From: Crossaster papposus
Lineage: Eukaryota > Echinodermata > Asteroidea > Velatida > Solasteridae
DNA length: 64,000 nucleotides
NCBI GenBank assembly: GCA_037893245.1
Contig: JBAIAA010000531.1
Location: 2,170,001-2,234,000 of the forward strand
Reading direction: 5' to 3'
Made by a program: the position numbers and the translations under genes. The notes beneath the pieces were generated by a model, which worked only from the letters and a program-made list of their open reading frames with translations, did no database searches and had not been told where the DNA came from. Below, piece after piece: positions 1-64,000 of the stretch (position 1 is its first letter; every line of letters begins with the position of its first letter).

Positions 1-2080
1 AGAAGCAGTTTTGCGGTCCCGTGCCGGACATTTTGTATTGACCGTCATGTAGCTTGTACTTGATAATTGGAGGTAATGACCAAGGGATTGTAGGCATGAT
101 CGATGTACCCGCTCATTCCTACGAATGTCTGGCAAATGGTTCACACGGATATCTTTAGAGGCATTTTTGGTGTTGTTTGTCACATTATCTGAGATGTAAA
201 CTGTACGTGGAACCGTTAAACTGGTTTCACTTGAGAAGCCTGGGCGCACTGCATACCATACCGAAGGAATTTCGATTTGACATAAATGGGTCTGGGACGA
301 TTGGCGGAACGGCGGGTGGTAGCAAGGTCGGTGTTTGTCGACCCGGGTTTCGGTGGGCTCGCCGCACTTTAATGTCCGTAGCATACTCTAGCTTCATGGG
401 AAAACCAAGAATTCGGAAACAAACGTATTCAAACAAATATATTCTGGAGGTCTTCGACTTTGTCTTCCAGACGTGTGATCATTATTAAAACACCATTTTT
501 ATTGTTATATTATTATTTTTATTATTTTATTATTTACCATGGGGAAACCTTTCAGAGGATCACTGTTTTTCAAAGGTGCCCAGCAATTACAAACATTTGG
601 AAGTATAAAGGTAAAAATATAAAGAGTAAAAACACTAATTAAAACTTGAGATGTAATAAATCATTAATTAAAACAAACATTTGAAACAGTTAATGAGCAT
701 GTGCTGTTGGGTCCCTTCGATTCTTCTGAATACCTAAATTGATTAATTCTATAGCGACTTTTAAGTTTAAGATATTCTTGTCATGACGAAATATTTCCAT
801 TGAAATGTCATGTAACTTTACCTTAAGCGTGGTGAGTTTTGTGTCAATGGCATCGAACGTCTACACTATTAATTCCTGAATATGGAACATGGTTGGCGCC
901 ATCTTGTTGACGATGCCCTGTGTGCCATGTCTATATTTGCGCGCGGAGGGTAGGGGAGACCGTCTATTTTGCCGGGACGTGCGCCTTCGCCATTTTGTGT
1001 GTGGTGTCCTGTTTGCCCGGCTCGGTTTTGTGTGGGGTAGCGGACGCCGGAACCCGTATGTTGCTCAGTGTCCCGTGGGCATTGCGTGGTGTCCCGTGTG
1101 CCGCGCCGGTTCGCAGTGACAGGGAAAACTAAGGATTGGAACCTGTCTCTTTTATGCCATACGGCGCTGGCAATTTTTTATTTTATTTTTGTAGACCGCT
1201 ATGGCGCTTTGAATTGTCCGAGGAATTTCATTTTCCAGACCGCTTTAGCGCTTCGCATCGTCCAGGGTTTCGTCCTGCTTTTAGCGGCAAACAAAATGCA
1301 TTTTATTTCTACTTCGTAGAGGATGATTAGCATGAATTCCTCCATATTCGTCACGTGACATTGGCGGCTACTGGACCTAATTAATTCATCATAAATAGTG
1401 ATAACTATTTGGTCTGGAAACCAGCCTAAATTGCAAGTTACTCGAGGTCTCCTGAAGCCCACAGCCTGATCTTTTGCTTCTAGGCCCTTTATCGCAAGAA
1501 ACAGCCGAGGCCCACAAACTTATCAGCCGACATCGATTGACTTTTGTTCAGTTAAATCTAACAAAAACGGGGCGATGTAAAATGCCATAACAGAATTTCG
1601 AGCATGACCTAATAATACACGTCAGAAATTGGTCAAAGTCTAATATTTAAGAACTATTTATAATCGTACCAACAAAACGAGCCAAATTACATACGAGTCA
1701 CTTACACACATACGCCTTGATGCAGACATAACGTCAGCGTTTTCACGAAAAGACGAATTTGGCCTAAATCATTATTTTTTCAAAGTTCGTTTTTTGGCCA
1801 AAATCGATTAGGTGGATAGCAACGAACATTTTGGCGAGGTTAATATTGTCAAAATCAGTCTGAATCATTAAGATTACGAAAATAATACAGGGGAAAATTT
1901 CACCCAAATCGTAATTTCAGTTTTCACGAAGAGACAAATTCGAATTTGTTCCTGCGTAGATAGAAATAACGTTGCTCCGAGTGCAATCAGTGTGGAGTTG
2001 AAGCGAGGCGCCGCCCGTGTAGGAACGGTGCGCTCGAAGCGGCTACCGCTACCGCCACCGCGCCATATCCAGCGAACGGA
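1..2080. other. No supported gene
   Basis: No open frame here shows a recognisable domain or splice structure. Positions about 889-1130 are richer in G, C and CpG than the AT-rich surroundings, so the open frames there are probably composition effects. Nothing further is supported. Confidence 0.6.
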
Positions 2081-2081
2081 A

Positions 2082-2440
2082 TGATTGGGTCCCCTTCTCA
2101 AGGCAAGACACAACACCTTCAAGACGCTTCTGACGGTGTTCATTGCCTGGTTTTCTGGACGCCTAATGAGGTGATCTTTCTCACCTACAACCTCGTGTTG
2201 TTTCCGCTGCAGTTCAAGGAGTGGTTTTATTTGCTGTCCGCGGCGATGGTGGCTGCTAATTGCTGCGTCAACCCGTTCATCTATTCATTTAAGTACATGT
2301 ACCGCCAATTTGGCAGTGGGCTGATGGAGGTTTTTAGCCGGATGACCAGTTGCAATGCGAATCTCCGGGCTATGTCTTTGCCATTACCTTTACCTTCTAC
2401 CCAACCTCCTACGCATTCTACCATGCTTTCCGTCCCCTAG
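2082..2440 (+). pseudogene. Class A GPCR remnant (TM6 to C-tail)
   Basis: This is the C-terminal part of a rhodopsin-family G-protein-coupled receptor, a seven-helix plasma-membrane receptor. One frame reads a third-loop/TM6 start (KARHNTFKTLLTVFIAW, about 2100-2150). The next frame carries the rest: FWTPNEV (the CWxP position of TM6), a TM7 stretch and NPFIYSFKY (the NPxxY motif), followed by a Ser/Pro-rich tail ending at 2440. The change of frame inside TM6, a stop just upstream in the TM6 frame at 2082-2084, and the absence of TM1-5 nearby all indicate a broken copy. An intron or a sequence error near 2150 could explain the frame change alone. The ligand class cannot be told from this piece. 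It resembles peptide-type invertebrate receptors. Confidence 0.7.
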
Positions 2441-2516
2441 ACATCGATGTTGCACTGACCGCTGTCAGAGTTGTAGTTGAGTACGTTCAGATAACCAGCT
2501 TAATTACCAGATATTA

Positions 2517-2885
2517 AAGGTAGTATACACCCTTGGTGATTGCTTGAATTATCAGGAATGGGTAGATTCGGAAGGTTGCATTTCTTAGTAAATATCGTTC
2601 AACTGACCTGTGCGAAGTTTTACAATCAAGGATGCTGAGAAAAGCAAGAAAAAACGGGGTTCGTTTCCAACCGGCGTCGGGAAGTTGTTCTTATGTTGTT
2701 TTTGTTTGTTTCGCGATCGCCGTCCCACGATCGTGATTTGTTTTTTATAAAATACAATTTTTTTGAACAATTACAAATATATAGCGCAATCATTTTGCTT
2801 GATGCCTACTTTCAAATAAGTAGGATTTTTCTTAGTAATTCGGTAGTAACATTTTTCGATATCTGCTAGTGGTGTATCCTACCTT
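2517..2885. mobile_element. MITE-like element with GGTAG-ATACACC ends
   Basis: The ends form an inverted pair: AAGGTAGTATACACC on the left and, read on the other strand, AAGGTAGGATACACC on the right. There is no coding capacity. The inner right part (about 2628-2885) recurs inverted at 33557-33824, so it is a dispersed family. No clear target duplication was seen. Confidence 0.55.
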
Positions 2886-4580
2886 GGTTTGGTATAGATA
2901 CAGCTGCATAATACAGGCACTGGACACTGTCTGTGGACTTTGGACAATCACAATCTTGAATGATTTAAGCTTTTAATACAAAATCAATCGATAAGTACTA
3001 AACCGAGTACTTTCGAAGTACTTCTGTCCCAAAACTGTATTCAAAACGTATCTTTATGCATCCAACGTCCCAAATTATTGTTTTCCCTCTAACACTGACT
3101 TCATTTGTTGTCTACTCTCAATGTTTGTCTTACTTAGTTCGCAACAAACAGCTCAATATTTGGTAGTAAACAGTACTCAGAAAGAACTTGACTACATGAA
3201 TCATCATAGTCGCTCAAATTTGACATTATGACTGATGGTTGTGTCTACCGACATACGTTATGCTGACGACGTCATCATGGGTCACGTGACGTCATCTTTG
3301 TACAATATATTTAATTATTGAAAATCAATATCAAATCAACCGCAAGAGACTGGAACTTCGTGTTTGTGGCAATTGTTAGACTTATCCAGGATCTTATTTT
3401 ATTTTGTTTGCGTAAAGTCACGTTACCCTTCCTTCCGGTCAAAACCGAAAGTGCCTTATAATTTGAAAGTGAAAAATGATATGAACTTCATTTCAACGAT
3501 GTTAGTGTCTGGCGGAATGTACTTTTCAAAAAAATGGCGACGTCAAAACATGTTATAGTGCCGTCTAGCGGCAGGTTGAAAAATTGTTAAAATAAATAAT
3601 CTGTTGATGTGTGTGGCGAAGTTTGCTAAAAACACTTTATAACCGGCGTATATAATCAGCTTTATACTAGGAATAAGTTGACGGGGAGGACGAAAGATGA
3701 AGTCACCAGACCGAAAGTTAGAATGAAATTACTAATTTTCCTTTGACAATTCCTACAATATTGAACCTGACAGAATATAATCTTGATTTGTGCTCTAAAG
3801 GCTAATGTAAAAATGGTGGTCAATTGTTTTTATTCTTTTTGCAAACAGCTAATTTGGACATACCCTGCGTCACTATTGAAATTTCAGCCTTTATGTCATT
3901 GATTGCATGCAACTTACAATATACGTGTACATTGTGTTGAGCGTATGCTGGACCGGGAATGGGGAATTTCCCGTTTAGTGATTAAGCATTCAAGAGTAGG
4001 TCCGATCATCATGAAACTTGGTGAGTGAAATATATTGCCACTTATATGAACAATTCGAAGTGACGTCTTCCTAACGTCATTGGTTGGTTTTTGTATTTAT
4101 TTTGTATTAGTCCCAAATCACATAGACTTTAAACATGTAATTCACAGATTTGGCACAAAACAAAGCCATATTCACACAAAACACAACTAAAGAACCCACA
4201 GATAACATTTGTCATGAACTGCAAGCCATTGTGACGTCATCTTTAATGTGCAAATTTAAAGGTCTAATACCTAGAGAACTGTCAGTCCAATTGGGCTCAA
4301 ATGTGGTAAGTCATGTAAGTATATATTTCGCGGTGTGTTATAGATTTTGACTCGATCCATATCTCAGCAACGGAACATGCTAAAATTATGTTGTATTATG
4401 TTTGTTAGGGGACAAATATAGTTGCACCAACAGTTTACAAATGTGTGACGTCATCGTTTTAGTCACTTTAAATTTATTATAATCTATTAAAAAGTTGATT
4501 AGTTTTGATTAGTTTAATTTGTTTACAACATAATAGTTCAATTTCTGAAAAACGAAATATAACTGCGAAAAAGCCCTATT
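2886..4580. other. No supported gene
   Basis: AT-rich DNA with only short unsupported open frames. No domain, RNA gene or repeat boundary was recognised. Confidence 0.5.
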
Positions 4581-4826
4581 AGTCAGGTGGCTTAGTGTTA
4601 AATTTTAAGGTTACCGTGCTTCGGCAGATAAAAGCACCAAATTTGGCATGAGGCTCCCTTAGGGCCTATTAATTAAGATTAGCCTATAAGCCCCCCGGAA
4701 TTAAACAAAACAAAATCATATAAAACACTTAATTTCAAGATGGCCGACATTTTGGACAAAATATCACTTTTATTGAGTCCTGGGAATCATAAGAAGTTAA
4801 GAATGGTTACAAAATATTTGATTTAG
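4581..4826 (+). repeat. Left terminal inverted repeat of the Academ-like element
   Basis: Pairs with 18470-18690 on the opposite strand. Shared blocks include AGTCAGGTGGCTTAGTG, GGCATGAGGCTCCC, GGCCTATTAATTAAGATTAG, ACAAAATATCACTTTT and CATAAGAAG. Confidence 0.85.
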
Positions 4827-6150
4827 AGGCCACTGAACAAACTGAATTCAATTTTGAATACATTGCAACACTACGAGTGGACCTACATGTGCAAGCAGTT
4901 TCATCAATGTAATTATTAAACCATATACCTACAATGGGTTCTTAATGTGAGAAGCCATTAGTTTCTTGAGAAGTGTCGTTTTATGAAATATTCACAAAGT
5001 GCATATTTTCAATTATTCTTACTTTACTGCTTTGATAATTGCCTGTTTTTGCTATTTGAGTTGAGATATTTCCTGTCTCTAAAAAGTGTAATATGTAAGA
5101 GGTATTGTGATGGAGACACTAAGCACAGATCGATGAGAGGCGGCGCTCTTTGTTGTTGTTCATTCATTTGTGACCTGCTAAATTTAAAGGTCACCAATCC
5201 TGCACATTTCATCAGGTGAGAAATAACAAATTTTCATCAGATTTCTATCTATAAACATCATTATTCAAATAGAGTGATAATGAATCATTCTATACTTATG
5301 ACATTCTTTGATAGTTACAGACTGTATGACAACTTTGTGGTAATTAGTACTGCCTTAAAAATTGATTTTAGAGTAAGAAAAGTCAAGAAAGTTTGGATGA
5401 TGTGCTGTGTGTGCATAGGTATGTATGTCGGATACACATTGAATAATAATTAATGGCAGTGCATATGTGCCCACTTTGGGACTGCAGTGTTTTGAATTTA
5501 GAGTACCTTTTTTTTTCATTATATTTTAATAGGGGATTTCTTAGGTCTTTAGTTGTTGCTGGCAGCATGGGGGTATTTTAGTAAGAATGTAAATATGTAA
5601 ATTTAGCCGGCCTGCTTGTGAACGCTTGTGGGTTTATGCCTTTTTGCCTTATATGTTGCCTTATTATGGTTAAAAGGAGATATTCATTTTTACAATTAAA
5701 TAACAATTGTCAGAGATATTCAAAGTTTTGAATAGTATTGATGAAGCAGAGCATTTTTATGGAGAATGTTAGGATTACCTTGTCAAGTGTTACCTTGACA
5801 CACACGGAAACAGACAGTAATTCTCATTTTAATTCTATTTTTTAGTAATGAATTAATTTCCCAAATCAGTCTACACTTTCTGATATTAAATTTTTATTTG
5901 TTACCGGTACTACATTTAGATACACGTATACTTACTAATTTTTCTTTATCCGATTCCTGCACAAACCCCTATCAGATTTGCTCAGGTAGGTCCCTCGTGC
6001 TGCTCAGTAAATAAATTAACCTAGGAGACATGAATTAATGAGCCACTAGCATGAATTCTCTGAACCTGAGTCCAACTAAATATTGTAGTGCCCTCGGACA
6101 CCTTACATATTATTATAATACACTGGTATCTTTTTAGGTTGTGACTAAAC
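4827..6150. other. 5' non-coding part of the Academ-like element
   Basis: No gene seen. AT-rich DNA between the left TIR and the first ATG of the cargo gene. Promoter and 5' leader may lie here, but no motif decides it. Confidence 0.45.
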
Positions 6151-7240
6151 ATGGAGCTATATTGGGATGGCTGCGTGATTTGCCAGCAGGACACTGCTGA
6201 ACCCTTGAAGTGTCCCTTGAAGAGTCCTGGGACAAGTGTTGACAAGGCAGGTGCCTACACATCATTCATGACCAACGTAGAACAGTTCAAGGCCATTGGT
6301 GATCAGCCAAACTCTGGGAGTTATTTTGGGAGTGATGGAACTGTTGACAATTTTGTTTCTCATTCTGCTTCCTGGCACAATTCTAAGTTGGCAAAAGCAA
6401 AGAAGAAGATACAGCATAACACTGATGGTGAAGAGAAAAGGCCCAGTAAGCGAAAAGCACTAGACAGTCAAAAGTGTTTATTCTGCGAGAAAGGCGAAGA
6501 CGAAAAAGTTCTTCATGAAGTTTCAACCTTGGATGCCGATAAAAATATCCGGGACATGATCACAGAGCTAAATGACACCCTGCTTATGGCTAGAATAGTT
6601 GGGGGAGATCTAATTGCAATTGATACAAAATACCATCTGACATGTCTGGTCAAGCTAAGAAATCGCTACCGTAGCCATACTCGCAAGGCAGGCCAAACAC
6701 CTGAAAACACAGATGAGAAAATGAATGAGTCTCGGGCATTTGTGGAACTGACCACCTACATTGAGAATTATGTGGATTCTGGAACTCTCCTCTTCTAGCT
6801 GAATGAGGTTCACTATCTGTATGTGGGTCGTCTTGAATAACTGGGCATCAAGAAACAAGTCCACAAGACCAAACTGAAGGGTCGTTTGCTAGAACGCTTC
6901 CCAGAGGCGCAAGAACAGTATGATGGGAGAAACACTGTTCTCATTTTCAAGGAAGGCATGAGAAATATGTTGAAAGAAGCTCTAAAGAGTCGAGACTTCT
7001 CAGAAGACGCTGTTATCCTGGCCAAAGCTGCTACAATAGTGAGAACGGACATCTTTAGCCATCAAGGCTTCAAATTCACAGGTTGCTTCCCGGAACAATG
7101 TCAGGAAGACTCATTGCCCTCAAGCATCAAGTCTCTTGTCTCCATGATCTTGAATGGTCCCAACTTAAAAGATCAAGACAAGCGTGAATCCCAGGCTTGC
7201 CTCACCATCAACCAGGTCATCGTTTACAATACAAAGAAAC
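6151..7240 (+). pseudogene. Academ-like cargo gene, 5' part
   Basis: This is the N-terminal third of a large element-encoded protein, read from the ATG at 6151. Cys pairs (CVIC near residue 8, CLFC near 109) and a downstream YHLTC suggest a zinc-binding N-terminus. A basic KRPSKRK-type stretch lies between them and may be a nuclear signal. The same frame runs on to 7240 but meets two stops (TAG 6796-6798, TAA 6838-6840), both explainable by C-to-T changes at Gln codons. At 7240 it is cut by the gypsy insertion. Its last complete codon, AAA (7237-7239), is followed by a split codon completed at 14682-14683, so the frame resumes cleanly there. It cannot make a full protein. The role in transposition is inferred only from its place between TIRs. 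Confidence 0.7.
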
Positions 7241-7463
7241 TGTTATGTCCCGACATGGGTACATGGTGGGTTCTTGGTGAGAGATGAAGATAATAATAAA
7301 GGAATGTCCAAGCCGTCACATAATCTGCATGTCTCCATTTATTCTAGAACTCTCAAGCAACCACTCAGAGGTCATCAAACTTAACTAGCACGCATGCGCG
7401 TGTCACAAAGGAATGAATATGGATGATCCTCAAGACTTATGCACTCCGTGCCTATATATAACA
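7241..7463 (-). repeat. 3' LTR of the gypsy element
   Basis: 223 bp, identical by eye to 14454-14676. It is bordered on the outside by GAAAC and on the inside by the polypurine tract. Confidence 0.92.
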
Positions 7464-7475
7464 TTCCTCCCCCTT
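7464..7475 (-). other. Polypurine tract of the gypsy element
   Basis: Read on the minus strand it is AAGGGGGAGGAA, directly next to the 3' LTR, the usual plus-strand DNA primer site in LTR elements. Confidence 0.75.
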
Positions 7476-7957
7476 AAGATGAATGTACATGTAATCAGAC
7501 TAAGATACATCCCAAAACAATGCAATAACGTGTTGATAAACTAATCCAAGCATTCAAATGTTTCCCTAATATTATCTAGCGACTAGTCCAAATTTTGAAC
7601 CTTAATTTGTAGCAGACATCATTTTTTCCTTTTCTATTCTAAACTACTTGCGAACAGTAAGAAACTACATATACTTGCAAACAGCTAAATATAAAACTTG
7701 TAATACATGTATGGAAACACTATTCTATTGGATTATCAATATGAAACCCAGAACACTAGTCCACTTGATTACATGTTCAAACTACTCATCTGATACCTTT
7801 GAGTTAATTCACTCCGATTAAACAAAAACTTAGATTAAAATAAACTCACAGTAAAGTCAAATTTGCTCCTTGAACCCTCAAACTAATCTAACTCTACTCC
7901 TTAATCTACTTTTGAATCACATGAAAAACTGAATACTCTACGTATACATGTACTAAT

Positions 7958-8413
7958 TTATGGTTTGGTCAAGACGTATTCTGCAAACTTCGCAGGTGGC
8001 TGTCTTTGTCTGTCTGACCGTCTTATAGGTGGGGCAAGATCAACTGGAGTTTGAACTTGCGCTTTCTCTGACACGTCTGGTGCCTCTGAGCCGCCTGGAA
8101 CCACCTCTTCAGTAGCTACTGGCGGCACAACCAGTTCGGTTGGTATTTGTATCGGCTCTGCAAGATTTGGCTCTACCGTAGCCTGCGGCATGAGTTGTGC
8201 CTCCAAGGCCTCAGTGGAATTCGCCAAACCAACATTTTGCTGAGACGACCTGGCATTACATCGTCGCGTTTGGTCAATGTGACGTCTCACTGTGCGACCA
8301 TCGACTAATTGTACTTCATATATCGACGAAGAAACAGCTTGTACCACTTGGCCATACAACCAAGTTGGTCCAGACGCAAAGTTCTTGACTAGTACCGTAT
8401 CTAACGGCTGCAA
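7958..8413 (-). CDS. Second open frame of the gypsy element, integrase tail-like
   Basis: A 151-residue open frame lies between the long gag-pol frame and the 3' LTR. Its start contains GPTWLYGQVV and a YEVQLVDG stretch, resembling the GPY/F-type DNA-binding tail found at the C-terminus of many gypsy integrases. A Pro/Val/Glu-rich segment ending in a basic RRSDRQRQPP motif follows. It belongs to the element, not to the host. Confidence 0.55.
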   Translation of the reverse strand: MQPLDTVLVKNFASGPTWLYGQVVQAVSSSIYEVQLVDGRTVRRHIDQTRRCNARSSQQNVGLANSTEALEAQLMPQATVEPNLAEPIQIPTELVVPPVATEEVVPGGSEAPDVSEKAQVQTPVDLAPPIRRSDRQRQPPAKFAEYVLTKP

Positions 8414-8434
8414 GGCTCTAGTCTTGTAACTTCG

Positions 8435-11400
8435 TTAGTTTTTCATCTGGGCCTGTTGCATTCGTACTCGCCTTGTCAGATCTGGTCGCAGCTTGTCTAG
8501 TTTGGTTCGGATTTGTCTCCAGTAGAGTAACTCACTGGGACTTCTACCCGTAGTCGACTGGGGCGTTACCCTGTAACACAGCAAAAACTGCTGTAGTCGC
8601 AACTCCAAATCTCCGGTTTGGATTTTCCTCACTCCAACTTTGACCGTCTGAACTGCGCGTTCTGCTAATCCATTACTAGATGGATGTTTCGGGGCTGTTT
8701 GAAGGTATTCCACTCCATTCTGGCTAAGAAACTGGCTGAATTCTTCCGACACGAATTGTGTTCCATTGTCGGTTACAACAGTCTCTGGGATTCCATGGGT
8801 AGCAAATAGCTTCCTCATCACCCTCACTGTTGTTGAGGCTGTGGAATTATTCACCCTGACGGCTTCGATCCACTTGCTGTGGGCGTCCACTACGATGAGG
8901 ACATCTTGGTTGTTGATAGCTGCATAGTCCACATGTAGTCTGCTCCACGGCTTATCAGGAAACTCCCATGGATGCATAGAGCTGGGTGGTGGCATCTTTT
9001 GATTCTCTTGACATCTTTGGCAGCTTTTCACCTCTTGCTCTATCATCCTGTCAATGGCTGGCCACCACATGAAGGATCGGGCTAGTGCCTTCATTTTGAC
9101 AATTCCGGGGTGTGTGGCATGGAGTTCTCGAAGTAATCGTTCACGTAGGGCTGGCTCCATAGGGATTACCACTTTAAATCCCCAAAGGATAACTCCATCC
9201 TCCACAGACAACTCGTCCTTCTTGGCTGCAAAAGGGGCCAACTCCTGACCCAGATTCTTTTTATCTGGCCAGCCCAGTTGCAGGTAGCTCCTTACTCTGG
9301 ACAGAACAGGGTCCTTATTAGTAAAGCGCTTGATCTCCTGTGCTTCTACAGGTCGAGTATCTACCTCTTCGATCAGGTTGATCCGGAAATTGCCTGGCTC
9401 TTTTGCTATTTCATCATGGCACCAAACTCCTCCATCTCCTGCTACAGGCAGGCGAGAAAGGGCATCTGCATTCTGATGCTGTTTACCCGCTTTGTGAACT
9501 ATGTCGTATTCATATGCAGAGAGGATTATGTGCCATCTGGTGACTCGAGCTGAAGCCATTGGGCTTGAGGGCTTTTTATCACCGAACAATGCCACCAAAG
9601 GCTTATGGTCAGTGATTATGCTGAAGTGCCTCCCCTGAAGGTACTTGTGGAACTTCTTTAGCCCGAATATTATGCTAAGTCCCTCTTTCTCGTACTGAGC
9701 ATAATTCCTCTCGCTGGCAGTCAGGGTTCTAGAGGCGAAAGAGATTGGTCGCTCACTTCCATCCGGCAGGATATGGCTGATGACTGCGCCCAGTCCGTAT
9801 GAGCTGGCGTCAGTCTGGAGCAGCAGAGGCTTCTCTGGATCCAAATGAACCAGGACTGCATCACTCTGGAGCAGCTTCTTTGACTCAATGAACGCATCTT
9901 CTTGTCGTGGACCCCAAGCAAACTTCGGGTCTTCAACGGAGCTGCCTTGGTGCTTTCTTGCCCTCTTCTCTGACTTAAACTCTGCTCGTAGCAACTCTGT
10001 CAATGGTGCGATGTGCTTAGACAGGTTAGGGATAAACTTTCTGTAATACCCAAGCAGTCCAAGATATGCTTGAAGCTCTTCTTGGTTCTTCGGACGCGGT
10101 GCTTGCTGAATGGCATCAATCTTGGATTTCAATGGCCGCAACCCTTCTTGATCCAGCTTGTGTCCAAGGTAAGTGACTGAATCCCGTAGGAATTCACACT
10201 TCTCTTGCTTCAACTTCATACCACTCTCCATAAAGCGTTGCAATACTGCATTCACGTTAGCAAGGTGTTCTGCGTCATTTTTACCACTGATGATGATGTC
10301 ATCGAGGTACGGGCGACACATGGGGATGTCTGCGAGTAGCGATTCGATGGTTCTTTGGAAGATGGCTGGGGCTGAGGCTAACCCAAAGGTCATGCGTACA
10401 TACTGGAACAGACCTCTATGGGTGTTCACCGTAGTGTACTTTCTTGCGGCTTCTTCCAACTCGATCTGGTGGTAAGCGTGAGATAAGTCCACCTTCGAGA
10501 ATCGTTGTCCTCCCTGAAGATCTTGCATCAAATCCTCTAGGGTAGGCAATGGGTAGTGCTCTAACCGCAAAACTTTGTTCGCGGTCAGCTTGTAATTCCC
10601 ACAGATGCGAACACCTCCATCGGCTTTATTAGCCACTACTATCGGACAGGCGTAGTCGGCGAATTTGACTGGCAAAATAACACCCTTTTCAAGCAAGTCA
10701 TCCAGGCAGTCATCGACTGGTTGCTTCTTCATGTACGGAACTGGGGCTGCTTGGTAGAACAGTGGCTGCTCTTCTACTGGCTGCACCTTTGCCTGGTAAC
10801 CATTCAGTTTACCAAGTACACTGGTGTCAAACACTTCACTATAGGCTTGAAGGATGCCCTTCAATTGTGCTTCCGTGTCGACCTCAACCACATTCAGTGT
10901 TGGGCAATCTGGCGGCTTCGATTGGAGAACACTGGCCACTGAAGATGGAAAGCTTTCTATCCACTCTCGTCCTAGGAGGCTTACTCCCTGCTGTACGACT
11001 AGAAGTGGAAGAGACTTCGTCTGCTGAGACGACAGGTGCTTCACATGGACCGATGCTTCCCCGACGATAGGCACTCTATCACCAGTGTATGTAGTCAAAC
11101 TAGGACTGCAAGGCCGAATCACTGATGAATTTCCGATTTGCTTGAATGTCCCCAGTGACACTATAGACCAGGGGCTGCCTGTGTCTAGCTCCATGCGAAT
11201 ATGCTTGCCATTTATGAACATGGTTACATAATATGGTTTGCATTTCAATAGCTTAATGACTGGGGTGTCTAGGTGGCTCAATATGGCCGGCTCATTCTCC
11301 AGGCTTTCCTCGTTTTCGAGGTGGTGTGCACGTTGCCCTTTGTATTGGTGACGCCGCTTGAATTCTTGGACCTTGTCACATTGACTCTTTGTGTGACCAG

Positions 11401-12172
11401 TCTGAAGGCACTTGTGACACTTCTCTGTTTTGAACATACAGCTGTCTGCGATATGGTCTGCGCCACAACGCCAACATCTTCGCTGGGCGGGGCTTCGTCT
11501 GAATACTTTAGGACTCTCTTCATACTTCCTGCTTTGGCTTGCGGCTGGCGATTTACTGGCAAACTTGGGCTTCGGCTTCCGCGGGGGCTGCATCTTGTTG
11601 ACTTGTTGAGATCTTGCCGATTGGCTCTCTGGCTGGCTGATTTCCTTAATCTTCTCCACATCTTTACTGGCCATCTCCATTGCAGTAGCGATATTCAGGG
11701 CTTTCTCAAACGTGAGTTTGGTATCGCCAAGTAATTTCCGCTGGATGGCTGGTTCTCGACACCCCACAACAAGCCTATCCCGCAGCATGTTGTTCAGCTC
11801 TGCAAAATTGCAGTTTTCACTCAACTGACGAAGACCTGCAATGAACTGGGGCACAGTTTCACCTAGCTTTTGTGTTCTGGTGTAAAACCTGTACCTTAAT
11901 ACAATCTCACTTGGTTTAGGTGCATAATGGCTTTTCAGCAAATCAACACACTCTTTGTACGATTTCTCAGTCGGCTTATGAGGCTGCAATAGTGCACGCA
12001 AGGTGTGGTAACCCTTGCTCCCTAAACTCGTAAATAATACTGAGCGTTTCCTACTATCCTCGTCTACATTATTTGACCCAAGCCAAGCTTCTAGTAATTC
12101 GATCCATTCTTCAATCTGGTTAGGATCAAAAGCTGGTACAACACCAATCGCACCATATATTGTATTTGCCAT
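8435..12172 (-). CDS. Gypsy gag-pol polyprotein
   Basis: One open frame of 1,245 residues. In order it has a gag-like region (about 1-200), two CCHC-type zinc knuckles (about 233-265), an aspartic protease with DTGS (330-333), and reverse transcriptase with the FSKVDLSHAY block and YLDD (622-625). RNase H follows (about 740-870), then an integrase with an HHCC zinc region and a DDE core ending near TDNGTQF. The protein would package, copy and insert the element. Gag and pol share one frame here, as in several gypsy lineages. The ATG at 12170-12172 gives a gag start MANTIYG. Confidence 0.93.
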   Translation of the reverse strand: MANTIYGAIGVVPAFDPNQIEEWIELLEAWLGSNNVDEDSRKRSVLFTSLGSKGYHTLRALLQPHKPTEKSYKECVDLLKSHYAPKPSEIVLRYRFYTRTQKLGETVPQFIAGLRQLSENCNFAELNNMLRDRLVVGCREPAIQRKLLGDTKLTFEKALNIATAMEMASKDVEKIKEISQPESQSARSQQVNKMQPPRKPKPKFASKSPAASQSRKYEESPKVFRRSPAQRRCWRCGADHIADSCMFKTEKCHKCLQTGHTKSQCDKVQEFKRRHQYKGQRAHHLENEESLENEPAILSHLDTPVIKLLKCKPYYVTMFINGKHIRMELDTGSPWSIVSLGTFKQIGNSSVIRPCSPSLTTYTGDRVPIVGEASVHVKHLSSQQTKSLPLLVVQQGVSLLGREWIESFPSSVASVLQSKPPDCPTLNVVEVDTEAQLKGILQAYSEVFDTSVLGKLNGYQAKVQPVEEQPLFYQAAPVPYMKKQPVDDCLDDLLEKGVILPVKFADYACPIVVANKADGGVRICGNYKLTANKVLRLEHYPLPTLEDLMQDLQGGQRFSKVDLSHAYHQIELEEAARKYTTVNTHRGLFQYVRMTFGLASAPAIFQRTIESLLADIPMCRPYLDDIIISGKNDAEHLANVNAVLQRFMESGMKLKQEKCEFLRDSVTYLGHKLDQEGLRPLKSKIDAIQQAPRPKNQEELQAYLGLLGYYRKFIPNLSKHIAPLTELLRAEFKSEKRARKHQGSSVEDPKFAWGPRQEDAFIESKKLLQSDAVLVHLDPEKPLLLQTDASSYGLGAVISHILPDGSERPISFASRTLTASERNYAQYEKEGLSIIFGLKKFHKYLQGRHFSIITDHKPLVALFGDKKPSSPMASARVTRWHIILSAYEYDIVHKAGKQHQNADALSRLPVAGDGGVWCHDEIAKEPGNFRINLIEEVDTRPVEAQEIKRFTNKDPVLSRVRSYLQLGWPDKKNLGQELAPFAAKKDELSVEDGVILWGFKVVIPMEPALRERLLRELHATHPGIVKMKALARSFMWWPAIDRMIEQEVKSCQRCQENQKMPPPSSMHPWEFPDKPWSRLHVDYAAINNQDVLIVVDAHSKWIEAVRVNNSTASTTVRVMRKLFATHGIPETVVTDNGTQFVSEEFSQFLSQNGVEYLQTAPKHPSSNGLAERAVQTVKVGVRKIQTGDLELRLQQFLLCYRVTPQSTTGRSPSELLYWRQIRTKLDKLRPDLTRRVRMQQAQMKN

Positions 12173-12730
12173 ATTTAACTGCCAATGCCTATACAGTCAA
12201 GCACAATTCTAAGAAATTTGACGCAACTTGTTTGGCAGTAAACAACTAAACAACAATCAATCAATAACTATCAATCAATCAATACGCCAGGCGAACATGG
12301 TACGCTAACCGTAGGCTGTTTCAGCAACAACTAATACACACTGGTTATCGGTCACTACACCGACTTGTACTTCTACTTGCGTATATTATTATTAGGCAGA
12401 AACCAATCCTTATAGTCCATGCAACAAACAACAACACTATTATAATAGTGATGGGCAACTATAATGGTATGGTTAGTTTTTGTTATGAGTGGGCAACTAT
12501 TATCAAAATATCACTGCAATACTCACAATTTCTTTTGTACCATAATATCACATTATTTCCATTCCAAATTTGGAAATTGTTCAACAATAACAAGTCCTAT
12601 CTGCCGTTCATAGATCGCGAGTGTCCGAAATTATTCCAGTACTCCGATTCTGTCTGACCACAGTTTCGTGATGTTGCAGGCATCTGGTTCTCCAACGCGC
12701 GTCAACGTCGGGGCTGGACGGGGCTGATAA

Positions 12731-13839
12731 TGGCCCTGTCACACTATAACGTTTTAGGCCAACGCGTGAGTAGCGCGTTAAAAATAGTTGATACGCTGGC
12801 AAACGCTGAACTTCCACAGAAAAAGTCAAGTGGAACCGTGATTTCAGCGTGTCCATAACGCGTTGTTAACGTGTTCAATACGTTCGCCAGCGCGTGAGAA
12901 ACGCGTTAGTAACGCGCTCGACGACTGATGAACGACTGCCCAGCGCGTGAGTAGCGTGTTTCAACGCGCGCCAGCGTACTGCAACGACCACATGGTTAGT
13001 TGTATACAAAGCCGACGCGCTACTACACTAATGGCCCTGTCACACCAGAACGTTTTAGGCCAACATGTTGGAATATCGGTAACACGCAGGTAAACGTTGA
13101 CCAACGCTAGGCCAGCGTTCGCAACACGCTAAGCGCGTTACCCACACGCTGGAACACGCTGGAACACGCTGAGGCAAAAATACATTTTTCAACATACCTA
13201 AAATTTTCAGCGTTTGCCAGCGTGTGACTGCACACGCTGGCGGCGCGCAGGATGGTCGTTACTCACGCTGTCGTATTTTCACTATAAATCAATTATACGT
13301 TCCTCACACGCTTAGCGCGTTCCTCACACGATACTCACGCGCTGGCATACGCTATGAACCCGTTACCAATCTGTATGGACAGGCTGAAATCACGGTTCCA
13401 CTTGATTTTTTCTGTGAAAGTTCAGCGATTGCCAGCGTATCAACTATTTTTAACGCGCTACTCATGCATTGGCCTAAAACGTTCTGGGGTGATAGGGCCA
13501 TAACCAGCGTGTCGCCAGAGTACGCCAGCGTACGCCAGCGTGCGCCAGCGTGTGAGTAGCGGGTTGATAACGATCGTCTAGCGTGTTCGACGCGTGAGTA
13601 ACAAACCTCCAACGCTCTGCCAGCGTGTGCCTTCACACGCTGGCAAACGCTGGAAATTGTATCTATGTTGACAAAAATATGTTTTCCTCAGCGTGTGACA
13701 GCATGTCCCAGCGCGTGAGTAACGCGCTCAGCGTGTTGCTAACGCTGGCCAAGCGTTGGTCAACGTTTGCCAGCATGTTGCCAAAATTACAACACGTTAC
13801 TCACGCGTTGGCCTAAAATGGTCTGGTGTGACAGGGCCA
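12731..13839. mobile_element. MITE in the gypsy leader, Harbinger-like
   Basis: The ends are TGGCCCTGTCACAC on the left and its complement on the right, flanked on both sides by TAA (12728-12730, 13840-13842). A 3-bp TWA duplication points to PIF/Harbinger, which is inference. The interior has no gene. It is packed with short inverted words related to AACGCGTGAGTAACGCG and CGCCAGCGT. A second copy of the family sits inside it. Confidence 0.8.
13032..13500. mobile_element. Second MITE copy nested in the first
   Basis: 469 bp with ends TGGCCCTGTCACACCAGAAC and a near-complement on the right, again flanked by TAA (13029-13031 and 13501-13503). The host MITE reads on across the site once the insert and one TAA are removed. 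Confidence 0.78.
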
Positions 13840-14431
13840 TAAGTGGAGCGGGGCTAACGGCAACGTCCACGGGGCTGAGCGGCGCTGAACGGGGCGGTGT
13901 TCACTGTTGCGTTGGGGACAGTTATCGGCGCTCTCGCCGTTGTGTACGGGGAATCACGGCTTGCCGAAGTTCACAACTTGTTAAACGTGTAGTGCGTTTG
14001 CCGTGGAGCGATCTCTGTTCGTGACAGATCTCCGTACCGTTAAACACACCGACTTCCTGGGGGCTGGGTTGTCCGGAGCAACGTGCCACTCTAGACCAAT
14101 CAGTTCAGGGCACTGTGGAGCGGTCTCTCTCCACCAGTTGTTGGCTTTTCCAATTACTGAGCTTGCTGCAACGGCACTCCGACGGACAGTGGAACGACGT
14201 GCAATCGAGCTGTGGCTACCCGATACAGTCAATGGAACAGCTAGTTGCTGACGTGTCCTGTATACATGGCCGGGGCAACTGTGTACAGTACTTTTACATA
14301 GCTGCGTGCACCTTTTGTTTGCGTGTAAGGTATGGCGTGTTGTTTTAACCTTCGTGGAAACTGACGACTTAGAACTTGCACATTCTCTCGGCGATCTCAC
14401 TGAAATCGTGAGGCCTACCGATCTCTGATGG

Positions 14432-14449
14432 ATCCCATCCTCGTCGCCA
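14432..14449 (-). other. Primer binding site, tRNA-Ser(GCU)
   Basis: On the plus strand, ATCCCATCCTCGTCGCCA equals the last 18 nt (with CCA) of metazoan tRNA-Ser(GCU) as I recall it. It lies four bases inside the 5' LTR, so reverse transcription probably starts from that tRNA. Confidence 0.8.
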
Positions 14450-14453
14450 GAAT

Positions 14454-14676
14454 TGTTATGTCCCGACATGGGTACATGGTGGGTTCTTGGTGAGAGATGA
14501 AGATAATAATAAAGGAATGTCCAAGCCGTCACATAATCTGCATGTCTCCATTTATTCTAGAACTCTCAAGCAACCACTCAGAGGTCATCAAACTTAACTA
14601 GCACGCATGCGCGTGTCACAAAGGAATGAATATGGATGATCCTCAAGACTTATGCACTCCGTGCCTATATATAACA
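14454..14676 (-). repeat. 5' LTR of the gypsy element
   Basis: 223 bp, TG...CA ends, identical by eye to 7241-7463. Followed on the outside by the duplicated GAAAC. As the 5' LTR it would hold the element's promoter. TATATATA near its outer edge falls in U3. Confidence 0.92.
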
Positions 14677-14681
14677 GAAAC

Positions 14682-17600
14682 GAACACCTGATACTGCTGT
14701 GAAGACCAGACACACTATAGAGCGTGAGCCACCCCTCCCTATCTATATTGGCATCAATGTGCATGCACTGACCAGAAGCAAGAAACTCATCAAGCAGTTA
14801 TATCACTTCGGCATCAGCATTTCCTATGACAGGATTATGGATATTGAGGACTGGATCGCCACTTCTACCTGTGAACGCTTTGTAGAAGATGAAGTGGTGT
14901 CTCCGGCCTTCGGAAAGGTTTGTTCACTGTTGGTGCCCTGGACAACCCAGACCACAACCTCAGCTCAACCACTTCCAAAACATAATTCCATGAGACTGGA
15001 ATCAGCCTTTTCCAGTTGCCTACCAAGACCAAACCTGGTAAGAGCAGACCACCTGTTATGATACCACCTTCTGGAAATGAAAAGCACGCTCTTCCTGACA
15101 GCTACGCCTATGTACCAGCCATAGCCTTGACGACAACTGCTGTTGCGGTGCCAGAAAGTGATGTGTTTCCAGTCGAGAGGTGCTTAGATGAGGCCAAAAC
15201 AGGGGAACACAGCTGGGTAGAGCATTCACTGCTACTTCTAGAGACAAAGTAACTCACCAGTAAAGATACCATTTCATGGGCTGCCTATCATGCTCCGGTA
15301 AAAGACCCTCCAGCACAATGTGCACTCTTTCCTCTATTCTATGAGAAGTCCGCCACTCCTGCTATGATCAAGCATGGCATGGATGTACAGAGACAAACGG
15401 TCAAATATCTGAAGCCAGGACAAATCCCAGTCACTACATTTGACCAGCCTCTGTTTGCCCTGGCAAAGTTTGTACAGTGGAAATGACCAGACACTCATGG
15501 TGAGAGAGTACATGTGGTTATGCTAGGTGGTCTGCACACAGAAATGGCACTGTGGAATACACTTGGGGATGTCTTAAAAAGTTCTGGCTGGACTACAGCC
15601 CTCACAGAGGCAGAGGTAGCATCATCTGGCACGGCTGATTCGTATCTGAAGGCAGCACACCTAACTCGAACTAGGCACGCTCACCAAATCACTCTCTTGA
15701 CCCTTCACAATATCCAGAGGGAGGCTTTCATGCTCAGCGAGGGCCCCAAAAACAACATGCAGAAGAGAAGTCCCACTTTCATGTACTGGGACCTGATCAT
15801 GCGCTACGAAACCCTCATTCTCATAATCATCAGGGCTCACAGAGAGAATAATTTCCCTTTGTATGTTGAAGTCTTGGAGGAACTCACACCACTGTTCTTT
15901 GCCTTGGATCATGTGAACTACTCACGGTGGATGCCTGTCCACATCAGAGATATGAAGTCCTTGCCCGACACTATCAAGGATGAGTTTGAGAGTTTTCTCA
16001 CTGGGTCCTTTCCAAGACCAGTAACAAATTCTCTGCGATCCCATTTGATCAAGCTCATGAGCAGGAAAACAAGATTGTGAAAGGTTCTGGTGGAGCTATT
16101 GGGCTCACAGAAAACCCTGTGGCCTTTCGAAGATGGATGCTCTCGGGACCAGAGATCTCCAGGCTGCTGAAGCAATTTGAACAAGAATACCTTCCTGATG
16201 ATGACACAGAGATCCCGGAGAATTTCCAGCACCATGAGCAGGGTTTCTCAACACAGAAGATCTTCCAGCGACAGGTTGTCAGCCTCTCTGATACCATCAG
16301 ACGAATGGGCAATCCCTTCTTGGATGATTTCTAAGATCTAGTAACTCTCGACAGTCGCAACTGCGCAGATGAATCAGTAGAACTTTGTCAAGAATGTGCT
16401 TGATGTGCGAAGCCACTCTATCCATGACCCAATCAAGAGGAATTATCTAGCACTATTCAGTAAACCTAAACGCAAGGTAACATCTAAGCAGGGGAAGAAG
16501 ATCAAAGTGCTTCAAAACAATGTGGCACTCTTTGGCCAGCTGTACATATCTATGCAGAACCGGGATGGTGACTTGGCAGAGTTCTTTGCACATGAGATAC
16601 AGTCCTTCCCTCCTTCCCTCTCAGACTTTGACAAGCTTCATTTGCCAAGCACGAAGTCTGACCTGCTGAAGTGTCTTGAGCAACCTGGTCAACCAGAGCC
16701 ACCCTCAACCTATGACTGCAAAGTCCTGGATGGTGCCGTCATCGTACACTGTCGGCGTCGGCACCTTCCATGAGTATGCAGACAGGGTATTCATCCCTTA
16801 CCTGGAGAAGCAGCTGCAGGATGCCACGAGGTTGGATGTTGTGTGGGACACATACATCCCAGATAGTTTGAAGGAGTCTACCCGGGAAAAGAGAGGCAAG
16901 GGTGTGCGCAGGAAAGTGTCCGGTGAGACCAAACTACCAGGCAATTGGATGAACTTTCTCCGGGACCCACTCAACAAGAAGGAGCTGTTTGCCTTTTTGA
17001 CTTCCAAGATTGTAGATTTCAATTTTCCGCCAGCCAAAGCTCTACATGTCACATCCGGGAAATATGTGGCATCCATTGGTACCAGCATCCCCATGCAAAA
17101 CTGCAATCGTGAGGAGGCGGACACCAGGGTTGTGGTTCATTTGCTGCATGCTCTGAAACACGGGGGAAAGACTATCCATGTACGTACTGTGGACACAGAT
17201 GTTGTAGTAATCATTGCTGGCACATTCCATTATCTGATTACAACTGAACCTTTGGCTGACATCTGGGTGGCCTTTGGCATGGACAAGAATTACAGGTTTT
17301 ACCACATCAACGCCATCTACTCAAGCCTAGGGCAGCAACAATTACAAGCATTACCCATTTTCCAAGCATTTTCAGGTTGTGACACAACCTCTGCTTTCAA
17401 TGGCAAGGGCAAGAAGTCAGTTTGGCAGGCCTGGCAGGCCTATAAAGACGTCACACAGACATTTGTGTATCTGGCCGATCATCCTTTCCAGATGATGGAT
17501 CTCGACGACGACTCTTTTCTGAAGCTCGAGAGACTGACTGGTATCCTGTATGACAAAACCAGTCCTTCGAGCTCCGTCAACGAGACAAGTGAACTCTTCT

Positions 17601-17914
17601 GCCATAAGAATCGAGCAATGGACAAACTGCCACCCACCAAGGATGCACTACTCCAGCATGTCCGCCGGGTAGTGTATCAAGCAGGAATCTGGACGACCTG
17701 CACACAAACACAGCCAATGGTTCCTTCTCCAAAGGATTTTTCCTGGACCAAAGTATCAGAGTCATGGGTACCAATTTGGATGACAATTCCAGAGATTTCC
17801 AGATCGTGTCGTGAACTTATAAGATGTTCATGCAAAGGAGACTGCTTCAACTGCAAATGCGGCAAAGCAAATCTCGACTGTTCACCACTTTGCAAGTGCA
17901 AATGTACTCCATAG
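14682..17914 (+). pseudogene. Academ-like cargo gene, 3' part (FEN1/XPG-like, CXC)
   Basis: Continuation of the gene cut at 7240. Successive pieces occupy about 14682-15061, 15016-15252, 15253-16080, 16077-16334, 16396-16773 and 16750-17914, showing several frame changes and in-frame stops (for example TAA at 15250-15252). The last piece is open for over 380 codons. It contains REEADTRVVVH followed about 20 residues later by VRTVDTDVVVI, an arrangement like the acidic active-site residues of FEN1/XPG nucleases. It also has FSGCDTTSAF. It ends in a cysteine cluster (CSCKGDCFNCKCG ... LCKCKC) like a tesmin/TSO1 CXC DNA-binding motif. In the intact family this would be a DNA-binding nuclease or transposase. 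This copy is dead. The nuclease reading is inference from motif spacing. Confidence 0.72.
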
Positions 17915-18085
17915 AACATTGTAAACTGTAAGTTGAGTTTACTTAACAATCACACATACTTAGAAAACTGAGAAAATTGTGAAAGTTTCTTTACACTGCA
18001 TTCTAATTCAACCCCATCCATACAATGGTCTAGTCTCCATGGGGTGAGATAGTCAGGAAAATTGAGAACTGTTTGGCAGCCTACA

Positions 18086-18091
18086 AATAAA
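18086..18091 (+). terminator. Polyadenylation signal AATAAA
   Basis: AATAAA about 170 bp past the stop of the CXC gene remnant, a plausible poly(A) signal for it. Confidence 0.4.
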
Positions 18092-18236
18092 GCGTTGTGT
18101 ATTTGCTTTAAACAAATGAGTTTTATCTAGTTATTGGGATACATGCTTCACGAATGATTATTCACTTTATTGGGTGATAACATTTAACTTCCAACCAGAA
18201 AAGCAGACAGGGATTCGGGGAGTGGGTGTTCAACAT

Positions 18237-18413
18237 CCCCCCCCCCCAAAAAAAAAAAAAAAAAAAAAAAAAGTGGGGGTGGGTATTATCTGTATACATT
18301 GTATGTGGTGAATGTTTTGAATATGTGACTGTCTAGAAAGCATCCTGCTATACTTTTGTTTTTGTGAAACAAATATCGGACGGGCCTGAAACCGCCCCCC
18401 CCCCCCCCCCCCC
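18237..18413. repeat. Poly-C/poly-A and poly-C tracts
   Basis: C tract then about 25 A (18237-18272), and a second C tract at 18395-18413. Homopolymers of this length are mutable and error-prone to sequence. Confidence 0.9.
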
Positions 18414-18469
18414 TTTTAAAAAAACGGTATTTATAATATTTAAAAAACAAATTGGTACTATTATATTGT

Positions 18470-18690
18470 TCAATTACCTAAAAATCACAAATTTGGCAAC
18501 CACCCTGAGCTTCTTATGACTCCCAGTACTCGAGAAAAGTGATATTTTGTCATATATGGCGGCCATTTTGAAATGTTGTATTTTACATAGGAACAATTAA
18601 AAATTCCGGAGGGCTCCTAGGCTAATCTTAATTAATAGGCCCTAGGGGAGCCTCATGCCAGTCACGGTAATTTCACTAAGCCACCTGACT
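18470..18690 (-). repeat. Right terminal inverted repeat of the Academ-like element
   Basis: Inverted partner of 4581-4826. It is slightly shorter because of one deletion relative to the left copy. Confidence 0.85.
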
Positions 18691-19094
18691 ATGTTCTGTT
18701 CCTCGAACAGACGTAGTTCTAGTTTTTATTTATTAATTGGTTTGTATAGGTTTGTTAGTCATTTGCAACATTTCCCTTTTACTAATTTGTGGTTTGGAGG
18801 ATTTTCTTTTCAAGGAAAATAAAGCCCGAGAACCTGACTTGCAACTCGCATACGCTTAAGCATAAATTATGACCATAGCTCTTTAGTGGTACGGAAATAA
18901 ATATCGCTTACATGTAAATTCTGTTTCCTATTTATATTTTGAAGTGGGACAGGCGACCATTGTCGATTGTTAATCAACTTTACGGACGGTGAATTAACGT
19001 GTAAACTGACTTGTGAAAACAATAAGCTTAATTTGCTATTGTGTAGTGAAAGGTGAGTATATGTTTGTGAAAGTGCCAACGTACAATCAAGGGG

Positions 19095-20215
19095 ACCTCG
19101 CTTGCAAATTGACCTGTAATTTTCAAATCCATTTTGATGCCACCCTGGGACTTTCACAACTACTAGATGATGAATAGATTATGACGATTTGTAAATATCT
19201 TGAACTTTATATGCACAGTTTTCTTGTAATTTACCGTCAAATCACGGAAATTAGTGCGGTGTCACAATTACCGCATACAAACGCACCCAGCCCATAGTGT
19301 TGATGTAATACGTGATGTACATGTACATTGTACATGTCATTGTACATCACATACACTAGCTGGATGAACGGGATATGTTCGTGAACAATGACTCTCATTT
19401 TTAAACCGAGTACGACGCCACCCTAAACTTTAGACGAATTGGAGGATATAATCCGCTAAAGATGCTACCTTAATCTCATTCAGTTTCCATTTGTAGTTTT
19501 CCCGCCAAAAGTCGAGGAACTCCAGCACCACTTGAAAATGTAGTACATAGAGCGACACACATAAGCCAATAAACACACCCCGCTTGCAAATTGACCTAAA
19601 CGTAATTTCCAAATCTAGGTTGATGCCACCCTTGGACTTTTACAACTTCTAGACGAGTAATAGGTTACTACTATTTGTAAATATCTTGAACTTCCTATGC
19701 ATAGTTTCCCTGTGATTTATCTTCAAATCACAGGATCTAAATTAGTGTGTTGCCACGATTGTCACATAATAACAAACGCACGTAGCTTATTATCATCCGG
19801 GTATACATTACGCGTTGCTGGACGGGGTATGTTCGTGAAAATGCCTCTCATCTTTAAACCAATTATGATGCTACCCTAAACTTTAGACGAATTAGAGGAT
19901 AGAATCCAATGAAGATGCTACGTCAATCACATCCAGTTTCCATGTGTAGTTTTTCCGCCAAAAATCGAGGAACTTCAGCACCACATTGAAAATAATATAT
20001 TATGTGCAGCGCGCGACACATCGGAGCCACACCCCGCTTGCAAATTGACCAGTAATTTCCGAATCCAGTTCGATGCCACCCTGGGACCTTTACAACTTCT
20101 AGATGGGAATAGGTTAATACGATTTGTAAATATCTTGAACTTTCTGTGCATAGTTTGTTTTTTGTAATTTATCGTCAAAACATTAGCGCAGTGTCACAAT
20201 TATCGCGTCAAAAAA
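19095..20215 (+). repeat. Tandem repeat, unit about 450-480 bp, 2.3 copies
   Basis: The word CTTGCAAATTGACC followed by a GATGCCACCCTGGGACTTT-like block and TTTGTAAATATCTTGAAC recurs at about 19101, 19582 and 20036. Units have diverged and hold no gene. Confidence 0.75.
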
Positions 20216-20904
20216 AATTATTGACTCCAACTCCAAGGTTGTGTGTGCTCTGGAATATTAATCACACTTTGTTTACCTCGCTGATAGTGGTGCGGAATAC
20301 GGTATCTCCTGGAGACGTGAACACAATGGGGACAATGGGAGTGAAAATGTCCCCAAAGGGTCTCCACTAGGAATTTCACGAATTCGATATTTGGACTATA
20401 CTTAAATTACTCAAAAACTAGGGTTTGATTGTGGGTTGGGGTTAGTGTTTGGGTTAGGGTATAATATGAGGTATATTGGGTCGAAATTTCAACCCAGGAA
20501 ATAAATTTTAAAAACGTTCTCGACTTTCTAACCAATTTTTACACGAGAACAAGGCCATGTCTTTACAGTGATACAAACATGCGAATTCATGTACTTAGGG
20601 GTTGATGGCAAGATCAGACCAATTAGTTATCCCCTTACGGTAATTTCGAATCGAGAACTGACCTCGAACTGCTTCCCATTAGTGTACTGGCTGCTTTATT
20701 GTAATAAAATGTTAAAAACCATCGGCCCTGCAACTGCGAATGCCTGTGCCAATAATTGATAATATGTGTGTGTCTTGTCTAGGCTATTTACCCCGCATGG
20801 CTGACTGTCTCATCTCTCCATCTTGCTCGAGCCGTGGTCTGTGAATTATTTTATTTTTTGGCCAGAAAACTGGTTGCCATTCCGATTAAATAATACAAGC
20901 ATGT

Positions 20905-21065
20905 AGAGTGTCATGGCCCAGTGGTTACGGTGCTCGACTCGTGTACGAAGGTACGCGTGTTCAAACCCTGCTGTTTGTGCCCTGGGGTGAGACACGTAAG
21001 TGTGGGTCCTCGTAAATATTTCATATAAGTGTATTCGGCATTTGTTTTATATGAAAGGACTTGGT
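20905..21065 (+). repeat. tRNA-derived SINE
   Basis: RNA polymerase III promoter boxes are visible: A box TGGCCCAGTGG (20914-20924) and B box GTTCAAACCC (20959-20968). A non-tRNA body and an AT-rich tail follow. It does not fold as a complete tRNA, so it is a SINE rather than a tRNA gene. Confidence 0.7.
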
Positions 21066-21478
21066 CAGCAAGTAACTACAATTAAAATATTATTTTTTTA
21101 AATAGCCCGTTGTCATGGTGACAGGCCATTTTGTGTTCTGAGCATTTTTAGCCAGTCTCTGGGCGGCAAAAAACTTTTTTTTTTTATTAAAACAAATTCA
21201 CCTAGCCTTAATATACAATTTTATCACAAAATCAACTATATTATTACAAAATATCACCTTGCCCTTACTTTAGAAAAAAAACACACCATGTTTTAAATGT
21301 CACCCTTTTAAAGAGAAATCCCAACCATAGTTTATAATGGCATAACGTTAAAGAATGTCAATTGGAATTGTGACTTGATTTTTAGTTCTTTTTTATCGGT
21401 TTCGGTAAACATAAAAAATATACATTGCGCTTACCGTCAAGCGAGACGCCATTTTGTTCGGGTTTATCGGTACATAAG

Positions 21479-21858
21479 AGATATTGTGACGTAGTGTCTG
21501 CACCATCAGTACGCGAAGCCCGATCGATAGCGGCCCTGCACGCACAATGAATGCAAGTGAACCCTTTTGTGTACGGCATAGTGTATACATATAATGTGTA
21601 CTGTACATGTGAAAGTGGGCTCAAAGTCATAAGAAGAAGGACCTGATGCCATAATTACTAACTCACAGATTTTCTATTCTTCTCAGAAAAACAAAAATAA
21701 TAGATAGTTTGTGGCGCGTCAAGTCGCAATAGTCGGGCGCCGTACAACATACGTATGCATAATGTAGTTGGCCGCGTCAAGGTAGGATTCCAGTGCGAAC
21801 AACACGCACTAAAGCGATGTGCATTGAAGTGCAGACACTACGTCACAATATCCCGGAT
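21479..21858. repeat. Inverted repeat pair around 335 bp spacer
   Basis: GATATTGTGACGTAGTGTCT near 21479 has its complement near 21838-21858. The arrangement looks like the inside of a MITE, but outer ends were not defined. Confidence 0.5.
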
Positions 21859-22229
21859 GAGGCGGGAAATTTGAACAATGTGGACGCGCCCTTGTACTCC
21901 TAAATGGCGAGAAGTCGTAAATATATTAGGCGCGTACGTCGTTTTCGATAACAAATCAAAACAAATTCCCTGCTGAGTCAGTATGTTACCATATATTATT
22001 GTAGACTAGGTAAAATATTATTAAGCCTAGAATTTCCCTTCAATAGAACATGCATTAGAGCATTGTACAATTATATTTTGTAACCTATTTCTGTCCCTCA
22101 GAAAGTCGACTTGCCAGGGGTCTCAGAATATTTTCCTTTTTGATTTAATTAGAGCCAACATTCGTTTGTTCATATCTGGTGAGAAATGTTTGGGGGATTA
22201 TAGCCTATTTAGGCAGAACTACATCAAAA

Positions 22230-22436
22230 AATAGAGAGGTTTCGCAAGCAAACGGATACGGTTAGCTTAACGGATACGTCATCAATTTTCGCGGACTAAT
22301 GACGTCCCAGTTTCTCACTATTCGCTAACCGTGTACAAGGCACGGATATTCAGCTCGCTACACGTAAGTATAAAACCTGTACGGATAGCTAAACGTACGC
22401 GTACGCGTATCCGTTCGTATGCGAAACCTCTCTATT
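22230..22436. mobile_element. 207-bp MITE with AATAGAGAGGTTTCGCA ends
   Basis: Left end AATAGAGAGGTTTCGCA and right end its complement TGCGAAACCTCTCTATT. Inner words ACGGATACG and CGTATCCG also pair. No coding capacity, and no certain target duplication. Confidence 0.75.
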
Positions 22437-22617
22437 GTCATTTTCCCAAACAACTTGGAAAATGAAATTTAAGCTTTTCCTTCAGTTTGAAGTAATAATA
22501 CACACAAACAAAAGTATTTGGCGCCTTTTCCAAATCATAAAAGTGAGTTGTAGGCCTGTGTTTGTGTTTGTATAACCACAGGTACCAATTACACTGGTGG
22601 GCCTCTAGGGCTTATAC

Positions 22618-25191
22618 TACGGAAGCTTAAAGTGACCATCCGCGTTTCCGCGTTTCTGAGATAATTTATTTTGGAAAGACGGAATACTGAGATAAAAATA
22701 TGTCTTTCCGTGATATCGTATCTCAGAAAGACGTCTTTTCATGATAATCGTATCCCAGAAAGACGTCTTTCCATGATAATCGTATCTCAGAAAGACGCCG
22801 TTCCATGATATCGTATCTTAGAAAGACGTCTTTCCGTGATATTATATCTCGGAAAGACGTCTTTCACTGATATCGTATCTCGAAAAAAGACGTCTTTCCA
22901 TGATAATCGTGTCTCTCAAGAAGACGTCTTTCAACGATATACTACGGTGGCCCACAACTGTCACGGCCAAAGTAAAGGCGTCGTGGCCAAAGCAAAAGCG
23001 TCACGGAAAAAGAAAAAAGACTACCATACGGATTGATTAAAGGCCGACTTTAGTCTCGGTAAACCATGGAAAAATGGAATGTGGCAAATTGGTAAAACTG
23101 GTTCCCACCAAATTACATTCCAATAGACCCTGGTACTCCTGACGTCCAACTTACGTCGACGTGCGCTTTCTTATTGGGTTGTCTGCATGGTGGGTTCGAA
23201 GTTGAAACAAATCGTGACGTCTTTAGTACTGGCCAAAAATTATTGTGTTCTGTACAAAAGCACAATTGTGTTGCAATGCACCATGGGTACTATACTGTGA
23301 TCAATAATTGTAGGCATTTAGTTGGACGTCCGCAGTAATGATTTGTTTTAAAATTATATTAAACGAATGCCAGCTTGTTCACACACAAGTCAACATTATC
23401 GCTGGTGAGGGCTATAGCATATTGAAGTGCAACAAGACTCTTAATTACAGTAAGGTCTAGGCAACATAAATATCGCGACCGAAAAAGCAACTTTTCAAAC
23501 ACCTTTCTTATTGACTTTACTAAAGACACTTTCTTACTAGAGAGTATTACCATGGTGTTACCGCAAACTCCTATTGCCTTTTCACCAGGCAAACATTCAA
23601 ATCTCATAAAGACACTGTTACCCAAGAGGAGATTGCGGACAATCTTGAAAAATTGCTTCTGACAAGGCCCCTTGTTTCGACGGGTTGAATTATTTTGTAA
23701 TCAAACAGGCAAGGTATTTGTTTGCGAAACCTTTCATCATTTATCCTCAACAAAATGTTTAATAGCATATATTTCCCGATGGATAAAAACAAAGTTATAC
23801 CAATTTTTAAAAAAAGGTTGTATGCATGATATTACTAATTATAGACCAATATCGGTTCTGTCGACATTCTCTAATCTATTTGAAAGGATAATATACATTC
23901 GATTAATATATTTTATGAATAAGAATGATATTATTTTTGAGCCACAATTTGGTTTCAGACAAAACCAGTTAACTGAATTATAAACATCACATGTACTCAG
24001 TAAAATATGTAATGCGATCGGTCATAATAAATTCTCAATTGGCATATACTTTGACTTATCTAAAGCCTTTGACACAGTCAATCATAATATATTAATTAGT
24101 AAGATGAACATTACGGTGTGCGTGGGACTGCCCTAGACCTATTTAAATGTTTCATGACAATCAGACCTATCACGGTGTCGCACATTTGTCGTGTATTTGT
24201 GTGACAAATTGATTATATTTTTAAAACTAAATTTAGCATATTGTGTTGATGAGATATGGCTTGAAAGTCCAATTCAACTCAAAAGTTCATATTTACGATG
24301 AGGTCGTCATTACGTCGACACCTTATTTTTTTTTTATACATATAACACATCCCGGAATACCAACATACCAATTTTAAACCCAATCTAATAATTCCGAAGA
24401 TACAAGGCTTTGAAAATTGCACCTTTAACTTGACGTCACATGACACTAGATGACGTCGTTGTCTTTTGCAACACTGTGACACTTGACTTTTGCCGCTGCT
24501 TTTGTTTCTGCTGCGGGGCTTTTGCCGTGACAGTTGTGGGCCACCGTTATAATTCGAGCGATTCACAATACCTAGAAGCTGCCGTTGGAGGCGCAAATCC
24601 TACTATACCCGCAGTGCATCATGGGAAAAAGTCGGCATCGGTTTGAAAAACGGTATTCATTTTGCATGAACTCATCAGTTTTTACGTCTTTTTGGACGCG
24701 CACGATTCAAGTTCTAATTTGTTTCTGCAAATAACAATGTTTTAATCAACGACGCTTCCGGATACATTGATGTTTTTGTTGTAACTCGCGTGAACAATGA
24801 AGAATAGATATTTCACTACAGTATGATATACGGGAGAAGTCGACCGTAAAGTTTAAAAGTGGCTTTTTTGAGTCAAACGCTTGGTGGCGCACTGCATTGT
24901 GAATCGCCCGAATTGTATATGGGAAAGACGCCTTTCTATGATGAAAGACGTCTTTCCGACATAAAATATCGTGGGAAGACGTCTTTCCGAGATACGATTA
25001 TCATGGAAAGACGTCTTTCTGAGATACGATTATCATGGAAAGACGTCTTTCTGGGATACGATTATTATGGAAAGACGTCTTTCTGAGATACGATATCACG
25101 GAAAGACATATTTTTATCTCAGTATTCCGTCTTTCCAAGATAAATTATCTCAGAAACGCGGAAACGCGGATGGTCACTTTAAGCTTCCGTA
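22618..25191. mobile_element. 2.57 kb TIR element made of GACGTC palindrome arrays
   Basis: The ends are TACGGAAGCTTAAAGTGACC and its complement, flanked by a 7-bp duplication CTTATAC (22611-22617 and 25192-25198). Inside each end lies a run of roughly 35-bp units centred on GAAAGACGTCTTTC and ending GATAATCGTATCTC (about 22675-22945 and 24920-25110). No transposase is present, so it is non-autonomous. A 7-bp duplication would suit P- or Dada-type families, but the family is not established. A LINE fragment lies in the middle. Confidence 0.82.
23795..24115 (+). mobile_element. LINE reverse transcriptase fragment
   Basis: Two RT blocks are readable: NYRPISVLSTFSNLFERI with FGFRQNQ (about 23835-23975), then IYFDLSKAFDTVNHNIL (about 24040-24095). 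They are separated by a stop and the frame is lost soon after. Both ends are missing. It is an old non-LTR retrotransposon piece inside the 22618-25191 element. Confidence 0.75.
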
Positions 25192-25886
25192 CTTATACCC
25201 CAACTGAAGTCACTTCACCGCAACTATCAATCATTAGCATGATGTCCTTGGGGGCTACATTACAGCTGTGTAATGCGTTTGGAGTAATATGTGTGCCACC
25301 ATACCCGGGGCGGGGGGCGGGTTAGGCTCAGTATCAAATGAGGAAATAATGCTCATGATGATTGTGTGCACTGTAATCAGGCATGTATTTTAAAAATGTG
25401 ATAGAATTGCAGAGGAGGCAACTTTATAAAATAATGTTTGTTTGTTTGTTTGTTGCTATATTGTGTAATTATGTGCTGTTTTTTTTACTGTGCTGTGTTT
25501 ATCCTGTCCTGTTTTGTTTTGTGTTTTGTTTATGTATCCCTATTTATGAGGCGTTGTGTCGCGTCTTGTACAGTGTCAATTATAATTGTTTAATGAAAAT
25601 ATTGTAAACATTACTTCTGCATGTTTTAATACCATTCGGTTGTAAACATGAAATTTATTTTTTTAAATTCCAAACTAACCATTTTCGAAGGACCAAATAG
25701 CATCACATTAGATGAGTTTTTCGTAAAACACGAAAATCGTGTTAAAAACGATTAGGCAAAAAGAAATACAAAATCGCCAATATTATTTCGGGGGAAAAGT
25801 GTTCACTTGTTCCCAATTCTAAATTATTGTCCTGTTTTGTTTATTGTTTGTTTGGTTTACAGGCGCGGAACTAGGATTGTTTTAGA

Positions 25887-25887
<1 letters not shown>

Positions 25888-25919
<32 letters not shown>
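25888..25919 (+). repeat. Poly-G tract (about 32 G)
   Basis: An unbroken G run, followed directly by a tandem repeat copy. Likely able to form quadruplex DNA. Its exact length is unreliable in assemblies. Confidence 0.9.
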
Positions 25920-25923
<4 letters not shown>

Positions 25924-26695
25924 CTAAAAACTGGAAAATGCGAGCGCGAATCCCTTTACGGCGTGGGAAACGGGTCCCGCTTACGGGCCCCTGGAAATTT
26001 TGGATTCTGCATGCTTTGTGGTGCAATCTGAGGCGATTCCTGGCCTCTTTCCCCTGATTCTTTAAGCCAAAGTTTTAAAAATGATATGGATATAAAATGA
26101 AGAATTATGGAGATTTTAATAGAGAATATATATATAAATAAATATATACTATATCAATGTATATATGAATGTGGGGCACACCCAAAACTGGAAAATACCA
26201 GCGCGAAGCGAGGGGTCTGGGGTCCGCTTAAGGGCCCCTATTTCTTGTTTATTCTATATGCTTTGTGGTGCAATCTGAGGCGATTTCTGGCCACTTTCCT
26301 CTGAGTTTGTTAGCAAAAATGTAAAATAAATATATGGAGATAAAATGAAGAATTATCGAGATTATAATAGAGAATATATAAATATGTATTACATCTATAT
26401 AATAATACGCTACTCTCTGTCTGTGTCCCGACAAACCCCGGGTGACCGCCTAGTATACATTTATTGATGAATGTGGGGCACACCCTAAAATGGAAAATGT
26501 GAGCGCGGGGTGCGAAGCCTTTACGGCGTGGGGTCCGGGGCCCGCATAAGGGCCCGACAATTTTGGATTTTATATGCTTTCTGGTGCAATCTGAGGCGAT
26601 TCATGGCCTCATTCCTCTGATTGTTTTAGCAAAAGTTTTCAATATTATATGGAGATAAAATTGAGAATTATGAAGATTATAAATATATTATAAAT
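25919..26695 (+). repeat. Three tandem copies of a roughly 220-250 bp repeat
   Basis: Each copy runs from GGCACAC-C-AAAACTGGAAAAT through AGCGCG, GGGTCC(G), TATGCTTTGTGGTGCAATCTGAGGCGATT and an ATGGAGATAAAATGAAGAATTAT tail. Copies start near 25919, 26173 and 26470. A 62-bp mobile derivative sits between the second and third. Confidence 0.75.
26393..26454 (-). mobile_element. 62-bp end-to-end derivative of the 935-bp repeat
   Basis: On the minus strand it starts TACTAGGCGGTCACCCGGGG and ends GAGAGTAGCGTATTATTATA, the same two ends as 26697-27631, joined directly with the whole interior missing. Confidence 0.75.
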
Positions 26696-26696
26696 A

Positions 26697-27631
26697 TACT
26701 AGGCGGTCACCCGGGGTTTGTCGGTTCTCGGGTTTGTAGCTACTTCCCTGGATGGATAATAAGTTTTGGTGACAGGATATCCATTATCATGTTCATATAT
26801 TAAATGTATAGTTAAGCCATTTGAAACATGTCGAGGCACCTCGTGCCTCCAAAGGGGGGACGTTTTATGTTGGGGGTAATGAACTGTGTTTGGGGGTACA
26901 AATCTTTTTCTCACGGTCTCAACAGATGGATATAAGGACCCTGGACACACATATCAAAGATTTAAACATTCTGGCTATTTTATGTATTTTTTTAAGGACA
27001 TCCATTGCAAGCATGTAAACATTGAAATCAGTATTGCGCAATACAGACATGAAACAGCCATATGATACAAATAAAAAACAACCAACAGCTCTAACTACCC
27101 CCCAGGGGATATCTGGGTGGCGATTGATAACAGCTGTGTTTGTTCTCTACCAAGGCCGCTCAAAGAGATGTCAGAGACTTTTTTTGACAGCGGCTAAACA
27201 CAAAGGGATCAGATTTCGATTTGTCTGCACAACTCTATGGCTTTTGGCCCAAACCATTATTTTGAAGGGATGTTTCACCCCCTGAATGACCTCCTGGGTT
27301 AGAATTTTTTTCCCAGTCCATTAGCCCGATAGGACAAACTTTGAAAATTCGACCCTTAGACGACCTTTGACCCCGGAAGACCCGAAAAACGCTAACCCGT
27401 TTTATTTCGCATCGAGCATTGCGATCACCGAGTTTAAGCACGATCCGACCAACTTCAAAAAGGTGACCCCTAGATGACCTTTGACCTCGTACGCTCTAGC
27501 GAATGCAAACTGGTTCTTGCGGGGACCGAGCCGGACCCACCCACCGAGTTTGAACGCCGCACGACCCCGGGAAGGGGACGAAAAAGCGCGCACAGACACA
27601 CAGACAGAGAGTAGCGTATTATTATATAGAT
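26697..27631 (+). mobile_element. 935-bp unclassified repeat with defined ends
   Basis: Starts TACTAGGCGGTCACCCGGGG and ends with an ACAGAC-rich stretch, then GTAGCGTATTATTATATAGA. No TIR, no poly-A and no long open frame. Asymmetric ends with short derivatives suggest a non-autonomous element, but the class is unknown. Confidence 0.55.
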
Positions 27632-28044
27632 AATATATATAAGTGACATAGACCCGCGCCTGGTTTAATTGTGTGCTTATGTATCCTGACTTATATTTGT
27701 TTGGACAATTGTCGATTTTAAATTGTAGTATTTAGTCTAAAATTAACTTTTTTGACCATACTATGTAATTATTCAAACGATTTCATGATTGAATTAAGAT
27801 TTTTGTGTGCAAACATAGTGACAAATTCACATTACATTTCATTCGTATTCAAATGTTGACATTATTCATAAAAAACTAGCTGTGACTTCTTCGTGGACAA
27901 AAAGCGAACTATAAAACTAAAAACGGCAATAGCTAAGTTTACAGTAAGTGTTCAGTAAGTAATATCTAATAGGAATAGGTTATTATTGTATGTAGCCTAT
28001 GCGTAATGTGTAATAAGTTAATTCATTGCGTAATTTGTCCACTT

Positions 28045-28425
28045 AGAAACCAATATAGTGTATAATTGGTTGAATTATAGTTGAACCAATTTAATATGGA
28101 GTGGTTACCATGCTCAATTGGTTACGTGTTAACCAATATGAATTAGTTGCAGCCCTAACATTATGTATTGGTTAGTGCTATAACCAATATGGATTGGTTA
28201 CGTGGTAACCAATACAAATTGGTTGGAGTCTACCATTGTGGATTGGTTAAATTAACCAACATTGCATTGGTTGGTGTTATAACCAATATGAATTGGTTAA
28301 ATAGGTAACCAATATCAGATTGGTTATTTTAACCAATATTTTGGTTATCCACATATCTACTAACTGGATTGGTTGAAATCGAACAAAATATATTGGTTAT
28401 TTTCAACCAATCTATTTTTAGAGTG
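28045..28425. repeat. Array of AACCAAT/ATTGGTT words
   Basis: About twenty occurrences of ACCAAT or its complement ATTGGT alternate over 380 bp at irregular spacing. They often form AACCAATxxxxxATTGGTT inverted pairs. No gene lies within. It may be the body of a MITE rich in subterminal repeats. Confidence 0.65.
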
Positions 28426-29108
28426 TACTGTGCAATGTTAATGTTTTAATTTTACTTTTGCACGATAACACGATAAATAAAAACCGAAGAAACAAATGCA
28501 ACAATCATCATGTACTTTGCAACAGCGGCACTTTGCTATGGAGGACGCCATGTTTGTTGATGTTTGATACCAACTATAGGTCACATGACTTAGAGGGCGC
28601 AATCGGTCTATTAGTTTCGGAAACAAGGATCTATTCGCAAATCGCAATAGAGCTTATAAGTATCTCCAGTTCACGCTCACTTTTTCTGTATCTTAAAGTT
28701 GGTACCAAACACTGACTAGTCTATTATTGTTGTATTGTTGTATATTTTATTCACATTATCACATTGTAACCCAAAGGTCAAATTGCATGATAATTTACTA
28801 TATTAAAAACATCAAAATCACAGTAAACATAAATTAAACCAATTAAGAAAACGCCCATATAAGTTGGTTAAGAATCTAGAAAGAAAAATAAAATTAGTAC
28901 CTTGCACATACTTGTAGATTTGTCTGTCTCAAATCATTAAAAATAAATAAAAGAGCAAGCTACTCATAGATAATACTTATTTAAATAACTGGTAAAGGGT
29001 TAAAACGGGTTGTTTGTTATTAATCAAAAATGCGAGTATTAATCTTGCACATATTTTTGGTGGCTCTAATTATAAAAAGATTATTAAAAACTGTTCACAG
29101 AGCAAAAG

Positions 29109-30040
29109 ATTCTACTTGTTTAGCAAGCTGATGAAATAGGGTATTGGGCTGTTTTTGAATCGTGATGTCCTGGTGCGTAAGTGGGAATAATGATGTGCAT
29201 TACGCAGGTTGCGGGCATGAGACTCCCGTCTGGTAGGAGGGAGAAGATCATTAGTACGTTCTGAATTGGCAAGTCCTTTGGCAAAGCTGAGACAATGATT
29301 CTCCCTCCTATCGGCAAGAGACTCAAGCCCGCAAAGCTGCATTGCATCCGCATACGAAGTATAGCGCTGTGCCAAAATGGTTCTGCATGCACGTTTTTGC
29401 AAGTGCTCCAGAGTCTTCTTCTGGGCAGCAGTAATTGAGGAAGACCAAGTAACATCAGCATATTCAACAACAGGCCTCACATAACTTTTATAAATTGATA
29501 TGAGCTCATCATCATCGAATCCAAACCTCTTGAGCAGGCGGAGTATATACAGTTTTTGATTGGCTTTCTTACAAATTTCATTGATATTTTTCTCCCATCG
29601 GAGGTCATTCTGTAGCCAGACTCCTAGGACCTTTGCCTCAGATACAAAGTTCAGAGGGACTCCCGCAATGCTCAACTCGGCATGTGGTGGGGGTTTAGTT
29701 TTGCAACATGATTGGATGGCCTGACACTTGGAGGGATTCAGTCTGAGTTTGTTGGTGTTGGTCCATTCAGTAAATTCATCAAGAACTACTTGCAAGCCAC
29801 TGGGTTGGGAGCAAGAACGATTCTCAACAAGTGTCAAGTCATCCACATATTTCCAGCACTTAATCTTTTCACCCAAATCATGAGCCGCGTCATTAATAAC
29901 GACCTGGAAACCTATGGGGCCGAGTTTAGTTCCTTGAGGGAGTGCTCCACTGAGGACCTTGTACTCTGAGAGTGCTTGGTTGTATCGTACACATTGGGTG
30001 CGGTTGCTGACAAAGTCACACAACCAAGGGACGATGCACT
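29109..30040 (-). mobile_element. LINE 3' half (reverse transcriptase C-terminal part)
   Basis: A 303-residue open frame with RT blocks LPQGTKLGPIGFQVVINDA, YVDD (catalytic pair) and a LRLNPSKCQ block. The thumb and C-terminal region YVRPVVEYADVTWS and the LEHLQKRA segment follow. It would copy RNA in target-primed reverse transcription. The 5' end is lost near 30040, as expected for a truncated LINE copy. The frame is open from there to a stop near 29112, so the copy is fairly young. The 5' half of a related LINE lies at 57293-59380. Confidence 0.85.
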
Positions 30041-30396
30041 GTTTAAAAAATCACGTTTTCGCATGCGGAAATTGACGCCTAATTGAACACGAAACCAACC
30101 CATTTCGTTGCTATATCCGGCCGTCTCCGGCGATCATTTTCATTTCTAGTTCCAGATAGCTTCCACACTAAGTAAGTGCACCCTTCGCCTCCGCAATTTC
30201 CGAATACCGAAACCATAACCCCCGAAACCAGATTTCAGCTTTCCTTGTTTTATGTTAGACTATAAATCGCGGAAATTCATGTGCGTGCTTATGGTCAATA
30301 GGTTGTACGTTCAGCCATAATTATTGAACAAAAATACCAGCTTCAATGTTTCAAATGCTTCCCCTGCAATTTATTGACTTAGTCACTTATTTTATC

Positions 30397-30477
30397 CCCC
30401 CCCCCCCTATCATATTCACCCCCCCCCCCCCCCCAACCTCCCCCACCCCCCCCCCCCCCAAAAAAAAAAAAAAAAAC
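30397..30477 (+). repeat. C-rich and poly-A simple repeat
   Basis: Several long C runs ending in about 17 A. The proline-rich open frame across it is a composition effect. Confidence 0.9.
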
Positions 30478-30614
30478 CCTTCTCCACCAACAAATCCACC
30501 AACAACCTGTACACCCCCCACCCTCTTGTGACACATTTAACAAAAAACATTCAATAACACATTTTTGAAGGAGGTAAAATATTTATTCTTAATCACATGT
30601 TTTACATCATTATT

Positions 30615-33240
30615 CAAAAGTCTGACAGTGCGGCCCGACAGTCAACTTAAGGAAAACACAATATTTTTGTTTCAGTAATAGTAGACAACTCAACGAGCAT
30701 GCGTGTGAATAAAGTATTAATCTTGTGGTATGAATTTAAATAACAATATTTTCTTCTGTTTACAAAAAATAACCGACAGTCCACATAAAGAAAAAACAAA
30801 ATGTTTGTTCAAAAGACACAAAACTAACAACACGTGCTAAATAACTAATGTATACATTTCAAAGCATGAATCTGTCATAATGTGGAGATACACGGTGTTT
30901 TGTATCAATATGAAATCTACATTCTGAAAAAACAACACTTTAAGTTTTAACATATTTTACTATGTTTTAGCTTCAATGACGCTGAGCGCTTATATCATTG
31001 ATAAAAACGTGGGCCCGTTAGAGAATTCCCGCCAAATTTCAAGCAGATGTCATCAATTGGGCTAGCGAGCCTCCAGTCTCATGGGCTTTGCTATCCAACT
31101 TTGTGTGGTTCGACAAGACAAGGCCGTGAAGGGTCAAGTTTCACTTTACAAATAATGAACAAGGCTTAAGATATGATGTACACTTTTTAAAAATATCCTC
31201 CATTACAAAGACAAATAAAACGAAGTATTTGCTTTTTACCCATCAAATAATCTTACAGAAAATATGCGAGAAGCTGCAACGTTTTTATAAAAATAACAGT
31301 GGACAACTCAACGAGCATGCCTGTGAATAAAGTATACATCTTGTTGTATGAAGTTAAACAACAATATTTTCTTCTTTTGTAAAATAATAAATAGACTACA
31401 CATTTTAAACAAAAACAGGACTGCCAAAATCAACTTGCAAAAATAATAAAATATTTTACTGAATCCATAGTTTTAGCTTCACTGACGCTGAGCGCCTATA
31501 TTCATTGATAACAACGTGGGCCCGTTAGAGAATTCCCGCCAAATTTCAAGCAGATGTGGGCCATCAATTGAGCTAGCGAGCCTCCAGTCTCATGGGCTTT
31601 GCTATCCAACTCTGTGTGGTTCGACACGACAAGGCCGTGAAAGTAAATAAAACGAAGGTTTTGCTTTTTCACCCATCAAATAATCTTACAGGAAATGTGC
31701 GAGAAGCAGCAACGTTTTAAAACAAAAAAATAGTGGAAAACTCAACGAGCATGCGTTGTGCGGGTTAACGTATGCTTCTTTTCTTTATTAATTCAAAAGA
31801 GAACAGAAGAAACGGATGCATTTATGTTGTTTTGTGCGACAAATATTGTGTATCCAGCACGCACTCCTGTGGATGACATTCCAAGATCGAACTATACAAG
31901 CCATCACCCACTGCCAGCACAGAATTCCACGATTTAGAAACACTGCTAAAATATGCCTTCTTTTTGGTTTTCGGAATTTGTTTTTCAACTTTTGAGGAAA
32001 ACAGTCTGTCTATAATTATGTTTGTAACAGTCACCAATACGTGTACTGGATTAAACAAAATACACGTGTAACTATCCAATATTGAACTTTGTGAACATTG
32101 ATGCCAAAGATGGCCCTTCAAAAAAGTTCCAAACTCTCGAAGAACATGCTTGTTGTTATATTGAAGAAATATACATTACATGTATAAGTGTAATTAACAT
32201 AGTTCCAAGAAAGAAACAAACAAGAACTTTGGTTGTAGTAAAAGTTTTTTAGTCCTGGAGCCTAGAGGTCTGGTGATCTAAACATTACATTCAAAACTCT
32301 TCCTTTCTAACAATCATCTAATTAACACCCAAAAAGGTTTCAATGGTTAAATTGTTTTGTACATTATGAGTTTTGTTTACTACACCTATAGTTTTCGCTC
32401 CGCCCATCCCAGTACAGATTGATTGGGGGTTCATGCCTTTTTTTATAAAAAGGTCACCCCGTTACAGCAATGCCCCCCCCCCCCCCCATGTTCAGGCGCA
32501 ATAATCATTTGCGGTCAAATTGAGCTTGTTCGCCGTTCTCATACTACCTCCATGGTAGGCCTATATCTCAAGTGTTTTGTGAACATAACTACACTTGGTT
32601 TGACCATGGTTTCACCTATGGTTTGACAAATTGACAGTCCAATGCTACCAAGGTTAAAGTTGATATACGAACAAATCAATGCTGTTCTCAACCGCTTGAT
32701 TTAAGATTTCACAGTAAGATTTTCAAGTAATTCACAATGTCTCTTCAAACAAATCTACTATCAAAAATAATCACGCACTGGTAAGTCATATTCATGATAA
32801 TCTTGTGATAAATACCCTTTCCCGACAAAGAGGAATTAACAATTTGCTCGTTATCTCTTAACCCAATCTTGTATAGAACTGTATAGATCAAAGTAAATAT
32901 AAGAACATTTCACCATACAAAATGGCATATATTATACAGATAAAAACAAATGGTCGGCCGATATTAGAAAAACAAAATCAAAGAGCATGCATGTAAATAG
33001 AACAGTACTCTGTTTGTCCTGGGCTAACCTGGGTATGGCTTCTTCTCTTTAAATTAAAAAAAGAACAGAAGAAACGGTTGCATTTATGTTATTTTGTGCG
33101 AAAAATATTGTGTATCCATCACGCACTTCTGTGGATGACATTCCAGGATCGAACTATAAAAGCCATCACCCACTGCCAGCACAGAATTCCACGATTTAGA
33201 AACACTGCTAAAATAAGCCTTCTCTTGATTTCGGAATTTG
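30615..33240. repeat. Decayed duplicated blocks
   Basis: Block B (CGTGGGCCCGTTAGAGAATT core) occurs at 30963-31137 and 31469-31640, almost identical over 170 bp. Block A (CTCAACGAGCATGC core) occurs near 30690, 31298 and 31738. Block C occurs at 31775-31970 and 33040-33235. On the minus strand block C keeps a short shared frame (KSWNSVLAVGDG, SSILECHPQ). No full gene could be built. This may be a decayed local duplication of an exon-bearing unit or a complex repeat. Confidence 0.6.
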
Positions 33241-33556
33241 AATTTCAACTTTTTTGAAATAAAGTCTATGTATATATTTGTAAGAGTCAGCAATACTGTA
33301 CTGAATTAAACAAAATCCAACATAAAACTGTAGTAAATTGATGCCAAAGTTATCCCTCGAAAACAAAGTTCCAAACTTGTCACACACACTCATTACGACA
33401 GCAGCAAGACTACAATTTTAAATAAAAACGTAATCAGCATACATGTATAGGCCTATAGTTTCAAGAAAAAAAGGTTGTTTTGACTTTAGTAAACGTTTTT
33501 TCTTATAATATTTATACGATTGTACATAACATGGCCTTTTGACTTTGTCAGTGTTA

Positions 33557-33824
33557 AAGGTAGGATACATCATTTGCAGATATCGAAAATATTTACTACC
33601 AAATTATTAAGAAATATCTTACTTATCTAAAAGTAAATAATGATGTTAGGCATCCAGCAAAATTATTGCGCTAGATATCTTGTAATTATTCTGTAAAAAA
33701 AATATTTTATAAAGACAAATTCGCGATCGCCAGACGGCGATCGCGAAAAAACCAAATTACATAAGAATAACTGCTCGACGCCGGTTGCAAACAAACGCTG
33801 TTTTTCGTGCCTTTCTTGGCATCC
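33557..33824 (-). repeat. Second, truncated copy of the 2517-2885 repeat family
   Basis: Opposite orientation to 2628-2885. Shared words include AACCGGCGTCG, TTCGCGATCGCCGTC and ATATCTAGCGCAATAATTTT-like text. It contains a strong hairpin, GCGATCGCC AGAC GGCGATCGC. Confidence 0.7.
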
Positions 33825-36654
33825 ATGAGTTTTAGCTCCGCCTATTCAAAGACTGATTGATTAGGGTCCATGTCATTAAGAAAAAAAAGGTCGGCCTGTT
33901 AAGTGAGGCACAGTCAAGTTTTTGGTTGTAAATTGAGCTGGGGCCAGGCGCCCAGGTCGCGCAGGGTGAACCGAACCACATGTGGTTTAACAGGCAATGC
34001 CATCAAGGTTAAGTTTTTCAAACAAAACATAAAGCATAAAGCTAGCAATGCTGGTCTCAAACGCTTGATAAAGAATTTAACAGTAATATTGTTTAAGTAT
34101 TTCACAGAAACCTTTTAACAAATCTAGACTATACTGAAAAACTACGACAAATCAAACTAGAAATGTATTCGTATTTATATTCATCGTGGAAAATTGCATG
34201 TGAGCATAGATTATACCTTCATTGTGGGGGTAATGATATTCCATAATAGAGCAGACAAAATAAACACGCAATTAATAGTTTTAGAACGTGTGTGAGTATT
34301 ACAGAATTTGGAAGCCGAGGGTTCAAGTTGAAAACAACATATTTATGTTGCTTTATACAAGCCCGCTTTCAATGCATTTTGAAATATGACCGGGATTCCT
34401 ATTGTGTTCCAAAAACTAAACGTGTTTTCACCACCTATCTATATGCACCGAGACCCCAGGATTGGACTATTGAAGCCATCACTAGTATACTAGAACCCCA
34501 GGATCGGTAAACTTTAAAAGTAATAAAATGAAAAACAAACCCTCAAATGACGTATTCAAAATATTCACACACATGCATCATATTGTATAATAGTCAATAC
34601 ATTTCATCGTTCAATACTATTATTATTTTTATTATTGTTATAATTATTATTATTTATACGTATCTTGTTGACCTACCATAGTTTTTGTTTTGGGGGATCT
34701 TGCTCATCTTTGTTATACGCGGAAAACCTCGAAGGCGGCGAAGTCTGGCAACTGAAGTAACTCACAGTCGAAAGCCTCACTGCCTGTGCAGAAGCCGCAG
34801 AAGTATGTTGTCTCGTACGCGTATTACGCAATGATCGGTGAATGTTGCACACAATTTCCGTTGAAGTTAGCGGATTTTCAATGAATACACCTTTTGTAAT
34901 GTGAACAGAAAGATAAAGTGTAAAAAAGGAAGTTTAGAAAATGACGAGACTTGCGAGAGACATAGTATACCTGACACAAAACACGTAATCATTGACAGGC
35001 ACCAGTTATTTGCAAAGTCATTCATTAGATTGCTAGAGCTATACTGATTGAGACGTGTGAAGAGCGATTCTGACTCCTCCCATGCTTGTCCTCAGCCCGT
35101 TTGGTAATGAGTTTCACTTCCGGTGGATTAAAACTGATCGGTTAGCAGCAACAAATACTTCAGCAAACAATGTTTTTCTAACATTCATTTTGAGTTCCCT
35201 AGTAGTAGTACTACGCTGATACAGTCGTTTTCCTAGTTCGAGATCGCAACAATTATTGCTTTCGGCTAGACCAATCCTCAACATTCAAGTGAAATGGGTT
35301 TAAGTATCATTTACTTTGGGTGGTGGAGAGTATTGTTTTTGTTTTAATATTGCTCTTCTAATTTTAAAAATACAACGTCAAAACGACATTTACAATTATA
35401 TTTCATATAGGCCTATTTGTTATATACAATCTCTCTGGGAGAGATTGTGTGTATGTTTATCTCATTCCAGTAATTGGCGGTTCTTTCGCTGTTTGAAGTG
35501 GTTAATAAATAAATAAAATAAATATATAAAAGTGCCGACATCCTTTTGCTGTAGTTGCGAATCGACTTAACAAATTCCGGATCGGTTAAAACTGCTTCGT
35601 ACATAAACAAATAATCGCGCGAGAAAATACATGTTAGCTAGAACCAACTCGAGTCAAGCCGATTTTAGTATTTAAATATTAAAAAAAAAAAACATTTTAA
35701 ATACTTCCAAAACAGTTTTAAAAAGACGACTTGTGTAAGACATTGATTTTGAAATTTTCGTTTGTGTAGCGCAGTGCGACCATACCGTGGTGCGCGCGGG
35801 AACGGGCCGATAAACTGACTTATAGAACATGTCACATAAAATTGCTTGTGGGCGTGCAGTCGATGCACGTATTTTAAGCGCGATCTGAAACTATGAAAAA
35901 GTACAAGTTCACTTTTTGTAAGATGTTTTAATACTAGAGATTTTTCTACTGATTTTGACTCAACAAATAATCGATGCATGAGTTAATACAACTGTAGATT
36001 ACAAAAAGGCATAATCGAAATCACACGTTGTGAGTGACATATTGTGGTTTTGCGACTCTTGTGATTTTCTACAAACCGTCCAAACATGTCAAAGTGCGAG
36101 TCAAAAATGTAGCCGCAATTCCTTTATGGATAATTTATTAAAACAATATTTGTGTATCAAGAAGCTTACATGTTTCTTTTAAAAATGCACCGAGATTTTT
36201 GTTTCGGGGCACGAGCCATAAGAAGAGGGGAGTTTTTATTGAAAGCGATCCGGAACTAGGAAAACAACTGTAACATGGATAAAAACCGAAAGGTAAAATC
36301 TTAATTAATATAATCATGGCCAGGATTGCTGATTGTGCTTTTATGTGTTTCAACCGTCGAGGTTTATTGTTCTTTTTGTAAGTAAGCGTGAGTAAAAGGG
36401 TATGCAGTGAGCTCATTAATTTTGTCAGAAGAGATAAAGGTTATCATTAAATTCAAAACAATAGCCAGTGGGCATGGTGGGTACAAACAATTGAATTGTG
36501 CAACATCAAAGGTATATTTGTTTTTATAGTCCAAGGGATATGTGCACACGACGAACAGTAATATTAAAATTGAATATCGCTTTGCAGGTTTCCTTGAATT
36601 TTCCCCCAAATGTTCCAATAATGATCGATTAATCTTGAAATTTGAGTTACTGAC
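33825..36654. other. No supported gene
   Basis: A GCTCCGCC-containing block at about 33830-33960 resembles 32390-32520. Otherwise AT-rich, with no domain seen. Confidence 0.45.
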
Positions 36655-36769
36655 CTCCATGTTTTCCTCAAAATAATAGTCTATCCTCCTGAAAGAGTAG
36701 CCCTCCGCCCATCCGGGTAGTCTCACCAAATGAATGGTCACAAGGAGACAGTTTCGGCGCCAGCGAACC
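36655..36769 (-). CDS. Possible lone exon, unknown protein
   Basis: On the minus strand a 115-bp open segment is bordered by a CTTTTCAG acceptor and a GAG|GTCAGT donor. It encodes 38 residues that include RRNCLLVTIHLVRLPGW and RIDYYFEEN. I do not recognise the protein and saw no neighbouring exon that joins to it. It could equally be chance. Confidence 0.25.
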
Positions 36770-37312
36770 CTGAAAAGTGTGAAAAGACATAATTTCACGC
36801 ACCAGGACTTCAATTTAATATCGAACAATATAAATACGAGGTTATCAAGGGTTTTGTTAAACACGAACAATTGTATACTGTTCCTTCTATCATTTCCAGC
36901 ATGTGTCTAGGCTTTATACAGGGAAAACCCTGCATGTGTTTGAGAGTTTGTCTGCATTCGAATAGTACTAGTACTAGTAGCAGACGTAGAACAATAAAGA
37001 ACAGTAGGGTCTACGAATCTAAGTTCAAACTCAAAATAGTCCTGACTAACAAGCCCAACAAACAACATGACCAAGTTGTAAGACCATGCATAGTAAAACA
37101 AAAGAATACAGCAAAATGCATAGAGGAAGGACAGGTTATGACTGAAACTAGTTATACTAATTACTATTACTATGCGACAAAAATATCACGTGGTTGCCTA
37201 AATCGTAATAAAAAAAACTCTTTAAACTGTTTACAGTACTCAGTAGTATTTATTTTGGACGATTAACAAATTAACTTACCCCCGTTACTAGTTCAAAATC
37301 CATAGCACTCCA

Positions 37313-37375
37313 TTATACAGCAACACCGACCGTTTGGTCATGCACTGTTCCTTGCTCTGTGGTCATAATAATGAT
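37313..37375 (-). pseudogene. Downstream piece of an open frame split by the MULE
   Basis: If the MULE and one copy of its 9-bp target duplication are removed, the minus-strand frame from 54671-54973 runs on here for about 18 more codons to a TAA at 37313-37315. It is not recognised. See the partner piece. Confidence 0.3.
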
Positions 37376-37412
37376 GAGTGAGGCTATAAGCCAGGCACTT
37401 CGTGCGTGACGT
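37376..37412 (+). repeat. Left MULE TIR
   Basis: 37 bp identical to the complement of 54634-54670. It contains two mini-palindromes, GGCT-ATA-AGCC and GCAC-TTC-GTGC, and ends in GTGACGT, a CRE half-site. Confidence 0.95.
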
Positions 37413-37529
37413 AGTCTGGTGGGGCTCGTTATCAGTAGTGCCCATGTGCGAATTCCCAATTGATGGTTGTGACCCGAGGTCAGTGGTTGCTTTCGTACTG
37501 GTTGCTACAGATACGTCACGCTATGTATA

Positions 37530-37541
37530 TTTCGCGCGAAA
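37530..37541. promoter_or_regulatory. Palindromic E2F-type site upstream of the MULE gene
   Basis: TTTCGCGCGAAA, a perfect two-sided E2F consensus, lies about 70 bp before the gene's ATG and 10 bp after a TACGTCACG ATF/CRE-like word. This suggests an S-phase-linked promoter. It is a sequence match only. Confidence 0.45.
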
Positions 37542-37611
37542 GATTTGATTTCGCGGCATAATTAAATGCAAACATTTAGCTAGCCGGGGAGGCGCCGCTG
37601 GATGGAGAAGA

Positions 37612-40600
37612 ATGCCAGCACCTCGCGAGGAACAGACGATGGACTGGATTCCCAGCTGCTTTAGGCAGCAAAGCCAAACAGAAAACTACATATTTGGATG
37701 GGTATCTAGCGACGATGAACTGAGCACGGTTCTTGACTGCCACAGTCGAGCATCCATGACATCCTATGTATTTTGGTAATTAGTCCACTGAATGTTAATT
37801 ATATTGCATAACGTTATTGTGGATATGATTGGTGCATGTTGCATTTAGTTTATTGATTTGTAGCTGAATAAGCATTAATACTAATAGGTCATACAACTCA
37901 TAGTTTAACTCATAATTAACGACGCTTTGACCAATTTTCTTGTTGTATTAATTGTTTTATTAACAAACTTTTAAAAAAATTGTACATTAATCTAACGTTA
38001 ATATGATCTGGTACAACAGTAACTGAATGCAAAAAAGGTTTAGTAACCTGCCGCCACTTCTTTGATACAATGGATAGTCAAGGGCATCTTCAAAGTTTTT
38101 TCTAACAACATTCGAAGTAGGCCTATTTCTCGGGGCCCAAATTATTTTTTCCCCCAAGTTTGAGATAATAGAAAGAAAAAAAAGTGGCATCCGGATACAT
38201 TTTTTTGTCTTATAAAATCAAGGTACATGTATAAACAAAAGAGAATTTTAATTAATTTGCCTTTTGAATAAATTGTTTGGGTTTGATTAATTCTAAAATT
38301 GAATTTCTGTCCCCACAATATTGTATTGTGTTTAGTTGCAATTTAGTTGCAATAAAATTGAGGAATAATACAGTTGACTCTCGTTAATACAAACACTTAA
38401 AATAAAGAAAATATACAACATTTGCAAAAATAAAAAAAATACCAAATCATTATGAAATACTTGACATCCTGTAAAATTGTGGCACCCAGTGTGTTGTAAT
38501 TTTGAAATTTTGATATCAATCTCCAATGCTGGTCGGCCGATCAGCATTAGAAAATTTTCGGATGTTTATAAATTGCTCCGTTTTATCTCAAGTGGGGTCA
38601 GGTAACGAGACTACAAGAACGTTTTCTAGGTTTTTTGAGCATCTACAAATACAAACCTTCAAACAATTCAGTGTAATAATATTTGATATGTAATGCAACT
38701 CCCCCCCCCCCCCCAATAATACTAAATTCATCCATTTCTCAAAATTACAGCAAAAGCAAATGATGTACATATTCTTTTCAATACAAATTCTGGTTATAAA
38801 GCCAGTCCCGACTCTGCATTTACGTGTACATAATGTGGCCGACACTCCACTTAAAACAAAATGTTAATAAACAAACACTTTTGCTGTCAATAAGTGTCCG
38901 ACTGACTTTGTATTAACTGTAATGGAAAAATGCAGTACACAGAAGTCACCTCAGACTCAATGAATGATCATCTTCAATCATGGCATATTGCACATTGCAC
39001 GTGATTGGATACATATTTTTTAATATGTGACCCACTCTGCAAAAATGAGTCTGATGTGTTAAAAATGTTTTTTTTTCAATTGTACAGTTGGTCAGGAAAA
39101 GCAGAAAATAAGCTTTCATTTGATATATGGCACAACTCTGTAGTGTAATGCATTGGTCTTTTACAATTTTAGGAAATTTGCTTTTTCTCAGTTATACTCA
39201 AAATGTCTTTGAGAGAAATGAAGATTTACAATTGTAGTGCTTAATCAGATGCTATGGTAAGAGAATGACAAAACCTGAATTTAATTTAGGGATCAAAACA
39301 ATCTTTTCAATCGATCAGATCTGAAAATATAGGTGTTACCAAAATGCCTTAAAACTCAAAAATTATTTGTTAAAAAAAATCACCTCCGAGACAATAAACA
39401 GCCCTTTACGTAAAAACGTATTTTCCGACATCAGACTCATTTTTGCAGAGCTGGTCACATATTATGTTTTCTAGTAAATACATGTACAGGTATTGTGACG
39501 CTAGAACCAAGAAAAAAATACCGTTCTAGTAGTCTGGTTCCTTGACATAGCAATTTATATATAGAGTTATCAGGTTAGAAGACCAGACTAGATGGCATTA
39601 TTTTCTAAAGGACAAATCTGCAATGGCCCTATAGCCAAATACATATATTTTTCTTATGACGTAATGGTGCTATGATTGTGTACCAAATTCCATGCGTTTA
39701 TCGTTTGATTGAAAATTATTTTACCAATCTGCCCGACAAAAGAGTACAATAATCAATTACAAATGTTTAACAATCCATTCCATACTGTCCTAATGGTCAG
39801 ATCTCTCATTCCTTTGAAATTGTGCGTAAACCGTCAGTACTGTGAATTTTGAAGACTGTCGGGCATCCTGTCATTCTGAAAAGAGAGGCAATTTAGAATT
39901 ATTAAATTACACCGAGACAAAAACAAATAAAAATTGAGTGTAAATTTGTACTTATTACTAGGTGATCTGCACATCATGATACTAAGTGATACTCGAGTAC
40001 CAATATACAATTGTTGACTGCTGTGATATAACGTTTTGATCACCTGAAGCCGAGGGTGCTATGCATCTCCAAGGGTGTAAAGAAGGAGGGGGGGGGGGGG
40101 GAGGTAGGAGGATGGAACAAATATGTGTGGGAGGGTAAAGATGGGGTTGGGAGAGTAAAGCGTGGTTGGGAGGGTAAAGATTGGGGGGGGGGGGGGGGGG
40201 TCAAAATGGGGGGTGAAGATGGGAAAGGACAAAGTTTGGAGAGGGTTATAGCCTTGGCCAATGCCATCGTCGTTTATTTGTTCGAAATCCACTCGCCACT
40301 GCAGCTTAATAGTTTAGCATGTGCGCACAGTGCAAAAATACATCGCAAACGGCGACCTTACGCGGCCACTATACAAATTATTGCAACTAGGGCAGCGCCA
40401 TGGCCTTGGTTAATTTATTCATTCAAGAATTTGGGGTAAGTCCTCATTATGCTAATATCCTAAGTTAACCTTTAAAGTTGTTTTGTTATTGGTTGATCGT
40501 TGCGAAGAAAATGCATATTTAGATAGCGGTGAAAGGGGTTAACTGCACGCACATGGTCATGTTCACTGTTGGTCATGTATTATAAACGAGTACATGTGTA

Positions 40601-43600
40601 CAGTACATACAGCGTGCCTAAAATTATCAGAGATCAATCGGACTGCAAGTTGATTCGTATAATTATAGTGATTTTAACGAAGGCTTTGGAAGAATTGCAC
40701 ATGTAGGTTGGATAGTTGAAACGGTCGGGAGTAGATCAGTGGAGGGTCATATCATATCAGTTAAATTTTCGCTTGTTTTGCTGGGTATTTGCTTGAATGC
40801 TGACAATGTTATAGTTATGGCTAAAACTACACGGTTAAAACTACATGCATGAACTAACGTATAGGTTTTGTGCCAGCCGAGCTCTGAGCAAAATGGGGCC
40901 GGCTGCCTGAAAAATGATGGATTTAATACCTAATAGCAAATCCACAAAAACAACTTGAGCACGAAGAAAAGGATTTTAAGTTCTTCCGCTGCTCAGGTCG
41001 AAATCTTTGAGGGATAATTTATCTGCTGCAGAATTTAAACAACACGACAGATCTTTGACGACAAACGAAGCTTCCTATAGCCTTTGCCATTTTTGTTAAC
41101 GTTATGTTGCAAACTAAAGTCGGCCTATATAGCTACATGATGTTGGGATTAACCAAGGTGTGATTGGACACTCCACATAATAAGCCCCGCGCCCCCGCCT
41201 ATACTTTTTTTGATGAGTGAACTAAGGCCATCTGACGACCCCAGTTGATTTGTATAGTGTTCGTGTGTGGTCGTTGTTCGCAATGTATTTTTGCACATGC
41301 TAAACTATTAAACTGCAGTGCGCAGGTGAATTTCGAACAAATAAACGACGAGGGTCTTGGCCAAGGCTAGGAGGGCAAGAGAAAGCTCCCCTGCCTGGTA
41401 CAGATTAGGAACACAACATGAGTGTATAACCACCAAATCATAAGGTCACATGAACACATACCAGTATGCAAGGCAGGGCCATTGGCGAGTGGGTGCAGTC
41501 TTGACACAGGAGATAACTGATGAGTTTCTGCATCATGTCTTGGTCAGGACTGAGGAACAAACACAAATACCTTTTTAAGTTTATACACATTTTACTTTGT
41601 TTGTAGTTCCGAACAGATTCCCGGAATTGACCCTCTTCAGTTTTATCTAATTTTGCCAACTTCCAAACTAACAAGTCAAGCATTCAAGACGCTCTCCAGA
41701 CTAACTATTGATCTTTTCCTCAGTTGTCAGTTTTGAGCAAATTACTTTCCCATTTTAAAACACTAACTGGCATGGAGGATGATAGAAACCCACTTATAAC
41801 CCAAACAACCTTCATATAGTGTTCGTAATAGTGCTGTATTCTAAATTGACAAGCTGGATTTCCTAACTACGTGTAAGTGTAACACGATACAGAAAGGACT
41901 GTGCATAATTTAACATTGGGTTTACCTGCCACAGTTTCATCAACATTAAAAAATGTGCACATGGAGATTCAGGTCAGCTTCTTGTCTCAACTAAATTAAA
42001 CAAAAAATAACAAATTTAAAGATAAAGCTAGCTGAGCACTACAACCTTTGTATTCTCGCAGACTAACTTGAATCAATGATATCTAGGTCTGATGATTTCA
42101 AAAAGCAAGAGAGAAAGCAAAAAGAAAGCAGAAGGTTGCTATGGAGGAGTAATCACATCCAAGATGATGGAGTGCCTTTTATGATTGACAGGACCATTAT
42201 AAGGTCATGTCAATATGGTAAACCCCACAAGAGGACTGTGAAGCTGGAGAACAAGGTATGGTTGAAATCACAGTTAATTGTACAGTAATTTGTGTCAAAT
42301 CACACTATGTCAAAGCACTAAAAACTGTTTGCTGGATACTATCAAATTAATATATCTGCTCTAAAAATTGTGCCCATTTTAACCAGTTCGCGTCAGATGA
42401 CGTACCCGGTACATGTATATACATGCAAAGTTTTGCCCGAAATTCAAAACGGAAGACAGTTAAACACGACACGAGCAAGACTAGAAATATTTCTCAGCGA
42501 CTATTCTGCAGTGACTGAGACTCGCAGTGCTTTCCACTGATATCGGTCTCAACCCGCCTCGGATCGAGTTTTTTGAAAAGGAATCCTGCACCTAAGCTTC
42601 CGTCAACGTGAACAAAATACTGGTGCAAACTAGGTAAAATTTGTTTTATCGCAAAAATACTGAACATTTCAGAAAAAGAAAAAAAATGTCTGGAAAGGGT
42701 AGAATGTCCTCTGTCCAATAGTATAAGGTTCATTCTACCATTTTTAACGACAAATTATTTTTTTGTTTGGAAACGTGATGGCAGGGGCAATAAACATATT
42801 TGTCAGATCCCTTTATTTTTGTGGTACATTTACCCGACAAATTTAAGGTGAGGTATTCCCCACATGGCCACCATTCCTGTTAGTGCGTAGCTGGTAACTT
42901 TGTCTCATGTCTCTTTTAATGCCCACCTTATCATCCCAACTTCTTTTTCTGAAAATATTCACTACTTAATTAACTACTTAATTCAAAACTTCATTTGGTT
43001 CGGCAAATTACCTCTAGGCATCTGATCCTGAGCACTCGTACAGCTCTAGAAGCAAGAAACGTTTTCACACGCAAACAACGCGGAAAGTGTGCTGTGAAGC
43101 CCAAATCATCATTCGCTATCTTAGCAGGTACACAGTATACAAACAGACCTGTTACAAAAGACACTATGAATGAAAAACATTAAACTGTATTTTATCATTA
43201 CAAATATTGTGAGAAGTAAATGATATATACATGTATGTATGCGTTACAGATTTGAATCATTTGCCGTTACCTCAAATGCCAGTCGACAACAACGTAAAGA
43301 AGCACTTGACTCCATACATGGCAGGGTAACAAGCAATAGTTCACCTCCTGTCTGGAGACGCATCTTTCTTCAGCTGCCTCAAATAGAAGCACACACTGGC
43401 CATGAAGTTTCTGAAGAAGAAGGGTTTTCCCACCATATTCACCCTCTGGTCAAGTCCAAAATATACCAGCTGGTAGGATCTGGCATAACATCATGCCCAC
43501 TCATTAAAACCCTGCTAGATAAATACATAGTCCAAGAACTGTGTCGATATGACCCAGTGAAGCCTATAAGAAGTGACCGGGCATACTTTCCAACGAGCAG

Positions 43601-46600
43601 GGATATAAAAAACCACATCCATAGAGCCCTGGTAGTTGGACAATATTCAGCTCTTGACATCGACAACCTAGAAGAGAAGATTAATGAATGGAAGACGACT
43701 GAGCCAACAACAAGATTCTATCTTCGTCGGTGTCAAGAGAAATCGAATACAGCTAACCATAAAGAGGAAGACAGCAAGACAGACCACCTGTTCTTGTTTA
43801 TCCACCAAACAAAGCAACAGCAGGAACTACTGCGGCGATATGGAGACATGATACTCTTGGATGCAACCTACAAAACATCCAAATATGCACTGCCTCTGTT
43901 CATCATGGCAGTGCGTACTAACATTGGCTACATTCCAGTGGCTGAATTTGTTCTGGAAGAGGAAACATCCAGGAGTATCGCAGAGGCTCTTCATATCATC
44001 AAAGAGTGGATGAACAGTGATGACACTGAACAATCTTGGGTGCCAACGTGAGTTTCAGTAATACCGAAAAAAGAAAACAATGTAATTGTTTAGTATTACT
44101 CAATTTGCAATACTTTATTTTTCATTTCAACTGCGTACCCATTCATTGTAATTCACCGATCTCCCATGAGCCCCAGTAACATGAAGACAATGAGAAGAAC
44201 ATTTCAAATGATAAGAAATTATAGTTTTTGATGTGGGAGAAAAACCCCAGAACAACATTCTAGGGAAACCCACCAAGTCAATTAGGGACTGAAAACCCAA
44301 TTAACATAATTGACCCAGATGGAATACAAACCTGGCTGTGAAAGGCGAGGAAAGAACCACTACGCCAACTCGACTTTCCACTTTCATTAACTTGTACCCC
44401 GGCCCAAGATTTAACTTTTTTTCCCATTCAGCTACTTCATGACCGACTACAGTGATGCAGAATACCAGGCAATAAAGGAAACCTTTCCAGACAGCAAATG
44501 CTATATATGTGCATTCCATAGAGAGCAGGCATGGATACGGTGGTCACGGGACTGTGAGTTAAACATTAAATAATAGCATTCCTAGAAAAAATGCATTTGT
44601 GGAATATTTTTACAGCTTGATTATCAAAACAGTAACCCAAATAAATATTTATTTTTCAATTAACTGAGATTGTTGACCGTTGAAATTGTTGTACAGCCAA
44701 ACACCAGCTCTTGCCAGTAGAGAGGGAGACATTTCTCCAATTGATGAGAAACATTGCAAGTGCTCCATCCGAGAACGAGTACATTGAAGCAGTGAGATGC
44801 CTCAAAGAAAGTACTATCTATAGGATGAACAAGCAAGTACAAGCTTACGTCAACACAAAGTGGCTACCCATTCCCGAGGTACAAATATTGTTTATGAATT
44901 TTGTTATGCCATTCGATTTGATTCTCAGGCTGGGGTCCTGTAGGTACAGTTGTGGATTATAGGTTTTTTTGTGGGTTTTCTCTGGGTTCTATTTCCCTTC
45001 CCCTGTAAAAATCAGCAGAGATATTTAGCTGTGCTCCTGGTCTGGCAGCTGTCTAATGCACCTAATTATTTTTGATAATTTACGTGTGCTAAAAAACAAA
45101 CAACCTCTGGTAAACAAACCTTCTAAATCTACAAACAGACCATGCTCTATAAAAAATGTTCCATGCATTTAACAGAGATGGTGCCAGAGTTTCTTCCAGG
45201 CTGGGTTCCATGTGCAGGTTACGACAAACAACGGGGTGGAATCCCTCAACCACAGTCTGAAGTCGTTCCATTTACAACTGCGTTCACTTGGATCTCTGTC
45301 AAGTATGCTGGAAGTTTTGACACAAGACTTTGTAAGTGCTCAAATGCAACGATATGCCCGTGAAAATTGGAGGCAGAGCATTTTCAATAAGTCATACAGC
45401 TCGAAAGTTCCAGATTTCCTTCACAACAGACCCAAGCAAGTTATCAAACACCTGATGAGTAGGATAGAGAATTCCAGAGTGTACATGAAGGAAGATGTAA
45501 TAATGACAGCGCCCAGATGTTTTCAAGTCAGAAGTGAAACTGGAAAGCAAGGACTATCCTACCAAGTAAGCTTTGGGTCAACAGATCAGGTTCCCAAATG
45601 TGATTGCCAAGATTGGAAGCTTACATTCTTACCATGCAAGCACTTTTTTGCAGTTTTCTCCAACTCTGACTTGACATGGGATGATTTGCCCGTTGCATAC
45701 AGAGAAAGTCCTTACATGACTTTGCAGCCTTACTGGCTGACACATCCGAAAGAGTCTGCACACCGCCTCCAAAAACCTGATTGTTCATGTACGGAAAAGC
45801 CACAAGTCGAGCCACAAGTCGAGCCACAAGTCGAGCCACAAGTCGAGCCACAAGTCGAGCCACAAGTCGAGCCACAAGTCGAGCCACAAGTCGAGCCACA
45901 AGTCGAGCCACAAGTCGAGCCACAAGTCGAGCCACAAGTCGAGCCACAAGTCGAGCCACAAGTCGAGCCACAAGTCGAGCCACAAGTCGAGCCACAAGTC
46001 GAGCCACAAGTCGAGCCACAAGTCGAGCCACAAGTCGAGCCACAAGTCGAGCCACAAGTCGAGCCACAAGTCGAGCCACAAGTCGAGCCACAAGTCGAGC
46101 CACAAGTCGAGCCACAAGTCGAGCCACAAGTCGAGCCACAAGTCGAGCCACAAGTCGAGCCACAAGTCGAGCCACAAGTCGAGCCACAAGTCGAGCCACA
46201 AGTCGAGCCACAAGTCGAGCCACAAGTCGAGCCACAAGTCGAGCCACAAGTCGAGCCACAAGTCGAGCCACAAGTCGAGCCACAAGTCGAGCCACAAGTC
46301 GAGCCACAAGTCGAGCCACAAGTCGAGCCACAAGTCGAGCCACAAGTCGAGCCACAAGTCGAGCCACAAGTCGAGCCACAAGTCGAGCCACAAGTCGAGC
46401 CACAAGTCGAGCCACAAGTCGAGCCACAAGTCGAGCCACAAGTCGAGCCACAAGTCGAGCCACAAGTCGAGCCACAAGTCGAGCCACAAGTCGAGCCACA
46501 AGTCGAGCCACAAGTCGAGCCACAAGTCGAGCCACAAGTCGAGCCACAAGTCGAGCCACAAGTCGAGCCACAAGTCGAGCCACAAGTCGAGCCACAAGTC

Positions 46601-49600
46601 GAGCCACAAGTCGAGCCACAAGTCGAGCCACAAGTCGAGCCACAAGTCGAGCCACAAGTCGAGCCACAAGTCGAGCCACAAGTCGAGCCCCAAGTCGAGC
46701 CCCAAGTCGAGCCCCAAGTCGAGCCCCAAGTCGAGCCCCAAGTCGAGCCCCAAGTCGAGCCCCAAGTCGAGCCCCAAGTCGAGCCCCAAGTCGAGCCCCA
46801 AGTCGAGCCCCAAGTCGAGCCCCAAGTCGAGCCCCAAGTCGAGCCCCAAGTCGAGCCCCAAGTCGAGCCCCAAGTCGAGCCCCAAGTCGAGCCCCAAGTC
46901 GAGCCCCAAGTCGAGCCCCAAGTCGAGCCCCAAGTCGAGCCCCAAGTCGAGCCCCAAGTCGAGCCCCAAGTCGAGCCCCAAGTCGAGCCCCAAGTCGAGC
47001 CCCAAGTCGAGCCCCAAGTCGAGCCCCAAGTCGAGCCCCAAGTCGAGCCCCAAGTCGAGCCCCAAGTCGAGCCCCAAGTCGAGCCCCAAGTCGAGCCCCA
47101 AGTCGAGCCCCAAGTCGAGCCCCAAGTCGAGCCCCAAGTCGAGCCCCAAGTCGAGCCCCAAGTCGAGCCCCAAGTCGAGCCCCAAGTCGAGCCCCAAGTC
47201 GAGCCCCAAGTCGAGCCCCAAGTCGAGCCCCAAGTCGAGCCCCAAGTCGAGCCCCAAGTCGAGCCCCAAGTCGAGCCCCAAGTCGAGCCCCAAGTCGAGC
47301 CCCAAGTCGAGCCCCAAGTCGAGCCCCAAGTCGAGCCCCAAGTCGAGCCCCAAGTCGAGCCCCAAGTCGAGCCCCAAGTCGAGCCCCAAGTCGAGCCCCA
47401 AGTCGAGCCCCAAGTCGAGCCCCAAGTCGAGCCCCAAGTCGAGCCCCAAGTCGAGCCCCAAGTCGAGCCCCAAGTCGAGCCCCAAGTCGAGCCCCAAGTC
47501 GAGCCCCAAGTCGAGCCCCAAGTCGAGCCCCAAGTCGAGCCCCAAGTCGAGCCCCAAGTCGAGCCCCAAGTCGAGCCAGCGAAAGAGCCCAACAAGCAGA
47601 AAGAATTCCCCATAGACAAAATAAGAAAGACACAACACCATTTGCAGGAAGCCATCAAACAGCTTCATGATGCTTCATTTTTGTGTCAGGATACAGACAT
47701 TCTGCAAACAACATCGCTGCAAGTAAAATATCTCACAAGGAAATTGCACACAGGGTTTGTCAAGGATGGGGGCCTTCCGCTGCACTGCAACGACAAAACC
47801 CCTAAAATAATGCAGCGACAACTACCGAAGAGGAGGAAGAGGAAATTAAATCAAGCAAGTAAGAAAACACTCATCATTTTGTAATGTGTCCAACTAGAAA
47901 AGCTGTTTGAAAAAATTGTATGAAAAACTGGCAATATCTTTAAAAATCGAAAATTCTACACACTATCATTAAGATATGAAATTGCATGGTTGCAAATGGA
48001 ATGGAAGCAAGGGTTGAAATGCATTTAAATAGAAGAATGGGGATACAGTTTGATTAGACAGAAAATCATGATCGGAAGGATAATGAAAGTATTAATTAAG
48101 TCACTTACCTTCCTCTTTGAAACCCATGTACAGAGTCAACTTTGCCATCAAACCTGTCAAGGAAAAGATACAGTGAGTCATGGTGCAGATACACGCAATT
48201 AAGTGCCTAGTTTGTTTTATTTCATACATGTGCATGTATTTTAACCCTCTCTCTATGATGGCTGCTAACTGTATGGCAGTGGTATACATGTATGCCCAAA
48301 TCACTCCAGCTGCACTGTGTTGGAGGATTCTTTGCCTGTGTAATGAAGAGCACTTCTGTAGTTATCAAATGGGCATACACATTGTATGGCCTCATAGCAT
48401 GACCCAGTTGACCTTAGTTTCAAATGTCATTCCTTGGTGTGATTTGGAGTGCTATGTACAAAAACAGGGCTTTTTGTAAGGCAAATTGAAGTGCAATGGC
48501 GCGTAAACCAGAAAAAGGGTTAATATGCCTAGATAACTACAAGTAGCCTTGAAAACAAAACTTATCAAATATTCCTTCCTTGACCCTCAGTGTTCTAATT
48601 ATCATTTTTAGACCCCAAAAAGGTCAAATTTGCAGACAGGAGGACAGTTCTTGATGGAGGTGATAACTCCCAAAACAAGACTTTAGGTGAGTTTCTCAAG
48701 CAATTTAATCTTTTTGTGCTGTCTTTTGGTTTTGTCATTGGTTATTTATGCAATTTCATTACTTTTACTACTTCGTACACTATTTGATTTACTTCAAATT
48801 GTCTAGGTATACATTTGATGACATCTAACATCTAAGACATACATCTAACTTTTGTAATATCTACCGGTAACACATAAATCCCCACACCTCTACATACATG
48901 TCTGCATTTTACTCAGACACCAGCGGCCTGACAGCATTTATATTTGGCACGAGTACCACATTCAATTCTTACTTAAATAACATCCTACATGTAATTTGTG
49001 CGGTGCCAAAACCTTTGGAAGTTTTGAATGTTAGTAAACAAATTTCCAATATCCCTACAGATATCGACCGTATTTGGAGGACTCAACGAGCATCAATTGT
49101 GTACCTGTGTGCAGTGGTCTGTGGAGTCCGGCTGTTTACAGAGGATATTCTATCCCTTTCAGGAAAGCGATGGCTGACACACGCAGTAAGTATGTGTTCC
49201 TCTGGCAATTCTGTAAAATGTCGAGACAAAATACACGCATTTATAATTCCCAAACTTTTTTCCTCACTTAGATCATTGATGCGTATCTATCACTACTATG
49301 CAGCAGGCAGAGGTCAAGGGGTAAACACATCTGTCACATTCCTGCTATTGAGATGACACAAATCTGTTGGCAAGGGGCCTTCTACAACTCCAGCAAACCC
49401 AAGGCATTGCTCCAGGCTAAGGTAGATGACTCTTCCACTATTTTTTGCAGTCATACTAGAACCACACAAAAACTAAATGAATTTTAATGTACAGTAAACG
49501 CCCGTTTTTAAGGAACGTCAAATCTCAAGGAATGAAAAACATTTTTGAGGTTGTTATAAATAACGTGTTTGGGCAGACTAACAAATGTTTGCCAATTTCT

Positions 49601-51345
49601 TTATTTACATGCACGTATGCAAGATGCACAATTTCAGAAGAATGCATACCATTATTGGATGCATTAACACTGGAGGGCACTTCACACTCTTGGTAAGTAG
49701 CTTTTCTAGCTTCAGCATTTAATTAACATGTTCACAACATCTACAGATATTTGTTGATACATGTATTGCATGCATAAACAATTCAAGAATTCATTACAGA
49801 AAATATTGTAGTTTTTACTGGCAACCTAAAATGGACTGAATTATTTAATTTCCTCTTGCAGGTCATGCACCCAGAGTCTGGTGAGATGTTCTTCTACAAC
49901 CCGCTAGGAGAGATAAGAACACAACAACAGAAAATACGAAGTAACTGGCAGTAAGTAAAAAAGACCAGTGATTTGAAAGTCAGTTACACATGTATATCTA
50001 CAACAGTATGAGTACAAGTTTCACATATACTGTAGATATGTAATGGTTGGAAGTTCAGGCGCAAAAGCCAACACATCACTTCTATGAAAAATTATTTTAA
50101 CGATATCACGTAGAAAGCTCTCAGTGCCCATAGTATACACAATAATCTAATAATTTGTTTGCTGGTGTTATTAGTAGATGTTGCACCTTAGCTTTTCACT
50201 TCTAACAATACCACAATCAGTCTGATATTCAACCACTGCAACAAATTGTTTCTGTAAAGTTTTTCTCTCTCTCTCTTTAAGAAACTACTGGCTGCTTCGT
50301 GTCATGTCCGGTAGAGAAAAACGAATCATCAACTGGACAATGAAGACAAAAGAACATGTCAAACAACAGGACAGTAGCAACTGTGGAATTTTTACACTAC
50401 TGGTAATATCAGGAATTTGTTTTAGTGAATATGATGAACCACTACGAAAAGCTTTTACAACGAATTATCGCAATGGATGTGCATGTTGTACCACTTACAA
50501 TATGTTTGTTTTTATTAAGTTTTTTTATTGCAGTGTGTAGCTTGAATTCCAAACTTAATACCATTTAGAAACAAAAAACTATGTTTACATTCAACTAGTG
50601 TATACATGTAAGTGCACAGAACATTGTAACAGTAATCAGAATTTAACAATCATACCTAAATGTGAATCTTTCTAACAATTACCCGGTATTTTAACTGATC
50701 ATGGCTTATATTGAATACTCACTACAGTTTGCAGACATTCATCTGACCAGCAGAGATGAAGATTTGCAGCGGTGCCCTGATGTGAGATCACTCAGGAGGG
50801 TGATTGGTGAAGCACTAGTGTCGTCTTCTGGTAAGCAGAAAAAAAGGAAAACAGAGAATTCAAGTTGTAGAATGATGTTAAAATAAATCATAAATTAACA
50901 TCACCCGGTAACCCTAACACTAACAGCACTCATTTTCAATATCAATTTTTAAACACCCCAGGCGGATGGTTACAGATTGTGGAATTTCAGACTATGTGTA
51001 CATGTACGTATGTTTGCATCACGTGCAGTATGCTTTTTACTTTTGACATGCAGATGATCTTGGCAAATACTGCCGAGGATGTGGACAAACACTAAATGAA
51101 GCAACAATGGATGTAGTGGTACGTACATTGTAATAACAATGTGTCAACAGTCATTATACGGTATATCTATGTATGTGCATAAAGTTGTACTACAAACAAT
51201 GCAAAACACAACATACATGTGTACTTGTCGATTTCAGAAATGTTTTTCCTGCGGAGGAACTTATGAAAGACAATGCATCACTGCTGACAACTCATCCAGT
51301 GAAACAGAATGCAGGTGGTGCACATTACATGCACAACTAGTGTAG
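37612..51345 (+). CDS. MULE transposase with SWIM finger, (PQVE)148 and Ulp1-like protease
   Basis: Sixteen exons: 37612-37775, 42087-42255, 43018-43127, 43250-44047, 44432-44553, 44697-44878, 45176-47858, 48612-48686, 49061-49185, 49272-49421, 49624-49692, 49862-49950, 50282-50402, 50728-50830, 51054-51118, 51238-51345. All introns are GT-AG. The joined frame is 5,133 nt (1,710 residues) with no stop before TAG. Domains: a FAR1/FLYWCH-like basic region with C96 and C136/C137; the DDE core with D352 (ILLDATYKT), D419 (FMTDYSDAE), C437/C440/H443 and E537 ([12 protein letters not shown]); SWIM C657xC659-C669xH671; PQVE repeats 724-1315; a basic KRRKRK stretch near 1400; a C48-type protease core with H1545 (GGHFTLL), N1562 where Asp is usual (FFYNPLG), Q1607 and C1613 ([10 protein letters not shown]); and a tail with C1660/C1663, C1677/C1680, C1688 and C1700/C1703. 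It should act in the nucleus, cutting and joining element ends. The protease part may process SUMO-like modifiers, which is inference. The start at 37612 is the first ATG in frame after the E2F-type site. The exon 11 acceptor (GCAAG) is weak. Confidence 0.85.
39021..39464. mobile_element. 444-bp MITE in intron 1 of the MULE gene
   Basis: Ends TAATATGTGACCCACTCTGC and its near-complement. The inverted match continues through AAAAATGAGTCTGATGT. No gene inside. Confidence 0.78.
40080..40205 (+). repeat. G-rich minisatellite
   Basis: G runs of 12 or more alternate with GGGAGGGTAAAG-like units, strongly purine-biased on the plus strand. Potential quadruplex DNA in intron 1. Confidence 0.8.
40249..41369. 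mobile_element. 1.12 kb TIR element in intron 1
   Basis: TAGCCTTGGCCAA at the left matches the complement at the right. The match extends inward through TCGTCGTTTATTTGTTCGAA and TTTAATAGTTTAGCATGTGC, about 100 bp in all. No open frame of note. Confidence 0.7.
42379..42638 (+). mobile_element. TTAA-type MITE copy in intron 2
   Basis: Starts TTAACCAGTTCGCGTC and carries the family's GAGCAAG and GGATCGAGTTTTTT blocks. The right end is degraded. Related to copies at 52840, 53170 and 53602. Confidence 0.6.
44217..44395 (-). repeat. tRNA-derived SINE in intron 4
   Basis: On the minus strand: A box TTGGCGTAGTGG (44357-44368) and B box GGTTTGTATTCC (44321-44332). A common SINE body follows, with CCTAATTGACTTGGTGGGTTT and TTCTCCCAC. 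Confidence 0.7.
44924..45045 (+). repeat. SINE body remnant in intron 6
   Basis: GTGGGTTTTCTCTGGGTTCT and nearby words match the 3' body of the same kind of SINE as 44217-44395. The Pol III boxes are degraded. Confidence 0.4.
45800..47575 (+). repeat. 12-bp coding minisatellite, 148 perfect units
   Basis: Units 1-74 (45800-46687) are CCACAAGTCGAG. Units 75-148 (46688-47575) are CCCCAAGTCGAG. Both encode Pro-Gln-Val-Glu. There is no other substitution or length change. The array gives a 592-residue acidic, proline-spaced spacer between the SWIM finger and the protease half. Because the unit lacks stops, open frames on both strands overlap it. Those are artefacts. Confidence 0.97.
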
Positions 51346-51951
51346 TCTCATCACAGTAGTGTATAATGTATTCCAGTACAGAATAGTCCTGCCAGTTTTG
51401 TATCATGCTTATAGCTGTGTCATCCATTCGTTTATGACTACACTGTATCATTACCATACACAAAAGCGTTAGTCAACTACATGTACTGTATGTCCGGAGG
51501 GTCCGACTTTCATCCACACCTTGTACATGTAAGAGGACTGCATACTGCACATTACTCAAGTATTATTTGTAGGTGACATAGGGTTAATGTTTTTGTCGCC
51601 TGCAAAACTTTACGTACCGGGCAACAAAATTGGGAAATCTTGTCAAACAAATATTATGTCATATACAAGCCATTTTGAACAGCGATACACAGAGAGAAGG
51701 TCCACCTTTGAAGGATGCATGGTCTCTTTTATATATATCCGACTTATATTTAATTCAAATATAATGTGCTGCTTTCCTACCTTTCTATGTTCTGGTATTT
51801 ATGTACATGTACATGTACTGTATGGAGATCTACGGAAACAAATTGGAAAATAATACGAGAAGGCATTCAGTGTCATTAGAAGTTAATAGCAAGTACCCAA
51901 AAGTACCAAAGACGTATTTGTAAGTAAAAGAACATGGAAAAATATAGATAT

Positions 51952-52840
51952 AAAATCCAAGAATAATTATGCCAAACTATGCCAAACAAAATTGCCTAGA
52001 ATAATGATGTCTGCTGTGTCGACAGTTTGTAGAGTTGTATCCAAGTGCCTGGCCTTTAAAAAGTAGAAGGCCAGGCATCTCATGTACATTGGAAATGAAA
52101 TGTAACATTTAAAATCCAAGAATAATTATGCCAAACTATGCCGAAAAAAATTGCCTAGAATAATGATGGAGTCTGTTGTGTCGACAGTTTGTATAGTTGT
52201 ATCCAAGTGCCTGGCCTTCAAAAAGTAAAAGGCCAGGCATCTCATGTACATTGATATTGAAATGTAATATTTAAAATCCAAGAATAATTATGCCAAACTA
52301 TGCCAAAACAAATTGCCTAGAATAATGATGTCTGTTGTGTCGACAGTTTGTAGAGTTGTATCCAAGTGCCTGGCCTTCAAAAAGTAAAAGGCCAGGCATC
52401 TCATGTACATTGGAAATGAAATGTAACATTTAAAATCCAAGAATAATTATGCCAAAAAACTGTGCCTAGAATAACGATTTGTCTGTTGTGTCAACAGTTT
52501 GTAGAGTTGTATCCAAGTGCCTGGCCTTCAAAAAGTAAAAGGCCAGGCATCTCATGTACATTGGAAATGAAATGTAACATTTAAAATCCAAGAATAATTA
52601 TGCCAAAAAACTGTGCCTAGAATAACAATTTGTCTGTTGTGTCGACAGTTTGTAGAGTTGTATCCAAGTGCCTGGCCTTCAAAAAGTAGAAGGCCAGGTA
52701 TCTCATGTACATTGGAAATGAAATGTAACATTTAAAATCCAAGAAAAATTATGCCAAACTATGCCGAAAAGAATTGCCTAGAATACTGATTTGTCTGTTG
52801 TGTCTACAGTTTGTAGAGTTGTATCCAAGTGCCTGGCCTT
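51952..52840 (+). repeat. Six-unit tandem array, unit 150-162 bp
   Basis: Units begin AAAATCCAAGAATAATTATGCC at about 51952, 52111, 52273, 52432, 52583 and 52733. Each has a hairpin GCCTGGCCTT CAAAAAGTA AAGGCCAGGC, except that the last unit is cut inside it by a TTAA-type MITE. It lies past the MULE gene's stop and inside the element. Confidence 0.9.
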
Positions 52841-53084
52841 TAACCAATTTGCGCCGGATGACGTACAGTATAAACGTACAGTTTTCCCACGACTCAAAAG
52901 GGATGAACCAAAAACACGTCACGAGCAAGGCCGGAATTGTCTGTCAGCAGCGAGCAAGGCCGGAAATGCATGGGTGTGCTTCCCGGCACTATTGGCCTGA
53001 ACCTGCTTCGGATCGAGTTTCGTTAAAAATAATCACACACGTCGGCTCGGTGATGTTACAATAATCCCGACGCAATCTGGTTAA
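52840..53084 (+). mobile_element. TTAA-type MITE copy
   Basis: Bounded by TTAA on both sides. Ends CCAATTTGCGCCGG and its near-complement. Contains the GAGCAAGGCCGGAA and GGATCGAGTTTCGTT blocks. TTAA targets are used by piggyBac and Kolobok. Confidence 0.75.
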
Positions 53085-53169
53085 TGGAAGAGGTACATGT
53101 ATGCAGACGAATGTTTGCAGCCCTCCTACTCCCTCCCCTAGTCTAGACATTATTTTCAAATATATTTGG

Positions 53170-53412
53170 TTAACCAGTTCGCGCCGGAATTATTTTAACA
53201 TCACCGAGCCAAGGGGCGGGATTATTTTTAACGAAACTCGATCCGAAGCGGGTTCAGGCTGATAGTGCCGGAAAGCAACACCCACACATTTCCGGCCTTG
53301 CTCGCTGCTGACATACATTTCCGAACTTGAACCTGGCCTGTTTATGCGCCATCAGTTTTGAATTTTGAAAAATTTTTGCGTTTATATACGTCATCCGGCG
53401 CGAACTGGTTAA
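53170..53412 (-). mobile_element. TTAA-type MITE copy, inverted
   Basis: Perfect ends TTAACCAGTTCGCGCCGG and its complement. Opposite orientation to the neighbouring copy. Confidence 0.8.
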
Positions 53413-53601
53413 ATGAAAGTTTACTACCTATGTACATACAATTTATGTAGGCCTAGAATCAATTTGTGGTGTTTTTTTCTTCCTTGATCAGGGTTTTGTA
53501 TATTGTATCTATATCTGGAATTTGTGCCTCTTGCTTTTGCTCACATTTTCGAGAATTACAGCATGAGTTTGTACAGCAAAAACAAAAGTTTAATCACTCC
53601 C

Positions 53602-53768
53602 TTAACCAGTTCGCGCCGGATGACAAATATAAACGCAAAGTTTTCCCAAGATTCAAAACGGATGATGCATAAACATGCAACGAGCAATTAGGCTGGAAAT
53701 GTCTGTCAGCAGCGAGCAAGGCCGGAAATGAGTGGATGTGCTTCCCGGTTAAAGGCTGAACTGGTTAA
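53602..53768 (+). mobile_element. TTAA-type MITE copy, shortened
   Basis: Starts TTAACCAGTTCGCGCCGG and ends at a TTAA shared with a partial inverted copy that runs on to about 53853. Confidence 0.65.
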
Positions 53769-53865
53769 AAAGTTTGCGTCGGGATTATTTTGAAATTGAC
53801 CAGGCCCAAGCGGGATTGTTTTTCACAAATCTCGATCCGAGACCGGTTCAGGCCTACATCATGGG

Positions 53866-53933
53866 TAGTTGCGATAATTGTAACCCACCTTCCTTCGACC
53901 GTCGTGAGGATAATCTTTCGATTATCGCAACTA
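53866..53933. mobile_element. 68-bp mini-MITE with 9-bp target duplication
   Basis: TAGTTGCGATAAT and its complement form the ends. CATCATGGG repeats directly on each side (53857-53865, 53934-53942). The 9-bp duplication is the MULE size, but the ends differ from those of the surrounding MULE. Confidence 0.65.
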
Positions 53934-54633
53934 CATCATGGGTAGAACACCACGACTTTTTGGGGTCATTCTTCATGTGTGTAAGAATTTTTTCCTAAAA
54001 ATACACTTTATTGTGCAGTTCAACAAGGTGTCCGAGGCAAAGACATAAAAAAAATAAAAAATAATAATGTTGTAAAATCATACTGTTCATGCTGTTCACC
54101 ACGACATCAGTTGGCTCCAAATAGTTCTCAGTTGGTGTGATGTTTCCTGACGGACGGATGCCTTGCCCACCACGAGGAAGAAATTCCTCCATTTATGCCA
54201 ACTCTAAGATTCAGATAGGCCTAAGTTAAATACATGTATCATTCAATTACAAAAGTTGGGTTTGACCATAGAGCAAGGAACAGACCTAGCCCCGCATACT
54301 CCAGTGCGGGGCCATGCCCCTAGACAGTCCACTGTGTACTCAGCAGAAACTAAACATGATCTACTTACTTTGTTGTTTCGATTCGGCTAAAACTGATTAG
54401 GCCTACGTCCAACATGTTTTCTTTTTTCATTTTTGTAGGCCTCGGCCCAATTTCCATGTTGTAACAACGTTAAAATTGTTTTCAAACTGCCTGTTGTGTT
54501 GTTTGTATCGATACGTACATGTACATTATACTGGCGCAATGAGCTGTACGTGTGCGTGTACATGTGCGTTCCCTGTGCGTTCGTATTCGGACGTCTGTAA
54601 TTGGGTTTTCTGTGCAGCCAGCTTAGCGCTGTG

Positions 54634-54670
54634 ACGTCACGCACGAAGTGCCTGGCTTATAGCCTCACTC
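54634..54670 (-). repeat. Right MULE TIR
   Basis: 37 bp, exact complement of 37376-37412. The adjoining bases complete a GTGACGTCAC palindrome (54631-54640), a full CRE-type site, on this side only. Confidence 0.95.
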
Positions 54671-54973
54671 AATAATGATGGTGGTGTCAAGCTCAGTCAG
54701 AATAACTCGACGGACAACTTCGTCAACGGCTAAATCATAACCTACTGTTATGGCTACCATGGCAAGGAAGTGTTATTTGATGGTTTCAGGAATATCTATT
54801 TTCAGGGGATGTTGTGCAAACGTTGTTGCAGTACAGCGAGCTACTACAGACTTAGCAAAATCCGTTATGGCGTTAGAATTATCCCGCGCAGCAAGTGTCT
54901 GTGACTGTCCTTTGACCTTATAAATCGGGTAGCACAACAGGTGGAGATCCTCTGTGGCTAGAAAAGCCAAGCC
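54671..54973 (-). pseudogene. Open-frame fragment interrupted by the MULE, unknown protein
   Basis: On the minus strand a frame starting after a CACCAG acceptor-like site reads about 65 codons (including LHLLCYPIYKVKGQSQTLAA and VVARCTATTFAQHPLKID). It reaches a TAA at 54773-54775, then stays open to the MULE target site. It continues on the far side of the element at 37375-37313. It looks like a former exon or part of another repeat. I do not recognise it. Confidence 0.35.
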
Positions 54974-57292
54974 TTCTACTTGACCCTGGTGACCTCAGCA
55001 GGCTAAATCTACTCAGTGGTATTAGTATATAATAAATTGGGTTTTTTTTAATTTCTTTCAAATAGAGAGTACGTTCAGAGAAATTCTCAAGCTGTTTTGT
55101 CTAGTACTTTTGATACCTTGATGCAGACGTCTCTGCATGCATGAACTAAGAAAATTTAGCTCCCAATATTCACGTGTGGTTCATTTTAAACTACATGTAA
55201 GCATAACTTTGGTGTTTTTTTATATGAAATATATTTTGTTTTGTGTCGGGGTTTCACTTTTTGTTTACTCGCCCTGTACTATTCCCCTCGTTTCTTTATT
55301 ACTATTTTAATCCTGTGTTGAACGTTTCATTTCGTCCGAGAAAAAACCCCACACGTTTTTACCAAACTAATTTAGTCAGATACCGTTCTAATTTTGTGTC
55401 ACTCTATTTAAACATTGTCTTGGAAATATTCCTCATTACGAATCAAACTTGTCTAAGATCTTGCTGTCTAAGTTGTTGGGGATAGAGCTTTTCTTATAAT
55501 AATCAATTTCAAACTTATATTAAGAAATTAGTCTGGTGTGTGATTGAGTCAAGCACATATGACTAATTTATTATATAATATTGTTAATTGTTTTACTTTT
55601 TATTTACAAATGTATATTTTGGGTGTAAAGTTTTGTTCTTACGTTTGAACCCCGACTTAATGTTTTATTTTGTTTTATATATGATTTAATTTATTCAATT
55701 TGTGGTGCCCCATACAAAAAAACACCCTTGGTTGAATGGTTACCATGTATTATAATGAAACATAAATAAAATCCCTTAGTTGAGAATACAAGTTGCCTAA
55801 AGAGTCTGATCATCCCAGCACAAGCTTGTTTTACTATTAAAGCAAGTTTATGTGTGTTTTTGTTGGTCCCCAGCTGAATCTTCGCAGCTACTGTAGGCCT
55901 ACATCCCATTTTAGCTGACGATAGTACGAGAAATTGGTTTAGCAGGCGATGTAATGTATTGATATGCTGGTTGGTGCTTATTTACGGGAAAACAAACACA
56001 CACACATACAACTTTATGGAGTACGTATACCCGGGCATCAATAATTGGTATATACTGTACATGTACGTACAGTACATGTACCTAGTGTACCAACATAGGA
56101 TATCGTACGGTGTGGTTTAGCGGTTCACACTCGTCTAAAACGTATAAAGGGCCAGTTTGGGTCAAATGCATGTGGGGTAAGGTAATTCGAATCAGTACGG
56201 AAAAAGACAAAAGTTCACAACTCGCTGTGATAGATCACACAGTATAGCGCTGCGATTATTGCGTCCTTTACAACATGGATATGCTGCACGCCTGTGTCAG
56301 TACTGTCTGTATGGCCTGTACTATAAAGTCACTGTGTAATTTATAAACGAGTGGTAAAACTTAGCGTTGTGACATCTTACACAACTCTAGCACTGCATGC
56401 GGACTGAAGGCGGCTTTACGAAGAAAACAAAAACATTCACATTATACAAAACAAGAGATTTTGTATTTCTAAAACAAACACAAGGTGGTTTAGAGAGTGG
56501 CAGGGGAAACTCACACTATTAACAAGACACTATCCTGTTTGAATGTACATGTGTTTGAAATGATACTTTTATTTAAGTAGACCCGGTCAGTTTATCAACA
56601 TGCAGGTTATTTTGTTCTGTACATTATAACGAGATGTATTTGCAGATTGTACATGTTCATACGTATACAACGCCAGTATGGTACAGGCGAATACTGAAAG
56701 CCGATGTACACAGTACTAATTGGTTCACTTTGATGTTTCGCACTAACTATATAAAACCTGTAAAATCAAATTATTTGAGAAAACTTGATAGGAACGAAAT
56801 GAAAAAACAAAATCTTAGTACACCGACGAGTCGTGTTGCGTAAACATGTCATTTTTATATACACATTTAAGAGAGGTAAACTACCGAACCAGGAAAATAA
56901 TAAGAATGTTATTGATTGTTTGCGTGAAAACGATTCAAGGAAAATACTTTGCATGCACACATTCTAAAACAGAATCGGCCATCTTGTGTGAGCATATTAT
57001 TTTAGCGGCAATATGGCCGTTCAACATTACTATTATGACTAACCAATAGCAAACTGAATCCTATGTAGTACACCCGGTTTCGGCTTGATTCCATGTGCAT
57101 AGAATTATGTAAACTAGTGCACGAAAAATTTCCAATTAACGTGTTCTGCTCGTCGTAAAGCATGCAAACTTGGCGTTACATTTTCATAACCCCGCACTCT
57201 GTGGGTAAACTGTTAGCCGAAACGGGGGGGTGCACCTCCATCGTTCGTTTCATGCGTCGTTAAATTTTCGTAAACCCATCCCTTTCGCACAG
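54974..57292. other. No supported gene
   Basis: AT-rich DNA with TACATGTA-type words near 56050. A weak SINE-like stretch at 56101-56175 has an A-box-like TGGTTTAGCGG but a poor B box. At 57213-57292 there is a short minus-strand frame, GWVYENLTTHETNDGGAPP, of unknown origin. Confidence 0.4.
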
Positions 57293-59380
57293 TGATGGAT
57301 CTACGGACTCCCAAGCGGATAAATTTCTCAATGAGGATGGTATGATCAATCATATCGAACGCTTTGGAGAAATCCGTCAGAACCACCGTCCCAATGTTGC
57401 CGACCTCGTCAGCACCCTGATGGAGTGAATGGAGAAGACTAACTAAATAATGGGAGGTGGAAATGCCTTTGACATTGCCAAATTGCTGTGGGTCAATTTT
57501 GTCTTGAGTATCCTCCAAAACCCAGTTTGTTACAAAACCCTCCCCTATCTTTGCAAAGCAGTCAGTCAAAGAAACTGGCCTGAGTTTATTAGCCGTAGGG
57601 GGCTTCGTTTTGGGTATTTGTACTACTATAGCCTTTTTCCATTGCTTAGGCACCACGCCCTCTTTGTACGAGCAATTCAACACATCAGTTAAAGATGAAC
57701 TCAACTCATAGGCAAATTCTTTAACAAGCTTGGGAGAAATTCCATCGGGACCAGTGGCTTTGTTGGATTTGACTTTTTTGAGCTCATTGTACACTTCCCA
57801 AGGATAGAGTGATGGTGGAGGCTCCATGGCTGGTAAATAAGCCTCCAGAACATTAAGATCCAGAGGGGGAATATGAGAAGAAACCTTCACAAACTGATCA
57901 TTAATTGTATTGGCAATAGTCACATGATCATCATCACTCACTCCCTGTACAGGTATTCTGAGGACAGCTTGAGTGTTTCCCGTCATTAATTTTATCTGCT
58001 GGTGCCACTTCCTTGGATTTGTTTCTTGTAGAATTCGAACTCTATTAGCGTAGAAGTGAACTTTGGCCTTCTTGATCTCTCTACGTACCTCATTGCGTAG
58101 TTTATTGTACACCACGACTCTCCCCGACCCGAACGCAACCTGTCTCATTTTTACAAGTGATTGAACTTTCTGAGACATCCAAGGTTTATTACTGCTTTGG
58201 GTTTTTATTGTTTGCATGGGAAAGAATCTATCAACTGCACCATGGAGAGACTCGTATAGTGCATCTGCCTTACGCTGGGTATTTTCAGCTTTGAGAACAT
58301 TAGACAGTCTTGTTCTTGAATCCACCTACCAAACACTCTTAACTCTGAATCTTTCATAGGACGGAATGTCCTTTTGCTGCCCTGATTTTTTATAGCACGC
58401 ACATCAGGTCTCCACAGGATACATACATGATCACTCTTTCCCAATGCTGACAAGGGAACTGGGTCTCTATAGTGAACATTGAAATTGGTCATGATAAGAT
58501 CTAATGTTGCAAGTGCACGTGTGGGAAATTTAACCAACTGTTTTAGATTACAATGTTTGAGAATGTTATTTACCGGCATTCTGTTGAAATCCCCCATAAT
58601 AGCGAAACCAATGTCCGGATATTTAGTGTGAAGAAGGTCCATGGATTCCAATAGATGCTGTGTGAGAAGATCTTGGAGGGAAGAATCTGGTGGAATATAG
58701 ACGCCACATACAGCGATGATCGATGTATCTCTAGGTAGCCTCTTAGGTTGTAGCAGAGACCATACACACTCCAGCTCGTTGGGGACTGAGATTTCTGGAA
58801 TCCCACTTGCAGTGATATGTGACTTGACATAAACTGCAACTCCTCCACCTTTTGCATGACTACGAGACTTTGAAAAAATCTCATAGCCGTCAATGGAGAG
58901 CATATAGTCAGGCATATCAGGTCGAAACCAAGATTCAGTTATCACTCCCACATCTACAGATTCTTGATGTAAAAGCAGCTCAAAGTCATCAAACTTGTTC
59001 ACAAGAGATTGAGCGTTGCAAAGCACGAATGTAGGAAAATCTCTCTTTGGACGTTCTTGAAGTGATGTTGAAGTGATGGTTTTAATCTCAGTGAGATTTG
59101 ACAAAGTTATCCCTCTTCTAAGGTTCGTGGGGTTCTGTAAGTGGGGTCTAGTATAAGCCTCCACAACTTGTATTCTCCTATACAGGCTCCTTCCTCCACG
59201 ACACCCCCTCTTATTTCTTTTTCGGCACGCCCTTAAATCAATGAGTGTACTTTGTAAATGGGAGTCTGGTTGGAACAAGCAGATGTTACTGTTCAAGCTC
59301 TTAAGAAAGCTACTGGAGTACGTATGTCTGTTAATTGTAGGCATGTCTCTTGAGTTGAGACAGCAACCACAGCGTGTCAA
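57293..59380 (-). mobile_element. LINE 5' half: endonuclease and RT fingers/palm
   Basis: On the minus strand the frame at 59380-58205 holds an APE-type endonuclease: ITESWF, KGGGVAVYV, GDFNRMP, LDLIMTNF and SDH, the residues used to nick target DNA. It changes frame near 58320 into 58325-57293. That frame has the RT start blocks KATGPDGISPKLVKE and KLRPVSLTDCFAKI and the catalytic VVLTDFSKAFDMIDH. Similarity stops abruptly after LGVRRSI near 57293, so the rest of RT and the 3' end are gone. Loss of a 3' end is not the usual LINE truncation and points to a later deletion or rearrangement. Family is CR1/L2/Jockey-like. Confidence 0.85.
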
Positions 59381-60205
59381 ATCTCAGTTAAGTTTAGTAA
59401 CGCTCACAGTAGTATATATGCATTCAGAAAGCTGACGAATGACATGGCTTTAGCAGTGGCGGCGTCCTCAAAACAGTCCAGCACCTGATGAACTCCAGGC
59501 ATATGATGATGACTCCAATAAATGGCTGGAAAATACTGAACTTCCAGTGTAACTTTGTCCCAAGACCAACAATAATTTTTGGAGATGTCGGTACCAGACT
59601 AAAAACTCCCATCAAATACTGGTTAGAGGTAGTCTAGTGTCACTCTTCCAAATATGGGAATAATGCTCTGCAAAGACCACCACAAAACTGTGGTGAAAAC
59701 TCTCTTTTAATACAAAGTCCACGGAAAATACTGGAGTGTAGGTGATAACGAGTACTCACATACTATGCAGTTCACGAATTTAAGACAAATACCAACTCAC
59801 TAACAGCAAAACTGAGACAATCTAACGGAAAAACAACAGAGCAGAGAAACAAAATGATGCAGCCTCATGAAGGGCGCCCTCTATAGTCACAGACTCCCGT
59901 GTTTGAATTTATCCAACTGTTATCTGCGTAACCGATTGAACGGAAGTCGAGGTCGACAAATTAAATTGTGTAAATTCACACATTTCCATTTGTTTCAATA
60001 TGTTGTAAATTGAAATGCTTCACTTTTCTTTCAAAATGCCTATTTATTGCCCTTGATCGAATGGACCGAATCGTGATGCAAACAAGAGATTGTTTGACAC
60101 GTTGTAGATCCTGGTACCCGCATGGGGTGTTTTCTCGTAAAATCTCGAGGTTCCCAACGCCCCTAAAGGTATACTCAGCATGATACGCGACCAAAAGACC
60201 CTTAG

Positions 60206-60338
60206 CCCCCCCCCCCCCCCCCCCCCCCCCACCCCCCCCCCCCCCCCCCCCCCTCCCCCTCTTACCAGCACGATACTAGACCGAGGGACTCCCCCTTACA
60301 CCCCCCCCCCCCCCAAAAAAAAAAAAAAAAAAAAAAAA
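60206..60338 (+). repeat. Long poly-C and poly-A tracts
   Basis: C runs interrupted by single A or T, then C14 and about 24 A. The glycine-rich open frames on the minus strand are artefacts of it. Confidence 0.9.
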
Positions 60339-61526
60339 TACGTACACACTCGCTAGACTATAGTTATCTAACGCACCACCCTAAAAACCGAGAAATATAA
60401 TTTCTGATAAATCACAACATTCCGCAACACCACATTAAACACGACTGCAACTTCAACTTCAACTTTCGCAACTCACGAATGTTTTGGCTGTATTGGCAGT
60501 TATGATTATAACATTATAGTAAGGTATAAACAAAACACCTACCACCTATACGATGAGAGCCAATAGAACGTATCCTCTTATCTTCTGAAATTTCACAGGT
60601 TGTTATCTTATTTTTCGTATAATCATTTTCAATAGTTTTCAAATAACTAATTTGAATTTTGCTAATTTGAATTTGTTCTTCTATTTGCTTTTTTTTTTAT
60701 GGGGTTTCAGATATGGTCAGCGGAAATAAAACAATTTTGTTTCTTTGGTCGGCAGCCAAAAATAGGGTCGGTCGGGAATGGGAGCAACATAAATAAAAAG
60801 GGACACCCTAAAAAACCACCGACATGAACGCCAAAAGTTGTTTTATCAATAATAACTTTATTCAGTGTAAAATTACCCTCCGAATTATATACCCAAGAAC
60901 AATTTAATAGAATTTCATAGCTATATTATTTTATAATATAACTAGTTAAATAGGAATAATAAATACATCACGGGAATACAAAAATGTACACAAATATAGT
61001 GAAATAACCGATATATATTTATATTTGATGATGGAAATGCATGGAATTGCCAACGAACAAAAACGTTAGCAATTATCTCGGGGTTAACGAAATATTTAAC
61101 CCCGAAATTACCCGGGTAATTTGGAGTGTTTAAACTACACTTCTCGGGGTCAGAAATTATCCGGGTTAACTGCCCCGAAACCCCACTTAACCCAGTTGTA
61201 TCAGCGCAGCCAGCCTTGCGCGTGCGCGCTGCAAAAGTCAAACAATCACATAATTTGTTTCGTAGTCCCTTGTTGCAATGGCTTTATGTTTACGTGTACG
61301 TACTGAAAGGAAGACACCAGTGTGTAGTATTTGGTAACTCGTCTTTATAAGTTTGTTTTACGTACACTAAATGCAATGTACCGGTCTTACACGTACACGT
61401 GTAGGGGAACATCTTTTCTATCGGCCTGTCGGGCGCCATTTTTCTGTCAAGCTGTGGTGAGCGCAAAGGTTTGTGGGAGGGCAGATGTCAAGCAATGCAC
61501 ATTCTCCGGGTTGCAATTTCTTTGTT

Positions 61527-61867
61527 CGTACCACTAACGCGTCAGATCGGCTTATTTTATTCCGCAGAACGACTTGGTCAGAGACTTTTATACCTTTTCC
61601 CCTAAGACCCTATCTGGATGAGATTATTAACCAATAATGTTGGTTAATAGAAAAAGGTATACAACTCGTGTATACGAAAAAATTGGGACTGTATACAATT
61701 AACTAGGGACTGTATCTATTCATTTTGGTAAATTATGGCTGTCAACGTCGTTGGTCTTCATACGTTCCGCGCGTATCAAAATCGATTAGAATTGAAGCGC
61801 GCGCTTTGGTCTCCATTCAAGTCGCCCCATTCCAATGAAACGGCAAATCTGACGCGTTAGTGGTACG
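61527..61867. mobile_element. 341-bp MITE with CGTACCACTAACGCG ends
   Basis: Left end CGTACCACTAACGCGTCAGA and its exact complement at the right. No coding capacity. It sits in a region with scattered CCGGGTTAA-like words (61080-61200, 61920-62010) that may be an outer element. Confidence 0.75.
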
Positions 61868-62029
61868 GAAAAAAATCGCCTCTGGGTTGTCGTTTGATTA
61901 GTATGAATGCGGTTACAAAATTACCGGGGTGCGCACTTAAGCGGGTAAGCTGAATTGCGGGGTTAACTTTGTAGTGTGAAACCAATTCTCCGGGTTAGTT
62001 TCTACCCAGGTATGGCCAACTACATGCAG

Positions 62030-63415
62030 TCTAACATCTTCATTACGCAATTGTTGTTATAAATTAATATATTTTTGTGTATTAAACTGGTTCTAGTGTA
62101 CGTTTAGTGTGGAAACTTGCTGTCAAAAAATTGACCCCCCCCCCCCCTTTTTTATTATTTTGCGGCCACTGAAAATCAGTGACGTAAACCGAGGCAGAAC
62201 CCGGAAAAATTATCGATAGTTGGTTCGCGACGTCTAGGTATGAGACCGGTTCGAGTGGCCACGTACGCACACAACCTTATTGAACCTGGCCGCGTAATCG
62301 GCCTGATAATTATTCTAGCCTCGTACTTCAGACAACGTATACTTGAATACGCGGCTGGAATTGTTGTGTTTCGGTGTACCCACATAGGCCGTATTACGTC
62401 CCCGTTTTTTGTGTTGCCTGGTGGTACCTGACGGGGAACAGAATGAAAATTCCCATACACATAAATTGAACCACTGCGAATTCAAAAATCCATCTTGTCG
62501 GAGCAAGGGAATGGAACAAAGGGGTGAAATTAGGCCTCGAAAGACCCGTTTTTGGTCCTTGAATCGATGACGTCGCAACAGGCACAGTATGGACAGTCAT
62601 ATTGACAAAAAGAAAAGAAAATTGACAATGAATTTATTTAGGCTAACAATAGTAGCCCCCACCCCCACTTACATTTCACAAATTGATATACATTTCGAAA
62701 TCATTTTGGTGAAAAGGATGCATCTTAAAAATAAATTTAAACACTAAAAAGTTATGTCCCCCATCCCATTATTTACGATCGATTTCTAAAAGATGTGGCT
62801 TTCCATAAAAAAGTGTGTCGATAGGTGGCGCACTATATGTAAACAAATGCATGCGCCATGCGTGAGTCCAATTTTCTCGTCAAATGGAGAGAATCATCAT
62901 TCAAGCTTCTGCCGATGGCACAGCTTCAGAAACCGCATTTGTGTGTGTGAAGAAGTAATTAGTACCTGGAGAGTTAAGAAAAAAGACTGACAAGTGTAAA
63001 TAACATGAAATTGGTGTATGAAAATCAATGCCACGACGCGACCAGCGCGGCGAAGGCGAATACAACCGATTTTGTAGTAATGCCTGGTCGGAGTTGTGTG
63101 GTCGTGTGTCGCATTTTTGTTCCACACGGGAGTTGCCACGGTCTGCAGCGAAAAGGACTTATTTAGAAAATAAGAACAAAACAAGGAATGGAGCTATAGT
63201 ATTATATTAACAAATATATTTGTCGTATTTTAGCCAAGGCTTTTGGTTTTTTTTGTTTTTGTTTAATTCGGTTCCCGATTTTGCAAGGCGCAAAAGAACA
63301 CACGGCATCATCAGCACAGTGGTTTGCAATACTTCCCATAACCACAGAAGAATCTACCCAAAACTGTTAACCACCAAAGATGGAAATGTATGGTGGCCCT
63401 GAATGAAATACGCAG
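62030..63415. other. No supported gene
   Basis: A poly-C tract near 62136 and short unsupported frames only. Confidence 0.45.
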
Positions 63416-63790
63416 ATCGTGAATATTGACGTCAATATTCACGACAAATTTCACGACTTTCCTCAAAGTCGCGAATATTGACGTCAATATTGACGTCAAT
63501 ATTCACGACTTTCCCCAAAAGTCGCGAATAATTATTGACGTCAAATTTGACGTCAATATTCGCGTCAAATTTCACGACTTTCCCTGAAAGTCGCGAATAT
63601 TGACGTCAACATTCGCGACAAAATTCACGACTTTCCTCAAAGTCGCGATTATTGACGTCAATATTGACGTCAATATTCACGACTTTCTCCAAAAGTCGCG
63701 AATATTGACGTCAAATTTGAAGTCAAATTTCGCGACTTGCCTCCAAAGTCGCGAATATTGACGTCAAATTTGACGTCAAATTTTACGACC
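63416..63790. repeat. Array of TGACGTCA palindromes
   Basis: Units of about 50-65 bp combine GTCGCGAATATTGACGTCAA with CACGACTTTCC. I count 11 perfect TGACGTCA sites, the CRE/ATF consensus, in 375 bp. No gene nearby. Probably a minisatellite. Confidence 0.85.
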
Positions 63791-64000
63791 GCACATAAAT
63801 TTTGACGCAAATTGTATTCGCAAATTCTCTTGTGATAGCAATAGCAAGCTTTCGTGTCTTTACTGTTATGACACTCGTCAGTTGCAGGTAGTTGATTCCA
63901 TGGTGAGGAATCGGTTTTAACTCGCAGGGTGTGTGGGTTAGGTGTGGTCCAATCAGTGATCGTGAATTGGAAATGTTTGGAACAAAGCCATGTACTTTTA

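Follow-up and report, generated by a model that had tools for sequence, protein, structure and literature searches.

What kind of element occupies positions 37376-54670 of the 64-kb window (the whole stretch of DNA analysed), and what does its gene have to do with the orphan transcription factor CaRF, known from the vertebrate brain? Our reading, which we consider fairly probable, is a cut-and-paste MULE that inserted recently and is probably autonomous, with a CaRF-type domain that binds the element's own ends and with kinship to the CaRF lineage. Its features are as follows.

37367-37375, unstranded: target-site duplication (TSD), left copy AATAATGAT, 9 bp
37376-37412, plus: left terminal inverted repeat (TIR), 37 bp, identical to the right TIR; outermost 9 bp are GAGTGAGGC
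37612-37775, plus: exon 1, start codon, without domain match
42087-42255, plus: exon 2, CaRF-type (ALS2CR8) domain, first part (Pfam)
43018-43127, plus: exon 3, CaRF-type domain continued; exons 2 and 3 jointly cover ALS2CR8 positions 2-79 (Pfam)
43250-44047, plus: exon 4, ALS2CR8 positions 84-231 and start of the RNase H/DDE domain, D352 (Pfam)
44432-44553, plus: exon 5, D419 and MULE-transposase motif C440-x2-H443
44697-44878, plus: exon 6, lying after CxxH and before the catalytic Glu; no domain above cut-off
45176-47858, plus: exon 7, catalytic E537, SWIM finger (C657-x-C659...C669-x-H671), QVEP repeat and basic cluster KRRKRK
45798-47578, plus: 12-bp in-frame tandem array, 148 QVEP units
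48612-48686, plus: exon 8, linker ahead of the protease
49061-49185, plus: exon 9, start of the Ulp1/C48-like domain, W1472 (Pfam, SENP1 alignment)
49272-49421, plus: exon 10, Ulp1/C48-like domain (Pfam)
49624-49692, plus: exon 11, Ulp1/C48-like domain, His1545 (SENP1 alignment)
49862-49950, plus: exon 12, Ulp1/C48-like domain, Asn1562, which is Asp in SENP1 (SENP1 alignment)
50282-50402, plus: exon 13, Ulp1/C48-like domain, Gln1607 and Cys1613 (SENP1 alignment)
50728-50830, plus: exon 14, end of the Ulp1/C48-like domain (Pfam)
51054-51118, plus: exon 15, RING/PHD-like zinc finger at the C-terminus, scoring under the Pfam cut-offs
51238-51345, plus: exon 16, zinc finger at the C-terminus, stop codon
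51951-52840, unstranded: 151-bp minisatellite, 5.7 copies (tandem-repeat search)
54634-54670, minus: right TIR, 37 bp, ending in the same CaRF-type site
54671-54679, unstranded: TSD, right copy AATAATGAT, 9 bp

The two TIRs match at 37 of 37 positions, with the matching run stopping at base 37, and the TSD is perfect, its 9 bp falling inside the range of 8-11 bp tabulated for the MULE superfamily (PMC6446971). A scan of the 64-kb window with up to 3 mismatches found these two TIRs only (100 shuffles gave no match), and neither the TIR search nor a comparison of the window revealed another copy of the element within it. The flanking T and A of the TSD also pair across the element ends, so that the inverted repeat appears, and is listed, as 38 bp rather than 37.

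The rebuilt chain of 16 exons (37612-51345) has GT...AG borders at all 15 introns, with phases that agree, and a coding length of 5,133 nt including the stop codon, which gives 1,710 amino acids and no internal stop. Leave-one-out codon scores placed the reading frame of this chain first for 14 of the 16 exons (the exceptions being exons 6 and 11, with a narrow margin at exon 3), and GC content is 0.40-0.50 in the nonrepeat exons versus 0.27-0.38 in the introns. Exons 1, 6 and 8 lie outside all Pfam matches above cut-off. An Rfam search gave no matches, and neither AATAAA nor ATTAAA occurs in the 2.7 kb downstream of the stop codon.

The transposase core is matched by the Pfam families MULE (PF10551, E 4e-14, above cut-off) and ZSWIM1-3 RNaseH-like (PF21056, E 3.3e-13), with its DDE residues in the MULE order D...CxxH...E (D352, D419, C440-x2-H443, E537); a PDB search with the transposase part gave no match at E up to 1. 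The SWIM profile scored 17.2 and 19.5 bits with two queries, just under the cut-off of 19.6, and the CxC-x9-CxH motif is intact. Behind it, the QVEP array comprises 148 perfect units (592 residues, aa 725-1316), arranged as 73 units ending in CCA, 74 ending in CCC and one ending in CCA, with no other variants. This linker is followed by the basic cluster KRRKRK, which resembles a nuclear localisation signal.

Much of this had been proposed in a sequence-only reading of the locus. The identical 37-bp TIRs, the 9-bp duplication and the 16-exon GT-AG gene with a frame of 1,710 codons all hold, as do the order of DDE then SWIM known from MULE transposases and the Ulp1/C48-like domain behind the transposase and a huge repeat. 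Of the three profiles named there, MULE and Peptidase_C48 score above cut-off and SWIM does not. Absent from that reading were the CaRF/ALS2CR8 domain at one end of the protein and the zinc finger at the other, as well as the CaRF-type sequence that terminates the TIRs and the 151-bp minisatellite with its piece of TIR. Its suggestion that the element might counter SUMO-based silencing or process its own protein is treated below as conjecture.

The N-terminal domain is of the CaRF type: ALS2CR8 is matched with E 7.4e-35 (121.4 bits, cut-off 28.9) over model positions 2-231 of 235 and 211 residues, and the match splits into two separate pieces of 52.6 and 60.8 bits. MULE transposases usually bind DNA with a FAR1/WRKY-GCM1-type zinc finger. 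A likeness of the CaRF-type domain to this finger, seen by eye, is a guess only, since it was supported by no search: the DNA-binding fragment matched no other Pfam family, and no PDB chain at E up to 10.

The element's ends carry a site of the kind that this domain might be expected to read. The ChIP motif of CaRF, obtained with the mouse and human proteins, is the 10-bp RRARYGAGGC (PMC2877716), and the terminal 9 bp of both TIRs, GAGTGAGGC, correspond to positions 2-10 of this motif, which belongs to mouse and human CaRF and not to the element's own protein. Judged by the needs described in PMC2877716, the TIR end TGAGTGAGGC has A3 and G6A7G8 (strong) as well as G9C10 (weak); position 1, a weak need, falls in the TSD and differs at the TIR ends, leaving 9 of 10 positions matched, a count reached after several forms of the CaRF motif were tried. 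The 9-bp form RARYGAGGC occurs five times in 64 kb, two of these being the exact TIR ends. All 10 bp of the motif are found together at two places in the window, neither of them within the element; the CaRF selection-screen motif is absent from both strands of the window and CaRE1 from its plus strand.

Could the match be chance, with the transposase binding elsewhere in the TIR? We regard this as rather unlikely. Chance would fit a motif as short as that of CaRF, unmatched here at position 1, and a second sequence, the 11-bp GCCAGGCACTT (TIR positions 15-25), recurs in six copies on the minus strand of the 151-bp minisatellite, as a binding site might. Against chance, RARYGAGGC is found on either strand in only 145 of the 63,963 37-mers of the window (0.23%), yet it sits exactly at the TIR ends. 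Both the terminal site and GCCAGGCACTT may be binding sites.

Judged by the profile match, CaRF and the element's transposase are of common descent across both parts of the ALS2CR8 model, and the likelier direction of that descent, we infer, is from transposase to transcription factor. CaRF may be the domesticated DNA-binding half of such an animal MULE transposase, from a kind of element that carries its own SUMO-protease-like module; with its specificity kept, it would read an ancestral transposon end, A..GAGGC, near neuronal genes. We put this forward tentatively, as a proposal that falls somewhat short of probable.

The converse, that a MULE captured CaRF from a host genome, whether the gene or just the exons for DNA binding, seems to us unlikely. 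CaRF is old and conserved, since each species that has one is described as having a single CaRF-like gene product, lancelet included and with transposon-like copies unreported in that description, and since there is an ortholog in sea anemone (PMC2877716). These observations favour capture, and MULEs are reviewed as picking up parts of host genes (PMC13317346). Two points argue the other way: the ALS2CR8 match takes in almost all of the model and runs as far as the RNase H domain, with exon 4 encoding both the second ALS2CR8 part and the start of the RNase H domain, and a matching site lies at the element's ends, which capture would not bring along. CaRF itself shares with the element the ALS2CR8 domain and a ChIP motif found at the TIR ends; its C-terminal part is an activation domain, a transposase or protease part is absent from its description, and no function is assigned to the middle region of mouse CaRF, aa 292-472 (PMC2877716). 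Among the papers listed from searches of the open-licence literature, none is, by its title and the start of its abstract, about a link between CaRF or ALS2CR8 and a transposase. The CaRF-type domain and the matching ends hint at where this orphan factor came from, and a seemingly intact transposon with both the domain and a near-full motif offers a tangible and inexpensive handle on its origin, through the question of whether CaRF binds the TIR.

The protease part is matched by Peptidase_C48 (E 2.2e-8, 34.6 bits, cut-off 20.7), and all its PDB matches with E<0.01 are SENP1 or SENP2. In the SENP1 alignment Trp, His, Gln and Cys are kept, but the His-Asp-Gln-Cys active site of Ulp1/Peptidase_C48, formed by residues that we take to be catalytic in SENP1, is altered: Asn1562 replaces Asp, and Phe replaces the Trp that follows His in SENP1. 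We call the domain Ulp1-like and claim no activity for it, because Asn stands for the catalytic Asp. The zinc finger behind it is RING/PHD-like and scores below every Pfam cut-off.

Rather than acting on SUMO, the Ulp1-like domain might process the element's own protein in the manner of the adenovirus protease, a reading that we find doubtful. Peptidase_C5 (adenovirus protease) does match, with E 8.2e-5 when the C-terminal half is the query and 1.2e-5 with the domain piece, and a single [MIL]xGG site (LDGG, aa 1423-1426), which follows the cleavage-site rule for adenovirus-type proteases, lies between repeat and protease. However, C48 outscores C5, the PDB matches with E<0.01 are SENP1 or SENP2 only, and one such tetrapeptide is, by our own estimate, about what chance would give.

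We are equally doubtful of a domain without catalytic activity, either acting as a binding module or persisting as a decaying passenger. The replacement of Asp by Asn and of Trp by Phe would fit, although the domain retains His, Gln, Cys and the WL-motif Trp, the frame of exons 9-14 is open, and Asn in the place of Asp need not mean a dead enzyme, as the third catalytic residue of papain is Asn. Plant KI-MULEs offer a parallel in favour, being described as having repressed expression and probably lacking function (PMC8277862).

In the reading we prefer, that of an autonomous MULE related to CaRF, one spliced gene, if expressed as we infer, would yield a protein of five parts: the CaRF-type domain, the RNase H-like DDE domain with SWIM, the QVEP linker with its basic cluster, the Ulp1-like protease and the zinc finger. 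The CaRF-type domain would recognise GAGTGAGGC, the outermost sequence of each TIR, and the DDE domain would cut there and join with a 9-bp stagger. The tethered protease, presumably active, would remove SUMO, or a modifier resembling it, from proteins present at the element or the break, which could ease silencing or repair. Counting against this reading are the single copy with no relative in the viral and prokaryote contigs scanned, the missing AATAAA/ATTAAA, the change of Asp to Asn and the origin of the motif in mouse and human CaRF. The same holds for the absence of the full motif from the element and of the selection-screen motif and CaRE1 from the strands scanned, for the description of CaRF as a lone product per species with transposon-like copies unreported, and for the DNA-binding fragment's lack of matches to other Pfam families or PDB chains. 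A host gene merely lying between inverted repeats, or a Pack-MULE, would fit the many introns and large size but is very improbable and was dropped, because the gene encodes a MULE transposase itself, between identical TIRs and a perfect TSD.

Relatives were sought in two collections, and none was found in viral contigs (protein and DNA-pattern scans) or in prokaryote genome contigs (protein scan and a pattern for the TIR start). Seventeen loci matched by pattern yielded no relative when both protein halves were compared by tblastn (best E 0.23), a 17-base pattern being expected by chance, by our own estimate, in collections so large. A search for ALS2CR8 in a single bacterial genome and 14 controls gave no match, a result uninformative for an animal family. 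That the host is an animal is judged from where the domain is known to occur and from the elements nearby.

The sequence-only reading knew of no described animal element with a protease fused behind its transposase and a huge repeat between them, and the novelty it saw in the fusion is not supported. Mutator transposons that encode Ulp1 are known from hydra and lancelet (PMC2836005, citing Repbase Reports of 2008 and 2009), and the legend of Fig. 1e there refers to an alignment of the Ulp1 and PHD domains of Mutator and Ginger1 transposases; the Ulp1 fusion is hence not new. Compared by description only, these MuDR elements share with ours an animal Mutator with Ulp1, and the present element may be one more of their type. 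Ginger1 transposases of hydra likewise have a C-terminal Ulp1, with PHD in one family (PMC2836005), but are Gypsy-integrase-like, whereas ours is a MULE; membership of Ginger1 was rejected, as rve gave no matches and MULE did.

Among plants, MULEs with an Ulp1-like domain are described as KI-MULE/VANDAL and from melon, rice and grapevine. In the melon and rice descriptions Ulp1 also occurs in the orientation of the transposase, and in melon also in TIR-MULEs. KI-MULEs, as described, are without TIRs and have their Ulp1 gene, in VANC-type genes, reversed relative to mudrA, with a CaRF-type domain unmentioned; the element, having TIRs and the protease in the same gene and strand as the transposase, was rejected as a member. 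Ulp1-like modules recur, by the accounts available, in Ginger1, CACTA and plant MULEs, and the present element provides an open gene for asking what they do for DNA transposons.

In layout the element may resemble Rehavkus, which combines a 9-bp TSD with a PHD finger and, ahead of its 3' TIR, a minisatellite; the aphid Phantom has a 9-bp TSD and a minisatellite after the transposase ORF (PMC6446971). The main text of that source has no occurrence of Ulp, C48 or ALS2CR8. Of the Rehavkus traits, the minisatellite is present here and the zinc finger is RING/PHD-like but below Pfam cut-offs, a likeness by description only. The RNase H-like domain (PF21056) is also common to the element and the host genes ZSWIM1 and ZSWIM3, the Pfam name being that of zinc finger SWIM proteins.

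The Mutator-like element (MULE) is 17,295 bp long (37376–54670). Its 37-bp terminal inverted repeats (TIRs; 37376–37412 and 54634–54670) are identical at 37/37 positions and are flanked by a 9-bp target-site duplication, AATAATGAT, both copies of which are perfect, bearing out the repeats and duplication described in the sequence-only reading. No further TIR-like sequence was found in the window with up to three mismatches allowed, and none in 100 shuffles. On rebuilding, the predicted exon chain (37612–51345) comprises 16 exons, with 15/15 introns bordered by GT-AG, and 5,133 nt including the stop, encoding 1,710 residues, in agreement with the 16-exon, 1,710-codon gene proposed earlier. Support for this chain comes from domain matches continuing across the splice joins in exons 2–5 and 9–14, by the GC content of nonrepeat exons (0.40–0.50) against introns (0.27–0.38), and by codon scores, which were best in the predicted frame for 14/16 exons (exons 6 and 11 fail; exon 3 is narrow). 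Exons 1, 6 and 8 are supported by their splice sites and reading frame, and exons 1 and 8 are additionally favoured by the codon scores. That the TIRs are identical, the duplication perfect and the frame open argues for recent insertion.

The predicted protein displays the following features:
Residues 64–274: ALS2CR8, the Pfam domain covering the DNA-binding part of the neuronal transcription factor CaRF (model positions 2–231/235; 121.4 bits, E 7.4e-35)
After ALS2CR8: MULE domain (Pfam, E 4e-14)
After ALS2CR8: ZSWIM1-3 RNase H-like domain (E 3.3e-13)
Behind the RNase H-like part: SWIM finger (slightly below cut-off)
Residues 725–1316: QVEP repeat, 148 perfect units
Between the QVEP repeat and Peptidase_C48: KRRKRK basic cluster
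C-terminal part: Peptidase_C48 (2.2e-8, over cut-off)
Behind Peptidase_C48: RING/PHD-like zinc finger (under every Pfam cut-off)

This profile search of the translated exons upheld the MULE and Peptidase_C48 domains of the sequence-only reading, but its SWIM finger narrowly missed the threshold. D352, D419, C440-x2-H443 and E537 are arranged as in MULE transposases, and are assigned as the transposase residues by the known motif. The QVEP array (45798–47578) consists of two unit types in blocks (73 ending in CCA, 74 in CCC, then one in CCA); this difference is synonymous and the 148 units hold no other variant, a uniformity reflecting either an expansion of very recent date or an artefact of assembly. 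A lone LDGG (residues 1423–1426; exon 8, 48612–48686), near chance expectation, lies between this repeat and the protease, and is of the type cleaved by adenovirus-type proteases.

The new point of the element is the N-terminal ALS2CR8 domain, rather than the Ulp1 fusion. The two halves of the model match separately, to exons 2–3 (52.6 bits) and the first half of exon 4 (60.8 bits), and because exon 4 extends from there into the RNase H domain, the ALS2CR8 part is integral to the transposase. No printed link between ALS2CR8 or CaRF and a transposase appeared among the matches listed from the open-licence literature, judged by title.

The CaRF ChIP motif, from mouse and human CaRF, is RRARYGAGGC; in PMC2877716, competition is essentially lost on changes at A3 or G6A7G8, with a weak effect at positions 1, 9 and 10 and little at 2, 4 and 5. 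Both element ends, taken with one flanking base, read TGAGTGAGGC, agreeing at every strong position and at 9–10, with the sole mismatch, position 1, falling within the duplicated target. The 9-mer RARYGAGGC occurs five times in the 64 kb, two of these being the exact element ends, which as copies of each other count as a single observation; 145/63,963 37-mers in the window (0.23%) contain it. Two instances of the complete 10-bp motif lie in the window, both outside the element; the CaRF selection-screen motif YSANAACGAGGC is absent from the window and CaRE1 from its + strand. The match is suggestive of a candidate CaRF-type site, short of proof. TIR positions 15–25 (GCCAGGCACTT), which recur six times in a 151-bp minisatellite (51951–52840) oriented like the right TIR, may serve as another site for the transposase. 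Rehavkus and aphid Phantom are likewise reported to carry a minisatellite close to their 3′ ends.

What emerges is a common descent of CaRF and an animal MULE transposase, accompanied by this near-match at the transposon ends, which is more interesting than the fusion originally claimed. A derivation of CaRF from a transposon is opposed by the single CaRF-like gene product per species in PMC2877716, which implies no repeated transposon copies in the species covered there and slightly reduces the probability of this reading. That paper places a CaRF ortholog in lancelet and sea anemone, so any domestication would predate the cnidarian/bilaterian split.

Compared with SENP1, the protease conserves the WL-motif Trp, His, Gln and Cys, but carries Asn at the catalytic Asp position and Phe in place of the Trp after His. 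The sequence-only reading knew of no described animal element with the protease fused behind the transposase and a huge repeat between them. The novelty claimed for the fusion is refuted by Bao and colleagues (PMC2836005), who describe Ulp1 as encoded by Mutator transposons of several plants as well as hydra and lancelet; according to the legend of their Fig. 1e, the Ulp1 and PHD domains of Mutator transposases are aligned with those of Ginger1. The chief reason for surprise therefore falls, and the fusion is previously known. PMC2528002 describes melon and rice MULEs with Ulp1 in both direct and reverse orientation, and the main text of two MULE surveys (PMC6446971, PMC13359780) contains no mention of Ulp, C48, peptidase or ALS2CR8.

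By analogy, a counter-silencing role for the Ulp1-like domain is plausible, since Ulp1-bearing VANC genes accompany anti-silencing in plant VANDAL elements (PMC13317346), but that review states their precise Ulp1 function as unknown, and KI-MULE is termed likely non-functional (PMC8277862). Processing of the element's own protein is a live rival, as is a catalytically dead domain; PMC2836005 proposes that Ulp1-type proteases serve transposition or repair. In the working we consider likeliest, the CaRF-type domain would bind the outermost TIR bases and the DDE domain would cut at the ends and insert with a 9-bp stagger. The protease, tethered to them, would strip SUMO or a similar modifier close to the element.

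No relatives of the element were found in the scanned collections of viral and prokaryotic contigs. TTAA-ended repeats sit in intron 2 and the 3′ region, and thus the noncoding parts have received insertions. Repeats starting with TTAACCAGTTCGCGCCGGA or a near-variant lie at 42379, 52840, 53170–53412 and 53602, and the copy at 53170–53412 terminates in the reverse complement of its start, resembling a TTAA-inserting MITE. The 26-bp repeat start has five matches (≤6 mismatches), all within the element; the 46.7 kb of flanking sequence contains no match. Intron 1 holds two inverted-repeat structures, with arms of roughly 120–160 bp (40249–41369) and 53 bp (39021–39464), which are possibly nested non-autonomous elements. 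Neighbouring elements in the window are:
8435–12193 (−): open Gypsy-type polyprotein of 1,252 residues, with RT, RNase H and integrase
29115–30050 (−) and 57216–59383 (−): fragments of LINE-type reverse transcriptase and endonuclease
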